A DNA stretch of 64,000 bases from Viola odorata (taxonomy: Eukaryota > Streptophyta > Magnoliopsida > Malpighiales > Violaceae): contig OY829538.1 in assembly GCA_963691705.1 (NCBI GenBank), positions 81,412,781-81,476,780 of the forward strand, in the 5' to 3' direction. The first letter of the stretch is position 1. Every line of letters begins with the position of its first letter. The notes beneath the pieces were generated by a model that was not told where the DNA came from, searched no databases, and saw nothing but the letters and a program-made list of their open reading frames with translations. Both the position numbers and the translations under genes were made by a program. Shown piece by piece: positions 1 to 64,000 of the stretch.

Positions 1-1632
1 CAAGTACTTACTCCAGTATACAGCAACATCAAGCGTGCGCGAGCCTGCACCACCTTGACCACAGTCAATATCCAACATTGATCCTAGTCGAGCAGTAAAA
101 ATTTTTCACTCCAAGCTCAAGTTCAAATCAGGAGAATAATAAAGAGTCCTCTCTTTGAAAATCCGACTCGTACGAAGGAGAAATCAATAAACCACGTGGT
201 AGGTGGATGTCGTGCAGATGATGAATAAGACAAGGTTCGGTTCAAGTTCAATACATAAATATGGATGAACAATGTTAAAGAAGATGCTCCATGTCGAGAA
301 ATAAATGACATGGGAATACTTATAATGCAGCTCTGCTCAACTAGAAGCATATATATCAAAGAAACCAAACCATGATGCTGACTTTCATTTTTGTGCGAGA
401 CAGGTCGCCTGCCGTGTTCCTTAGCTGGCTCATGTCCTATCCCCTAACCTAATTTCCATCTATACATCCAACCTTCAAATATTGAGGTGCAAGAAAACGA
501 AATCGAGAAATGAACACAGTAAAACTACCTATATTGATGAACGCTCAAGTTCGAAACAAAAGAGTTTTCTATTTTCCCTTTCTGGAATACAGGGATGCTC
601 GAAACAAACTAGTCTCATATAATGTGTCCTATCAGAAAAGACATGAAACGAAGAAAGGCCCGATAAATGAAGAAGGAGATGCAAGAGAAAAAGAAAACCA
701 AGAGGTTGATATGAAGCTTTTGTATCCTTCATGTAGATAAAGTTAGCACTTTGCATTGGTACTACTTCAAGAGGAGCATCCAAAGCACATCACTAGAAGA
801 AATGAAACACGATGGGACTAATCACACAGCACAAATTTCATATTTCATGAAAGTGGTATCCCCAAAATCTTCCAAGCCACAACTTAAGGTCACTCATCTA
901 TGGATGAAGTGACCCCATTGCCATAAAAGCAGTGGCCAGCAACATAGTTGCAGAAGTGGGCTGGCGACTGTCAGATACAGCTCGAAGTAGCCCCAACTCT
1001 TGGACGGATGCAAGAAGGTAACGGCAACTAACGAGAAATAAACTACATTGCCCAATTTTACTATAAAATTTACAGATTCAAAGAGTTAAGAATTGATAAG
1101 AAAAAAGTTCACGAGGACGGAAAAATTCACGCAGGAAGTTATAAAAAGAAAAGAAAAGAAAACAGTATATTGTGCCCCACATAGTGACTTGAAAGTTGAA
1201 ACCATCTGATACCTGTTTTGCGTTACCTCAAAAACCTCCAAAAGTTCCCACCATTTGAATTACTTCCAGGCAAGAACTGCAAATGAATAAGCGAACGAAC
1301 TCCCTACTTATGTATGTGGCCTATCTCCATTGGTGGCCTTCGGACCATGCATGTTGCGCAAAACATTTATTGGAATTCCTTCCCAATCCAAGTTAGTGCA
1401 TGTATAATCACAGTAGGTTCTCTTACACCCTACATGTCTCAGCTCACTCTTTTATGCAAGTCCTCGAGCACTTGATATTTTCCAGTCAGAAGACCAAACC
1501 TTTCTTCAAACATCTTCACTCCCCAAGCCAGCATAAAATGATCGCTATCATCAACAGAAGGCAAGCATTCCGTTCTTTCATTGACCTGAATCAGAAAGGA
1601 GCCACAGTTTGTTGAAGCCATGAAGGGATATT
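1..1632. other. 3' flank of the TPS gene, no gene seen
   Basis: No coding region is supported here. The part nearest 1632 is probably the 3' untranslated region of the minus-strand TPS gene. The short open frames have no recognisable domain. A possible minus-strand splice donor (GTAAGT) lies near position 10, so the extreme left edge might touch another gene, but nothing confirms that. Confidence 0.5.
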
Positions 1633-4600
1633 TCAAGGAGATCTGTCAGGAGATCTGTCGGGAGAAGACAAAGGTGAATCTGAAGCTTCTGCAAGTGATT
1701 CAAGCATGATTATCACGTCTGCTGTATCATCCAAATAGTACTTGGCTTTGCTTGGTTTTTGCCCAACAGTGCAGGCGAAAACAGAAGTGCTTGAAGATAG
1801 GTTACCACTTGCTGTTGCATTACCAATGATCTCAAACATATCCTCATCTGATCTGTCATCACCAATGCACAATACAAAATCGGCCTGCTTTCCACTGCCG
1901 GCCATTGATGAAAATATCTTTTCTGCCACCATACCTTTACTGACTCCCTGGAAGTCATATGGAAAATTAGTCAAACATCAATTTGATATGCAATCAGAAG
2001 ACAAGCAGCCAGGTTATACAACAGGGATACTCAACACAAGCAAGGGCTTCATTTGCACTTTATGCCAAAACACCAATGCTAATCACTGATAATCAACTTA
2101 CCATCACACACCAAAGCAATGGATGTCACCTTGGAATTGACAGCTAATTAGCTATAGAGCTCACCCATGCTCCAGTGATTATATAATCAATTGTATACCC
2201 GTGGCTAGAATATTCACTGATGTTGAGGACCAACTTTTTTTTGGTTGAATTGAGGACCAAATAGGGATGTGTGTAGTCAGAGATAGTTAGCTAGCTGTAC
2301 AGCAGAATCCATGGTTAATGGTACACTGGTACACTGGTGAGTTATACTAAGATTAGTCCAACGTTCAATAAGAAGAATTAATATAGTGTTAACCAGAGCA
2401 TCTGCTATAGACCCACAGCCTTTGGGAGGGTGTTTTGCCACTATTGCTGTAAAATGTGGACCCATAATTTCTCAATTGAGCTTAGATGGTTTATTTAAGC
2501 AGGAAACAAGTTTCATAATCTACATATAAGTAGTCACTCATTCATTCCCGTGCTCCCCACACTCTATGCTCAATTAAACCCTGCTACACAACTTAATTTT
2601 TTCAGTCAAAATGAAATCAAAGACCGACTTTAAGCATTTATCTGGAATTACACACTGGTGCAAATAAGCTCGGATTGAAAAAAAAGCAGTTCTTTTATTG
2701 AAGTCGAGATCTACAATAGGTCATGTTTGTGTGTAGACAAAATGTAAATTTGAGTTGAAGAAGTAACACATACCTGTGGCTTAACTTCCACAATATACTG
2801 GCCGCTTTTAACAGCAACGGGTTCATTTGCTAGTACACTTTCTAGATGGTCCAACATCTCCTTGGCCTGGCTGGCCCCAAAACCTGGATCAGCATCCCTA
2901 TGGTGCCAGACCAATGCACTCTCCTTGGTTTCAATGGAAGAGCCATCAGTAGATTCTGTATACAATTTCATTACAGGCTCAGCCATCTGAAACCAACCAA
3001 AATCTGTACCCTGTCCACAAACCTCCCACTCACAATCCGCAGACCACCTGAAAATCATAGGATATTAAGACAAATGTTAAGTTCCAAAAACATAACATTT
3101 AAATGCAAATTTCATATTCAAACTTTGCAACGATTTTCTATTTCAATTCTGAAAACCTTTTTCTTCTTCATTTGAATCTTCAAATGTTCAAAAAAATCCT
3201 AATTGAGTGCAATATCAAATCTAGTAATCCAGCAACAACTAACGGGTTACGGCACGTCACTGCACAAGTCAAAGTAATAAGATATATTTATCACATCTCA
3301 CATGTTTGCATTTTTCTTCTCCTTTAGAGATAGAGCCATCTTTTAATTTCTTACTTCCAGGTTTACATTCTTTATTACTCGCCTTCACTTTCAGCCACTA
3401 AACAACCATTTCTAGAAAAGAAAATAAAAAAAGTCATCTGCCTCCAATTGCTCTAATATTCATCATCTTTTTTGTGGAATCTACACCACAAGTGATTCAC
3501 AGTCCCCACCAGCTTCTCTACCGTATAGTAACTTGAGATCCATCATCCATCATAAGCCAATTCTTCTAAGAGACCTTATGTAGTTGTCAGTGATTAGAAA
3601 AATTACTATTCAAACTCGTGCAAATACATGTAGAAATGTCAAGGAAATTTAACAAAATTATTATTGAGAACCAAATATGGAGATTATCTTTACTTGTACA
3701 ACTACCTAAGCAGTCATCTATTGAATTGATTTTTCCTTCTTCATTCCCTAACAGTGACATGAAAATGAAGCCTGAGTGTTTACGGATTTCTAGCATTAAA
3801 TTTTTTCTTATCTTTACTTCTAGCATCTTCCAGACAAGTGCTTGTGCATTTTATATGAAAGAAACAGAATTTGCAGTCCTCCCGGGTAGAAATTGGGTAA
3901 ATAAGTTCAAATTTGGAGGCATACACCGTGCAAACTTCTAAGGTCTTAGTACCATGTTCTTTGTCTGTCCAAAGGAGATATTCAAGTAAGAGTGACAGAA
4001 AACAGCATACCTCATAAAGTAGCCATGTTCAGCTGCGATCCCAAGTTTCTTGCAAGGAGAAAACCACTTTCCTAGACTATCCCTCCCTCTCCCACTGACA
4101 ACAAAGACCGTGTTTCTGGGATCACCACAAAGAGTATTTATTATAGAAATGACTTCTGAGCTGGGGGACTTGTTGATGGATGTTTGGGGCATCACCGTTC
4201 CATCGTAATCAAACAGTATAGCCCTCCTTTTAGACCTTATATATGCAGATACTATGGCATCAATAGACAATTTTCTGAAATTAGGATCAAGGGCAACGAC
4301 TCTAAACCCAAAGCTCAAACCTATTCCCCAACAACGCCTTCTGAAATGGTCTTTGCATGTCCTTTCCATATCTTGGAAGAAGCTCCTTGACCAGTAAGCC
4401 ACATCATGTGTGCTGACATACCTATAATGCTTCTCGTGACGCAATTGCTTCTCAGAATCAGCCATTGAAATTGCTTCGTTCATTGCTTCAGCAGTTGCCT
4501 CAGTGTTCCATGGATTAATCCGAATAGCCCCACTCAGAGAAGGGGAACATCCAATGAACTCTGATACAACCAACATGCTCTTCTTTGCACCACTCGACTC

Positions 4601-5998
4601 TGCACCGTGATCTGACCCATAGATTCCCTGCCTGCACACAACATACTCGTAAGGAGTAAGATTCATCCCATCCCTCACAGCTGCCACTACAACACACTCT
4701 GCAACGGTATAATATGCAATTCTTTCACTGAGAGACACAGGCCGATGAATGAACACAACAGGTTCATAGCCAGGTCGGCCAAAAGTTTCATTAATTCTCT
4801 TGCAACTAGCCTGTATTTCTGCCTCTATTTCCTCAAGATCTTTCCCTTTCCCCCTGGAAGGGTTTGCTATCTGTACCAAAACTGCCTTTCCCTGCCACTT
4901 TGGGTGCTGCTTAAGCATCTGTTCCATTGCCAAAATCTTCAAATTAACACCTTTGAAAATGTCCATATCATCAACCCCAAGTAAAACAGTCTTTCCTTCA
5001 AACTGCTGTTTGAGCTCTCCAACCCGCCACTCCTTATCTGCTTGTTTCAGAACCGATTCAATCTGCCCCATGTGAATACCAACGGGCATGATCTTTATTC
5101 CTATGGTCCTTCCATAATACTCCAACCCTATATAGCCCCGTTTTGACTGATACTCTATACCCAGCATTCGACTGCAACAAGACAGAAAATGCCGAGCATA
5201 ATCAAAAGTGTGGAAACCGATAAGGTCAGAATTCAGGAGGGCCTTCAGGATCTCTTCCCTTACAGGTAAAGTCCTGTATATCTCTGACGAAGGAAAAGGA
5301 CTATGGAGAAAGAACCCCATTCTTAATCTATTGAACCTTCTCCTCAAGAAGGTAGGCAGAACCATCAAATGATAGTCATGAATCCATACGAAATCATCCT
5401 CAGGGTTTATAACCTCAATTACCCTCTGTGAGAAGATCTTATTTGCAGCTACGTATGCCTCCCATAAAGAACGATCAAACCTACCACCATGATTAGCTGA
5501 GAAAGGAAGCATGTAATGGAAAAGTGGCCACAAATGGTGCTTGCAGAAACCATGATAAAACTTGGCCAAAATGTCAGGCGGCAAAAATGCTGGGACACAC
5601 TTGAACCTTTCCAACAGAAGCTGTGAAACATCATCCTGCTCATTCACATCCACATCAACGCGTAAAGAACCAACATATATAACTTCCATATCATCAGGCA
5701 GACCATCTTTCAACTGCAAGAGCAAAGAATCCTCATCCCAGCTAAATCCCCATCCTTTGTTATCAGGCCTACGTTTAGCTTTTACTGGCAGCTGATTAGC
5801 AACAATGATTATACGATCCTGAGCGATTGATGATGGCACATCTGATGCTACACTATTAGCCTGATCATCATCAAGCTCAGAAATGACACCAGGAACAGTC
5901 ATTACTCTAGACAACCGCTTCCTTTCACGGGGTAGACCCATTACCGGAAAGTTTCCGGAAGCTAGATCTAAAAGATTGGTATACGATTTGGACATCAT
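1633..5998 (-). CDS. TPS5: Class II trehalose-6-phosphate synthase/phosphatase-like protein (TPS5-like)
   Basis: Model: complement(join(1633..1947, 2774..3047, 4011..5998)), 858 residues. All junctions are GT-AG and keep frame (FMR|W and KPQ|GVSKG). A large first exon followed by two small ones is the usual class II TPS layout. The N-terminus (SYTNLLDLASGNFP, then RVMTVPG) matches the TPS5-7 group, closest to TPS5. A GT20 synthase-like domain (about residues 55-545) is followed by a HAD phosphatase-like domain with the DYDGT box and GDDRSDEDMFE. In the synthase part the loop reads GVDDMDIFKG where active TPS1/OtsA have VDRLDxxKG. The sugar-phosphate-binding Arg is thus Asp, as in other class II proteins, which are regarded as regulatory rather than catalytic. 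The likely role is cytosolic sugar/T6P signalling with SnRK1. The C-terminus has a short tandem SPDRSPDRSP. Confidence 0.95.
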
Positions 5999-6700
5999 CT
6001 TGACCTTCTCTCCTTTCCAAAGACTCTACCACAAGATCTCAACTTTATGAACCCAAACAAAGTATACGTCCTCTTTCTCCTCCAAAATGAGATAATTGAG
6101 CAGGATCTGAAAAAGCGCATTAACAAACTACCATCATTACAAGAAAAACAACTAAAAATCTAATAACAGCAAATAATTACATCCAAATTCATTACTTGAG
6201 GATGCCTGCAGTGTCACAGCCGAGAAAGCTACGGATTCTCTGCCCCCTTTAGATCCCAATCTCTTTGGAAGTCAAAAGCCTGTTCTTTTTCTTTGCCGAA
6301 TCAGGCTGGTTTAACTGGTTAACGACTCTCTACAGAAATGAGCACCTTCGATTGCTTCCTAACCTTGTACATGAGTGAAAAATGAGATCTAAACATGGAA
6401 AAAATTATCAAAGACGACTCTTAAACAGATGAAAATAAAACACAACTTGATAGACTAAAAACAAACAATTACAACACAACTGATTTGATCAAATGCAATA
6501 AAATAAAAAGAAACCAACCTGGGTCCTTCTTCAACAAGAAAAAATTCCAACTTTCTTTATGGATCTGCAATAAAAAATTTAAAATTTTGGAATAAAGAAT
6601 GCCAATTTAACAAAAAATACTACTCCTAGGGTTTGGTTTGGGTCTGGATTATAGTAGTCCTCTCCTCTCTATTATCTGAAGGGCACATTTACAATCTCTC
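5999..6700 (-). other. Probable 5' leader of the TPS gene with intron(s)
   Basis: Class II TPS genes usually have introns in their 5' leader. On the minus strand GGACCCAG|GTTGG near 6520 is a plausible leader donor, and several pyrimidine-rich tracts follow before the ATG at 5998. The exact leader exons and start site cannot be fixed from sequence alone. Confidence 0.45.
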
Positions 6701-9700
6701 TATGGACACGATGCTTTTTCCTTTTGTATTTTTATTTGTTTATATATGAAATAATATTTGTTTGTATTTTAAAAAGAAGAGGATAAGGTCGGCCAGCATA
6801 CGCCAGCTGGCGCTGTTGGGAAGTTTTGGGTCACGCGCGGTTTACTCCCTGTTGCTAAGGCAAGTGGGCACGTGTCGGCAGGCTAATGATGGCACGTCGG
6901 ATATCAAATTGTGAAAGTCCACGTTTGCTCATTTGGAAAAAAAGAAGCATCATCACATGTAGCATTCGTAACTTTATGACATTAATTGCTTTCCAATGAT
7001 ATATTGACGTGGCAACATTGACATTATATTTTGTCATATGGCCAAACCAAACTAGAAAATCATAATGAATAGAAGAGAAATATTCTTTTTTTCTTCTTCT
7101 TTTAGGTTTTTTATTTGGATATAAATGTTGAAAAAATAAATTTTCAAATACATTAATTGATTTAAAAGAAATAGCTGATATAAACGATTTAGCGCTCACA
7201 TATTAAATAAAATACTACCGATCATCAAAAATTAAGTAATTATTAACTTAATTAATATATTCATTAATAAATCGAATATTTAATATGCTTAATCATGATT
7301 TAGTAATATTGTCTCATAATTAAAAATGTGTTGTAAATGAAATAGACAAACATTGATTACATGTAACATCTAAGCCCTTGATCCATAGAGTACCTGAATA
7401 TACGTGGGACCGTCAATCCTGCTGGCGTGTCCGTGACGCGGCCACGTGGGGATAAGGCGGAAACGGGGACAACGAGCTGGCATGACGTGACGTCATCACC
7501 GACATCACGTTGATGTTGTGGCACTACGTGGTTGGGTGTCACTGTTGAGAGAAAAGTGAGCGTCCTTATTCGTCTAGGGCTAGTTGGTAGCCACGTGGAA
7601 AATTAAATAATAATGCGCTGAATAATACAAGAAAGTAATTCCTTGGTTGGGGTAACCAGTTGTGTTTGGATGTGAAATGTCGTCTGCATCCCCGGTGGAG
7701 GTATTCCAACGGCAGAATTTGTGGATGGGCCTGTTGTAAATAAGGGGTTTGAGGGGAGGGTATTTTGGGAATCAAAGGTGTTTGTATGGTCAGACCAAAA
7801 TGGCGGGCCTTATTTGACCATATGGTGTGTGTACCTAATTTTTTGGGAGTAATGTTGAGGAAGGTGATGTCTGGTGTGGTTTTGGTGTCAATTGGCAAGA
7901 ATAAATACGGATAGCACCTTCTTCTTTTTGTTAGAATTGAGATTCAAACCCGAATTTTTATAAATATTTTATTATAAATAAATAATTATTTGATTAAATG
8001 ATTATTGAGGACACGTTAAAATACAAATCTGTTTTGATATTAATGAACTTCTAAAAAAATAAAAATAAAATATGATAATAAAATAATATGTGGTAAACCC
8101 TAAAACAATAGAAAAAAATTTAAATACTCCCAAATTCTAAAATAGCATAACAACTCCAAAATAATTAAGAAAAAATCTAAAAGTTTATTTTTTGGTATGA
8201 CATGGCCGAATTTGGGCAATTTAGCGTCAAAATCAATCTTTTCAGTTAATTTATTCTTAATTGAATACTCTACTTACTCCTCAATTTTCAGCCTAATTTA
8301 ACGGTTGGATAAAAACTTATGCTCATCTTCGTTCCAACCGATCCAAAAAAAACTCCTGGATTATGGTCGCCAACCTTCCTTCAACTTTCCTAGTCTTTTT
8401 TCCTTATTTCTCTTCTTAACGTGTAGACCTATTCCAAATTCTCTTTTCTTGTAAATGAAGTTTGAAAATATTTTGTTCAACTTTGGCGTGTTAAGATTAT
8501 TTTAATTAGTTAATGTTTAAGAATCATGTCGTATTATCATATAGTATATTTTTAATGCAATTGCTGGCACGCATAACATTGTATATTATTATGATAAATG
8601 ACAAAATAAAAGTGATAAACACAAAAAGTATTGCTAATTGATTGGGAAGATATTTAATTATTTGCATGATTAACAAGGGAAAGACTGTCAATATCAAAGC
8701 ATTACCAACTGAAGTAGTGATTTTGTTTAGAGGACAAAAAAATAGGATTGATTAATTAAAAACAAGTTTTTTTTTTGGGCATAAATCTAAGAATTTAAAG
8801 GGCCATGTTGTCATACCAGCTCCTTTTTACAATTATGACTCTTCAAGTTTAGGCCCATCAGGAATCCATTGTCTTGGCCCATTTAGAGTTAGGAATAAGA
8901 TCTTTGGGTTCGTTATTTAGGCACAAAGGCCCATGTCTTCAATCTTTCTCCACCCACCTACCTAAACTACGTCAGCCTTGAAGTTTCAGTCCAATCTTTA
9001 TCCAATCAACTCATTTTTCACGTTCAAAGTTGAGCAGAGAACAATCGTCATCCACTAGTTCATTAATTGTCTGACTGATAATAAATATATTAGTAAATAA
9101 TTAAATTTAGATTCGAAATACACCTCCGTTTATCAAAATAAAAAAGCAATGAATAAGTCATATCATATTAATTGTACTCGAGTGATAAAAGATTTATTCA
9201 CCTTAATTAACGTTTTAAATTTGAGCTTAAAAAAAATATATATATATTTCTATTCAAAACGTGCTCGAATATTGTCGACTTTTCTGCTTTTTTAATATTA
9301 AAGGAAATCGCCAAAACCAACTTTTCCCTACCAATGATATGGTGCAAATCAAAAACTAATCTTTCTCCACATGGTGAAATAAAAGAGTTAGCTATATAAG
9401 CCACCAACCAACTTCCTAAAAGTATGCCTAAGTAATTTTTTTCAACATAATTTTCTTAATTAAAAAGATATTCTAGTAAGGTATTTGAATTTAATATGCC
9501 ATAATATTATGTATTTAATTAATTTCCCATACATTGACTTTATCAGAACTAAAATTAAATATCATAACATGTATAGCACTGATCGTAATGCTTTGCTGGG
9601 ATTAGGAACTCATCCTAGGGATGTTTATTCTCAATCTCTATTAGAGGCATACGACTAATTTTATTTATATCGATCGATCGAGTAGTTAAGAAATAAAATA

Positions 9701-11400
9701 CTCTTAAAAATGTACAAAATTGAGATGTAATAGGTAGTTTAATAAGTAAGAGTACCCACAAACTCACTCGTTGATTATTACTTGGTTAGTAAAATTATTC
9801 ATTAAAAATAAAAAGATTATATAAAAATATTAGAAAAATTTGCACAAAAAGAAAGTGAAAGATCGAGACGCGATGAAACGCTGTCCTAAAGGAATTTATT
9901 TCCCCCAGGATATAACGATTTTTTCTAACTCGTAATTAGGTACCAGAACAACAAGAACAAAATTGATAGTAACCCAGAAGTAGAATGATCACATTTGGTG
10001 TATTAAAGCGTGTCTCAAAAAAAAGATGATAGTACATATTTATAGACTCATAGATATAAGGTGGTTTAAAAGATATTTTCGTTGAAGCCAAATCTTCCAC
10101 TTTAAGTAGGATATGATTTACAGTTTTTGACATCATGGAGAAAATTTTCGATTTTGATTATGATGGTTACAAACAGTGTTGACTAATTCAAATATAGTTA
10201 TTTGTATTTAAGACAACCATAAATGTTTTTTTTCTTCACTTTTTTATTCCTAAAGTGCAAAGCTATATCAAAATCATCTCGTTTTCTTTTTGTGCAGTAT
10301 GCTATTAATTAATTACGAGAGGATAAAGACATGAAAAGAAAAGTCCATGCATACTGATCTGGATAGCCATTTTTCGTTATGTTTTTGGCCAGTGGGGCGT
10401 AGAAAAAGAACCGAAACGAACCAATTTTAGGACCAAGTACAATGTCATAGAGGTTTACATCAACCGACCAATTCCTTCCACCAACATTTTCTTTTTTCCC
10501 TATCGGATAATCCAATTTACTAACTCATTAATTTCAATTCGAGTTCTATAGACTACTTTTGGGATAGATTCTTACTAGTAATTTTAAAATAGTTTACATT
10601 TTTTAGATTTAAACTCGAAATTTTAGTTTTAAACCAAAAGAATTCTTTTCTAATTCATTTGCATTTATTTGAGTTTTTTTTAATACACCAAACCATGCAC
10701 GTTGCCGACGGCCCGACGTGCTATTTCTTCCACATCTCTATCTCATCTCCAATTCTAAAATATAAAATTATAATCATTCACTCCTCCGCTTATTATAAAG
10801 TCAATTTTTGTTTAATTAATCAAAAGAAAAAAAAGTCAATCATCGTGTCTTGAGTCACGACCATGATTCTTCCTTTGATGTTCTTGGCATCTTCATTCGA
10901 TCTTCACCACTCTTAGGAAACAAAGTAGCTAGTCGTTTAGTTATTAAATAAAGATGTACCCAAAAAAATAAATATATCCACAGGACCTAGCACATATAGT
11001 TATGTTGTATGCTAAATACAGGTATGTCTCAACTATATATATTATGAACCTAGCTACCTCTAACCAATTCTCACAGTGGTTGATGAAAGTACCATTTCTA
11101 AATTCTAATAAAAGTTTGAATTTAGTTTATTCGAGTAAAAATTTAAATTTATCGTATGATCGATGTATCAACAATTTGGTATAATTTTTTACCGTATAAT
11201 CACTATATTAGTGTAGATAATTCATCTTCGATCAATTAAAATTAGACTGTAATATATAATATTATAATTTTACGCGAGCGTATTTGTTTAATCATACAAT
11301 TAGGGTCAAATTTAATTATAGTGGACCACCAAATACTCGGCGTTAGTTAAGGGAAAATGTCCCAACAATCTTAGATTTAGCAAAATCAAATTCCAAAAAG
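6701..11400. other. AT-rich intergenic region
   Basis: No convincing gene. Open frames here are short and lack domains. The left part (about 6.8-7.9 kb) is less AT-rich and probably holds the upstream regulatory region of the TPS gene, including the ACGT-core cluster listed separately. The rest is AT-rich with homopolymer runs. Confidence 0.55.
7398..7602. promoter_or_regulatory. Cluster of ACGT-core (G-box/C-box) motifs upstream of TPS
   Basis: About 200 bp hold at least six ACGT cores: TACGTGGG near 7400, CCACGTGG near 7442, TGACGTGACGTCA near 7484, a CACG/CGTG pair near 7505, TACGTGG near 7526 and CCACGTGG near 7592. ACGT cores are binding sites of plant bZIP factors and, as G-boxes, of bHLH factors. 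Several class II TPS genes are known targets of sugar- and energy-responsive bZIPs. The link to this TPS gene rests only on position, about 1.4 kb upstream of its start codon. Confidence 0.4.
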
Positions 11401-11412
11401 TCTTTCCGCCTA

Positions 11413-11420
11413 ATATAAAA
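11413..11420 (+). promoter_or_regulatory. TATA box for the 11.5-kb peptide gene
   Basis: ATATAAAA lies about 120 bp upstream of the ATG at 11537, followed by a C/A-rich stretch typical of plant start regions. The assignment is by position only. Confidence 0.4.
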
Positions 11421-11536
11421 ACCCACCACGCCAACGTACAATCAATTACTATACCAATCCTTACTTACTGATACTTTAGAGTTTAGATTCCTCTCCCAAA
11501 AAAAAAGAGTGTCTGCAACTCGGTTGATATTGTATC

Positions 11537-11779
11537 ATGAATCAATCACTTTCCTTCTTCATGATCACATTCTTGATTCTCATCATCTTCCTTCCGGTCC
11601 AACACAACGTTTCTGCAACTCGGGTGCTGTGGCCGACGACGACGAATGTTCCTCCTCAGAGCAGAGAAATGCACGGCGAGTGGTTCCGGGTTTCTTTGAA
11701 GGGTCGTCGGGTACCGACTTCAGGGCCAAGCCATGGTAGTAACTCTGCACCCATTAGACATCTCTTAATGACATATTAG
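11537..11779 (+). CDS. Small secreted peptide precursor, IDA/PIP-like
   Basis: This is an 80-residue single-exon ORF. The N-terminus is a clear signal peptide (hydrophobic core FFMITFLILIIFL, cleavage likely after about residue 26). The middle is variable, and the C-terminal part reads RRVPTSGPSHGSNSAPIRH. Precursors of the plant IDA/IDL and PIP families share this plan of signal peptide, variable region and a C-terminal Pro/Ser/Gly-rich core containing S-G/A-P-S. The core fits neither family exactly: there is no terminal GxGH as in PIP and no KRHN as in IDA. The family call is therefore tentative. If expressed, it would be secreted, processed and perceived by an LRR receptor kinase. A GT inside the core (CCATG|GTAGTAAC) could act as a splice donor, but the unspliced frame is complete. 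A TATA box lies upstream. Confidence 0.55.
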   Translation: MNQSLSFFMITFLILIIFLPVQHNVSATRVLWPTTTNVPPQSREMHGEWFRVSLKGRRVPTSGPSHGSNSAPIRHLLMTY

Positions 11780-14032
11780 CGAAATGATGATGGGGTTTAC
11801 TTAGTTTCTTTGATTCTATTTTGTTAATTACTTATGTAATTTTGTGATGGGTAGGGAGGTTGTGAGTTTTACTTATTCGAGCTATATATTCTTAATTTCT
11901 TAGGACTTTATTAATTAGTGATTCTACCAAATGTAGTTGGTGTGCTGGTGCGAATGAGATGTACACGGTACACTCTTATAAAGAAATTACTCGTTCGATC
12001 ATTTATAAAACTCTACTGTATAGATCATTATAAAACTCTAAAACATAACTTACAGTAAAGTAAGTGGGTAATTTGGGTAATTAAATCACATTACTTAATT
12101 TTAAGGTAAAACATCAGAATGTTTTGGAAGGCTTTCTACTCTGTTTGGGCCACACACACAAAAGTAGGAGGCCGTAATCAATCACGGAATTCATCTGCTT
12201 TGTTTGTTTTGTACCAGTTACGTTTTGTTTATGGGCCAAAGCAAGGCCCGTCCAATTTATACTCTCTTCTTCTTTTTTGGGAAGAATTTATACTCCCACT
12301 CAGTCACTCAGACTTAACAATAACAGATAACCATAAAATAAATAAATAAATTGGTTATCTACTCTGGTAGTAAATTACTAATAATAAAAATTCGTATTCG
12401 ATTCTCATCTATTTATATAAAAAAAACAATTTAACTTAAATCAACATTGAAGATTTTTCTTTTCTTATGGTGAAAAAAATATACCAGTTAAGGTTTCAAT
12501 TTTCGTATTGATCAGTTATCATGATGGCTATTCTATGACATATATCCGAATCTTACTTTTCCCATAAAAAAAAAGTTTAAGTAAAATGATTATTAACACA
12601 ATTTAAAGACATAAATTGTCGGTAGTTACATTACATCACATCGCGTAATAAAGGATGAAATGTACGTAGAATGTTTTTTCAAAGTTTACGATACGCGAAT
12701 TAATTGCGAACGAACGTGCGAAAACTGAGCAATGTAAATGACACGTGTGGTCGAGCCTCAAGAGTCAAACCGGTTCAAGAGTTGTGTAGGCCCGCCTTGC
12801 TGCCCACATGGATGGCTTTGACTAATGTTCTTAAGCCATTCACACACCACAACAATACACATTTCCTTTGCTATATTATACTAGTATATAATTTAATTTC
12901 ATGTTTCTAAATAATTTAATCAATTAAGATTAAATTTACTAATCAATTAGTTCTAACCGGGAAAGAATGTAAGGCTTTTCTCGCACCTAATAAAAATTAA
13001 GGAAAACAATAATGCACATAATTAAATAAATTTTTTTACTAATATAATGTTTTTTTATACGCAGAAATAGTTTAAAATTAAACGAAGAAATATTACTGTC
13101 TGGTATATTCTCAAACGATGGCCAATTATGTTTCCATAATTATTAAACCATAAGCAAGTGATCAATAATGAATCGAGCTACTATTAGAGAAGGGAACATC
13201 ATAGGGGGCCTAAGGATCAATGTTGGCATGGCTATTGTTGGGAATATTAATGAGAATAAGGGGAAACATAGCCATGAAAATATGCAAAATGGTTTGCTTA
13301 TGTTCATTCTTTTCATAGCCACGGGCGGCAAGTGGAGCCCTTGTGCTGCCTTGGAGAAGGCAAACATGGTTTCAACTTTCATCTTTTGCCCAATGTGTTT
13401 CATTCTAGTTCAAGTTATAATTAAGTAGAGGAAAAAAAAGTACAAAATATTTTACAACCTAACAAATTCTATAAAAAAAATCCAGCTTAACGGGAAAAAC
13501 TAATTAATTTACGAGAATTTAAATAGTTGTATTATTTTAAATAGTGAAATTATAAAATACACAATTCCAATTTTACAATATCAACGTTAATTAAAAAAAA
13601 TATAATTTTTGAGTTAAAACATCAATTAAAAAAGGACAGATGAAGTAAGTTATATAGAAATTATATACGGTAGCATTTTTTTGTGAACCTCGTATGACAT
13701 CACTCTTTCATTTTTTCCAAGTTTTGCCGTAAATGATGGGATAGCAATGCTTGTCAATAAGATGCTTTATCTATAATTATTTTATATTCTCTCTTTAAAA
13801 ATTGTTCACAGTATGATGATTCCCTTTTCATTTCATAAGTCCAACATCACACATGCTTGCCCATACTTTAATTCTTTTTTTTCTTTTAAAAGATAAAACA
13901 TTATAGTTAATTTTGTTCTTATGGAAACGAATGGGCATAAAATATGTTAAAATAATTAATTTAATTTTACTGCTCCCGGCCAAAATAAATGCTATGGAGC
14001 TACAAATTTAATGATCATAATTAAAAAAAATA
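11780..14032. other. Intergenic region left of the LTR element
   Basis: No supported gene. Overlapping frames of about 86 codons on both strands at 13.1-13.4 kb have no recognisable domain or signal, and I do not call them. The sequence is AT-rich. Confidence 0.5.
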
Positions 14033-14037
14033 CATCC
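14033..14037. repeat. Target-site duplication, left copy
   Basis: CATCC directly precedes the TG that opens the left LTR. The same five bases follow the CA that closes the right LTR (20858-20862). A 5-bp duplication is standard for LTR retrotransposon integration. Confidence 0.9.
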
Positions 14038-14880
14038 TGATAATACATAAAATTATCAGAAGGGCATAACGGACTTTATGCCTCTACAAGCACCGTTGAC
14101 TAGACAAAACGGCACTTGACCGGTTTGACTAAGTCAAACACATGAAACGGCATTGTGACCGATTGACAAGTCAACAGGAATAAAGCTTAAAGGGCAAGTC
14201 CTACAAGCTGTCACAAACGGCATATATCCGATCTGGCCACGTGGCAATACAAGAACGGAAACGGCTCACTGCCGATTTACTTGCTAGAGTGAGTGATAAC
14301 GGAAAGGTGAACAGTATCCAAATCGGCACCTTGCCGATTTGATTTAAACGGCTCCTTGCCGATTTGCCACAGACGGCATAAGCTCCCAATAAAGGTACAT
14401 TGTACATTATATTCTATAACGTCTATGGTCAAAGCTGGTGTGGGAGACAGCTTCTTCAGTCCCCACTCAGTCTCTATAAAGCCACTAGACAAGGAGAATA
14501 TTTATTCTCCCAAGGGCACTAGCCCAGCTTTATGTATATTCAATCATACTTTATGTCTCCACTAACATAAAAGTGGGGGACAAGCCTAAAAGTTTCCACT
14601 CAAGCCACATTAAAAGGCAAGAGAGGAGAACGTTGAAGGCAAGGATTCCAAATTATTGAGAAGCATTCCAGAGACTGGGAATACATGAACTCACACTTAC
14701 ACACACATACGTAGAACTTCTCAAAGTAAGACCAAACACTGATTTTGGCATCGGAGTGTCTACGCCGGAGTCCACCTCCGGCGCTATGCAGGTCGCTCAT
14801 GGCGTTCAAGGAACTCCGACCACCTCACTTCAAGATGCCATTTGACGGAAAAAGCCCTCACCCCATCCCTTGGATTATCA
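14038..14880 (+). repeat. Left (5') LTR, 843 bp
   Basis: It begins TGATAATACATAAAATTATCA (itself a near-palindrome) and ends GGATTATCA. It matches the right LTR apart from two substitutions. It contains CTCTATAAAG near 14472 as a possible promoter TATA and three AACGGC/GCCGATT dyads at 14259-14363. Confidence 0.95.
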
Positions 14881-14882
14881 AA

Positions 14883-14900
14883 TGGTGCTTTCATTGAGAG
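14883..14900 (+). other. Primer-binding-site-like sequence
   Basis: TGGTGCTTTCATTGAGAG starts two bases after the left LTR. Its reverse complement ends in CCA, as a tRNA 3' end would. I cannot say which tRNA. Confidence 0.55.
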
Positions 14901-14978
14901 CTTTTGAATTTTAAGTGAGTCACCTTGAAGTTCAAAACTCTTCTTCTTCTACTTTCTTGGGGTTTCATTTCCAGAAAA

Positions 14979-16100
14979 ATGGCATCCAACACGAACTTTC
15001 AATCAAACCAATCCGCTGGTGGTGCTGCTGGTCAGCATGAAACTCCACCAACGCAAGCTTCATCCTCACGTGTGGAATTAAATGCCGCTACTCGTCGGTT
15101 CAGCTTTCCAGAAATTCCAGAAATATCATTTCCGAGCACTCCTCAGCCGGGTCAACCTGCAACAGAAGTTATTGCACCAGCAATCATACTCGAGTTTGCT
15201 GCCCTGCACCGAAGGATGGATGTGATGATGCAGACGTTCATAGGGAGGATTCCTCCACCAGTCAACCAGCCAGCTGTTCCCCAGCAGATCCATGATCGAC
15301 CAGTGGTGACTCCATCTCTATTCCAGCCAGTCAGATCTGTGCACCAGCACACCAGTCGACCATCTCAAGGAAGATCCGGGAGAAGAAGAGGTCGAGAGAG
15401 ATCACCGGATCGATTTCAATCCGAAAGAAATCAAGGGAGAGCTGATTGGAATGCTTCCAGAGGCTCTGTCTCCCGACCAGATCGGGAAGAGCAAGATGAT
15501 GATCCAAAGAATCCGTTGACCTTTCGGATTCGGAGACATCAAGTTAGCAGGCATGTTAAGCTACCATCCGATCACTACCATGGGACAACAGATCCTACGG
15601 TTCATGTGAGTCTGGTAAAGAAACATGTTAAGTTTTTTACTAGAAATGATGATGCTTTATGCCAAATATTTGTGATAACCCTTAAAGGGATAGCCAATGT
15701 TTGGTTTGAGAAGTTACCAGCCGGATCGGTTGACTGTTTTGAGCATCTAGAAAAGGCATTCAGAAGCCGATTCAGCTCATACATTCCGATGGAAAAATCT
15801 TCAGCCGTTCTGTTTGACATGACGCGAAAGTCAGGAGAGTCGCTGGCTGCATATATGGCAAGATTCAACAAGGAATTGGCCGTTCTTCCTGAGGTGGCTC
15901 CTGTCTTGGCGGCCGAAGCTTTAAAAAGAAATTGTAAATATCGGGAGTTGGAAAATGCTCTGATTGCAAACACTCCTAAAACCTTAGATCTTTTGCGGAT
16001 TGAGGTGGGAAAATATTCCAGAATGGAAGAAGCAGACTACCAAAGGAGGAAACGGGAGGAACCCGATCTCCAGAGTGAAGAAAAGAAGCAAACGGCATGA
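14979..16100 (+). CDS. gag: Retroelement Gag protein
   Basis: The ORF has 373 residues from the ATG at 14979 (MASNTNFQSN). An upstream in-frame stretch has only a TTG start. The N-terminal half is Pro/Ser/Arg-rich and low-complexity. The second half carries the retrotransposon gag domain: the Y-H-G-T-T-D-P region, then ALCQIFVITLKGIANVWFEKLP, then the F..RF.S and Y..RFNKEL regions typical of Ty3/gypsy Gag. There is no CCHC zinc knuckle, and the frame ends in KKQTA before any protease. It would form the particle shell and package element RNA. Packaging by a pol-bearing partner is inferred. Confidence 0.85.
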   Translation: MASNTNFQSNQSAGGAAGQHETPPTQASSSRVELNAATRRFSFPEIPEISFPSTPQPGQPATEVIAPAIILEFAALHRRMDVMMQTFIGRIPPPVNQPAVPQQIHDRPVVTPSLFQPVRSVHQHTSRPSQGRSGRRRGRERSPDRFQSERNQGRADWNASRGSVSRPDREEQDDDPKNPLTFRIRRHQVSRHVKLPSDHYHGTTDPTVHVSLVKKHVKFFTRNDDALCQIFVITLKGIANVWFEKLPAGSVDCFEHLEKAFRSRFSSYIPMEKSSAVLFDMTRKSGESLAAYMARFNKELAVLPEVAPVLAAEALKRNCKYRELENALIANTPKTLDLLRIEVGKYSRMEEADYQRRKREEPDLQSEEKKQTA

Positions 16101-16337
16101 AGCCGATGTGCAGATTGGTCGGCCGATTTCCCCTTAAATGCCGTTGTCCAGATCAGAGGAGGAAACGGCAATATTCTCAAAATGACCTAGTGCCGAATGA
16201 CCTCAAACGGTTCAGTCAAAACGGCATCAAGCCGAATCGTCAAAACAGAGATCTTGAGAAAACAAAAATTAAATCAACCGTGGACGTAAGTCATTTTAGA
16301 CCGAACCACGTCACCAAAATCCAAGAATTGACAATAC
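16101..16337 (+). other. Post-gag spacer with dyad motifs
   Basis: The remaining short frames after the gag stop look like decayed or non-coding sequence. They hold repeated AACGGCA...GCCGA motifs near 16088 and 16218, and no zinc knuckle or protease. Confidence 0.6.
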
Positions 16338-16660
16338 ATATATTGCAAACTAATACGTATATTGCAAACTAATACGTATATTGCAAACTAATACATATAT
16401 TGCAAACTAATACATATATTGCAAACGATACATATATTGCAAACGATACATATATCGCCACAAAGGCATATATTGTTATTGAGGCATATATTGCTATTGA
16501 TGCATATATTGCTATTGATGCATATATAGTATTGATGCATATATTGCTATTGATGCATATATAGTATTGATGCATATATCGTTATTGATGCATATATCGT
16601 TATTGATGCATATATCGCTATTGATGCATATATCATTATTGAGGCATCTATTGTCATCAT
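16338..16660. repeat. Compound minisatellite of 18-19 bp units
   Basis: The left part repeats a 19-bp unit (TATTGCAAACTAATACGTA and variants, some shortened). The right part repeats an 18-bp unit (ATTGATGCATATATCGTT and variants) roughly ten times. The 18-bp unit keeps frame, so open frames here are repeats of MHISLL or IYASIA and are not taken as genes. Confidence 0.9.
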
Positions 16661-17081
16661 ATCTTCTTCAGACCATTTTGGTCCTGCCAATCAGACAGAG
16701 TGCTAAGGTCTGTTTCAAACGGCAAATATTTCTTAAAATGGCTCAATGCCGAATCGGCAAAGAGGACATATCAAGAACGGCAAGCAGCCGATTCCCGTTA
16801 CAACAGCCCAAGCCGACTTTGTTCAAAACGGCACACAGCCGATTTGACTCAAAATGGCAAGATTCATGAATTCACAAAATAAAGATAAGTACAATTTGCT
16901 GTTTGTTTTATCTTTGTTTAATTTTTCTGGAGTATGATATATATATAACAGAAATCATTAAACATTAGCAATTACTAAAAATTGCAAAACTATATATATA
17001 TATTCCAAATACTAATTGTTCATTACAAAACATGCCAAAGCGGCAATAATCAAAAAGGCAGAAGGATTAAGCTGCAGGTTT
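16661..17081. other. Internal spacer with AACGGC/GCCGATT dyads
   Basis: No gene is seen. Dyads lie near 16738, 16774 and 16828, followed by AT-rich sequence with TATATA runs up to the stop of the antisense ORF. Confidence 0.6.
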
Positions 17082-19402
17082 CTATGATTCATCTTCTGAA
17101 GAGGACTGATATTCTTTTGCTTCGGCCTCTCTCTCCAAAGAGTTAACATATGTACCGATCTTCGTGGCATTAAAGTTAATCTCCCCATAGAATTCCATGT
17201 AGCTGTCGATCATGATGTCCTTCATTTTCTGCCGCCACCAGCCGATCTTCCATGGGACTTGTGCAAGCTCCGCATCCCTATCGGCAATATCGCTATTGGC
17301 CGTTTTCAACTCTGCCGTTCTGATCTCCAAATCGGCATTGGCCGCGTCTCGCTCTACAATGGTATTGTTCAAATCGTTGACCATCGCGACATTAGTTGCT
17401 TGCACCCGGTTCATGGAATCAAACAAGGCAGAGTTCTCTCTGGACAGCTCCTCGATCCGCACTTGCTCTTCCCTGATCTTCGCAGAAAGGCCGTCCCTTT
17501 CATTCAGACTATCGGCCAGCCTCTTTCGTGTCTCAAGAACGACCTTCTTATCACTTTCTCGGGCGGCCGTTAGCTCTTTTATCTCTTTTCGGAGGGAGGC
17601 TTTCTCGGCTTCAAAGCTTTGCCTAAGATCGGCTAGCTTCTGGTCGGTCGATTCTGCAAGATAGCGAATGTTGCACAAGCTGCGATAGATATTGCATTCG
17701 GCGTTAGAAAACTGCGCACTAAACGGCATCTCTCTGAACCGTTGTCGATCCCCTTCGTTGGCCAGCATTTCGGCAATCAGCTGCCCGGTTCGCCTGTCGG
17801 CACTGCTTGGAACATCTAATCCAAGGGAACGGCAGCCGACGTCCCCAAAGTTCTGCATATTCGCGATATGTGTCGTCTCGCCGTCAGGACCCTGACTCGA
17901 GAGATGGCCTCGAAGATCGGCAGCAGGCGCAAGCGCATAGTCATCCGAGATGAAAGGATCGGGCATTGGCGGACCGGCAACCCAATGAAGAATAACGGGA
18001 GAAGAACCTGAGGAATCGGCAGCAGGAACATCGGATGAGACAGTTGTTTGATTTTCTCTCTGGAGGGGAACCCTTGGAGGAGGAACGGAAGAACTTTCGC
18101 CAATAGCTGGCTCAGGAGCAGGTTCAGCTTGATCGGCATCCTCTATAACGGCATCAGCCTGGCCGATGTCAACTGGCTCAGAAACGGCAGCTTGCCGATC
18201 TTCTTGCTCAGACTCAGGAGGAGCGGTAGCAGAAGGACCGCCATCATCTGGAACGGCCCCTTGCCGATTTGCATTATTTTCGGCCATAGCAACCTCTCTA
18301 GCAGCCCGTCTGACTTCGGCAGCTTTTTCTTTCATTTCGGCAACCCTCTTCCTTTTCTTGAGAACCCGTTGGACCCCTTCAAGAATCTGCAGATCGGGGG
18401 TTCCTAAGGGAAACTGCTCAAAGGTGCCTCGGCTGGTCTTCTTTCGCCTAAAAAGGGATCCTTCGTCAGATGCTGACCGATCCACCACAGGAACGTCCGA
18501 GCAACCTTCACCTTCAGCAGCGGCCTCACCTTCTGCTCCCATGGCACCTTCGCCCTCGGAATCGGTAGAAGACAAACGAATCGGAGTCGATCGTGTTGGT
18601 AAGACCGATCTAATGAGACGCCCCTCTCCTGCACAAAGTGAAATCGGCATCAGAATTTCACAAAGCAAATACATGTTATATTTCACAAGCAAATCGGTAA
18701 CTCACCATCAAGGGCACAGTCCGACAACGGCACACCCAGGGCCATCCTTTGCACATGGAATCTTGTGTCAAAGGCCATTAGAACATCGATCTGAGCCTGC
18801 AGCGGACCAGAAGGATCCTCGGGTTTCACCCACTGCAGCTCGTTCATTGCTGGGTTAAACCCAGATATCCACTGAGGCTTTTCAGCAGAAGAAACCAAGA
18901 AAAAATGATCTTTCCATCCCTTAATGGAAGATTCATATTTGTCAAAATGCCGCAGAAATGGCTGAAGGTCATTGTCCTTGCGGGGACGAATGGTGATCAA
19001 ACTGCTACGAGTACTCAGGTGGAAGAAATATCTAAAAAGCTGAATTGGAGGTTTTTTAATCTTCAAACAGTGGCAGACGTTGATAAAGGCATAAATTGAA
19101 GCCCACGAATTGGGAGTAAGCTGGGCAGGATTCAAAACATGCACCTTCAAAAGGGTCAGCACTAAGGAATGCAGAGGAAGGCGAAAACCATAGGCAAACA
19201 TCTTAGAGTACAAAACTCTATGATTATCGGCAAAAACACTGTTCAACCTAATATCTGGGGAAGCTACAGTGGGAATATATCCTTCGGGCAGCACAATATC
19301 ATACTTTTCTATTTCTAAAGCTAAGTCATCAGCAGACACAAGTTTGGTGGCATTCTGTTCAATCTGCTCATCGGTGGTAATAACTGGACGCCTAGGAGCC
19401 AT
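17082..19402 (-). CDS. Antisense spliced ORF of the Tat element (putative gypsy-type transposon domain)
   Basis: Model: complement(join(17082..18628, 18706..19402)), 747 residues. The 77-bp intron (18629-18705) has a consensus donor G|GTGAGT and acceptor TTTGTGCAG, and joins LSDCALDG to EGRLIRSVL in frame. The N-terminal 230 residues resemble the plant 'putative gypsy type transposon' domain (Pfam Transposase_28): LPEGYIPT, FRLPLHSLVLTLL, LTPNSWASIYAFI, LFRYFFHL and KGWKDHFFLV. A Pro/Glu/Ala-rich disordered region with RKR clusters follows. A long coiled coil (about residues 520-680, with repeated E/K/L heptads and RESDKKVVLETRKRLAD) comes next. Tat-lineage elements are known to carry extra ORFs, some antisense, of unknown function. 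The gene opposes gag and is intact. Its role might be in regulation or mobilisation. Confidence 0.75.
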
Positions 19403-20014
19403 ATCTCAAACGCAAACAACACAGAGAAGAAGAGAAGGTTGAGAAATACCAGGAATAGCAGAAACCCTTGAACAACAAAGCCCAGAACTTGAAGAAGCAG
19501 ACTCGCAAAAGTGAGAGGAAGAGAGAAGTTTGAAAGAAGAAGATGAGTGAGAGCGGCGATTGTGAAAGAGAATGATTTAGGGTTTTCTCCAATAAGAAAC
19601 CCTCTTTTAAATGAAACATCTCTCCAACCGTCAGCATGTCCAATCGATCGCTGACAAGTGGCAGGCATGTTCAGAAAAAGCAGCAAGTTTCCAATAAAGC
19701 TGAGCCAAGCATTTAATGTGAAACGGCGCACGCGTTTCCCCAAAGGATTTTTGAAATTCAAATTTCAAAAACTTTACAAAGGAAAAGGCACCCTCTTCAA
19801 AGTCATAAACATATGGCCATTAAAGCGCCACGTCACAGGTATGCTTTAAAATTAATTTTCACTTTATTGCTATTTATTATTTATTTGCAGGAACAAAGAA
19901 AAACTTTTCAAATACCTGAAAATAAATCAAAACGGCAACCTGCCGATTGTAAAGCATCAAGCGAGCAGCGGCAAGCCCTTGGTAAACACTCGGGCTCGTT
20001 TGTTGTTGGGCCTC
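19403..20014. other. Region between antisense ORF and right LTR
   Basis: This probably holds the promoter and leader of the antisense gene. No other gene is seen. One AACGGC/GCCGATT dyad lies near 19930. Confidence 0.45.
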
Positions 20015-20857
20015 TGATAATACATAAAATTATCAGAAGGGCATAACGGACTTTATGCCTCTACAAGCACCGTTGACTAGACAAAACGGCACTTGACCGG
20101 TTTGACTAAGTCAAACACATGAAACGACATTGTGACCGATTGACAAGTCAACAGGAATAAAGCTTAAAGGGCAAGTCCTACAAGCTGTCACAAACGGCAT
20201 ATATCCGATCTGGCCACGTGGCAATACAAGAACGGAAACGGCTCACTGCCGATTTACTTGCTAGAGTGAGTGATAACGGAAAGGTGAACAGTATCCAAAT
20301 CGGCACCTTGCCGATTTGATTTAAACGGCTCATTGCCGATTTGCCACAGACGGCATAAGCTCCCAATAAAGGTACATTGTACATTATATTCTATAACGTC
20401 TATGGTCAAAGCTGGTGTGGGAGACAGCTTCTTCAGTCCCCACTCAGTCTCTATAAAGCCACTAGACAAGGAGAATATTTATTCTCCCAAGGGCACTAGC
20501 CCAGCTTTATGTATATTCAATCATACTTTATGTCTCCACTAACATAAAAGTGGGGGACAAGCCTAAAAGTTTCCACTCAAGCCACATTAAAAGGCAAGAG
20601 AGGAGAACGTTGAAGGCAAGGATTCCAAATTATTGAGAAGCATTCCAGAGACTGGGAATACATGAACTCACACTTACACACACATACGTAGAACTTCTCA
20701 AAGTAAGACCAAACACTGATTTTGGCATCGGAGTGTCTACGCCGGAGTCCACCTCCGGCGCTATGCAGGTCGCTCATGGCGTTCAAGGAACTCCGACCAC
20801 CTCACTTCAAGATGCCATTTGACGGAAAAAGCCCTCACCCCATCCCTTGGATTATCA
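20015..20857 (+). repeat. Right (3') LTR, 843 bp
   Basis: It has the same ends and length as the left LTR, with A in place of G at 20127 and A in place of C at 20332 as the only differences noticed. Confidence 0.95.
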
Positions 20858-20862
20858 CATCC
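20858..20862. repeat. Target-site duplication, right copy
   Basis: CATCC directly follows the closing CA of the right LTR and matches 14033-14037. Confidence 0.9.
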
Positions 20863-21488
20863 AATGTGCGGTTATTTTACACAAAAACAAAACTAACAAC
20901 TTTTTATTTAAAAAAATAAGTGTATCAAATTATCCACACTAAAACTACATAATAGTTCAATTTGAAGGATTGAGATAAACTTAATTTGCAGAAAGTATCA
21001 CCGAATAGTAAACTCATTAGTAAACTTATCTATGAATCATATTTACAGATCCATAGATATATAGAAATTGTAAGTTAAGAGACTCACAATTCAATCTTAG
21101 TATCTTCATATAATTTGTAATTTTGTGCAAATCTCACCTGAATTAACTACCCCATTTCAATCACTCTCAAAGGCGTGCACAAGAGTCTATGTTCCACGCA
21201 TTGTTTGACAAATCATTTTATTGATAACAGAAACGTTTGTGCAAGTGAGTCAAAATTCACTCTTTTTTTCCACGGGCGGAACATGGGAGGAAATGTAGTA
21301 AACATAAAAAAAGACGTTTCCAACTTGTTCTTGGAAATTTGGAATTCAAGAATCTGCATTTTACGTGCGAGAATTGCAAAAATTCTTTTAAGTTCCAAGT
21401 CAATTCTGATGGCTATAGAGAGACAACTTCCCTTTCTTACTTGCCTAAACTAATGTAACGGGTGAGACCTTTTTACCGATTCAAAATG

Positions 21489-21554
<66 letters not shown>

Positions 21555-22781
21555 CGTGACGTTAATTAAAACTATATATTATCTTTTATGTAAGTTTATT
21601 ACGAGATAAAGTGAGTTAAAAGCGAATAAGTTTCTTAATGTTGATTATTATTACTTTAGTTTTGAAACTGTCTGAGTCTTATTATTAAAATTTATAAATA
21701 ATAATTTGTAAGAAAACTACTTAGTTATGTCAACGACATGCCTGCAGGCTGGCGCGGCTGGAACGGCCGGAAGGAAGGAAAGGGAATGACTAGTCGTATC
21801 CTAACAACTCTTACAAAATTTCTATTTTTCGATTGTAAGCCAAATATTCTCTGGGATTTTGCGGAATAGTGTTTAGGGTTATAAAATTAGGTTATTTTAA
21901 TTAAAAAATAATTAAAAGGTTTGTCAAAGTGTTAAACCTGTTAATTAATGAAATACTTTCCCTAAGTCAACTTAATTACACCATGACAGTAGTTGTAAGC
22001 TAGTCCACGTGGAGAAATCACAGCGGTTTATATTCCACATGATTTTGACTTAAATTTTAATTACACTTTAAAAATATATAAACAAGGTTAATTATCCTAG
22101 CCAGTTAACAATTTTAAAACAGTTCTATAATTGAATGTACTCTTTGATTAGTATATAGTCGGCAAGAACAACATTCTCGCATTTAAGCAAGAACTCACAG
22201 ATTTAATTATTATATATAAAATAATTATTTACTATGAATATAAATTACTAATTAGTAAATTAATTCGTAACCCAGCTATAAGTGATAGACGAAAATTAAA
22301 AATTGGATTTAATGATCAACAAAACCGTCTTATTCTCTGTACTAGAAGTTCTGTTTTAATAAACAAAAGCAACAGATCAAGAAGTCCACGGCTGAACCTC
22401 CCCTGCCATTAATTTTTTGACAACCAGAGACTCTGGTTTGCTTTATAGTTCTGGGAAAGAACATACAGTATATAACATTTCATTCATAAATGCAACTAAA
22501 TCAATCACATACATGTACACTAACAAAATTACTCTTGACAAAATTCTAGAAGGGACTCGAGTCTCACTTTTGTATATTAAAATTTTGAAATATACAGTCT
22601 TAGTGTGTATAATCTACTACGTACTGTTGCATACAATCTAATTAATTCAACAAAAGTATCACAAAGGAGAAGAAAAGAACAAAGAAATAGTATCTTGTGC
22701 ATAGTTAACAAATATTTAGTGTCAAGAAATTATAATAAATCTGTGCTGTTGTTGAATATTGCTTGGAGATCGATGGTATGA
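20863..22781. other. Intergenic region
   Basis: No supported gene. It contains a long AT microsatellite (listed separately). The remainder is AT-rich, and its last part is probably the 3' flank of the minus-strand peptide gene. Confidence 0.5.
21489..21545. repeat. (AT)n microsatellite
   Basis: About 28 uninterrupted AT dinucleotides, followed by a T run. Confidence 0.98.
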
Positions 22782-23090
22782 TCAATGGCCGACACCTGGG
22801 CTTGGAACAGACTGTAGGATCCGATCAATACTGGACAGGTGTCTTTTGAAGAGCTCCTCGTTGTCTAAAGTGGCATGACCTTTCTTTGTAGGAGAAGAGG
22901 AGGGCACTCTGCCCTTAGGAAGGGCATTTAGCAGCAAACTTGCGAAAGAACTGACCATGCTGTTCTTGCTCTCCTGATCTGTTGTTGTTGGTGTTGCTAG
23001 TAACAGCTTCCTGCTCTCTGTTCTAGACACAAATGAGGCAAACACAACCAAGAACACAATAAAGACAAATGCACCTGAAAAACGAGCCAT
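22782..23090 (-). CDS. PIP-like (PAMP-induced peptide family) secreted peptide precursor
   Basis: This is a 102-residue single-exon ORF. The signal peptide has the hydrophobic core AFVFIVFLVVFASFV, with cleavage near residues 22-25. A variable Ser/Thr-rich region follows, then two candidate core motifs: KGRVPSSSPTKKGHA (about residues 59-73) and the extreme C-terminus RILQSVPSPGVGH. PIP and PIPL precursors share the plan of signal peptide, variable region and one or two S-G/x-P-S...G-x-G-H cores, often at the C-terminus. The ending GVGH fits this well. CEP peptides also end in GxGH but have an FRPTxPGxSPG core, which is absent. The mature peptide would act in the apoplast, in immune or root signalling through an LRR receptor kinase. 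A minus-strand TATA box and a duplicated leader lie upstream. Confidence 0.75.
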   Translation of the reverse strand: MARFSGAFVFIVFLVVFASFVSRTESRKLLLATPTTTDQESKNSMVSSFASLLLNALPKGRVPSSSPTKKGHATLDNEELFKRHLSSIDRILQSVPSPGVGH

Positions 23091-23184
23091 GGAAGATTAA
23101 TTAATGATATGGGTTTTGATCGGATTTGTTGAAGAAAGAGAGGAAATTGAGATATGGGTTTTGATTGTTTTTTGGTGATGATTA

Positions 23185-23280
23185 ATGTTTGATGGATTGG
23201 AGAGGAGATGGATTGATGATGATGAGGAATGAATGTTTGATGAATTGGAGAGGAGATGAATTGATGATGATGAGGAATGA
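23185..23280. repeat. 48-bp tandem duplication in the leader/promoter of the PIP-like gene
   Basis: Two adjacent 48-bp copies (ATGTTTGATGRATTGGAGAGG... to GAGGAATGA) differ at only a couple of sites. They lie between the TATA box and the start codon on the minus strand. Confidence 0.85.
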
Positions 23281-23332
23281 GTATGGATTGCTTTTTTGAG
23301 TTTTTTTGGAGAGTTGGTGGAGTGAAGGAGGG

Positions 23333-23340
23333 TTTATATA
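23333..23340 (-). promoter_or_regulatory. TATA box of the PIP-like gene
   Basis: On the minus strand TATATAAA is followed by a C/T-rich stretch, about 245 bp upstream of the ATG at 23090. This predicts a leader of around 210 bp that includes the duplicated 48-bp unit. Confidence 0.55.
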
Positions 23341-23409
23341 CACTTTTTCATGTACTGGTGCCAAGGGACGGCGAGCTAGCGCGTGGGGTATGGAGCTAAT
23401 TTTAGGCAT

Positions 23410-24249
23410 ACGTGGGCCTGCCGGAAGTCAAAGACTAGAACTTTAGAAGGAAGGAGGGGATTGACGTGAAGTGATGATGGTGATGAGATTAACCGTATGG
23501 ATTAATTTGTGGTTGAAATTTATATTAGTAATTGAAAATTTAAATTAATAAGAGGCATTCAGAATTAGATATTAATATCAATATTTTATCAACAATATAC
23601 AATCAATAAATTACGTATTTATTGACGATTATTTAAATATGTATAAAATGTTACGTTTATATTTTTTGTTTAGAGAAAAGTTGGGCAAATAAAAGCCGCG
23701 TGGAGGTTAAAAGGTTTTTATGGGGGAAAAAACTGAAGAGGATATGACCGCCGGCCATCTTTTCTCGGTAACTTACATGCACCGTCAAAGATCCCACACC
23801 TAACTCTCTTAAATTGTTCTCATTCTTTTTTTCTTATTGGCTCAGCTTAGCCGCCACGACCACGTACTATTCACGCTGCCAGGCGGCTTCTCACTTAGTC
23901 TTTTCTTCTTTCTTCTTGTGGACAACTCACTTATTTTTCTCTAGTGATCCACTAGTGTGGTGAGAGTAGCACGATGATACATCGATTGTGTTAAACAAGT
24001 GTCAAAATAATAAGATGGAGAGAGTCAAAGCATTGAGTCATTTCAGGAAAGTTTGTAGCTCATTACTTGTTCGTTAACAGTAATAAAATATCAACAAAAA
24101 ATTAATTAAAGTTTTATTTTTAAATTATCAGTAAAAAAATATAAAAAATTATCAAATAATAACTTTTTACTTAAAATGCTATAATATTTAATTAGTCACA
24201 AAATCTATGTATTTTTTAGTTATAATAATAAATATAATCTTAAATTATA
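23410..24249. other. Intergenic region upstream of the PIP-like gene
   Basis: AT-rich, with no gene seen. The part close to 23410 is likely upstream promoter. Confidence 0.5.
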
Positions 24250-24510
24250 CTCCCTCTGGACACAAATAATTGTCACTTTTCTACGGATTCTTACTGTTCA
24301 TAATACTTGTCATTTTATGCATTCCGAAGCATATATTTTGTGCAAATGACTATTTTTTTTTTATGAATCAACCCAATTTGATGATGGTGTGGTAATTTGA
24401 GTGGAAATTAGGAGTAAAAATGAAACAATGTAGAATAAAATAAGATCAAAGATCATTGTCCTACGAATTTTTACTATTCTAAAACGTCATTTAATTGTGT
24501 CCGAAGGGAG
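24250..24510. mobile_element. Stowaway-like MITE
   Basis: Inverted ends CTCCCTCTGGACACAAATAA and TTAATTGTGTCCGAAGGGAG are flanked by TA on both sides. It is 261 bp and non-coding. The CTCCCTCCGT-like ends and TA target duplication define Tc1/mariner Stowaway MITEs. Confidence 0.75.
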
Positions 24511-25599
24511 TAGTAATTTGTTACGATTAGATCTTATTATGAGCAAACTTTAATGAGATTTTTGATTAGGGAGAAGCCGGTAGTAGAACTGTGGAAGTGA
24601 TAGGCAAGACGAGAGCTAGGAGCTTTCTGATTAGCCGAGCCATATAGCATTTTAAGCCAAGGCTCTGACGTGGTAATATCAATCAAAAGTCAAAAAGTAT
24701 GGTACAAAGATGAGATTGTGTGGGCCCATGGGGTCGAGGATGATGTTAAAAACAATTTTTTATTTATTTTTGAATCCCACAATATTAAAAACTTAAAATT
24801 GGTAAAACACGGCAGGTTTTTATTTATTTTTAATTTATGTAATCCAACTTGGGTAATAAATAGCCTTTTAATGGTCTCGCATATCTTGATCTCTCTTGCT
24901 TTCATTTCGCACTTTTCTCCAGAAAGTATTGCCGGCAGGATTAATTAATCTAGCATTAATTAGTGTGAAAATTAAGGTTACACATGTTTATTAATTAAAG
25001 AGCTTTTTTTAGTAATGAGATTAGTTTGATTAGGAAATAAATAATTCGGTTAGTTTTCCATATGTGCTTTTTAAATAAAATATTAATTTTATTGGAAAAA
25101 ATTAAATAAAATTAGAAGTATGTGTCCAATAAAAAGGGTTTCAATTTTTTCAAAAGAACGATCGAAAAACTTATTGGTTATAACAGCTGATTGCAAAATT
25201 AATTATTCGAACTTTTCAATTCTATTGCATTTTATTTCATCATATCACATTTTGTTATGCGATATTTGAGAATCAACGACAATATTTTAGTGTAGGTAAG
25301 TCTAGTATAATCCTTTATTCCATAATTTGGGGAAATTTACAACTTTACAATTTATGATGCAAAAAACTATAGAAAAACAGTCTTACATTTCCTACCCCTT
25401 TGTAATGTTGTGAGTACAAACTAGTACTGAACTAGTGTGTTGGGCAGATTTGGACAGCTCCTCTTCCGATCACCATTCTACTAATTAACATGGTATGTCT
25501 GAAAATGTCATCGAGTGAGAGATTAGGAGATCTTTTGAGAGGTTAAGATTTAGTTTCGGTAAAGAAATGAAAACAATGAGCTACCAGAGAATGTAAACC

Positions 25600-25850
25600 G
25601 GATTCGGCTCCTCTAATGTTTCCTTTAACATGACTGGTTATGTTGGAGGAATCTGAACCATCCAATAAAATTGGACGGTTGAGATTAAAAATTTAACTCG
25701 TTAATGAGTTGACCAGTCAATAAAATTCAACAAGTGGTCAACTCATTAATGAGTTGAATCTTTAATCTCAGTCGTCCAATTTTATTGGACGACTCAGATT
25801 CTTCCAACATGATTGATCATGTTAGAGAAAACATTAGAGGAGACAAATCC
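25600..25850. mobile_element. Foldback MITE with 9-bp target duplication (Mutator-like)
   Basis: A 251-bp near-palindrome with ends GGATTCGGCTCCTCTAATG and CATTAGAGGAGACAAATCC. It is flanked by the direct repeat ATGTAAACC at 25591-25599 and 25851-25859. A 9-bp duplication with long inverted repeats is typical of MULE-derived MITEs. The matching site beside copy B (about 33808-33830) lacks the element. Confidence 0.8.
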
Positions 25851-25996
25851 ATGTAAACCATATGTATCTCAACGCTCAAATAAAATTGCTCTCCTGATCG
25901 GAAAAAGTTGGAAACAAAAATACTGATAACGTAAAAACTAGATTGATATAATATTATCTTTTCCAATTATCAAATAAAATAAGATGCATTATTATA

Positions 25997-26230
25997 CTCC
26001 CTCCGTCCAGTATTAAGTGTCCAGTTACTGTTCATGCACGCGTTTCGAGGAAGCCGAATGACTCACTATTTGACCTCAAAAAATTCCGTACTTTTTTTCG
26101 AACGTACACTAATCATTAACGTACGTTTGAAAAAAAATACGGACTTTTTTGGGTCAAATAGTGAGTCATTCGGCCTCCTCGAAATGCGTGCATGAACAGT
26201 AACTGGATACTTAATACCGGACGGAGGGAG
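25997..26230. mobile_element. Stowaway-like foldback MITE
   Basis: 234 bp, ends CTCCCTCCGTCC and GGACGGAGGGAG, flanked by TA. The two halves are almost fully complementary and would form a hairpin of about 110 bp. The matching site beside copy B (about 33955-33970, GCATTATTATATAATGTAG) is empty with a single TA. Confidence 0.9.
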
Positions 26231-27174
26231 TATAATGTAGTCCATAAATCTCATTTAAAACACGGATTCCAACCACATAGACATCATCAAACAACCTTAA
26301 CACTAATTAATTAGTTCCGAAAATCAAAAGTCAATGGAATATCCGATTTGTGGACTACATGCATGCATGTTATGTTAATTACTACTGGTACTATAATCCT
26401 TTTTTTAATTATAAGTAGCAATAACATAATTATGATTATCATTATTAAATCTGAAAGTCAATTATTTCTTTTAGCAAACATCAAAAGTCAACTATTTTAA
26501 AACATTGTTAGTTAAGAAGATTAAGAAATTGCTAGCCTTATTTTCAAATATTTGAAGTCCTTAATTAACAATTTATTCAACTGATTTATTGCCGTCTAAA
26601 TTAATTCTAACTCGTTAAGTTAAAAATACTTGTATTGCTGAAATCGATAGATTAAAGTTATTAATTTTATTTGCGGAGATGATATATATACTCACCAAAT
26701 ATTATTGGTGCAACAATTATTGTAGTAATATTATAATGCAAGGATGGTCAGGAATCTCACAACTTGAACTTGGTCTATATCTCTAGTCTCATGCGATTGC
26801 GAGCTAGAAAATATCATGTCCCTTGGCAGCAAAAGTCAACAACACCTCTCTTTTTATAAGTTTTTTGACCAAGAAATTAAGTGAAGAAGCCCCTTTTCAT
26901 TCTTGTTTTTTAGTTTTAGTTTTTTATTATTATTTATTGTCTAGCTACTTTTAGATGTAGAGATGACATATTGTTTATCAAAATATAAAATTTCAATTAA
27001 CTAATCCTATATTAATATATTTTGGTGAAAAAGATAATAAGTCTTTTGTAAGATTATTTATCATCGAGATTAATCTTCTTTAAACACTATTTAACCATTT
27101 AAAAAATGATAACTCTTTTAATATAGTTTGTTCTATTTTTAAAATTTAAACTAATGTTAAATCTTTATTTATTA

Positions 27175-27335
27175 CTCCTTAACGTACTTTTTTCGAACGT
27201 ACGTTAATCTTTAACGTACTTCCGAGAAAAATTTCGGGACAAAATTGTCTCAAATAATGACTGTTCCGGCCGTCTTAAGATACGTTCTGGAACCGTAAAA
27301 GCAAATGTTAAAACGACATTTTATGGAGATCAGAA
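27175..27335. mobile_element. Truncated MITE related to the 62.7-kb copy
   Basis: Sequence such as TTCGAACGTACGTTAATC and CTCAAATAATGACTGTTCCG matches the internal part of the MITE at 62746-63004. It lacks clean ends and is absent from the matching site beside copy B (about 35025). Confidence 0.6.
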
Positions 27336-28017
27336 GGAGTAAAAAAAAGTGTATTTATTTTTGGGGTAGAGTGGAAGCTATCACGTATAAGGGAGAATGA
27401 CTTATCGGGCTGACCCCACCCGCTAATAAAAAAACAATACTTGTTGGGCCCTTTACACAAAAAGAAAATAAGAAGAAATTGTTGGGCCAAAGCAAAAAGG
27501 GAAGAAACCGAATTACCAAACAAATAGAATCCAAAGTTTGAAAATATGATCAAAGTTGTTATCTTTTATATGAAACTGATACAATCACTTTTCACATACA
27601 AAATTATCGTTGACAGTTAGTAACTGTTGATTTTTTTTTTGGGCGAATTTCTTAAATTTTAAAATTAAGATCTTACAAAATATTAAATCCATACTTCACA
27701 AATTCTGTTGTTCATAGAAATCCAGTTGCTTGCAGGCAGTACAAATTTGTAAATTTATAATTATTAAAAATAATGATACAGAAAAACATGCAATGTAAAT
27801 TGAGAGTTTTAAAAATAACAATTGATTTTGGATATAATAAATATTTGATCTCATGCATAGATACAACTGAATTTGAATTAACGTATTCAATATTTTCTTA
27901 TACAAAATCAAAACTATTGTCTTGTATCTAACTTTTGTTTTTTCAACCTCAGAACCCCATTGCTTCAATACTGGACTCGGCCCACCGTAGGGTAGAGATG
28001 AAAGAAATATGTGAGAT

Positions 28018-31000
28018 TCACAAGTATAGATGGAGTTCCAAACATCCGATGGGAATGCGAGAAATGAATGGCCAATATACCCCTTTCTCCGGTTGACATC
28101 TTTCTGTCAGCAAAGGGCATCCATCTATACGAAGGTAGGAGAGGGAAGTGGGCAGCATCTGGTTCGGATTTGGCTGCAGCGATTGGAGTTTATCGCAGTA
28201 AAAGATCGTCAAGTACTTGAGAGAGGTGAGGGGTTGAAGCCTGTCGTAGTTTAGAAATTTCAGATTCGGAAGGTTTTCGATGGAGAGACCGGTAAGAGTG
28301 GAGGGCAGCAACATCGTCTTCTCAGGGAAGGATTCTTCCACCACATCACAACCACCAATTTCAAGATCTAAGAGGGAAGGAAGCATTTCCAAATCCCACT
28401 CATGCCGTCTTGAGAAAAATTTCTTGCAATCCAATACACGTAGTTCTCGTAATTTGGAGTTGGATCCGCCAAGATACACACCTAGACTCGTAGGGAAAAA
28501 CTCAATTTCCGGACAACTTTCAATCTTCAAGATTTCCAAATTGGAGCAAAGCCGAGACTCAGGCAACACCTTCAAATTTGGGCACCCAAGCAACGAAAGA
28601 GATGCCAAATTGGAGGAGAAATTAGGTGATCGTCCTTTGCAAAAGGATACTAATTTTGGGCATCTCCAGATTTTGAGTTTTTTTAACATGGAGAAGCACT
28701 CTAACGAAAAACACTCAATCTCAAGCTGTTCACATGAATCAATCTTAATTTGAGCTACAGAGGGAAGGTGACTGGGCAAGGCCTTCCTTAGCTTTGGACA
28801 TAACTTTATTTCAACCTCTTGGAGGAGAGGGAAATTAGTCTCATTATCATCACCATCTGAGATCCATTCACACCATTCTTGCATGCTTGTAATACTCAAA
28901 TACCTGAGCTTCTTCATCGAATGTAACTCAGAACCAATGCTTGTAACTCCATCACATGATTCAATGGTAAGTCTCTCCAAAGATGCCAACCGCCAAACAG
29001 GTGGTAACGACAATATTTTACAATTTTTAATTTTTAGAGATACCATGCATGAGAAAGAAGAGTCTCCCACCCAATCTGTAAATCTTTCACCCGCGTAACC
29101 ATAAACGAAGAGACTTTTCAAGTCCGTATGAGGGACTAACTTTTCAAGCATTCGTTGTTGATGCAATGAGCAGTTATCTTCTCCATGACCCCATTTTAGC
29201 TCCAACTCCTCCAGATGTTGCTTACCCCTCAGAATAGCATCTCCAAGATCCATCACATTTTGAAGACCCTCGACACAAAGTCTTCCTCGTAGATTGTGAA
29301 GTTTCTCCAACTCTTTAATATCAGAACTAGACCCCACCTGTTTCTGTTTTCCCACAACAAACTTACTTAACTTTTGAAGTTTTGTCAGTTCACCCATGTG
29401 TGGTGGCATTTCTTGCAAGCTTGTATCCCTAATATCAAGCAAAAATAAGTTGACTAACTTCCTCATATTATTGGGGAGCTTGGTGATCGCTTCGCCTTCT
29501 CTCACGATTAAAATCTGCAAATTATACAATTTGCAAATAGATTCTGGTAGTTGTTGAATATTTCATGGACAACGAAAACTCAAATATCGTAAATGCTTCA
29601 GGGTTCCAATTGAATCTGATAGCCAAACATAATGGGGTAGATGTAGCACCCTTAAGCTTTTAGGGGCCTCCAATAAATCGAAGAACACTCTCCTAAGAAA
29701 AAGGGTTCGCAAAAAGTGTGGCTTGCCAAGAATACATTTCAAATCTTCGATTCCATACTGATCATCTCTTTTAATATATGAAAAATAACGAGTACGTTGA
29801 GTCACCTCAAGGGAATTGGCAGCCTCCTGCCTGGAGCAAAATTCTCTTGATACAAGCGTAGCCATATCATTAAGAAGATCGTGCATGGTGAAAAATGTTT
29901 CGCCATCAGCAGTAATTTGTTGCTGAAGAAAAGACCTGGATACAAGTTCTTCAAAGTATCTCTCACCTGTCATTTCCATATCATCTTCTCTTCGTGATGG
30001 GGCTATAAAACCTTCTACAACCCATAAAAGGACCAATTCCTCCTTTTTAAATTGGTAATTCTTAGGAAACATTGCACAATAGGCAAAACATTGCTTCAGA
30101 GATGATGGGAGATAAAAATAGCTCAATCTAAGAGCCGGAAGAACCTCATCCTCATCGTTGTTGGAAGCCCAGATATTGTTGTTCAATATTTCCTTCCAGT
30201 GCCCAACACGTCTCTCGTTGCGCAAGCTACCTCCTAGTGCTTTTGCAGCTAAAGGTAAGCCATTGCACTTTTTCACCATCTTCCTACCAATCGTTTCTAA
30301 GTCAGGATATTCATGGTAACCTTCGTTACCAAATGCATGTTTTGCAAACAAACGCCAACAATTATGTTTGTTTAGTCCTCCAAAAGGATGACTCTTAACA
30401 GAGGGCATGGTGCGCGCCACTCTTGAATCGCGTGTTGTGACGATGATTTTACTTCCGTGTTTCACAGACATGAACGGTTTCATCAAAGAATCCCATTCTC
30501 TTTGAGTAGCAACCCAAACATCATCTAGAACAAGCAAAACTTTATTCTCACCAAGCTTCCTCTCTAACTTACAATGCATTTGATTCGCAGTCATTTTATC
30601 AATGTCGTACCCCAACTCGAGCTCCTTCATAATATCTCTCGTCACCTGGAAAGCTTTCAACTCTTTCGGAACAGAAACCCATGCTCTAACATCAAAGCAC
30701 TGTTGGACCCTATCGTCCTTGTAGACCAACTGAGCAAGAGTGGTTTTGCCCAACCCATCCATACCAGCTATCAGAACAACTCCAACATTCATACCAATTC
30801 CATCATCAGATCGCAACAGCTCCACTACGCGTTCCTTATCACCATCTCTTCCATAAATAGATGAAGCATCAACCAGAGATGTTGTTGGTGATGAAGCATC
30901 CAATTTTAGTGATCTTTCTTCCCCGGTACTATTTTTCTCCTCCAAACCAAAGGGACACCTCTGCTTCACTAGATGTTCCAGAGTCTCATGGATCTCTTTC

Positions 31001-31955
31001 AACCTAGGTTCCATCTCTCCTACACTCATCTCAGCATCGGCACTGGTCTGGGCACCACCACTTTCGATCTTCAGTTTCAGAACTTCATAATCAATCTCAT
31101 CCAAGAAATCTTCAGCTCTAAAGGCAGCATCTTTCAGATCGTCGAGCCATTCTCGGACATCACGATCAGAAAACTGCTTCTGCTCCGCATCACCAATAAC
31201 CTTGGTAACGGTTCTCAAGGTTACCTTCAACTTCTGCAACTGTCCTTCGTCGCCCACTGGCCTTTTGGTGAGTGATGCAGATTGTATTTTTAGATCTTTA
31301 AGTGCATCATCAATATTTTGCACAATCAACGTTATAAGCTCACACTCAAGTCTATCAAAACGACAATCAAACAACAAAATTAAGTCAATCCAAGCGAATG
31401 ACAGTATTAGCTGGTTTTTAAGTGAAAAAAAGTTAGTTGCTATGAAAGAAAAAGTTACCTGTTTGTGTGAATTCCATCCCACTATATTAGCAGCTTCCTT
31501 CAAGTGAGATCTCACCTCGTTCAGATCCATCTCCCCCTCCCGTAGACGTTCTTTGAGCTTATCAAAAGCGAGTCCAAATTTTCCAGTTTGATTTTTGAGG
31601 TCCGATGGTTCTACTCCGTAGAACACAGGTATAACGATCTGATGGTTAAGCTCTCTGCGCTGGAGGATCTTTGCAAGGTTTTTCAAGCACCATGTAGAAT
31701 CTGCATAGTTCTCGAAAAAATGATGAGAGAAATAGTGGATTTTTCAATGGCAGTGAGAATAGATGGAGAAATGCCGGCTCCTCTGTTCATGTTCTCATCA
31801 TCGAAAGTCAAGATTTGTTTCTTGTCTAAAGCGGCACGGAGGTGACTTATGAAACCCTTGCGAGTGTCCTCTCCCCTAAAACTGAGGAACACATCATAAG
31901 AAGAAGAAGCCAGCCTCACTTCACGGATGGTAGCAGAAGAAGAAGATGAAGCCAT
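28018..31955 (-). pseudogene. NLR copy A: broken TIR-CC-NB-ARC-LRR
   Basis: Domains in order from 31955: TIR (YDVFLSFRGEDTRKG), TNL-like linker, coiled coil of Rx type (VREWLDDLKDAAFRAEDFLDE), NB-ARC with P-loop GMDGLGKTT (second Gly of GMGG changed), VLLVLDDVW, GSKIIVTTR, GLPLAAKALGG, CFAYCAMFPKNY, MHDLLND, then LRRs to 28018. The damage is: (1) a one-base deletion near 31714-31720 that shifts frame inside the TIR; (2) a WCLKNL motif where intact TIRs have WCLxEL, losing the NADase Glu; (3) an in-frame TGA at 29563-29565 in the first LRRs, with the frame open again after it; (4) a changed donor phase at the TIR intron. Its nearest relative is copy C. It is probably non-functional, although the CC-NB-ARC segment is one long open frame from about 31686 to 29563. 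Confidence 0.85.
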
Positions 31956-32130
31956 TCTCGTTGGTTTCCGGTTAACTTCAACTGATCTTGAACATTCGGC
32001 CATTTCTACTTCCCTTCTTTGGACTGCCTCTTTAACATCCTCCGGCACGCTTTCACAAGTCAAATGATGCCGGAATGTTTCGGGTTGAACTTCCCATGGA
32101 AAAGGATGGCTTCAAAATTGACACACCCAG
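31956..32130 (-). pseudogene. Fossil BED zinc finger upstream of copy A TIR
   Basis: On the minus strand this encodes VCQF, then a TGA where copy B has the second finger Cys, then HPFPWEVQPETFRHHLT and CESVPEDVKEAVQRREVE, in frame with the TIR start. It aligns with CEFCGRPFSW...SSHLT...CESVPEDVKE of copy B. The finger is broken by the stop. Confidence 0.7.
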
Positions 32131-33232
32131 CTTATGTCATTATCATTCCGCAGACGGCAGATGTCTCAAAATATTCCTATCATCCATTAGCTATATTTCC
32201 TTTTGCTATATCTACTTTTGAAAAAATCAATTAGAATTTTTTTTTTATACAAATCCAGAAACTTGACTCCATAATTCATGATAAAATGTAAATAAGCTAA
32301 ATATTATAAATAAAAATAAAGCATATATATATATATATGCGCTTATTATCTGTACACTGCTTCTTTTGATCAGATCGTTTCAAGAACATCCATCTTCTAA
32401 CTCTGCGCTCAGCTGCTAATTATATATTTTGTCTATATATATATATATAGATCTTTCCATAATCATCAATTTGTAAAATAGCAGACAAGACACCAAAGTT
32501 CATGTTCCGATCAGAATCAATTACCTGACGAAATATATAATTAGCAGCTGACTACTTGTTGAATTTTATTGACTGGTCAACTCATTAATAACTTGAATTT
32601 TTAATCTCATCCGTCCAATTTTATTGAACGGTTCAGATTCTTCTAATATGACTAGTCATATTCAAAGAAAAATTAGAGGAGCCGGATATATTAAATAAAT
32701 ATTTATTGTAAATTTAAAGTTCTTAAAACGTTAAAGTTAAATTAACTTTCCGTTAAAATATTATTATAGTGAGTAACTTTTTGAATGTTTAAATTTAAAA
32801 ATTAAAATTAAATGACTTAGGTTCAAATTGCACGTTCATATATAAAAAAAAACACAACTCGATATGCATGAATTATATATTAAAAAAAAGAATTATTAAT
32901 ACGTAATTACTAATTTATAAATTATAACTATACCTAAAATTATTAAATAAATATTTATCATAAACTTAAAGTACTTAAAACCTTAAAGTTAAATTAATTT
33001 TTCAATAATATATTACCCAAATTGAGTAGTTTATTAATTTTTTATATTTAAAAATTAATAACTAATAGATAAAAATAAATTTATATAACCTAATAAATTG
33101 TTATAAAATGACATAGAAGATATACTTAATAGATGAAAGTGAGCCCTTAAAAAAAAATAGATGAAAGTGAGCTACCACGCGCAATTTCTTTAGACTTTTC
33201 AGCGTTAATGAAAGTGAGCTAAGTGTGAAAAT
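32131..33232. other. 5' flank of NLR copy A
   Basis: AT-rich, with no gene. It matches the 5' flank of copy C (51960-52975), so the A/C duplication extends to about 33220. A half MITE lies inside (32553-32690). Confidence 0.6.
32553..32690. mobile_element. Half of the Mutator-like foldback MITE
   Basis: It matches the right half of the element at 25600-25850 (GACTGGTCAACTCATTAAT ... AAAATTAGAGGAGCCGGAT), with no left half nearby. Confidence 0.65.
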
Positions 33233-35967
33233 TAAGGTTATACAGTACATGTTTATTAATTAAAGAGCTTTTTTTAGTAATGAGATTAGTTTGATTAGAA
33301 AATAAAAAATTCGGTTAGTTTTCCATATGTGCTTTTTAAATAAAATATTAATTTTGTTGGAAAAAATTAAATAAAATTAGAAGTATGTATCCAATAAAAA
33401 AGGTTTCAATTTTTTCAAAAGAACGATTGGAAGATTTATTGATTATAATAGCTGATTGTAGAATTGATTATTCGAACTTTTCAATTTTATTGCATTCTAT
33501 CTCATCAATGTCAATATCTTAGTGTAGGTAAGTCTAGTATTATCCTTTATTCCATAATTTGAGGATATTTACAACTTTACAATTTATAATGCAAAAAACT
33601 ATAGAAAAACAGTCTTACATTTCCTACCCCTTTGTAATGTTGTGAGTACAAACTGCTGAACTAGTGTGTTGGGCAGATTTGGACAGCTCCCCTTCCGATC
33701 ACCATTCTACTAGTAATTAACACGGTATGTCTGAAAATGTCATCGAGTGAGAGATTATGAGATCTTTTGATTTAGTTTCGGTAAAGAAATGAAAACAATG
33801 AGCTACCAAATAATACTTGTAAACTATGTGTATTTCAACGCTCAAATGAAATCGTTCTCCTGATCAGAAAAAGTAGGGGAAAAAAATACTGATAAGGTAA
33901 AAACTGTATTAATATAATATTATCTTTTCCAATTATCAAATAAAATAAGAGGCATTATTATATAATGTAGTCCATAAATCTCATTTAAAACACGGATTCC
34001 AACCACATAGACATCATCAAAGAACCTTAACACTAATTAATTAGTTCCGAAAACCAAAAGTCAATGGAATATCCGATTCGTGGACTATAATCCTTTTTTA
34101 ATTATAAGTAGCAATAACATAATTATGATTATCGTTATTAAATCTGAAAGTCAATTATTTCTTTTAGCAAACATTAAAAGTCAACTATTTTAAAACATTG
34201 TTAGTGAAGGAGATTAAGAAATTGCTAGCTTTATTTTCAAATATTTGAAATCCTTAATTAACAATTTATTCAGTTGATTTACTGTCGTCTAAATTAATTC
34301 TAACTCGTTAAATTAAAAATACTTGTATTACTGAAATCGATAGATTAAAGTTATTAATTTTATTTGCGGAGATGATATATATATATTCTCAACAAATATT
34401 ATTGGTGCAACAATTATTGTAGTAACACTCCCTCCGTCCTCAATTAAATGTCGCCCGTACTGTAGATACGCATATTGAGGAGGCCGGATAATGCACTATT
34501 TGACCCCAAAAAATTCCGATTTTTTTTTCGGACGGAGGAAAATGATTAACGTACGTTCGAAAAAAAGTACGAATTTTTTTAGGTCAAATAGTGCATCATC
34601 CGACCTCCTTGATATACGTATCTACAGTGCGGGCAACATTTAATTGGGGACCTATAATTGAAGGATGGTCAGGAATCTCACAACTTGAATTAAGTGAAGA
34701 AGCCCCTTTTCATTCTTGTTTTTTTTTTTATCAAAATCAAGTTTTTGTTTTTTATTATTATTTATTGTCTAGCTACTTTTAGATGTAGAGATGACATATT
34801 CAATTAACTAACCCTACATTAATAGTATATCTCAGGTGAAAAAGATGGTAAGATTTATTTTTTATGGAGATTAATCTTCTTTAAACACTATTTAACAATT
34901 TAAAAGATGATAAGATTTATTTTTTATGGAGATTAATCTTCTTTAAACACTATTTAACAATTTAAAAGATGATAATTCTTTGTTCTATTTTTAAAATTTA
35001 AACTAATGTTAAATCTTTATTTATTAAAAAAAAGTGTATTTATTTTTGGGGTAGAGTGGAAGCTATCGCAGGCGACTTATCGGGCTGACCCCACCCCCTA
35101 ATAAAAAAACAATACTTGTTGGGCCCTTTACACAAAAATAAAATAAGAAGAAATTGTTGGGCCAAAGCAAAAGGGAAGAAACCAAATTACCAAACAAATA
35201 GAATCCAAACTCCAAAGTTAGGGATTTTTCAATTTTGTATGAAACTGTTACAAGGAATATTCAACTGCTCTCACTTTTCAAATACAAAATCATCGGTTCA
35301 CAGTTAGTAACTGCTGATTTTTTTCGGGTGAATTTCTTAAACTTTAAAATTAAGATCTTAAATCCTGTTGTTCACAAATTTTGTTGTTCATAGAGTATTA
35401 GCTAGTAACTTAATTTTAATAATAATAAAGAAAAAACTGAGATTTTGATCATAAAAATCCAGTTGCTTGCAGACACAAACAGCAGGCAGTACAAATTTGT
35501 AAATTTATAATTATTAAAAATAATAATACAGCAAAACATGCAATGTCAGTGTCAAAAAAAAAAGGACAGTTGAAGACAAAGCAAAAGGGAAGAGAACCAA
35601 ATGAGCAAACATATATGAAAAAATGATGAAAGTTGTTATCTTTTGTAGTATGAAAGTGATACAAGGAAATAGGAATATTCAACTGCTCTCACTTTTCATA
35701 TACAAAACATGCCGTGTGAGTGTGAAAAAACAAAAGAGGACAGTTGAAGGGCAAATAAATTGAGCATAAAAAAGAGTAATAATGCGGCAATCAATACTAT
35801 TCTAACAAATATGACTGGCCCCAGAACCCCATTGCTTCAATACTGGACTGGCCCCACCCTAGGCTAGAGATGAAACAAATACGTGAGATTCACAAGTATA
35901 GATGGAGTTCCAAACTTCTATCTGATGGGAATGGGATGTTCCAACTTCGAACTCCAAGAAGACCACA
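33233..35967. repeat. Duplicated 3' flank of NLR copy B (segmental duplication unit 2)
   Basis: It matches 24960-28017 over its length apart from insertions. It lacks the MITEs at 25600, 25997 and 27175, and carries its own at 34426. It also contains a local tandem duplication at about 34845-34970 (GATTTATTTTTTATGGAG repeated). No gene. Confidence 0.85.
34426..34653. mobile_element. Degenerate Stowaway-like MITE
   Basis: A foldback of about 228 bp beginning ACTCCCTCCGTCCTCAATT and ending ATTTAATTGGGGACC. Its right terminus is mutated. It shares the internal GACCCCAAAAAATTCCG block with the other MITEs. The matching site in unit 1 (about 26735) is empty. Confidence 0.75.
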
Positions 35968-38900
35968 CTAGCGAATCCAGGTACGATCAAGCCATATCCT
36001 GGGGATGTGAGAAATGAATGGCCAATCCACCCCTTTCTCCGGTTGACATCTTTCTGTCAGCAAAGGGCAATCACTTATATTAAGGAAGGAGAGGGAAGTG
36101 GGCAGCTTCTGGTTCTGATTTGGCTGCAGGGATTGGAGTTTATGGCAGTTCCAGATATGCAACGACCTGAGAGATGTGAGGGGTTGAAGCCCGTCGTAGT
36201 TTAGAGATTTCAGATTCGGAAACTCTAAAATGATAAGACAGGTAAGAGTGGAGGGCAGCAGCATCGTCTTCTCAGGGAAGGATTCTTCCACCTCATCACA
36301 ACCACCAATAGCAAGACTTAAGAGGGAAGGAAGCATTTCCAAACCCCACTCATGCCGTCTTGAGAAAAGTTTCTTGCAATCCCTTACATTTAGTTCTCGT
36401 AATTTGGAGTTGGAGCCGCCAAGATATGCACCCAGACTCGTAGGGAAAATCTCAATTTCCGAACAACTTGAAATCCTTAAGATTTCCAAATTGGAGCAGA
36501 GACGAAACTCAGGCAACACCTTCAAATTTGGGCAATTAAACAACGAAAGAGTTGCTAAATTGGAGGAGAAATTAGGTGATCGTCCTTTGCAAAAGGATAC
36601 TAATTTTGGGCAACTCCAGATTGTGAGTTCTTTTAACATGGGGAAGCACTCTAACAAAAAACAATCAATCTCAAGTTGTTCACATGAATCAATCTTAATT
36701 TTAGCTACAGAGGGAAGGTGACTGGGCAGGGCCTTCCTTAGCTTTGGACATGACTCTATTTCAAGCTCTTGGAGGAGAGGGAAATTAGTCTTACTATCAT
36801 CACCATCTGAGATCCATTCACACCATTCTTGCGTTGTAATACTCAAATACGTGAGCTTCTTCATCGAATGTAACTCAGAACCAATGCTTGTGACTCCATC
36901 ACATGATTGAATGGTAAGTCTCTCCAAAGATGCCAACCGACAAACAGGTGGTAACGACAATATTTTACAACTTTCAATTTTCAGGGATACCATGCATGAG
37001 AAAGAAGAGTCTCCCACCCAATCTGCAAATCTTTCACCCCCGTAACCATAAACGAAGAGACTTTTCAAGTCCGTATGAGGGACTAACTTTTCAAGCACTC
37101 GTTGTTGATGCAATGAGCAGTTACTGTTATCTTCTCCATGACCCCATTTCAGCTCCAAATCCTCCAAATATTGCTTACCCCTCAGAATAGCATCTCCAAG
37201 ATCTATCACATTTTGAAGACCCTCAACACAAAGTCTTCCTCGTAGATTGTGAAGTTTCTCCAACTCTTTAATATCGGAACTAGACCCCGCTTGTGTCTGT
37301 TTTCCCACAACAAAATTGCTTAACTTTCGAAGTTTTGTCAGTTCACCCATGTGTGGTGGCATTTCTTGCAATCCTGAATCTGTAATATCAAGCAAAAATA
37401 AGTTGACTAACTTCCTCATGTTATTAGGGAGCTTGGTGAGCGCTTTGCAATCCCTCACAATTAAAATCTGCAAATTATACAATTTGCAGATAAATTCTGG
37501 TAGTTGTTGAATATCTGATGGACCAAACCTCAAATATCGTAAATGCTTCAGGATTCCAATTGAATCTGATAGCTCATACCCTCCAACATAACGGGATAGA
37601 TGTAGCACCCTTAAGCTCTTAAGGGCCTCCGATAAATTGAACAACATTCCCATATTGATATTGTGCATTAAAAAAAGGGTTCGCAAACCGTGTGGCTTGC
37701 CAAGAATACATTTCAAACCTTGATCATCTCCTCTAATATATGACAAATAACGAGTACGTTGAGTCACCACCTCAAGGGAATTGACAGCCTCTAGCTTGAA
37801 GCAAAATTCTCTTGATACAAGCTTAGCCATATCATTAAGAAGATCGTGCATAGTGAAAACTGTTTTGGCATAAGCAGAACTTTGTTGCTGAAGAAAAGAC
37901 CTGGATACAAGATCTTCAAAGTATCTCTCACCTGTCATTTCCATATCTTCTCCTCTTCGTGATGGGGCTATAAAACCTTCTGCAACCCATAAAAGGACCA
38001 ATTCCTCCTTTACAAATCGGTAATTCTTAGGAAACATTGCACAATAAGCAAAACATTGCTTCAGAGATGATGGGAGATAAAAATAGCTCAATCTAAGAGC
38101 CGGAAGAACCTCATCCTCACCCTCATCGTTGGTGGAAGCCCAGATATTGTTGTTAAGTATTTCCTTCCAGCGCCCAACACGTCTCTCGTAGCGCAAGATA
38201 CCTCCTAGTGCTTTTGCAGCTAAAGGTAAGCCATTGCACTTTTTCACCATCTCCCTACCAATCTTTTCCAAGGCAGGATATTCACGGTAACCTTTGTTAC
38301 CAAATGCATGTTTTACAAACAAACGCCAACAATTATCTTCTTTTAGTTCTGCCAAACGATGAATCTTAACAGAGGGCATGGTGCGCGCCACACTTGAATT
38401 GCGTGTTGTGACGATGATTTTACTTCCCTGTTTCACAGACTTGAACGGTTTCATCAAAGAATCCCATTCTCCTTGAGTAGCAACCCAAACATCATCTAGA
38501 ACAAGCAAAACTTTATTCCCACTAAGCTTCCACTCTAACTCACAATGCATTTGATTCGCAGTCATTTTATCTATGTCCTTCCCCAACCCAACCTCCTTCA
38601 TAATATCTCTCGTCACCTGGAAAGCTTCCAACTCTTTCGGAACATAAACCCATACTCTAACATCAAAGCACTGCTGGACCCTGTCGTCCTTGTAGACCAA
38701 CTGAGCAAGAGTGGTTTTGCCCAACCCACCCATACCAACTATCAGAACAACTCCAACATTCATACCAATTCCATCATCAGATCGCAACAGCTCCACTATG
38801 CGTTCCTTATCACCATCTCTTCCATAAACATATGAAGCATCAACCAGAGATGATGTTGGTGATGAAGCATCAAATTTTAGTGTACTATTTTTCTCCTTCA

Positions 38901-39801
38901 AACCAAGGGGACCCATCTGCTTCATTAGATGTTCCAGAGTCTCATGGATCTCTTTCAACCTAGGATCCATCTCTCCTACACTCATCTCAGCATCGGCACT
39001 GGTCTGGGCACCACCACTTTCGATCTTCAATTTCAGAACTTCATAAGCAACCTCATCCAAGAAATCTTCAGCTCTAAAGGCAGCATCTTTCAGATCGTCG
39101 AGCCATTCTCGGACATCACGATTAGTAAACTGCTTCTGCTCCGCATCACCAACAACCTTGGTAACGGTTCTCAAGGTTACCTTCAACTTCTTCAACTGTG
39201 TTGGCATCGTATATTGAAGCACCCCTCCTTGATTGCCGAAGTGACCCACATCCACCATTGGAACTTCAACTTCAGCTACAATTGGTAATTCATCTGGCAT
39301 GGTTCTCTGTCGTTTGTTTCTCTGTACAGTGCTATCTCTTTGATCCATTAGCTCTCCAACTACTGGAGAACCTCCCCTTTTCTCCAAAGTCCTTTGAACG
39401 CTTGAAACTTCTGCTTCTACTTCTTTTCCTGTTTGACATTCAAAGTTGCTGTTGTTATCTTCACATGGATCCAGAATTCGCGTTGGTTCCCAATTATCTT
39501 CAACTCTTGAACATTCTGCATCTACTTCTCTTCTTTGGACTGCCACTTCATTGGTTGAAACTGCTCCTCTGGATCTTCTGGGTCTTGTTTGTTCAACTAG
39601 AACCGCGGCAGCTACCTCTTTAACATCCTCCGGTACGCTTTCGCAGATTTTAATGCTAGAGGTAGACCCCTGAACTCCTGTCAAATGACTGCTGAAGGTT
39701 TTGGTTGTAACACTCCATGAGAAAGGACGGCCGCAAAACTCGCACTCCCATCCTCCGTTATCAAGCCTTGTCTTCAGATGTTTCCTAACACCCTTATCCA
39801 T
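35968..39801 (-). CDS. NLR copy B: BED zinc-finger CC-NB-ARC-LRR resistance protein
   Basis: A single 1,277-residue exon from the ATG at 39801. Residues 18-53 form a BED-type finger: Cys20, Cys23, His39 with HLTG, and Cys53, then VPEDVKE as in plant BED and hAT-like fingers. A charged linker (60-205) follows, then an Rx-type coiled coil (about 205-290) with WLDDLKDAAFRAEDFLDE. NB-ARC has the P-loop GMGGLGKTT at about 356, kinase-2 VLLVLDDVW, GSKIIVTTR, GLPLAAKALGG, CFAYCAMFPKNY and MHD at about 651. About 20 imperfect LRRs run from 700 to the C-terminus. BED-NLRs act as intracellular immune receptors, with the BED finger an integrated domain. All key nucleotide-binding motifs are intact, so a functional protein is likely. 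The pathogen recognised is unknown. Confidence 0.92.
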   Translation of the reverse strand: MDKGVRKHLKTRLDNGGWECEFCGRPFSWSVTTKTFSSHLTGVQGSTSSIKICESVPEDVKEVAAAVLVEQTRPRRSRGAVSTNEVAVQRREVDAECSRVEDNWEPTRILDPCEDNNSNFECQTGKEVEAEVSSVQRTLEKRGGSPVVGELMDQRDSTVQRNKRQRTMPDELPIVAEVEVPMVDVGHFGNQGGVLQYTMPTQLKKLKVTLRTVTKVVGDAEQKQFTNRDVREWLDDLKDAAFRAEDFLDEVAYEVLKLKIESGGAQTSADAEMSVGEMDPRLKEIHETLEHLMKQMGPLGLKEKNSTLKFDASSPTSSLVDASYVYGRDGDKERIVELLRSDDGIGMNVGVVLIVGMGGLGKTTLAQLVYKDDRVQQCFDVRVWVYVPKELEAFQVTRDIMKEVGLGKDIDKMTANQMHCELEWKLSGNKVLLVLDDVWVATQGEWDSLMKPFKSVKQGSKIIVTTRNSSVARTMPSVKIHRLAELKEDNCWRLFVKHAFGNKGYREYPALEKIGREMVKKCNGLPLAAKALGGILRYERRVGRWKEILNNNIWASTNDEGEDEVLPALRLSYFYLPSSLKQCFAYCAMFPKNYRFVKEELVLLWVAEGFIAPSRRGEDMEMTGERYFEDLVSRSFLQQQSSAYAKTVFTMHDLLNDMAKLVSREFCFKLEAVNSLEVVTQRTRYLSYIRGDDQGLKCILGKPHGLRTLFLMHNINMGMLFNLSEALKSLRVLHLSRYVGGYELSDSIGILKHLRYLRFGPSDIQQLPEFICKLYNLQILIVRDCKALTKLPNNMRKLVNLFLLDITDSGLQEMPPHMGELTKLRKLSNFVVGKQTQAGSSSDIKELEKLHNLRGRLCVEGLQNVIDLGDAILRGKQYLEDLELKWGHGEDNSNCSLHQQRVLEKLVPHTDLKSLFVYGYGGERFADWVGDSSFSCMVSLKIESCKILSLPPVCRLASLERLTIQSCDGVTSIGSELHSMKKLTYLSITTQEWCEWISDGDDSKTNFPLLQELEIESCPKLRKALPSHLPSVAKIKIDSCEQLEIDCFLLECFPMLKELTIWSCPKLVSFCKGRSPNFSSNLATLSLFNCPNLKVLPEFRLCSNLEILRISSCSEIEIFPTSLGAYLGGSNSKLRELNVRDCKKLFSRRHEWGLEMLPSLLSLAIGGCDEVEESFPEKTMLLPSTLTCLIILEFPNLKSLNYDGLQPLTSLRSLHIWNCHKLQSLQPNQNQKLPTSLSFLNISDCPLLTERCQPEKGVDWPFISHIPRIWLDRTWIR

Positions 39802-41110
39802 GATACAATTAATTTTTCTTCTGCGTTTTATTCCTGAAAGAATTATAAGTAAATAAGTAAGTCATATGAATCACATGTAATTAAGCATAGATTACCATCT
39901 GAAGATTAAAGTCACCTGATTCCTAAATTCGGTAGTTTACACTCGAATCGGATGGTAAACTTGAAGAATAAAAGGAGGACAACAAATTATTGATGATTGA
40001 CAGATGTTCTTCACTATCATCTGATGAAAAGAAGCAATAAATAGATCATAAGCACAGACATGGATACAATACAACTAGTTAAAGGACTGCTAAAAATAAA
40101 ATGGAAAAATATTGTAAGGTCCTTGAGGTATAGGTGATCCTAAACATCAGTCCCTCATTTATTCAACCTCAAACTTTAGTCCCTGATATTTTTTACCTTA
40201 ATAAATCTAATTAAACAAAACCGATCCTATATCCTGCTAATGGATTGAAGAGTAATTCAATTATTTTTGGAAAGTGGATTAGTATTAAAGTAAGATACAA
40301 ACCATCCTAATTAGTATGGCTAGACAACCAATGAATTACCGCCACGTGTGTGGAAGCTCCAGCATGTCATGTGGGAGCAGGAAATTATTGTCCAATAAGA
40401 AAGGTGATAGAAATAAATAAAAAATATAAATAATGTTCCAGGAAAAGATGAAATAACAATAAGAAAATTGTGTATTCACTCTTCATCCTCTCTAATACAG
40501 TCACTTCCAATTCCGTCCAAGAACTGAGAAACCTTGTCGGGCCCTAAAAATGCAACGACGAACGGCTCGACCATAATTATTGGACTGGCGATACTATATA
40601 AGCTTACCCAGATCTGTTTAAAACTCTACCCAAAAAAACACAGAACCCAGAAAGTTCAGATCTGATTTTTTCCCCAAAGTATTCATGTTGTCGATTTTGT
40701 TGGGTGTGGACTACAAAACTGCAATTGAATTAGTAGGAACCATAGAGATAGATTTAATTACCTGCTGTGGTTATAAATGATAGTTAAGCAGATGATCAGC
40801 ACAAGTGATGATGATTGACGATGCCGATTAGCTGCAAGATGTTCTTCAAATTAAGGACCATAAGCACAGACATGGATATTATATAATCAAGAGATTAATT
40901 AGAAATATAACAACTTGTTATTAACAAGATTGGATCTATATAAGCAAAAGAAGAAGAAAAAATATGAACAATAATAATTACCTGATTGGTTAGAATTATA
41001 AGGAAGATGGGATCGGAAGTAAATATGGGTCAAACAGATCGAGAATAGAACACGCAGCAGAGAGAGTCGAGCGAGAAGAGGGGTAGGGATGGATGCGTGA
41101 TTAGATTAGG
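39802..41110 (-). other. 5' leader region of NLR copy B
   Basis: No separate gene is seen. A segment at about 40978-41015 (TTACCTGATTGGTTAGAATTATA) closely matches 52130-52160 upstream of copy C. On the minus strand it ends in a splice-donor-like CAG|GTAA, so it is probably a shared 5' leader exon with a long leader intron. Other possible leader donors lie near 40760 and 39915. Confidence 0.45.
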
Positions 41111-42989
41111 AAAAATAAAAAGTCGATAATGGGTGCCACCGTGCCAGTGCCTAAGACTTTTTGACTAATGTTGTCCGCTACTAATTGTCTTCGAGTGCCG
41201 CGCCAGGTTTATTTTATTAGGGTAATACTAATTAAATTCTACTAAGTTATTAAAATTCTCACTTATATCCTCATAGTATCGAATCATTTTAAGGAAAATA
41301 CTATAGTGTTAAAAAGTTTTCATTTCAGTCCTTCCCATGTCAAATATGGCAATATTTCTCGCATCAAACTAGGTCCATAGACATAGAATTTCAGAAGCTA
41401 GTATGTAAAATTGTATAATCACTTCATACTAATATATAAAATGCTTCACAATAATAGGAAGACTTGGCATTAAAGGATCAAAAAATAACGTTGTGATAAA
41501 CGCTTGACTGTCATAAATTAGTTATCCTATAGTAATTTTTCTCACATCTTTAGCTTCAAATTTCATTTGCTCGAATAAAGTTGTACATTTTCTCTTATTT
41601 GAACAATTTATGTAAGTATAGTATAAAATGTGACGTATTACACTATGACGACCTAGTAATTTTTTCACTTAATCACTTGCAACCAAGATCCACTGTTTAC
41701 TTCTCGTATCATCTTATTTTCCACTTGATCAAGATGACACCAAAATGAATCGGTTTATTTGTGAATTTAAGTTAGGACTATTCCATTCATTAATTTTAAT
41801 TATATTGTTAATATTTATGCAATATATACTTTTGATTTTAAAATAATAGTAATTAATAATTTAAACTATATTATTAGTGGAAAATATTTATAATATATTA
41901 CTAATTCAAATATCTCAAGTACTTATTACTTCTTGGGTTTGAATTACTATATTATTCCGTTCAACTATTGTATCTTGTCTTAGTAGCAACTAAAACATAA
42001 TCAATCAAAAGAAGAATTTTCAGAGTTAGTGATATCAATTCTTTAATTTTAAGAACAACTAATTAGTGTGAATGATTGTCAACATATCGATTTCCTCTCG
42101 ATAAATGTTAATGTATTGATTGACAGAAACAATTAGACGATAATAAGTTGCATCATTAAAATCTTACCCGTACCCAATAATGTTTGTGGCAAATTGCTTC
42201 TGCTTGTGGTTAATCAATTTTGATTAGTCATCCTTTTAAATTATTTTATTTTATAAAAAAAGCTTATTTTTAAAATGTTTCTCTTTAAATTTTCTTTAAA
42301 GTAAATAATTATGGTATTTTGTTTATAAAAAATAGGGTATTTTAGTCAATACATAAAATATGAGGAGCATGAATAGAAAATTAAGAGTGCTAATAGCTTC
42401 ACCATGCCCGTATTATTAATCTTGAAACCATTTTTATTTGAATAAATACTGAAAAAGGAAATGATTTTCTTAATTTCTTAAACCTTGAAGATTGATGCAT
42501 TTTCTAGTATAATTTTCTAAATTTTTCATATTCAAATTTCATATTTACACTAAGGATGATTGAGTCACTTATCACTCAATTATAAACAAATGTAGTTGAT
42601 ATTTTGACGTGTGGGTGAAATTTATTTCGAGGCAACCACCCCTCTCTCTTGTTAATTAACACTGGCCCTTTCAATTTATCGTAAATTAGGAATTGATATT
42701 TTGTATACAGAATTTAAAGATCTCAGTCTTGTGTTAACGTTGCTTCCTAGTTAAAACATTTAATATAATGTAGAAAAAGAAAAAGAAAATAGAAAGAAAG
42801 GAAGAATCAATATGGGTAGTTTTGGTGATTGACTGGTTGTTGTTTATATGATCCTACACGATCAACCACATCTTGGCACCTCTGTCATCTATTATTATTG
42901 ATCAATGCATTAATTATCAACGACACTATGAAATATATTGATATATAATAAGACTTGAAGAAAATGTTGTGTCCTAATTAGCAATATGG
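41111..42989. other. AT-rich intergenic region
   Basis: I see no gene, repeat family or domain here. Confidence 0.55.
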
Positions 42990-44400
42990 ACATTTTTTTA
43001 AAGCAGAATACGTAAATCCAGCAAGGGATTGGAGATAAATTTTGTCGTTGGCGCTGCCCCACTGGACTGATTCCCACCATTCCTTTGGATAAACTTTGAT
43101 TCTCCGAAGGGAAGGTTGTGAAAGAGGGAAAGTTATCCTCTATAGCTTCGGGCAATTAACCAATTGGATTTCATGTAGTGAATGACAAGTGATCGCGCCA
43201 TTGTATATGCTTCTCAGTTCTGGTAAACCCCGCAATTCCAATTTGATTAGCTGTGGAAGATTGAGTCCTACTTGCTCACCTTCTTGGTCTATTCCAAATA
43301 TTTCTTCCATGCCACTGCAACACCATACCTTAATCATTCGTAGGTTAGGCAGCAAACCGGCAGGGAACAAGTTCTTCAATTGGTGACACGTCTTTATTTT
43401 AATTGATTTAAGGTTTGACAGGAATGGTGTTGTAGCAATAGTAGAAGTTTCTACTCCGAAGATGCCACACAGGTTGTCCCACGGTGCGTACACCAAACTC
43501 TCTATTCCATCACATCTTTCCAGTCGAAGAAAGTGGAGCTGAGTTGTATGTTTTAGTGCTAAAACACTGTCCCATAAAGAGCCATTGAGATCATTCTTGA
43601 TAATCAATACTTGAATGCCAGTGGTCAGTGGCAATGCCACATAATCATTCCTGCTACTCTCGAGATTTCATGTACTTCCTCCACTCTTTGGTGTCATCAA
43701 AACTGCAATGCAGGCGTTCCAACTTCTCCAACCTCCCCACTTCCTTTCCTTTAACTGAGACTCTTGTTTTCCATAGATTAAGGACTTGCAACCGAGAAAG
43801 CTTAGGTATTATCTCACTCCCTATCCTTTCTATTCCACTGAAGGAGAGATCTAGATGCTTGAGGTTGTTGATAAGAAATTCCAAGCCTTCAGGCATCCTT
43901 TCAAGCATTCCACAACTGGAAAGATCTAACTTCTTTAATCTCTTTAGCTTTGATAACGATGGCACATGACTTAGCTTCCGACATCCACGGAGTAATAAAG
44001 CAGTAAGATTCACCAAATCACTAACGTATACGGTCAATTCCTGCATTTGATGGCACCCAGAAACATCAAGAACCTTGAGCTTATGAAATTGCTTTAAAAA
44101 TGAACCAGCTATCTTTCTCAATCCACAATTTTGACGTAACAATAGTGTTGAAAGATTGGGACACCTTGGAGTGTGGCCGGAAGGAATCACCTTAATGTCA
44201 TTATACATCAACGACACACACACCAAATTCTCTGTCCACTCCTCCACGTCTGGTAATTCTTTTAATTATACCCCTTCTTCCACGAGCGTATTGGACCTCT
44301 CTCTCAATTCATAGATCGCCATGTCCCTAATTAGGTCATGCATCCACACATCTGTAGTATCACCTTCCAATAAGCAGGCATTCACAAGTGTCCTGGTTAT
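42990..44400 (-). pseudogene. Decayed NLR fragment of a second clade (RPS2/At4g27190-like)
   Basis: On the minus strand from 44400: LVNACLLEGD, WMHDLIRDMAIYELRERSNTLVEEGV, a stop at 44266-44268, then LKELPDVEEWTENLVCVSLMYNDIKVIP and leucine-rich repeats. A frameshift sits just before 43654 (after KYMKSRE). LRRs then continue to NCPKL, a stop follows near 43140, and the usual family ending (RRIKVYPKEWWESVQWG) closes near 43000. Everything before the end of the NB-ARC domain is missing. It belongs to a different CC-NLR group from copies A-C. The cut 5' side is next to a retroelement fragment. Confidence 0.85.
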
Positions 44401-45592
44401 TCTCAAGATATTCCTAAATGGTAAGAATCGAGTAAGGTTTGGAAAATAAGATTTGATGGAGAGAGCTATGGATTAAACTTGTTCAAATGTCCTGAGATTA
44501 TTTGTTTTATTTCATATAATTTTAGACAACCAGAAAGTGAAAGAGATGGAGGTCAACATGAAGGAAGGAGATGGAAGTAATTTAATTAAGGTCTAATCCT
44601 TTATTTAATTTAATTACCAAGGTCCGTTGCTATTTTATTTATTAATTAGGAAGTAGGCGCATTCTGTAGTTGCGCGTGGGCCTTTTAATTAATTAGTGGC
44701 CCATCTAATTAATTGGGACGATGCGGGTTGTGTAATTGTCAAGGTTGATTTAAAAGGTCAAAGGTCAGCGTTAGTGTACAGCAATGGGTTGGGCTTTTGT
44801 CCAAATCCCTGTCGCTCGTCTGGTCTTTCATTTTGTTTACCGAGTCCGTCCGTCTTTATAATTCTGTCCGTGTCTTCGAGTCCAAGTCGTAGATGGAATT
44901 GTTTCCATCGACTTTAGGTTTGGGTTAATTAGGTTATTTATTTTATTATATATACTCATGTAATGTAGCCGAATAAAGCAGACATTCATTTGATAAAAAC
45001 AAGTTTATTGTTTATTGTGAAGTGTCTCATCTTTGATTCTAATGAAGAATTTTTAAGCTTAATTGATTGAAATTTAGTTTTGATTAAGTAAAACAATTAT
45101 TTCTCTATCGTCTATTTCGCTCTAGGGTTCTAAAAATAGGTTGGTTTAAAAACTTAGAGGTTTTGAGTCGAGATCCTAATTGATTACGAATTAGGATTCT
45201 AATCACAGATTGAGTTAGAAATTTAATTGGATCAATTAGTTACTTGTTGTTATTTGAAGAGGATTTTTTGAACAAGATCAACATCCCAACGGAACATGGA
45301 ACGTATTAAGTGGTAACGGAGTGAAAGTGGTTCAGGTTTCATCTATCTATCTATTTGAATTGTAATTATTTTATTCGTGTCATTTGTGCACCTCTTCTTG
45401 TTTCTGTTGTCCGTCTCTGTTGCTATTCTCTTTTATTCGTGTCCAAGGATTGATTTTAATTAATTAAAACTAGTTGGTCTTTCTGTCTATTAAAAAAAAA
45501 GGTGATTGGAGTGACTTTTGTAAAGTCAACAATTGTAGACCTCTTTGAATTAATTTGGTACATGTACATGATTTGGTGTGTGTACAGGATGG

Positions 45593-45702
45593 TATTCATC
45601 ATTCAACCATTTTATAAATAATAATTTCACTCTTCCTCCCCCATTCATATTCATCATTCAACCATTTTATAAATAATAATTTCACTCTTCCTCCCCCGTG
45701 GT
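45593..45702. repeat. 55-bp tandem duplication
   Basis: TATTCATCATTCAACCATTT ... CTTCCTCCCCC occurs twice with a 55-bp period. Confidence 0.9.
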
Positions 45703-46884
45703 TTAATTGAGTGCATTTCATATGTTTAGAAATGTACGCGATTTAGATTAAATTTCACTCTATCAACTAAGCCTTGGGCTCTCCACTTGAATTCCTTGAG
45801 TGAAATCGTTGAGTTAGAGATTACTCCTCCCGATCTCCCTCCGGGAAATCCCGATTTGTGCTTATATTGACAAATTACGTGAATGAAAGATATGTTTGTT
45901 AATTTCCAATTTCAATTTCGTGGTTGACAAGTTACATGGATTGATCATCGCTTCCTTGCGTGCTCTTCTCCGATTCCTTCATCTATCCTTTCATCCCTGG
46001 GTAAATTTCCATTACTCCCAACGTTCTTTTGTGTCATTTCTCCCCTGTCCATTCATATCTTGTTGTTTCTTTCCCTTGTGTCCATGGTCTCCTTAGAGAA
46101 CTCCCTTGGCCAGGTCCTCCATAAGCTCCATATATTATTCGATCATCTTACCCTTGGCCGGATCATATCAAGCGGTAGTGGAGCTCTTGGCCGCCTTGCG
46201 AGTTTTCTAGTTTTCGCAAGAAAAAAAATTCGAACCTTTCTTCCTTGAAAACCCTGAGTTTCGTGCATCTTTTTCAAAACCTATTTCAAGTGGGCTTTTG
46301 AGTGTTGGTTGTGATTACTTTGGCAAATTTAAAATTCACAAAAATTCAGAAAATTCTTTGGGTGTGATCTTGGTGTTCATCATATATTCTTGGTGTTCTT
46401 GGCCTTTGACACTTTTTTGATCCAAAATTATGTTACAAAAGTTTTAGCCAAGTGTTTGCCAATTAATTAATTATTTCCCCACTTGGCCAGCCATCAAACA
46501 TCACAACACCCTATCCATTCCATTTAAGGTTGCATGCCTAGACCTACACCCAAGATCCTTGACTTTTTGACTAAAGTGACCAACATTCCTAACTATAAGT
46601 GAATATTCCTAACTAAATGTGCCCCACTTCATTACTCCAAGTTTAGGACTTCTTATTCCTATCCTAGTAGTCTAAATCAAGTCCGAAACTTAAGTCCTAA
46701 ACCAACTTTTAAAAAAAAAACCTTAAACTTGAGTCCTAAACTCTTGAGTCTTTTACTTATTTAAATCTTTTCTTTCCATCTTTCGTTGAGTATTTGCGAA
46801 TGAACGCTTGACTAGAATCACAAGTTTGTCTATGGCAAGGAATTGTGTGGTGAGCAAGCTTTGTGTGTGAGGATTTCTTGAGCG

Positions 46885-47110
46885 TTTTGTGCGGCTATCT
46901 TTTGTGAGTGATTAAACACGAGTGTTAAACACGCAAGGAAGAGAATTATTTTCTAACCTTTGTTTAAGTGTGCAGGTACGGATGAACGCGTAGTTGAGTG
47001 CTTGTGAGCACGTATTTTTTGAGTGACCTAAACACGAGTGTTTAAACACGTGAGGGAGAGATTATTTACTAACGCCTATATATCTAGTTTGTTTCAATTT
47101 TGCAGGTACA
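46885..47110. repeat. Diverged direct repeat, each copy ending GCAGGTAC
   Basis: Two copies of about 110 bp share GAGTG..TAAACACGAGTGTT..AACACG and both end in a pyrimidine-rich GCAGGTAC. They lie in the leader just before the gag-like ORF. Each end resembles a 3' splice site followed by a donor. Confidence 0.6.
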
Positions 47111-47127
47111 AAAAATAAATTATTATA

Positions 47128-47394
47128 ATGTCCGGAAGAAGTAGACCTAGTTCTAGTGGCAATAGAAGTGCCGAAGCCCTTGACCAAATCCCTACAGCCT
47201 TGGCTGATTTAAAGGCTACTGTAGCCAAGACAGGGGTGCGCCTCACCTTGATAGAGGAGACTATCAAGTCTCGTGGCCGGGAGGAGGACAAGTCCTCTAA
47301 TGTCCCTATTCGTCCGACACCTCTAAGGAACCTACCGCCTACGTCCCACCAGGACCCCCTCAAGGAAAGGGCAGTACTTCACAACTGCAGGCAG
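47128..47394 (+). pseudogene. Truncated gag-like ORF
   Basis: About 89 residues from the ATG at 47128, with a Ser/Arg-rich start and a short helical region (ALADLKATVAKTGVRLTLIEETIKS in outline). The reading frame leaves the element at the junction near 47395 and continues into unrelated NLR flank. The Gag identity is inferred from context. Confidence 0.4.
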
Positions 47395-47838
47395 AAAAAA
47401 AATATTAAATCCATTACTTCACAAATTGTGTTGCTTGCAGTACAAATTTGTAAATTTATAATTATTAAAAATAATGATACAGCAAAACATGCAATGTGAG
47501 TGTGAAAAAAAGAAGAGGACAGTTGAAGGGCAAATAAATTGAGCATAAAAAAGAGTAATAATGCGGCAATCAAGACTATTCAAACAAAAGGCTGTAAATT
47601 GATACAACTGACTTTGAATTAACGTATTCAATATTTTCTTATACAAAATGTAAACGTTTGTCTTGTATCTAACTTTTGTATTTTCAATGGCTCAGAACCC
47701 CCATTGCTTCAATACTGGACTGGCCCCACCCTAGGCTAGAGATGAAAGAAATATGTGAGATTCACAAGTATAGATGGAGTTCCAAACGTCAGATGGGAAT
47801 GATGGGATGTTCGAACTTGGAACTCCAAGAAGACCACA
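47395..47838. repeat. 3' flank of NLR copy C, matching the flanks of copies A and B
   Basis: From TATTAAATCCATTACTTCAC onward this matches 27680-28010 and 35460-35960. The abrupt start next to the gag-like ORF marks the left breakpoint of the copy C unit. Confidence 0.8.
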
Positions 47839-50800
47839 CTAGCGAATCCAGATACGATTAATATCCATGCTGGGGATGTGAGAAATGAATGGCCAATCCA
47901 CCCCTTTCTCCGGTTGACATCTTTCTGTCAGCAAAGGGCATCCACTTATATAAAGGGAGGAGAGGGAAGTGGGCAGCTTCTGGTTCTGATTTGGCTGCAG
48001 GGATTGGAGTTTATCGCAGTGGTAGATCCACAACGACATGAGAGAGGTGAGGAGTTGAAGCCCGTCATAGTTTAGAGATTTCAGATTCGGAAACTCTACT
48101 ATCCTCAGACTGGTAAGAGTGGAGGGCAGCAGCATCGTCTTCTCAGGAAAGGATTCTTCCACCTCATCACAACCACCAATTAGAAGAGTTAAGAGGGAAG
48201 GAAGCATTTCCAAACCCCACTCATGCCGTCTTGAGAAAAGTTTCTTGCAATCCCGTACGTCTAGTTCTCGTAATTTGGAGTTGGAGCCGCCAAGATGCTC
48301 ACCCAGATTCGTAGTGAAAAACTCAATTTCCGGACACCTATCAATCCTTAAGATTTCCAAATTGGAGCAGAGACGAGACTCAGGCAACACCTTCAAATTT
48401 GGGCAATCAACCAAGTCAAGAGATGCCAAATTGGAGGAGAAATTAGGTGATCCTCCTTTGCAAAAGGATATTAATTTTGGGCATTCCCAGATTTTGAGTT
48501 CTATTAACATGGGGAAGCACTCTAACGAAAAACACTCAATCTCAAGCTGTTCACATGATTCAATCCTAATTTGAGCTACAGAGGGAAGGTGACTGGGCAA
48601 GGCCTTCCTTAGCTTTGGACATGACTCTATTTCAAGCTCTTGGAGAAGAGGGAAATTAGTCTCACTATCACCATCTGAGATCCATTCACACCATTCTTGC
48701 ATGCTTGTAATACTTAAATACCTGAGCTTCTTCATCGAATGTAACTCAGAACCAATGCTTGTGACTCCATCACATGATTCAATGGTAAGTCTCTCCAAAG
48801 ATGCCAACCGACAAACAGGTGGTAACGACAATATTTTACAATTTTCAATTTTCAGGCATACCATGCATGAGAAAGAAAAGTCTCCCACCCAATCTGCAAA
48901 TCTTTCACCCCCGTAACCATAAACGAAGAGAATTTTCAAGTCCGTATGAGGGACTAACTTTTCAAGCACTCGTTGTTGATGCAATGAGCAGTTACTGTTA
49001 TCTTCTCCATGATCCCATTTCAGCTCCAACTCCTCCAGATGTTGCTTACCCGTCAGAATTCCATCCATAGCATCTTCAAGATCCATCACATTTTGAAGAC
49101 CCTCAACAGAAAGACTTCCTCGTAGATTTTGAAGTTTCGCCAACTCTTTAATATCAGAACTAGACCCCGCCTGTTTCTGTTTTCCCACAACAAAATTGCT
49201 TAACTTTCGAAGTTTTGTCAGTTCACCCATGTGTGGTGGCATTTCTTGCAATCTTGTATTCGTAATATCAAGCAAAAATAAGTTGACTAACTTCCTCATG
49301 TTATTGGGGAGCTTGGTGAGCGTTCTGCATCCCCTCACGATTAAAATCTGCAAATTATAAAATTCACAAATAAATTCTGGTAGTTGTTGAATATCTGATA
49401 GACCAAACCTCAAATATCGTAAATGCTTCAGGATTCCAATTGAATCTGGTAGCTCGTACCCCCGAACATAAAGAGGTAGACGTAGCACCCTTAAGCTTTT
49501 AAGGGCCTCCAATGAATTGAACAACACTCCCATAATGTCTTCGGGTATTGAAAAAAGGGTTCGCAAAAAGTGTGGCTTGCCAAGAATACATTTCAAATCT
49601 TCGATTCCATACTGATCATCTCCTCTTTTAATATATGACAAATAACGAGTACGTTGAGTCACCAGCTTAAGGGAATTGACAGCCTCCAGCCTGGAGCAAA
49701 ATTCTCTTGATACAAGCGTAGCCATATCATTAAGAAGATCGTGCATAGTGAAAAATGTTTTAACAGAATCAGTACTTTGTTGCTGAAGAAAAGACCTGGA
49801 TACCAGATCTTCAAAGTATCTCTCACCTGTCATTTCCATATCATCTTCTCTTCGTGATGGGGCTATAAAACCTTCTGCAACCCATAAAAGGACCAATTCC
49901 TCCTTTTCAAATCGGTAATTCTTAGGAAACATTGCACAATAAGCAAAACATTGCTTCAGAGATGATGGGAGATAAAAATAGCTCAATTTAAGAGCCGGAA
50001 GAACCTCATCGTTGGTGGAAGCCCAGATATTGTTGTTAAGTATTTCCTTCCAGCGCCCAACACGTCTCTCGTAGCACAAGATACCTCCTAGTGCTTTTGC
50101 AGCTAAAGGTAAGCCATTGCACTTTTTCACCATCTCCCTACCAATCTTTTCCAAGGCAGGATATTCACGGTAACCTTTGTTACCAAATGCATGTTTTACA
50201 AACAAACGCCAACAATTATCTTCGTCTAGTCCTTTCAAATCGTGAATCTTAATAGAGGGCATGGTGCACGCCACAGTTGAATGGCGTGTTGTGACGATGA
50301 TTTTACTTCCCTGTCTTACAGACATGAACGGTTCCATCAAAGAATCCCATTCTTCTTGAGTAGCAACCCAAACATCATCTAGAACAAGCAAAACTTTATT
50401 CCCACTAAGCTTCCTCTCTAACTCACAATGCATTTGATTCGTAGTCATTTTATCAATGTCCTTCCCCAACTCGAGCTCCTTCAAAATCTCTCTCGTCACC
50501 TGGAAAGCTTCCAACACTTTCGGAACATAAACCCATATGGGTTTAAGATCAAAGCACTGCTGGACCCTGTCGTCCTTGCAGACCAACTTAGCAAGAGTGG
50601 TTTTACCCATCCCACCCATACCAACTATCAGAACAACTCCAACATTCATACCAATTCCATCATCAGATCGCAACAGCTCCACTACGCCTTCCTTATCACC
50701 ATCTCTTCCATAAACATATGAAGCATCAACCAGAGATGTTGTTGGTGATGAAGCATCCAATTTTAGGGATCTTTCTTCCCCGGTACTATTTTTCTCCTTC

Positions 50801-51780
50801 AAACCAAGGGGACCCATCTGCTTCATTAGATGTTCTAGGGTCTCATGGATCTCTTTCAACCTAGGATTCATCTCTCCTACACTCATCTCAGCATCGGCAC
50901 TGGTCTGGGCACCACCACTTTCGATCTTCAATTTCAGAACTTCATAAGCAACCTCATCCAAGAAATCTTCAGCTCTAAAGGCAGCATCTTTCAGATCGTC
51001 GAGCCATTCTAGGACATCACGATCAGAAAACTGCTTCTGCTCCGCATCACCAATAACCTTGGTAACGGTTCTCAAGGTTACCTTCAACTTCTGCAACTGT
51101 CCCTCGTCGCCCACTGGCCTTTTGGTGAGTGATGCAGATTGTCTTTTTAGAACTTTAAGTTCAGCATCAATATTTTGCACAATCAACGTTATAAGCTCAT
51201 ACTCAAGTCTATCAAAACGACAATCAAACAACAAAATTAAAATTAAGTCAATCCAAGCGAATGACAGTATTAGCTGGTTTTTAAGTGAAAAAAAGTTAGT
51301 TGCTATGAAAGAAAAAAGTTACCTGATGATTTGTGAATTCCATCCCGCTATATTAGCTGCTTGCTCCAAGTGAGAGCTCACCTCGTTCAGATCCATCTCC
51401 CCCTTCCGTAGACGTTCTTTGAGCTTATCAAAAGCAAGTCCAAATTTTCCAGTTTGCTTTTTGATGTCCGATGGATCTACTCCGTAGAACACAGGTATAA
51501 CGATCTGACCGTTAAGCTCTTTGCACTGGAGGATCTTTGCAAGTTCTTTCAAGCACCATTTAGAATCTGCATAGTTCTCGGAAAAAATGACGAGAGAAAT
51601 AGTGGATTTTTCAATGGCAGTGAGAATAGATGGAGAAATGCCGGCTCCTCTGTTCATGTTCTCATCATCGAAAGTCAAGATTTGTTTCTTGTCTAAAGCG
51701 GCACGGAGGTGGCTTATGAAACCCTTGCGAGTGTCCTCTCCCCTAAAACTGAGGAACACATCATAAGAAGAAGAAGCCAT
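47839..51780 (-). CDS. NLR copy C: TIR-CC-NB-ARC-LRR fusion resistance protein
   Basis: Model: complement(join(47839..51208, 51323..51780)), 1,275 residues from MASSSYDVFLSFRG. Exon 1 encodes a complete TIR domain (1-150) with the putative NADase Glu79 in SKWCLKEL. The 114-bp intron (CATCAG|GTAACT ... TTTTGATAG) falls where TNL genes have theirs and joins SQII-R-LEYELITLIVQNI in frame. Exon 2 carries a TNL-like linker, then an Rx-type coiled coil (about 185-270, WLDDLKDAAFRAEDFLDE) and NB-ARC with GMGGMGKTT at about 349, VLLVLDDVW, GSKIIVTTR, CFAYCAMFPKNY and MHD at about 641. LRRs run to the end. The NB-ARC is of CC-NLR type (LDDVW, MHDLLND), not TNL type. A frameshifted BED finger lies upstream. 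No disabling change is seen. The protein would be an intracellular immune receptor with two N-terminal signalling domains. Confidence 0.85.
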
Positions 51781-51960
51781 TCTCGTTGGTTCCCTGTTAA
51801 CTTCAACTGATCTTGAACATTCGGCCGTTTCTACTTCCCTTCTTTGGACTGCCTCTTTAACATCCTCCAGCACGCTTTCACAGATCCTAGTCAAATGATG
51901 CCGGAATGTTTCGGGGTTGAACTTCCCATGGAAAAGGATGGCCACAAAATTGACATACCC
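51781..51960 (-). pseudogene. Fossil BED zinc finger upstream of copy C TIR
   Basis: One minus-strand frame reads VCQFCGHPFPWEVQP, aligning with CEFCGRPFSW of copy B. One extra C in a C run near 51917-51923 then moves the continuation ETFRHHLTRICESVLEDVKE into the TIR frame. The TIR frame itself has no ATG before 51780, so this is now 5' leader sequence. Confidence 0.75.
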
Positions 51961-53694
51961 AGCTTATTTCATTATCATTCCGCTGATGTTCATAACATTC
52001 CCATCATCCATAGCTATATTTCCTTTTGCTATATCTACTTTTGAAAAAATCAATTAGAAAAAAAAGATTTATACAAATCCAGACACTTAGACTCCATAAA
52101 TCGAAAGAGAAGAAGAAAAAGTAGCAATTACCTGATTGATTAGAATTATAGGGAAGATGGAAGAGAAGTATAAGAAAACACAGACAGAGAATGAAGGATA
52201 TCTCTTGAACAAAAGTCTGAATAATGCATTACTACTTGTCTACTTCCATTGCCAAAACCAAGACTTTGTGGAAAATCAATCAAATGTGGGGCCGTGGTTT
52301 GCTTATCTTCGATGCCCAATTTCATTACTTTTACTACTTTTACTACAGTGACTCTCCTTGAAGAGGGATATAAAAGTTTTCTTTAATGGAGTAAAAGTTT
52401 ATACCTAAGTTTCAAATGTAAAAAAAATGATAAGGTAAAAGTTATAATTGTATATAAAATATATAAAATAAATATTTATTATAAATTTAAAATTCTTAAA
52501 ATGCTAAAATTAAATTAATTTTGCGTTAGAATATTATTATAATGAGTAATTTTTTGAATGTTTAAATTTAAAAATTAAAATTAAATCATTTATGTTCAAA
52601 TCGCACCTTCATATATAAAAAAAAGTACAATTCAATATATATGAGTCATATATAAAAAAAAAACAATAAAATAAATAAACTAATACGTAATTACTAATTT
52701 ATAAGTTATAATTATACCTAAAATTATTAAATATATATTTATCATAAACTTAAAGTCCTTAAAATCTTAAAGTTAAATTAGTTTTTCAGTAATGTATTAC
52801 CCAAATTGACTAGTTTATTAAATTTTTATATTTAAAATTTAATAATTAATGAATAAAAATAAATTTTTGTAATTTAAAAAGGACATAGAAGATCTACTTA
52901 ATAGATTCTTAATAGATGAAAATGAGCTACCACGCGCAATTTCTTTAGATTTTTGAGCGTTAATGAAAGTGAGTTCGCGGGACAGGACAATGGTAAGGGG
53001 CCGTCGGCATAGTTGTCGTTTCTTGTTTACCCTTTTTTTTTAAGAGAGAAAACAATAAACGCTTTCGGCTGCCGGCCATATACTGTTGCTGCAATCATGC
53101 ATTATTGTAGGTCATTATGATGTCATTTCCTTTTACTCTATAAATCAAAGAATAAATTGGCACAAATCCTTTATAATATATATATATGTTGTTGTATCTA
53201 GACAAATATTTGATACACCTTTAAAAAAATTGACAAATTATTGATATATGTTGTTTAAACCTTTTTTATTGGATTTGTGCATTCTTTGATTTAGAAATAA
53301 CCAAAACTAAACAAGAAACAAACATAGAGCAGTAGAAGTGCTAGCTCCTAGTCCGAGCCCATTACTAAAGTCATCTTTATGGGCCATGTTCGCATGCACA
53401 AGCCAACAGACGATTCCCACTCAACCATCAAATGTTCATCAAATAATAAAAAGATACTCACCAACTAGTTAGAGACTACTACTACTACATTAATCATTGT
53501 TAAGAGTCTTAAGACAATAAAATATAAAGGATCCAGCTGACTCCTTGTACCTGTGGCAAAAAGCCATTATAAGAGCCTTCACATCATCATAGTTTACATC
53601 GAGAGTCCAACAACAAACCAAATACATCTTGCACATAACCTCTACAAAAAGAGTGTAAATCTCGCACGCGCAAGGTGGACGGAGACTCCGCCCA
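51961..53694. other. 5' flank of copy C and intergenic region
   Basis: About 51960-52975 matches the 5' flank of copy A. A probable leader exon of copy C ends near 52133 (minus strand, CAG|GTAA). From about 52980 to 53694 the sequence is unique, and the part next to 53694 is the probable 3' UTR of BUD31. No other gene. Confidence 0.55.
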
Positions 53695-54676
53695 TCAATC
53701 TCCACTGGCACACCCGTGGCACCCGCAATGGACACACTCTATGACCTTCTCTTCTCTCAGGTTCTTGGGTACTCGGCACACACATGTAGTGGCAAAGTTG
53801 TGATCACGTGGCTGCATGCATCTTAAGCAACAAAGGCGTTCATAACCCGGCTGCATTATTCAAACACAAACCCCATAAAAATGGGGCAAGTCAGATGTCT
53901 ACACAATATCAGAACTTTCATGGTATATCAAAAGTGATTATGATTCTAACGATTCTCCTCCTCACTGAAAACAGATATCTTAAAGTTAAATGTTCAAGGA
54001 ACTGTAGCACTAAGAAAAAAGACAAAACAGCTGCACAACTAAGTTCACACAAGGACCGACTTGTATGAATGCTGAAGGTAAAGAAACTCCATAAAACTAT
54101 AAAAAGCTAAAGTAAGTTTATCTTAAGCAACTTCGTCTCAACATTATTCTCACCCGCAAATAAAACAGTCAATAATTACAAACATAGAGAAAGAAGTTTC
54201 TGAAACTATATTCTTCCACTTCGCAATCAGATTGCAATCAGAACAGTCAGCAATTGCAAATACAGAGAAAAAGAAATTATGGAACTAACCTTCTTCCACT
54301 TTGCAATTAGATTGCGATCAGCATATCCCTGGTCCAAACAGAATTCATATAATTCTCTAGAAATCTCCTTTCGCCTATGGTAAAGATCAAAGATGTATCT
54401 GCTTTTCTGATGAGCAATTTTAAAAATAGGCCAGAGAGTCTCACACTTTCTCTTCCCATCATGTGTATCATTCTCAGCTGCCAAAAGTAACACAAACACA
54501 AAAGCAAAAAGAAGTATATAAGAGAACAATAAGAAAAATAAAGATCCAGTATTAGGTACTATAATGGAAAAGGCAAACAAACCTTCTCGCATCTTCGCTT
54601 GTAGTTCAAGGAGTGTAGGCTCAATCAATTCCCATCCCTCTGGGTATCTCACGCGATTTGTCTTCACCTTAGGCAT
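53695..54676 (-). CDS. BUD31: BUD31 homologue (G10 family spliceosome protein)
   Basis: Model: complement(join(53695..53850, 54290..54477, 54583..54676)), 145 residues, the usual length of the family. It starts [20 protein letters not shown]. The middle exon encodes [21 protein letters not shown]. The last exon holds the Cys-rich zinc-binding end, YERLCCLRC, then CVCRVPK, then [16 protein letters not shown]. Both introns are GT-AG and keep phase (MRE-A and KK|PGY). BUD31 is a core component of the activated spliceosome in the nucleus, and nearly every position matches the known family. It is transcribed away from the SDR/CIA30 gene at 55590 and probably shares its promoter region. A duplicated piece of its middle exon lies in the intron. 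Confidence 0.95.
54165..54320. repeat. 78-bp tandem duplication spanning the end of BUD31 exon 2
   Basis: Both copies start ACAGTCA and run 78 bp. The gene-side copy holds the exon end [10 protein letters not shown] and its donor AAG|GTTAGT. The intronic copy still reads [10 protein letters not shown] but has AATATAG in place of the donor, so it should not be spliced. Confidence 0.8.
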
Positions 54677-55589
54677 TTTATTTGCAGAATCTGCCAGCAT
54701 ATCTTTAACATCAGTTAACCAAACAAAAAATAAAAAAAGAACAACAAAACAAATAGGAAAGATTACATGGTAACTTAGCCAACCCCGGCCAGGGTCACAA
54801 AAACCAAGATTCCCACCGGCAACACCAAAAGTCCACAGATTTTTTGGGTCTTTTTCGAATTTCATTTTAATAGCAATACTCGCAAACAGGCAGACGTTTA
54901 TACACGAAATTTTGTAAATCAGAGCAAAAAACACAGAAATTATAATCATGGTGTTCTCAGCTCGTTTTCCTATCGTATTAACAAATCAAATATCAAAACC
55001 ACAAGTGTACTCCCAACGTCGTATAAATTTAACAACTCAGAAATAAAATACCTTGGTGAGAGGAAGGTGTCCTCTCCTGAGCAGCGGCGCGCAGAGAAGG
55101 TGGTGTTGGGCTTGGGAGGAGGAGGCGACGGCGGATGAGAGAAAGTGGTCTTGACCGCGGCGCCGGTTGAGAGTAGTGGACCTTGGGCGGCGGACGGATT
55201 AGGAAACGAGAGGCAGAAGAGAAAATGATTTGAGCAGAACAGCGCCGGTGAGTGGCAGATTGAGAGCAGGAGGCGGTGGTGTTGGGATTGAGTATTTTCA
55301 GATGCAGTGTTTCTATACAAGCACTATGGGCTTTAGATAGGAAAAACAGACAGATCGGCCCACGATAGAGCCCAGCCCACTATCATAGAAAGGTAATCAT
55401 CCAAAAAGCAGACACGTGTAATCATTACCTATTCGTCCATTTCCCAGTGATGACTGATGAGTGCAGTGATGATGAATGTACGTTTGTGGTTCATATTACA
55501 AACAATAACACTGCATCTCCCTGCAATTTTGTTCCATCTCTGATGAAGTAAATTAGCAGATAACTTTTTTTCGTCTTGAAAGTAAAGGA
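54677..55589. promoter_or_regulatory. BUD31 5' leader and shared divergent promoter region
   Basis: A GC-rich block (55053-55300) looks like the BUD31 leader exon, ending in a minus-strand donor CACCAAG|GTATTT at 55052, with a leader intron down to near 54700. The roughly 270 bp from 55320 to 55589 then separates the two divergent transcripts. Start sites are not determined. Confidence 0.5.
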
Positions 55590-58500
55590 ATGGAATGTTG
55601 TTATTCTGTCAAAGTGGCGTCTTCACACATTTCCTCCATCTTTAACCTGGTAAGTGTCCCATATCATCTTTGATACTTCAATCGCTGCATGAACATGGTA
55701 AAAGTTTCAATCTTTTACTTGGAAATTGACAAAAAAAATATGCTCACTTTTACTGCAGGGTACTTCTTCTGCTCCCCCTGTTTGTAGCAGATTGTCTACA
55801 ACAAGGTTGCTAGCCTCTCGGCTGCCTAAACCCTTTCTTCCAGCTGATCACAGGCTGCTCTGTCGGCAGAAATCAGAAAACTTGAATCGGAGGAAACGGA
55901 GAGGACCCATCTCAGCAGAAGCTGGAAAGCAAGAAGCTTGGGACTTTGGAAGTTTTTTCAAGACTTTGTATTTCTTCAATGGACCTCCGTCTCCTGCCAA
56001 GGTTGGAACTTTTTTTCTCCTTTGTGTGTATTATTGGGATTTTTTAGTACGGGTAGACTGATAGTATTTTATTGTGTGTGTGAAATGTGTTGAAGTTCTT
56101 TGAGGATTTGATTGGGAATGTGTTCAGTCCTTCACCAAGTGAACCTCCCAGAAAAGCTATGGAAAGTTCTGGCATTGTTCTGGTAACTGGGGCTACAGGT
56201 GGTGTTGGCAAAAAAGTTGTTGATGTCTTGAGGGAGAAAGGAATTCCAGTCAGAATGTTGGTATGTGGCCTTGCATTATTTGTTCAATTTACAGGTTTCA
56301 GCAAAACGCTCTTGCTTACTTCTATTGGTTTGTCGTTTTCGTGTCAAATTCTTGTCTCAGGTTAGAAACGAAGAGAAGGCCAGGAAAATGTTTGGCCCAG
56401 ATATTGACTTGGTGAGCTGATCATTTTCTATAAACTTACAGTATCCATTTAGGTCTCTTGCTTAATTTCCTAGTTTTCATTTATTAATCCAATCATTTGT
56501 GGTATCACATACGTGGCTTTGGAATTGAAACTGCACATTTGTTCTTTATTTTGATCTCTCTCTGCTTGAATATTCTCACTTCATAGTTGCACTTGGGTTA
56601 TTAGGTCGTTGGAGATGTTACTAAGGGGAATACATTGGTCCCTGAGTATTTTAAAGGAGTCAAGAAAGTTATTAGTGTTGTTGCTGTCATTATTGGTCCA
56701 AAGGAGGGTGACACTCCGGACAGGGCTAAATACAGTCAGGTACATTGTTGTGTTGGCAATTTTAAGTTACATATTTCTGTGCTTGTATCTGACTTCAAAT
56801 TGGGATGTAATTCAGGGAATCAAGTTCTTCGAGCCAGAGGTATATAACTGGTTATTTGTCCAGCTTTTTAGCCTCACACTTGCTCTTCTTTTTCCATTTG
56901 CCCACATCTTTACTGATACAGTTGGTTATAATTAACACCGTTTGATTGATGGATCAGGTTAAAGGTCCTTCACCTGAAATGGTGGAATATATTGGGATGA
57001 AAAATTTGATTAATGCTGTTAAAGAGAGTATCGGACTTGAAAATGGGAAACTGCTGTTTGGATCTGAAGGTGAATTGCTTGTTATGCTACACCTTACTGG
57101 GATGAATATACTACATGAATATTAAATGTCAAAATGTCCCGTCTCTGCTTTCTCTCTGGAGAAAAGCTCCAGAGAAGTTTTGACGTAAGCACCTCTTCAA
57201 AATTGGAATTAGTTGTTAACCACTCAACCACATAATCACAACTTGGGAACTTTTAGACCACTCTTCCTATTGCTGGCAATTTTGGCTGGTTTATTATGTT
57301 TGCAGACGGTAATTTTAAAGATCTTGCTTGGGGGGCTTTAGATGATGTTGTTATGGGAGGAGTTAGTCAAAGTACATTCCAAATTGACACGACTGGTGGG
57401 GAGAATGGAGGACCAACTGGGATTTTTAAAGGTTTGTCCTGCTTTTTATTTTAAATGATTGTAATTTGTCTGTGCTGTTTATAACTTGTTTCCCTGCTTT
57501 TGTTCATATTTGTATCTTGCCAGGTGTGGTTTCCACTGCAAACAATGGAGGCTTTACTAGCATCAGAACAAGGGTAATACGCTGCATTTTTTCTGACTTC
57601 ATACTGCACAGGCTGTCCCTTAAAACGCATGTGCTATATATTTGTAGAATGCTTATCTCACTGCTATATGGAGCATAAGAAAGATATAAAAATCTAGAAC
57701 CCATTATGGATGTGTCTTGAGTCTACAAGACACTAGGCTCTTGAACTTTGAAAGAGCATAATGTTATGTTACTAGTTTGAAAAAAGTAATCATGATCTGA
57801 GATGTGGAAACATTAGTACATGCATCAGCACGTGTTAGTGAATCTTGTCCAAGACTTCACATCCACTAGATTATTCCCCCCCAGAATTTTTCAGCTCCAG
57901 AGAATCTTTCTGCATATGATGGTTTTGAGTTGCGCATCAAAGGCGATGGTCGCCGGTATAAGCTTATTGTTCGGACTAGTACTGATTGGGATGCTATGGG
58001 TTATATATCAAGCTTTGACACTGTTGAAGGTCAATGGCAATCAGTAAGTGGCATTATGATCTACTTTTCTACTGGGGATGTTTAAACATCTTTCTTTCTT
58101 TTTTCTCATTTCGAACTGCTTATACAGGTACGCCTGCCATTTTCATCTTTGAGACCTGTATTTAGAGCTCGCTCTGTAGCAGATGCTCCTCCATTTGATC
58201 CAAGCAATGTTCTCTCACTGCAGGCAAGCTGTCTTCATCATATTTTATTTATCTTCTACTACTTTAACTTCTTGCTTCTGGTTAATGAATTGCAATTCAC
58301 ATCAGCTCATGTTCAGCAAATTTGAATATGACGGGAAACTGAATCTAACTTTTGTGGAGGGAGCATTCCAGCTTCCAGTATCTAGTATCAAGACATTTAT
58401 AAAAGATCCTGTGACTCCCAGGTATTTGGTTTGTTTTTGTCTTGCTTTTTGTTGTTTTTGGTTTTTCTTTTCTTACATACTAAATCTAATAATATGTTGT

Positions 58501-59940
58501 GGGTTGCATTTCTTTCAGGTTTGTTCATGTGAGCTCTGCCGGAGTTACTAGACCTGACAGACCCGGTCTTGATCTCAGTAAACAACCTCCTGCTGTCCGC
58601 TTGAACAAGGAATTGGATTTCGTCCTCACATACAAGTTGAAGGTGTGTATTCTATTTAAGCAAGCTTTTATTGTCTTTAGTGGATTCTATTATCTCCATT
58701 CCACCAGTTTAATCATATTTGGGACTGAACTGCTGCTTACGAAATGCGAGGACTTCAGAAAATTACATGGTTCACTATATTAATCTTTTCGCCTAGTTTG
58801 ATAATGCATAGTGGTCATTCATAGTACTAAATCTTCTTGAAGTAGAAAGGATGAATTCATGAAAATACAAAACATGTCTACAGCTTGTTGAGTTAGAGGA
58901 GTAAAATTCAACTTTTCTGGCTTTATTTGGAGAATATGAGCTTGGACTTTGTAGTCTAACTAAGCATGTACGGAAAGTTGGCAAAGTTGTGTATCATTTA
59001 TGAAAAACTGTACTGTTTTCAGCTTGAATTATTTCCTGCATTAGTATCACTAATTCCATCCGCCTAAAAATTTGAAGTCCTTGCTCCGCTCAATTCAATT
59101 TCTTACACTGCTGGCATTGTGTTAGGGGGAAGACTTGATACGTGAAAGTGGTATGCCATATGCTATTGTAAGGCCATGTGCTTTAACCCAGGAGCCTGCT
59201 GGAGCAGATCTTATTTTTGATCAAGGAGACAATATTACGGTACAGCGATTAATTGAACATTATGATTTCTTTTCTTGTTATATGCCTGTCTATATACGTC
59301 TTCATCGCTGCATGTCAGTTTAGCAGAAATGAAGTGTGAGGCTTCCTTCTCTCACGTATCAGTCTGATCTGATGTATACAGGGGAAAATTTCAAGGGAAG
59401 AGGTTGCTCGGATATGCATTGCTGCTCTGGATAGCCCATATGCACTTGACAAGACTTTTGAGGTCTTACTCCTATCTTATACTATATTGCATAAGTTTTA
59501 CTGATTTCATAGTGTTCATATTAAACATACATAGCGTTCCATTACTAACAAGCATCGGTGCATAAATTACCAGCAGAAATATATCTCATGACTTTGGCTT
59601 TAACACGGTAGTAAAATGGTCCTTAAATTTACAAATCGAACCAAAAATGCAATGGTTCGAATGTAATGTCTTGGTCAGAATGACTGGTCACTGAATTTGT
59701 GTATCCTTTTCTTGTTCCAGTTTGGACTGAAACATGGTTCTTTACTTCTTTCTACATTGGATGCCACATCTCACTGTAATGTTCCCTTTGCAGGTTAAAA
59801 GTGTGGTTCCATTTAGTGAACCATTTACAGTGGATCCTGAAAACCCGCCGCCAGAGAAGGATTACAACATCTACTTCAAAACCTTGAAAGATGGCATTAC
59901 CGGGAAAGAATTACTCGAACAAATTCCTGTTCCAGTCTAA
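55590..59940 (+). CDS. Plastid atypical SDR with inserted CIA30 domain (HCF173/At4g18810 group)
   Basis: Model: join(55590..55649, 55759..56001, 56096..56260, 56361..56411, 56605..56739, 56816..56839, 56958..57069, 57306..57431, 57524..57573, 57885..58043, 58128..58223, 58306..58421, 58519..58642, 59126..59239, 59382..59462, 59794..59940), 600 residues, all in frame. The first 75 residues are Ser/Arg-rich, like a chloroplast transit peptide. A Rossmann NAD(P) motif TGATGGVG lies at 132-139. A CIA30 domain is inserted (about 264-445: FKDLAWGALDDVVMGGVS ... FVHVSSAGVTRP). The SDR C-terminal part follows (MPYAIVRPCALTQEPAGAD). HCF173 is needed for psbA mRNA translation in chloroplasts. I cannot separate HCF173 from its paralogue by eye. 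The intron after 58223 is GC-AG. Confidence 0.9.
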
Positions 59941-61927
59941 TACAGAGGAGGCGTTACACGCAACATAGGAGGGGCATAAACTTCTAAAGGAACCAGGTAC
60001 TCGGTAGGCAGCCTAGTAAAGAAACAGATATACCTTATGATGCAACTTATACTGGAAAAAGATCAGTCTATAGATGGATACTCGCTAGCTATATTTTGAA
60101 GTTTGACCTATTGCAGTAAACAAAGATTCTGCATCTCTGTATATAATTATAAATTGAATTCATTTCACTTCATGTTAATAGTTTATATCTTGCATATTGT
60201 GGTCTCACTTCTATGAATCAAGTTTTCTTTTCCTTGCTTAAAAGGGTTAATTAATAATGATGGTGAGAGAGTCACTCTTCTAGAGTTCGATCATGCTCGA
60301 ACGAGATTTATCTCCGAAAAAAAATTATGATGTGAAAATGAACTTGCATTGTCCGGCGTGTCTTAGGACATTGCCAGAAACACCAATTCCAGAAAAGGTG
60401 GACAGTCATGAGACAATGGCAGTTAGGCAGTGACAGAATAAAGACGAGAAGAACAGAGAAGAGAGAGAAAAAAGAAGAGATGAGGACATGAAACATAAGC
60501 ATCTTTGAAAGGAAAAAAAACTGTGGGTGGGCACAGAAATCCAGGCTTGGCATTGCTTCCAATCCATAGCAGTGTAACATTGCAAATATGACAAAACTTG
60601 AAGCTGATTAAAAGATGACCAAGGAAATGGAAGTGAATGATAAAAACAAAATCTTAATTAGACCATGTAACTATCGATAATGATTCTCGAATAACGCAGC
60701 GAGTTACCTGCTATTAACGGTCGGGGATAACCATTTCATTGAAAATGAATCAAACACACCCACTAATAGGAATTAACAGTCGTTTCTAATTTATCTTGGC
60801 ATCTTGCAACATGTCTACTGTTAGGAATTTGAAGTTTTACAGTGTTTTCTTAAAGAACAGACTGAAAAGACAAAGAATCAAAGATATTCCGTGACACTTT
60901 TAATTGTATGTCCAAAAAATGACAAAATATTTGGTTTCTGAGAGGACAGATGCAGCAAGCCCAGACTTACATTGCAGGTCCTTATCTTTCTATCTTCTAT
61001 ACTTATTTACTACTCTCAGTCTTCAATATGTAACATTGTATTCGAAGTTTCAGTCCTCCTCGGACCCATTTGAATCTTTTTGTTATTTTTCAAATTAAAC
61101 TATATTTAACATATTGTAGCTCTACTGTTTCTTTTTTCGATCTGCATGAGTATTTTCTCCGTCCTTTACCGATAAGAGACTATTTTATTTTATTAAATAA
61201 TGTCTCTTGAGCTCGCCCTCTTAACCAATCATGGTCTGTCCCATTTGTTTGGATTATGGATATTCTTGTGAAAAAACAAGTTTCTTCGGAAATTAATTGA
61301 ACATTGCTACACCATTCTAGCTTGTAACCAGTAAACAATAACTATCAAGCGAGGGATTTGATGATCATGACCATTGACCCAGCAATTCGCAAAATGATCC
61401 CCTCAATTATTTGGTCAAACATAAAAATGACCCCTCAACTAACAAAACGAACCTTGATAAGATATTTACCAATAGCCTCTGGCTTTCTCAAACACACAAT
61501 AAGAGAAAAAAGAGAAGGAAATGTACGTTGCCGGTCTGACTTTTACGTACAGATCGATAATTATTTGATTGGGCGTTTTATTTGTTGATTTACTTATTAA
61601 TATGAATAAAATTAATCGTGACTCGTAATATAATTAGGTAATATGTGTATATATTTAATCAAGAACATTATACATGATTACAATTACAACTAATGAAAAA
61701 GGGAAAAGGGGAAGAGGAAATTGGGGAGTCGCACGTTTTCATTAATGTACGACTTTTACCTAGCTAACTTGGTAAGGTTTGCCCTCATCAAGACTTCTCA
61801 TATTCATTTCAAAAGCACCAAACTACCTGCATATTTAATACACGTGTAAGAAAGTTTCATGTAAGAACTGAAACTAATGACACTTTTATTCTACTACTAA
61901 ACAAATTTAATGTAAAAGGATAATAGT
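59941..61927. other. Intergenic region after the SDR/CIA30 gene
   Basis: The first few hundred bases are the probable 3' UTR. No domain-bearing frame is found in the rest. Confidence 0.55.
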
Positions 61928-62248
61928 TTAGTACCATACATGTCGTCTTCTACCACGCCGTCGTCCGTTGGTTACATTTCTTAGCTTCTCAAGCATTTCT
62001 TCCTCCGTGAACATCTTATCGAGTGAGTTCAAGAACACGCTCCTTTTAATCGGGGGAGACCACAACCCACTCTGCTCATAATCGAAATCTAACTCACTTG
62101 CATCAAAGAATTTGTCTAGAAGTCGGTTCGAAACGGACTTAGAGACAAACTGAATCTTAGGTGATGAGGAATTGACCGCCGACAAAGACGAAGAAGAAGA
62201 AGATGAAGGTGAAGGTGAAGACGATGATATCTTATCGGAATCGCACAT
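61928..62248 (-). CDS. Small conserved plant protein of unknown function
   Basis: 106 residues from the ATG at 62248 (MCDSDKISSSSP). A Ser-rich N-terminus is followed by KSVSNRLLDKFFDASELDFD, YEQSGLWSPPIKRSVFLNS, an acidic helix FTEEEMLEKL and a basic end NGRRRGRRRH. The ordered central block and the even base use look like a real small plant protein. I recall similar uncharacterised plant sequences with the SGLWSPPxKRxVFL block but cannot name a function. There is no signal peptide or membrane segment. The basic tail could suggest a nuclear location. Confidence 0.6.
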   Translation of the reverse strand: MCDSDKISSSSPSPSSSSSSSLSAVNSSSPKIQFVSKSVSNRLLDKFFDASELDFDYEQSGLWSPPIKRSVFLNSLDKMFTEEEMLEKLRNVTNGRRRGRRRHVWY

Positions 62249-62745
62249 TGGATATTGCAAAAAAGATTGAGCAAGACTAAGATATAGTTTAAGAAAGAAT
62301 AGAAAGAATCGCCTTGAGGAGGGGACAACATTTTAGAGTGGTGGGTATCTATAGCTAACGTGTGCGATGGTTGGTACTAAGATAAAGACGTGTATGGCTG
62401 TATGCAGTCATAGAGATTGTCATGGGGTAGCACCAATTAAAGGTCCCTACCTCTTTTCGGTAGGTACAAGATATAATACAACATTACGAGTTGACCATTG
62501 TTAGTGATATTAAATTCGTATGCTATCAAAATAATTTTTTTCTCGATAATTAAGCTACGCCAACTAAATTATGCGTAGTATTTGATAGTAAATATACAAT
62601 AATATGTGATAATTTATTTTGAAATTTCTGAATTTTGTTCGAAAAAGAAATATTGAAGATTCCTCATGTTACAACTTGCATTATTTATTTTTTTTGAAGG
62701 TTACAACTTGCATTATTGAGTTGATGCACATGGTCATTCTAACTA
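62249..62745. other. 5' flank of the small protein gene
   Basis: Probable leader and promoter, with no other gene. Confidence 0.45.
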
Positions 62746-63004
62746 CTCCCTCCGGGGGGAATAAATGTCTTCCCCGCATCCCAATATTCAGTAGGGAACG
62801 TATATTAAGGAGGCCGGATGACTTACTATTTGACCCCAAAAAATTCCGTACTTTTTTTCGAACGTATGTTAAGCATAACGTACTTCCAAGAAAAAAATTA
62901 TGGGCAAAATTGTCTCAAATAATGACTGTTCCGACCGTCTTAAAATACGTACCGGAACAGTAAAAGTAAATCCTAAAACGATGTTTATTTTCCCTCGGAG
63001 GGAG
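62746..63004. mobile_element. Stowaway-like MITE
   Basis: 259 bp, ends CTCCCTCCGG and CTCGGAGGGAG, flanked by TA. It shares the GACCCCAAAAAATTCCGTAC block with the elements at 25997 and 34426, and the CAAATAATGACTGTTCCG block with the fragment at 27175. Confidence 0.8.
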
Positions 63005-64000
63005 TAGTGTATACAATTTTTAGTGCTGGCTGGTGATGATGGATGAGCAACAACTTATTAGGCTAACACAATATAACATCATAGTTTCTTGGCTTAACGT
63101 AAATAAATGGGCCCGCCCATACATCATGTGGGCCCCACGTGTTGATTTGTATACGAAGTCGGTTGTCATTAAGAAAACATTTTTTATTTACTTTCCAGAT
63201 GCCATATTATGTTTTGGCTGCCAACATGGAAGCTTTTTTTTTCAATTTTCTTTTAATTTTGAATCAAACCTTGCACGATTAATTTAGTTCCCATATTCAT
63301 AATATAAAAAAATCATCACTTTTTTAGATAATTAATTTAATTTTCGTATTCTTTTCATAAGTAATTAGTTTAATCATTGTATTAGTAAAAAATGTCCAAA
63401 CAAATCCAAATCATTTATATTTAATTTAGTCATCGTATTCGTAAACAAAATTAATCTAATTAATTTACTTTCCGTATTTTTAAATGATTAATATCTATTA
63501 CAAACACAAGGACTAAAGTACTAAAAAAATATTTCTTTAAAAAAATGGTAGCTAACGTCATAAGGTGTCAACTATTTTAGCATGGATCGAAGCTACAGTG
63601 AAATCACTATAGCCCGACCTTATTTCCCCTTATAAGGATTAGATTAGATATATATAAATATATATAGTCAATTCGAACCTGAAATTTTGTCCTTTTTATT
63701 TTATAAAAAGTATTACTGAGTTACAAATTCATTGATTTTTAATTAATATAAATATATTTTATTTATTCATAGTATTCAAACTCATTACGTTTATACATCC
63801 CGCCAACTCTATACCATCAAACTAACTCCATTATTTTTTAATATGTTCGAGTACCCTCTCAGCTAGCCTAAACCATACTTAATTCCTATTTCTTTCCACT
63901 ACAAATATATAGTTCTTCCTTTTATAACTTGTTTTTTTTTCAAATTTAGAAAATTGATGCAACCAGTAATTTTGTCAATGGTGCAACTGCAATTCACCTG
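63005..64000. other. AT-rich right end
   Basis: No gene or recognisable repeat is seen, apart from weak internal repetition of TAATTTAGTCATCGTATT-like segments at about 63330-63480. Confidence 0.5.

Follow-up and report, generated by a model that had tools for sequence, protein, structure and literature searches.

The window, meaning here the whole 64,000-nucleotide stretch of DNA that was analyzed, carries on its minus strand a gene, copy C, in which a TIR exon lies ahead of a CNL-type receptor body. Its parts are laid out as follows.

51323..51780, minus strand: exon 1, TIR, residues 1-152 plus two bases, open frame
51544..51546, minus strand: codon of the catalytic Glu79 (WCLKEL), aligned with the Glu of RUN1 WCLDEL
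51209..51322, minus strand: phase-2 GT-AG intron, 114 bp
47839..51208, minus strand: exon 2, with linker, truncated CC, NB-ARC, winged helix and LRR (open frame, Pfam)
51110..51208, minus strand: TNL-type linker in place of CC helix 1 (TNL-linker HMM, 15.6 bits)
50920..51123, minus strand: remaining Rx-type coiled coil, helices 2-4 (Pfam Rx_N positions 18-84 of 93)
49978..50691, minus strand: NB-ARC of CNL type (Pfam E 1.1e-50; best PDB match ZAR1)
47938..49563, minus strand: LRR region of R13L1 type (Pfam PF25019, PF23598, PF23247)

Joining the two exons across intron borders that read CATCAG/GTAACT ... TTTTGATAG/ACTTGAG yields a predicted product of 1,275 residues with a single terminal stop, in agreement with the in-frame GT-AG join proposed in an earlier note on this DNA. 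Pfam places TIR at residues 6-175 (E 2.8e-48), Rx_N at 182-249 (E 4.6e-16), NB-ARC at 326-563 (E 1.1e-50) and a winged helix (WH_DRP) at 579-649, followed by LRRs that extend to residue ~1243, each domain scoring over its cut-off. The four domains that the note had expected from a search of this product (TIR, Rx_N, NB-ARC and LRR) are all found. The TCNL domain order (TIR, CC, NB-ARC, LRR) is contained in one ORF on the joined exons, with an incomplete CC: the Rx-type coiled coil read earlier is present, but only as profile positions 18-84 of 93.

Receptors with a TIR and receptors with a coiled coil are regarded as distinct classes, each with its own output. The kinase-2 motif of copy C is LDDVW, as opposed to the LDDVD of TNL-type NB-ARCs, which places it outside the TNL type, and its NB-ARC, winged helix and LRR are all of CNL type (Rx/RPP13L1). 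Nor is the NB-ARC of G10 type, ZAR1 being matched at 181 bits versus 66 bits for the G10 body 9h2l; the bodies of two further copies, D and E, score 557 and 512 bits with an Rx query and 82 and 92 with a G10 query. In the tree, the nearest named rows to the window NB-ARC are from Malpighiales. Pfam and the PDB comparison thus bear out, at the level of DNA, the class-crossing fusion that the earlier note had reported. An Rfam scan of the window returned no match, and a scan for simple promoter-like or terminator-like sites found none in 51100-51400, a result that carries little weight, as the scan uses a bacterial consensus.

The TIR exon finds its closest PDB match in RPV1/RUN1. It encodes a full TIR with the WCLKEL glutamate, as claimed: besides the Pfam match, Glu79 aligns with the RUN1 Glu, and PDB entry 7s2z, titled an E100A mutant, has Ala at this position. 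The catalytic Glu is retained in 33/33 TIR-CNL rows (32 database proteins plus copy C) and in 28/28 related loci of this genome, including L047, whose TIR contains a stop; a broken copy in the window, copy A, has Asn there. Copy C departs from 3 of the 39 columns conserved among 125 TNL TIRs. A missing Trp (W134V) was considered as a sign of TIR decay and rejected, the true TNL L029 having Met at this position and the G10 loci L030-L032 having Val.

The intron, too, lies where TNL genes have theirs. The same place and the same donor, CATCAG/GTAACT, recur in the true TNLs L033, L034, L036 and L045, with reading resumed at PE-[SNC]-ELIKSIV. When the intron is retained in C, D or E, a TAA follows directly after the donor-spanning codon, so that retention in copy C could yield the TIR alone as a second product, next to the complete receptor. 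Such a two-product locus seems improbable to us; the retained intron of copy A is open.

The coiled coil of copy C lacks its first helix, and helix 1 is the channel-forming helix of ZAR1-type receptors. The alignment of copy C to ZAR1 begins at ZAR1 residue 22, and ZAR1 residues up to about 21 are what we take to be helix 1. A complete CC with helix 1 at a free N-terminus, as in a CNL, is absent; helices 2-4 and an EDVID-like stretch are still present, and AlphaFold draws helices at 35-58, 63-97 and 105-129 of the piece 51207-49708. The ten TIR-less paralogues L011-L020, two of which (L013 and L017) have an internal stop, start with MAEVALAILSPVISALIEKMVSADVLDFF or a near form, a full MA(E/D)...DFF helix 1. 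In the AlphaFold model, the linker found in its place in copy C forms a low-confidence helix (pLDDT about 42-53). Fifteen structural alignments between this piece and CNL chains extend into the CC; 12 of them begin at residue 28-34, past the linker helix, and three (8xuq, 6j5u, 9fyc) include it. Because of these three, the linker helix may sit at the position of helix 1 in the resting receptor.

This arrangement speaks against one suggestion of the earlier note, that a single receptor may combine a TIR enzyme with a CC channel. The retained helices 2-4 and EDVID-like stretch would suit such a dual output, but with helix 1 missing or replaced, and with the TIR covering the N-terminus ahead of what remains of the CC, we consider it very improbable.

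The loss of helix 1 extends to proteins of the same domain order in other plants. A database sample of 333 proteins (the best 120 per search out of thousands of matches) was searched for proteins with a TIR and an NB-ARC scoring >150 bits against that of copy C, giving 32 proteins, 12 from Populus and 20 from Rosaceae. A TNL-linker model matches the stretch after the TIR in 33/33 TIR-CNLs (these 32 plus copy C) at 15.6-40.2 bits, copy C being the weakest of the 33 at 15.6 bits. Conversely, a CNL N-terminus HMM of 63 positions begins to match only at position 21 or later in all 33, and only from position 37 in copy C. Helix 1 is hence missing or replaced by a TNL linker in copy C and in 32/32 of the same-order database proteins examined. 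In several of the Populus and Rosaceae proteins, Pfam starts Rx_N at profile position 4-5, since it aligns the TNL linker helix with that part of the profile; the linker model reveals the apparent origin of that N-terminal helix, namely the TNL linker.

Comparison with other loci of the genome locates the junction between the two parts of copy C, together with two further features on its 5' side.

51105..51109, minus strand: breakpoint between G10-family front end and CNL body (the L028 match stops at 51105; the L011/L013/L015 match begins at 51109)
51781..51857, minus strand: in-frame leader before the TIR Met, common to G10-family loci (51844-51765: 97.5% to L028, 96% to L027)
52095..52372, minus strand: upstream stretch (promoter side), common to G10-family loci (88.5% to L028)

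Copy C is 90% identical to L028 (C2:79.87 Mb) over 51785-51105; past the breakpoint, starting at 51109, its matches are the ordinary CNLs L011, L013 and L015 (91-96%). Copies D and E break at the same point as C. The leader (51857-51779) is also 82% identical to copy B, another member of the cluster, and the upstream stretch, the presumed promoter, is 88.4% identical to L027 over 52368-52095. L027 and L028 are not TNLs: they have the same TIR exon, intron and linker, followed by an RPS2-like NB-ARC, of G10 type in both, and LRR; L028 carries Pfam LRR_RPS2, and its closest solved body is the wheat G10 resistosome 9h2l. These identities show copy C to be a recombinant of a front end from this family, or a close relative, and an ordinary CNL body of the same cluster. 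The fusion of TIR and CC described earlier therefore stands, with the new observation that the whole front end, including the upstream stretch, matches a second TIR-bearing family.

This family is large. The 26 fetched TIR loci comprise 17 with a G10-type body, 7 with a true TNL body and 2 without a body in reach. A genome-wide count took the 67 rows with ≥65% identity to a G10-type query and compared them with 57 TIR rows: in 30 of the 67, a same-strand TIR exon lies 150-362 bp upstream, and in 37 there is none. Partial rows (seven of G10 type, seven of TIR) and both pieces of copy A were excluded. Because only the best candidates were scored, this is a lower bound, and the genome holds at least 30 TIR-G10 fusions. 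The exon-1/intron-1/linker cassette of TNL type is thus shown here on predicted G10-type NLR bodies. A tree built from 35 TIR exons places C, A, D and E together with L027 and L028 (100/100); a single clade of G10-type and C-type TIRs is rejected (AU p 4e-6), and a single TNL TIR clade is not (p 0.28). That TNLs are the older home of the TIR is background to this tree and no result of it. Since the G10-type and C-type TIRs do not form one clade, the exon would have moved between TNLs and G10-type genes more than once, or moved back.

The TIR-Rx fusion occurs at four loci, A, C, D and E, all on C2; copy C lies at 81.46 Mb, and the other open copies lie at 81.20 and 81.58 Mb on the same chromosome. 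Because of these two further open copies, the fusion in copy C is not a chance product. Three other cluster features lie in the window.

28018..32277, minus strand: copy A, the same fusion, broken (1-base TIR deletion, Glu to Asn, body in two ORFs)
35968..39801, minus strand: copy B, the same CNL body preceded by a BED-like finger and a linker, with no TIR and no CC helix 1
51870..51975, minus strand: remnant of a broken BED-like finger of copy C (frame break relative to copies B and D)

Copy B has Pfam Rx_N positions 19-84 of 93, and its linker (39317-39249) is 97% identical to L031. Copy D runs to 1,487 residues from its BED Met, with a BED-like finger and a long linker in frame ahead of the TIR; copy E has 1,296 residues from its TIR Met. 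The finger is open in B (18.2 bits) and D (12.8 bits), both under the zf-BED cut-off of 20.6, and broken in C and A, and copy C does not qualify as a BED-NLR. Since D keeps in frame the finger that C has lost, what copy C encodes may be the worn remnant of a once larger protein. In copy D, a 33-bp direct repeat with one mismatch stands before and after the TIR cassette; both of its copies correspond to the stretch that precedes the NB-ARC in G10-family genes (LTKRPVGD), which we read as a probable crossover site. Trees of exon 2 reject the four TIR copies as one group for the LRR (AU p 0.0235), with p 0.19 for the CC-NB-ARC. As the LRR tree splits the TIR copies, fronts and bodies have probably been reshuffled inside the cluster. 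A false join of two neighboring genes was also considered; it is ruled out by the repetition of the joint in D and E and by Populus and Rosaceae proteins annotated across the same joint.

The architecture that the earlier note proposed to look for in related species is present in Populus, where the listed Pfam domains give the TIR-CC-NB-ARC-LRR order in P0002-P0011 (three of them scanned directly), and also in Rosaceae (Rosa, Rubus, Fragaria, Argentina). A single clade of the Rosaceae sequences with those of the window and Populus is rejected for both NB-ARC (p 3.6e-6) and TIR (p 0.00086), and the Rosaceae fusions are of separate origin. The window and Populus sequences as one clade give p 0.061 (NB-ARC) and p 0.506 (TIR) with copy B included; with copy B left out this clade is rejected (p 1e-36), a result that is close to trivial because B falls among the window copies.

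Selection on the TIR was assessed by dN/dS, as medians over pairs and as the ratio of sums. Among the 7 TNL loci the median is 0.30 (21 pairs; ratio of sums 0.30), among the 17 G10 loci 0.62 (133 of 136 pairs; 0.60), and between TNL and G10 loci 0.44 (119 pairs; 0.42). Copies C, D and E give 0.68 against L027/L028 (6 pairs; ratio of sums 0.69), 0.57 against the TNLs (21 pairs; 0.56) and 0.83 by both measures against all 17 G10 loci (51 pairs). With 0.30 among TNLs versus 0.56-0.83 for C, D and E, these ratios indicate a TIR that is constrained, but less so than in TNLs. Small numbers underlie the values among C, D and E themselves (0.54 to 0.87), those involving copy A (1.0 to 1.8, with 1.9 given for A versus C in a separate calculation) and those of the bodies of the cluster copies (mostly around or above 1); the A-C value is set aside as evidence of selection because copy A is broken. 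Copy C shows a dS of 0.03-0.10 to L011 and L012, two paralogues without the swap, and its TIR one of 0.07-0.09 to the TIRs of L027/L028. The low dS to L011/L012 favors a young, separate event, although gene conversion could give the same value.

A front end from the G10 family, or from a close relative, was joined to an ordinary Rx-type CNL body within the C2 cluster, at the point where CC helix 2 begins. It comprises the upstream stretch and leader, the TIR exon with its intron, and the linker, and all four loci (A, C, D and E) carry it in this joined form. We put at roughly 0.6 the probability that copy C is a CNL-type sensor with a swapped output. A TIR needs induced proximity. In copy C, the LRR would detect an effector, the CNL-type NB-ARC would assemble into a wheel, and the wheel would bring the TIRs together, leading to NAD+ cleavage and the EDS1 pathway. 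The remaining coiled coil would serve as a spacer; lacking both helix 1 and a free N-terminus, it would form no ZAR1-type channel. It is the combination of a wheel-forming NB-ARC, the absence of helix 1 and a covered N-terminus that leads us to the reading of a CNL-type sensor with TIR output. Several observations count against it: the weaker constraint on the TIR, body ratios mostly around or above 1, the lowest linker score of the 33, a linker helix that three alignments include with the CC, and the BED finger that D has and C has lost.

The main rival takes up the other suggestion of the earlier note, an integrated domain: as a decoy, the TIR, and in B and D the BED finger, would lure effectors directed at TIR or BED proteins, and the response would fall to a helper NLR. 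It ranks as such because the TIR is less constrained, its dN/dS being at least twice that of TNLs (among the G10 loci, and for C/D/E against L027/L028 and the 17 G10 loci), and because BED-like fingers occupy the front position in B and D. The absence of helix 1 from the TIR-less copy B is likewise what PMC6944444 would lead one to expect of helper-dependent sensors. Bait would, however, need neither the linker that couples TIR to NB-ARC, which is also kept, nor the catalytic Glu retained throughout the 33 and 28 rows above, though not in broken copy A; we regard a decoy as unlikely. The swapped output also has to be set against the view that copy C is recombination debris, a chimera under little selection of a kind that arises often and decays as copy A did. 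Broken copy A, the broken BED finger in C and A, body dN/dS near or above 1, a TIR ratio of 0.83 against all G10 loci and the scattering of the TIR-copy bodies in the LRR tree (AU p 0.0235) all agree with debris. Frames that stay open over 1,275-1,487 codons in C, D and E, the at least 30 TIR-G10 fusions in the genome, the same order in Populus and Rosaceae and TIR dN/dS below 1 against other loci do not, and make this view quite unlikely.

Set beside known receptors, copy C shares its TIR domain with the TNLs RPV1, RUN1, RPP1 and ROQ1, and its exon-1/intron-1 layout and linker with the TNLs of this genome, but differs from TNLs in its CNL-type NB-ARC, winged helix and LRR. With ZAR1/Rx-type CNLs it has in common the NB-ARC, winged helix, R13L1-type LRR and CC helices 2-4, but it has no helix 1 and has a TIR in front. 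G10/RPS2-type NLRs are the likely donor family of its front end, whereas its body is Rx-type. The Rosaceae TIR-CNLs have the same order and the same replacement of helix 1 by a TNL linker, with a separate origin.

The TCNL order itself is already known. The retrieved parts of PMC3782705 describe TCNL genes of poplar and grapevine with the same TIR, CC, NB-ARC, LRR order as copy C and functions 'yet unidentified', citing Yang 2008 and Tuskan 2006; they call CNL-TNL chimeras apparently rare, count 37 Populus NLRs with a BED finger, and in the description seen give no mechanism, missing helix 1, linker replacement or donor. The excerpt of PMC4169499 lists 35 apple TCNL, but with TNL-type NB motifs, so that the TCNL label covers unlike things; that of PMC3914791 only names the class. 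With narrow search terms, the open-licence literature yielded no description of the helix-1 replacement and loss, the joint, the donor or the set of TIR-G10 fusions. An experimental parallel is a TIR placed on NLRC4, a foreign oligomerizing NLR, which according to PMC7414095 triggers plant defence and needs NADase activity; like copy C it sets a plant TIR on a foreign oligomerizing NLR, but it is man-made and its body is from an animal. The putative output swap also fits the 'use-it-or-lose-it' model of PMC6944444, which has helix 1 lost where the CC no longer executes, and which expects no ZAR1-type channel from sensors with N-terminal extensions.

More broadly, TNL exon 1, the phase-2 intron and the ~25-residue linker could constitute a portable output cassette, passed from TNLs to G10-type NLRs (at least 30 loci) and on to Rx-type CNLs (4 loci), where it would replace the death-executing part of the CC and re-wire sensors to TIR/EDS1, the same swap at the same joint having arisen separately in Rosaceae. 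The comparisons leave this generalization, to our minds, evenly poised. The swap, the joint, the donor family and the unswapped paralogues all lie in one genome, mostly on one chromosome, and this setting makes it testable whether a CNL NB-ARC is indifferent to its output domain and whether helix 1 disappears after a TIR has assumed the output. Swaps that evolution has made and kept could also inform the engineering of receptors whose output is selected in advance. Many of the Rosaceae TIR-CNL records are named RPP13-like protein 1; public databases often give such proteins this name, and it hides their TIR. One Rosa protein, P0144, has a TIR on an NB-ARC with LRR_RPS2 and three TIR stretches in one protein.

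TIR exons on G10-type bodies, the RPS2/G10-type NLR family whose TIR-bearing members, or a close relative of them, are the donor of the front end of copy C (the TIR/CC/NB-ARC/LRR fusion), form a large set on chromosomes C2 and C10 of G000, with at least 30 counted in the genome. At L028, one of the G10-type loci that match this front end, the interval from TIR to NB-ARC is too short to hold a coiled coil.

C2 78-80 Mb and C10 52-54 Mb: loci of the TIR/G10-type set, including L027, L028, L030-L032, L035, L038, L040, L041, L044 and L046-L052
Window 43140-44247, minus strand: two ORFs of 166 and 197 aa that, on visual inspection, look like a G10-type LRR (compare L028)

The ORF pair sits between copy B and copy C, and likely represents a remnant of the donor family next to the recombinant copy C. 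Copy B (window 35968-39801) is itself, as judged from its sequence, a recombinant in its own right, in which a BED-like finger and a G10-family linker are fused to a CNL body, with neither a TIR nor helix 1 of the CC.

Retention of the copy C intron (window 51209-51322) would introduce an immediate stop (TAA), whereas in copy A, the broken copy of the same fusion, the frame would stay open, its TIR being already broken further upstream.

Multiple TIR stretches accompany one NB-ARC in single proteins of Rosa, four in P0239 and three in P0144, the latter with LRR_RPS2. Elsewhere in the window, and by eye only, ORFs at 14925-19402 resemble retrotransposon gag and related proteins, and a single ORF at 3938-5998 (minus strand) resembles a trehalose-phosphate synthase.
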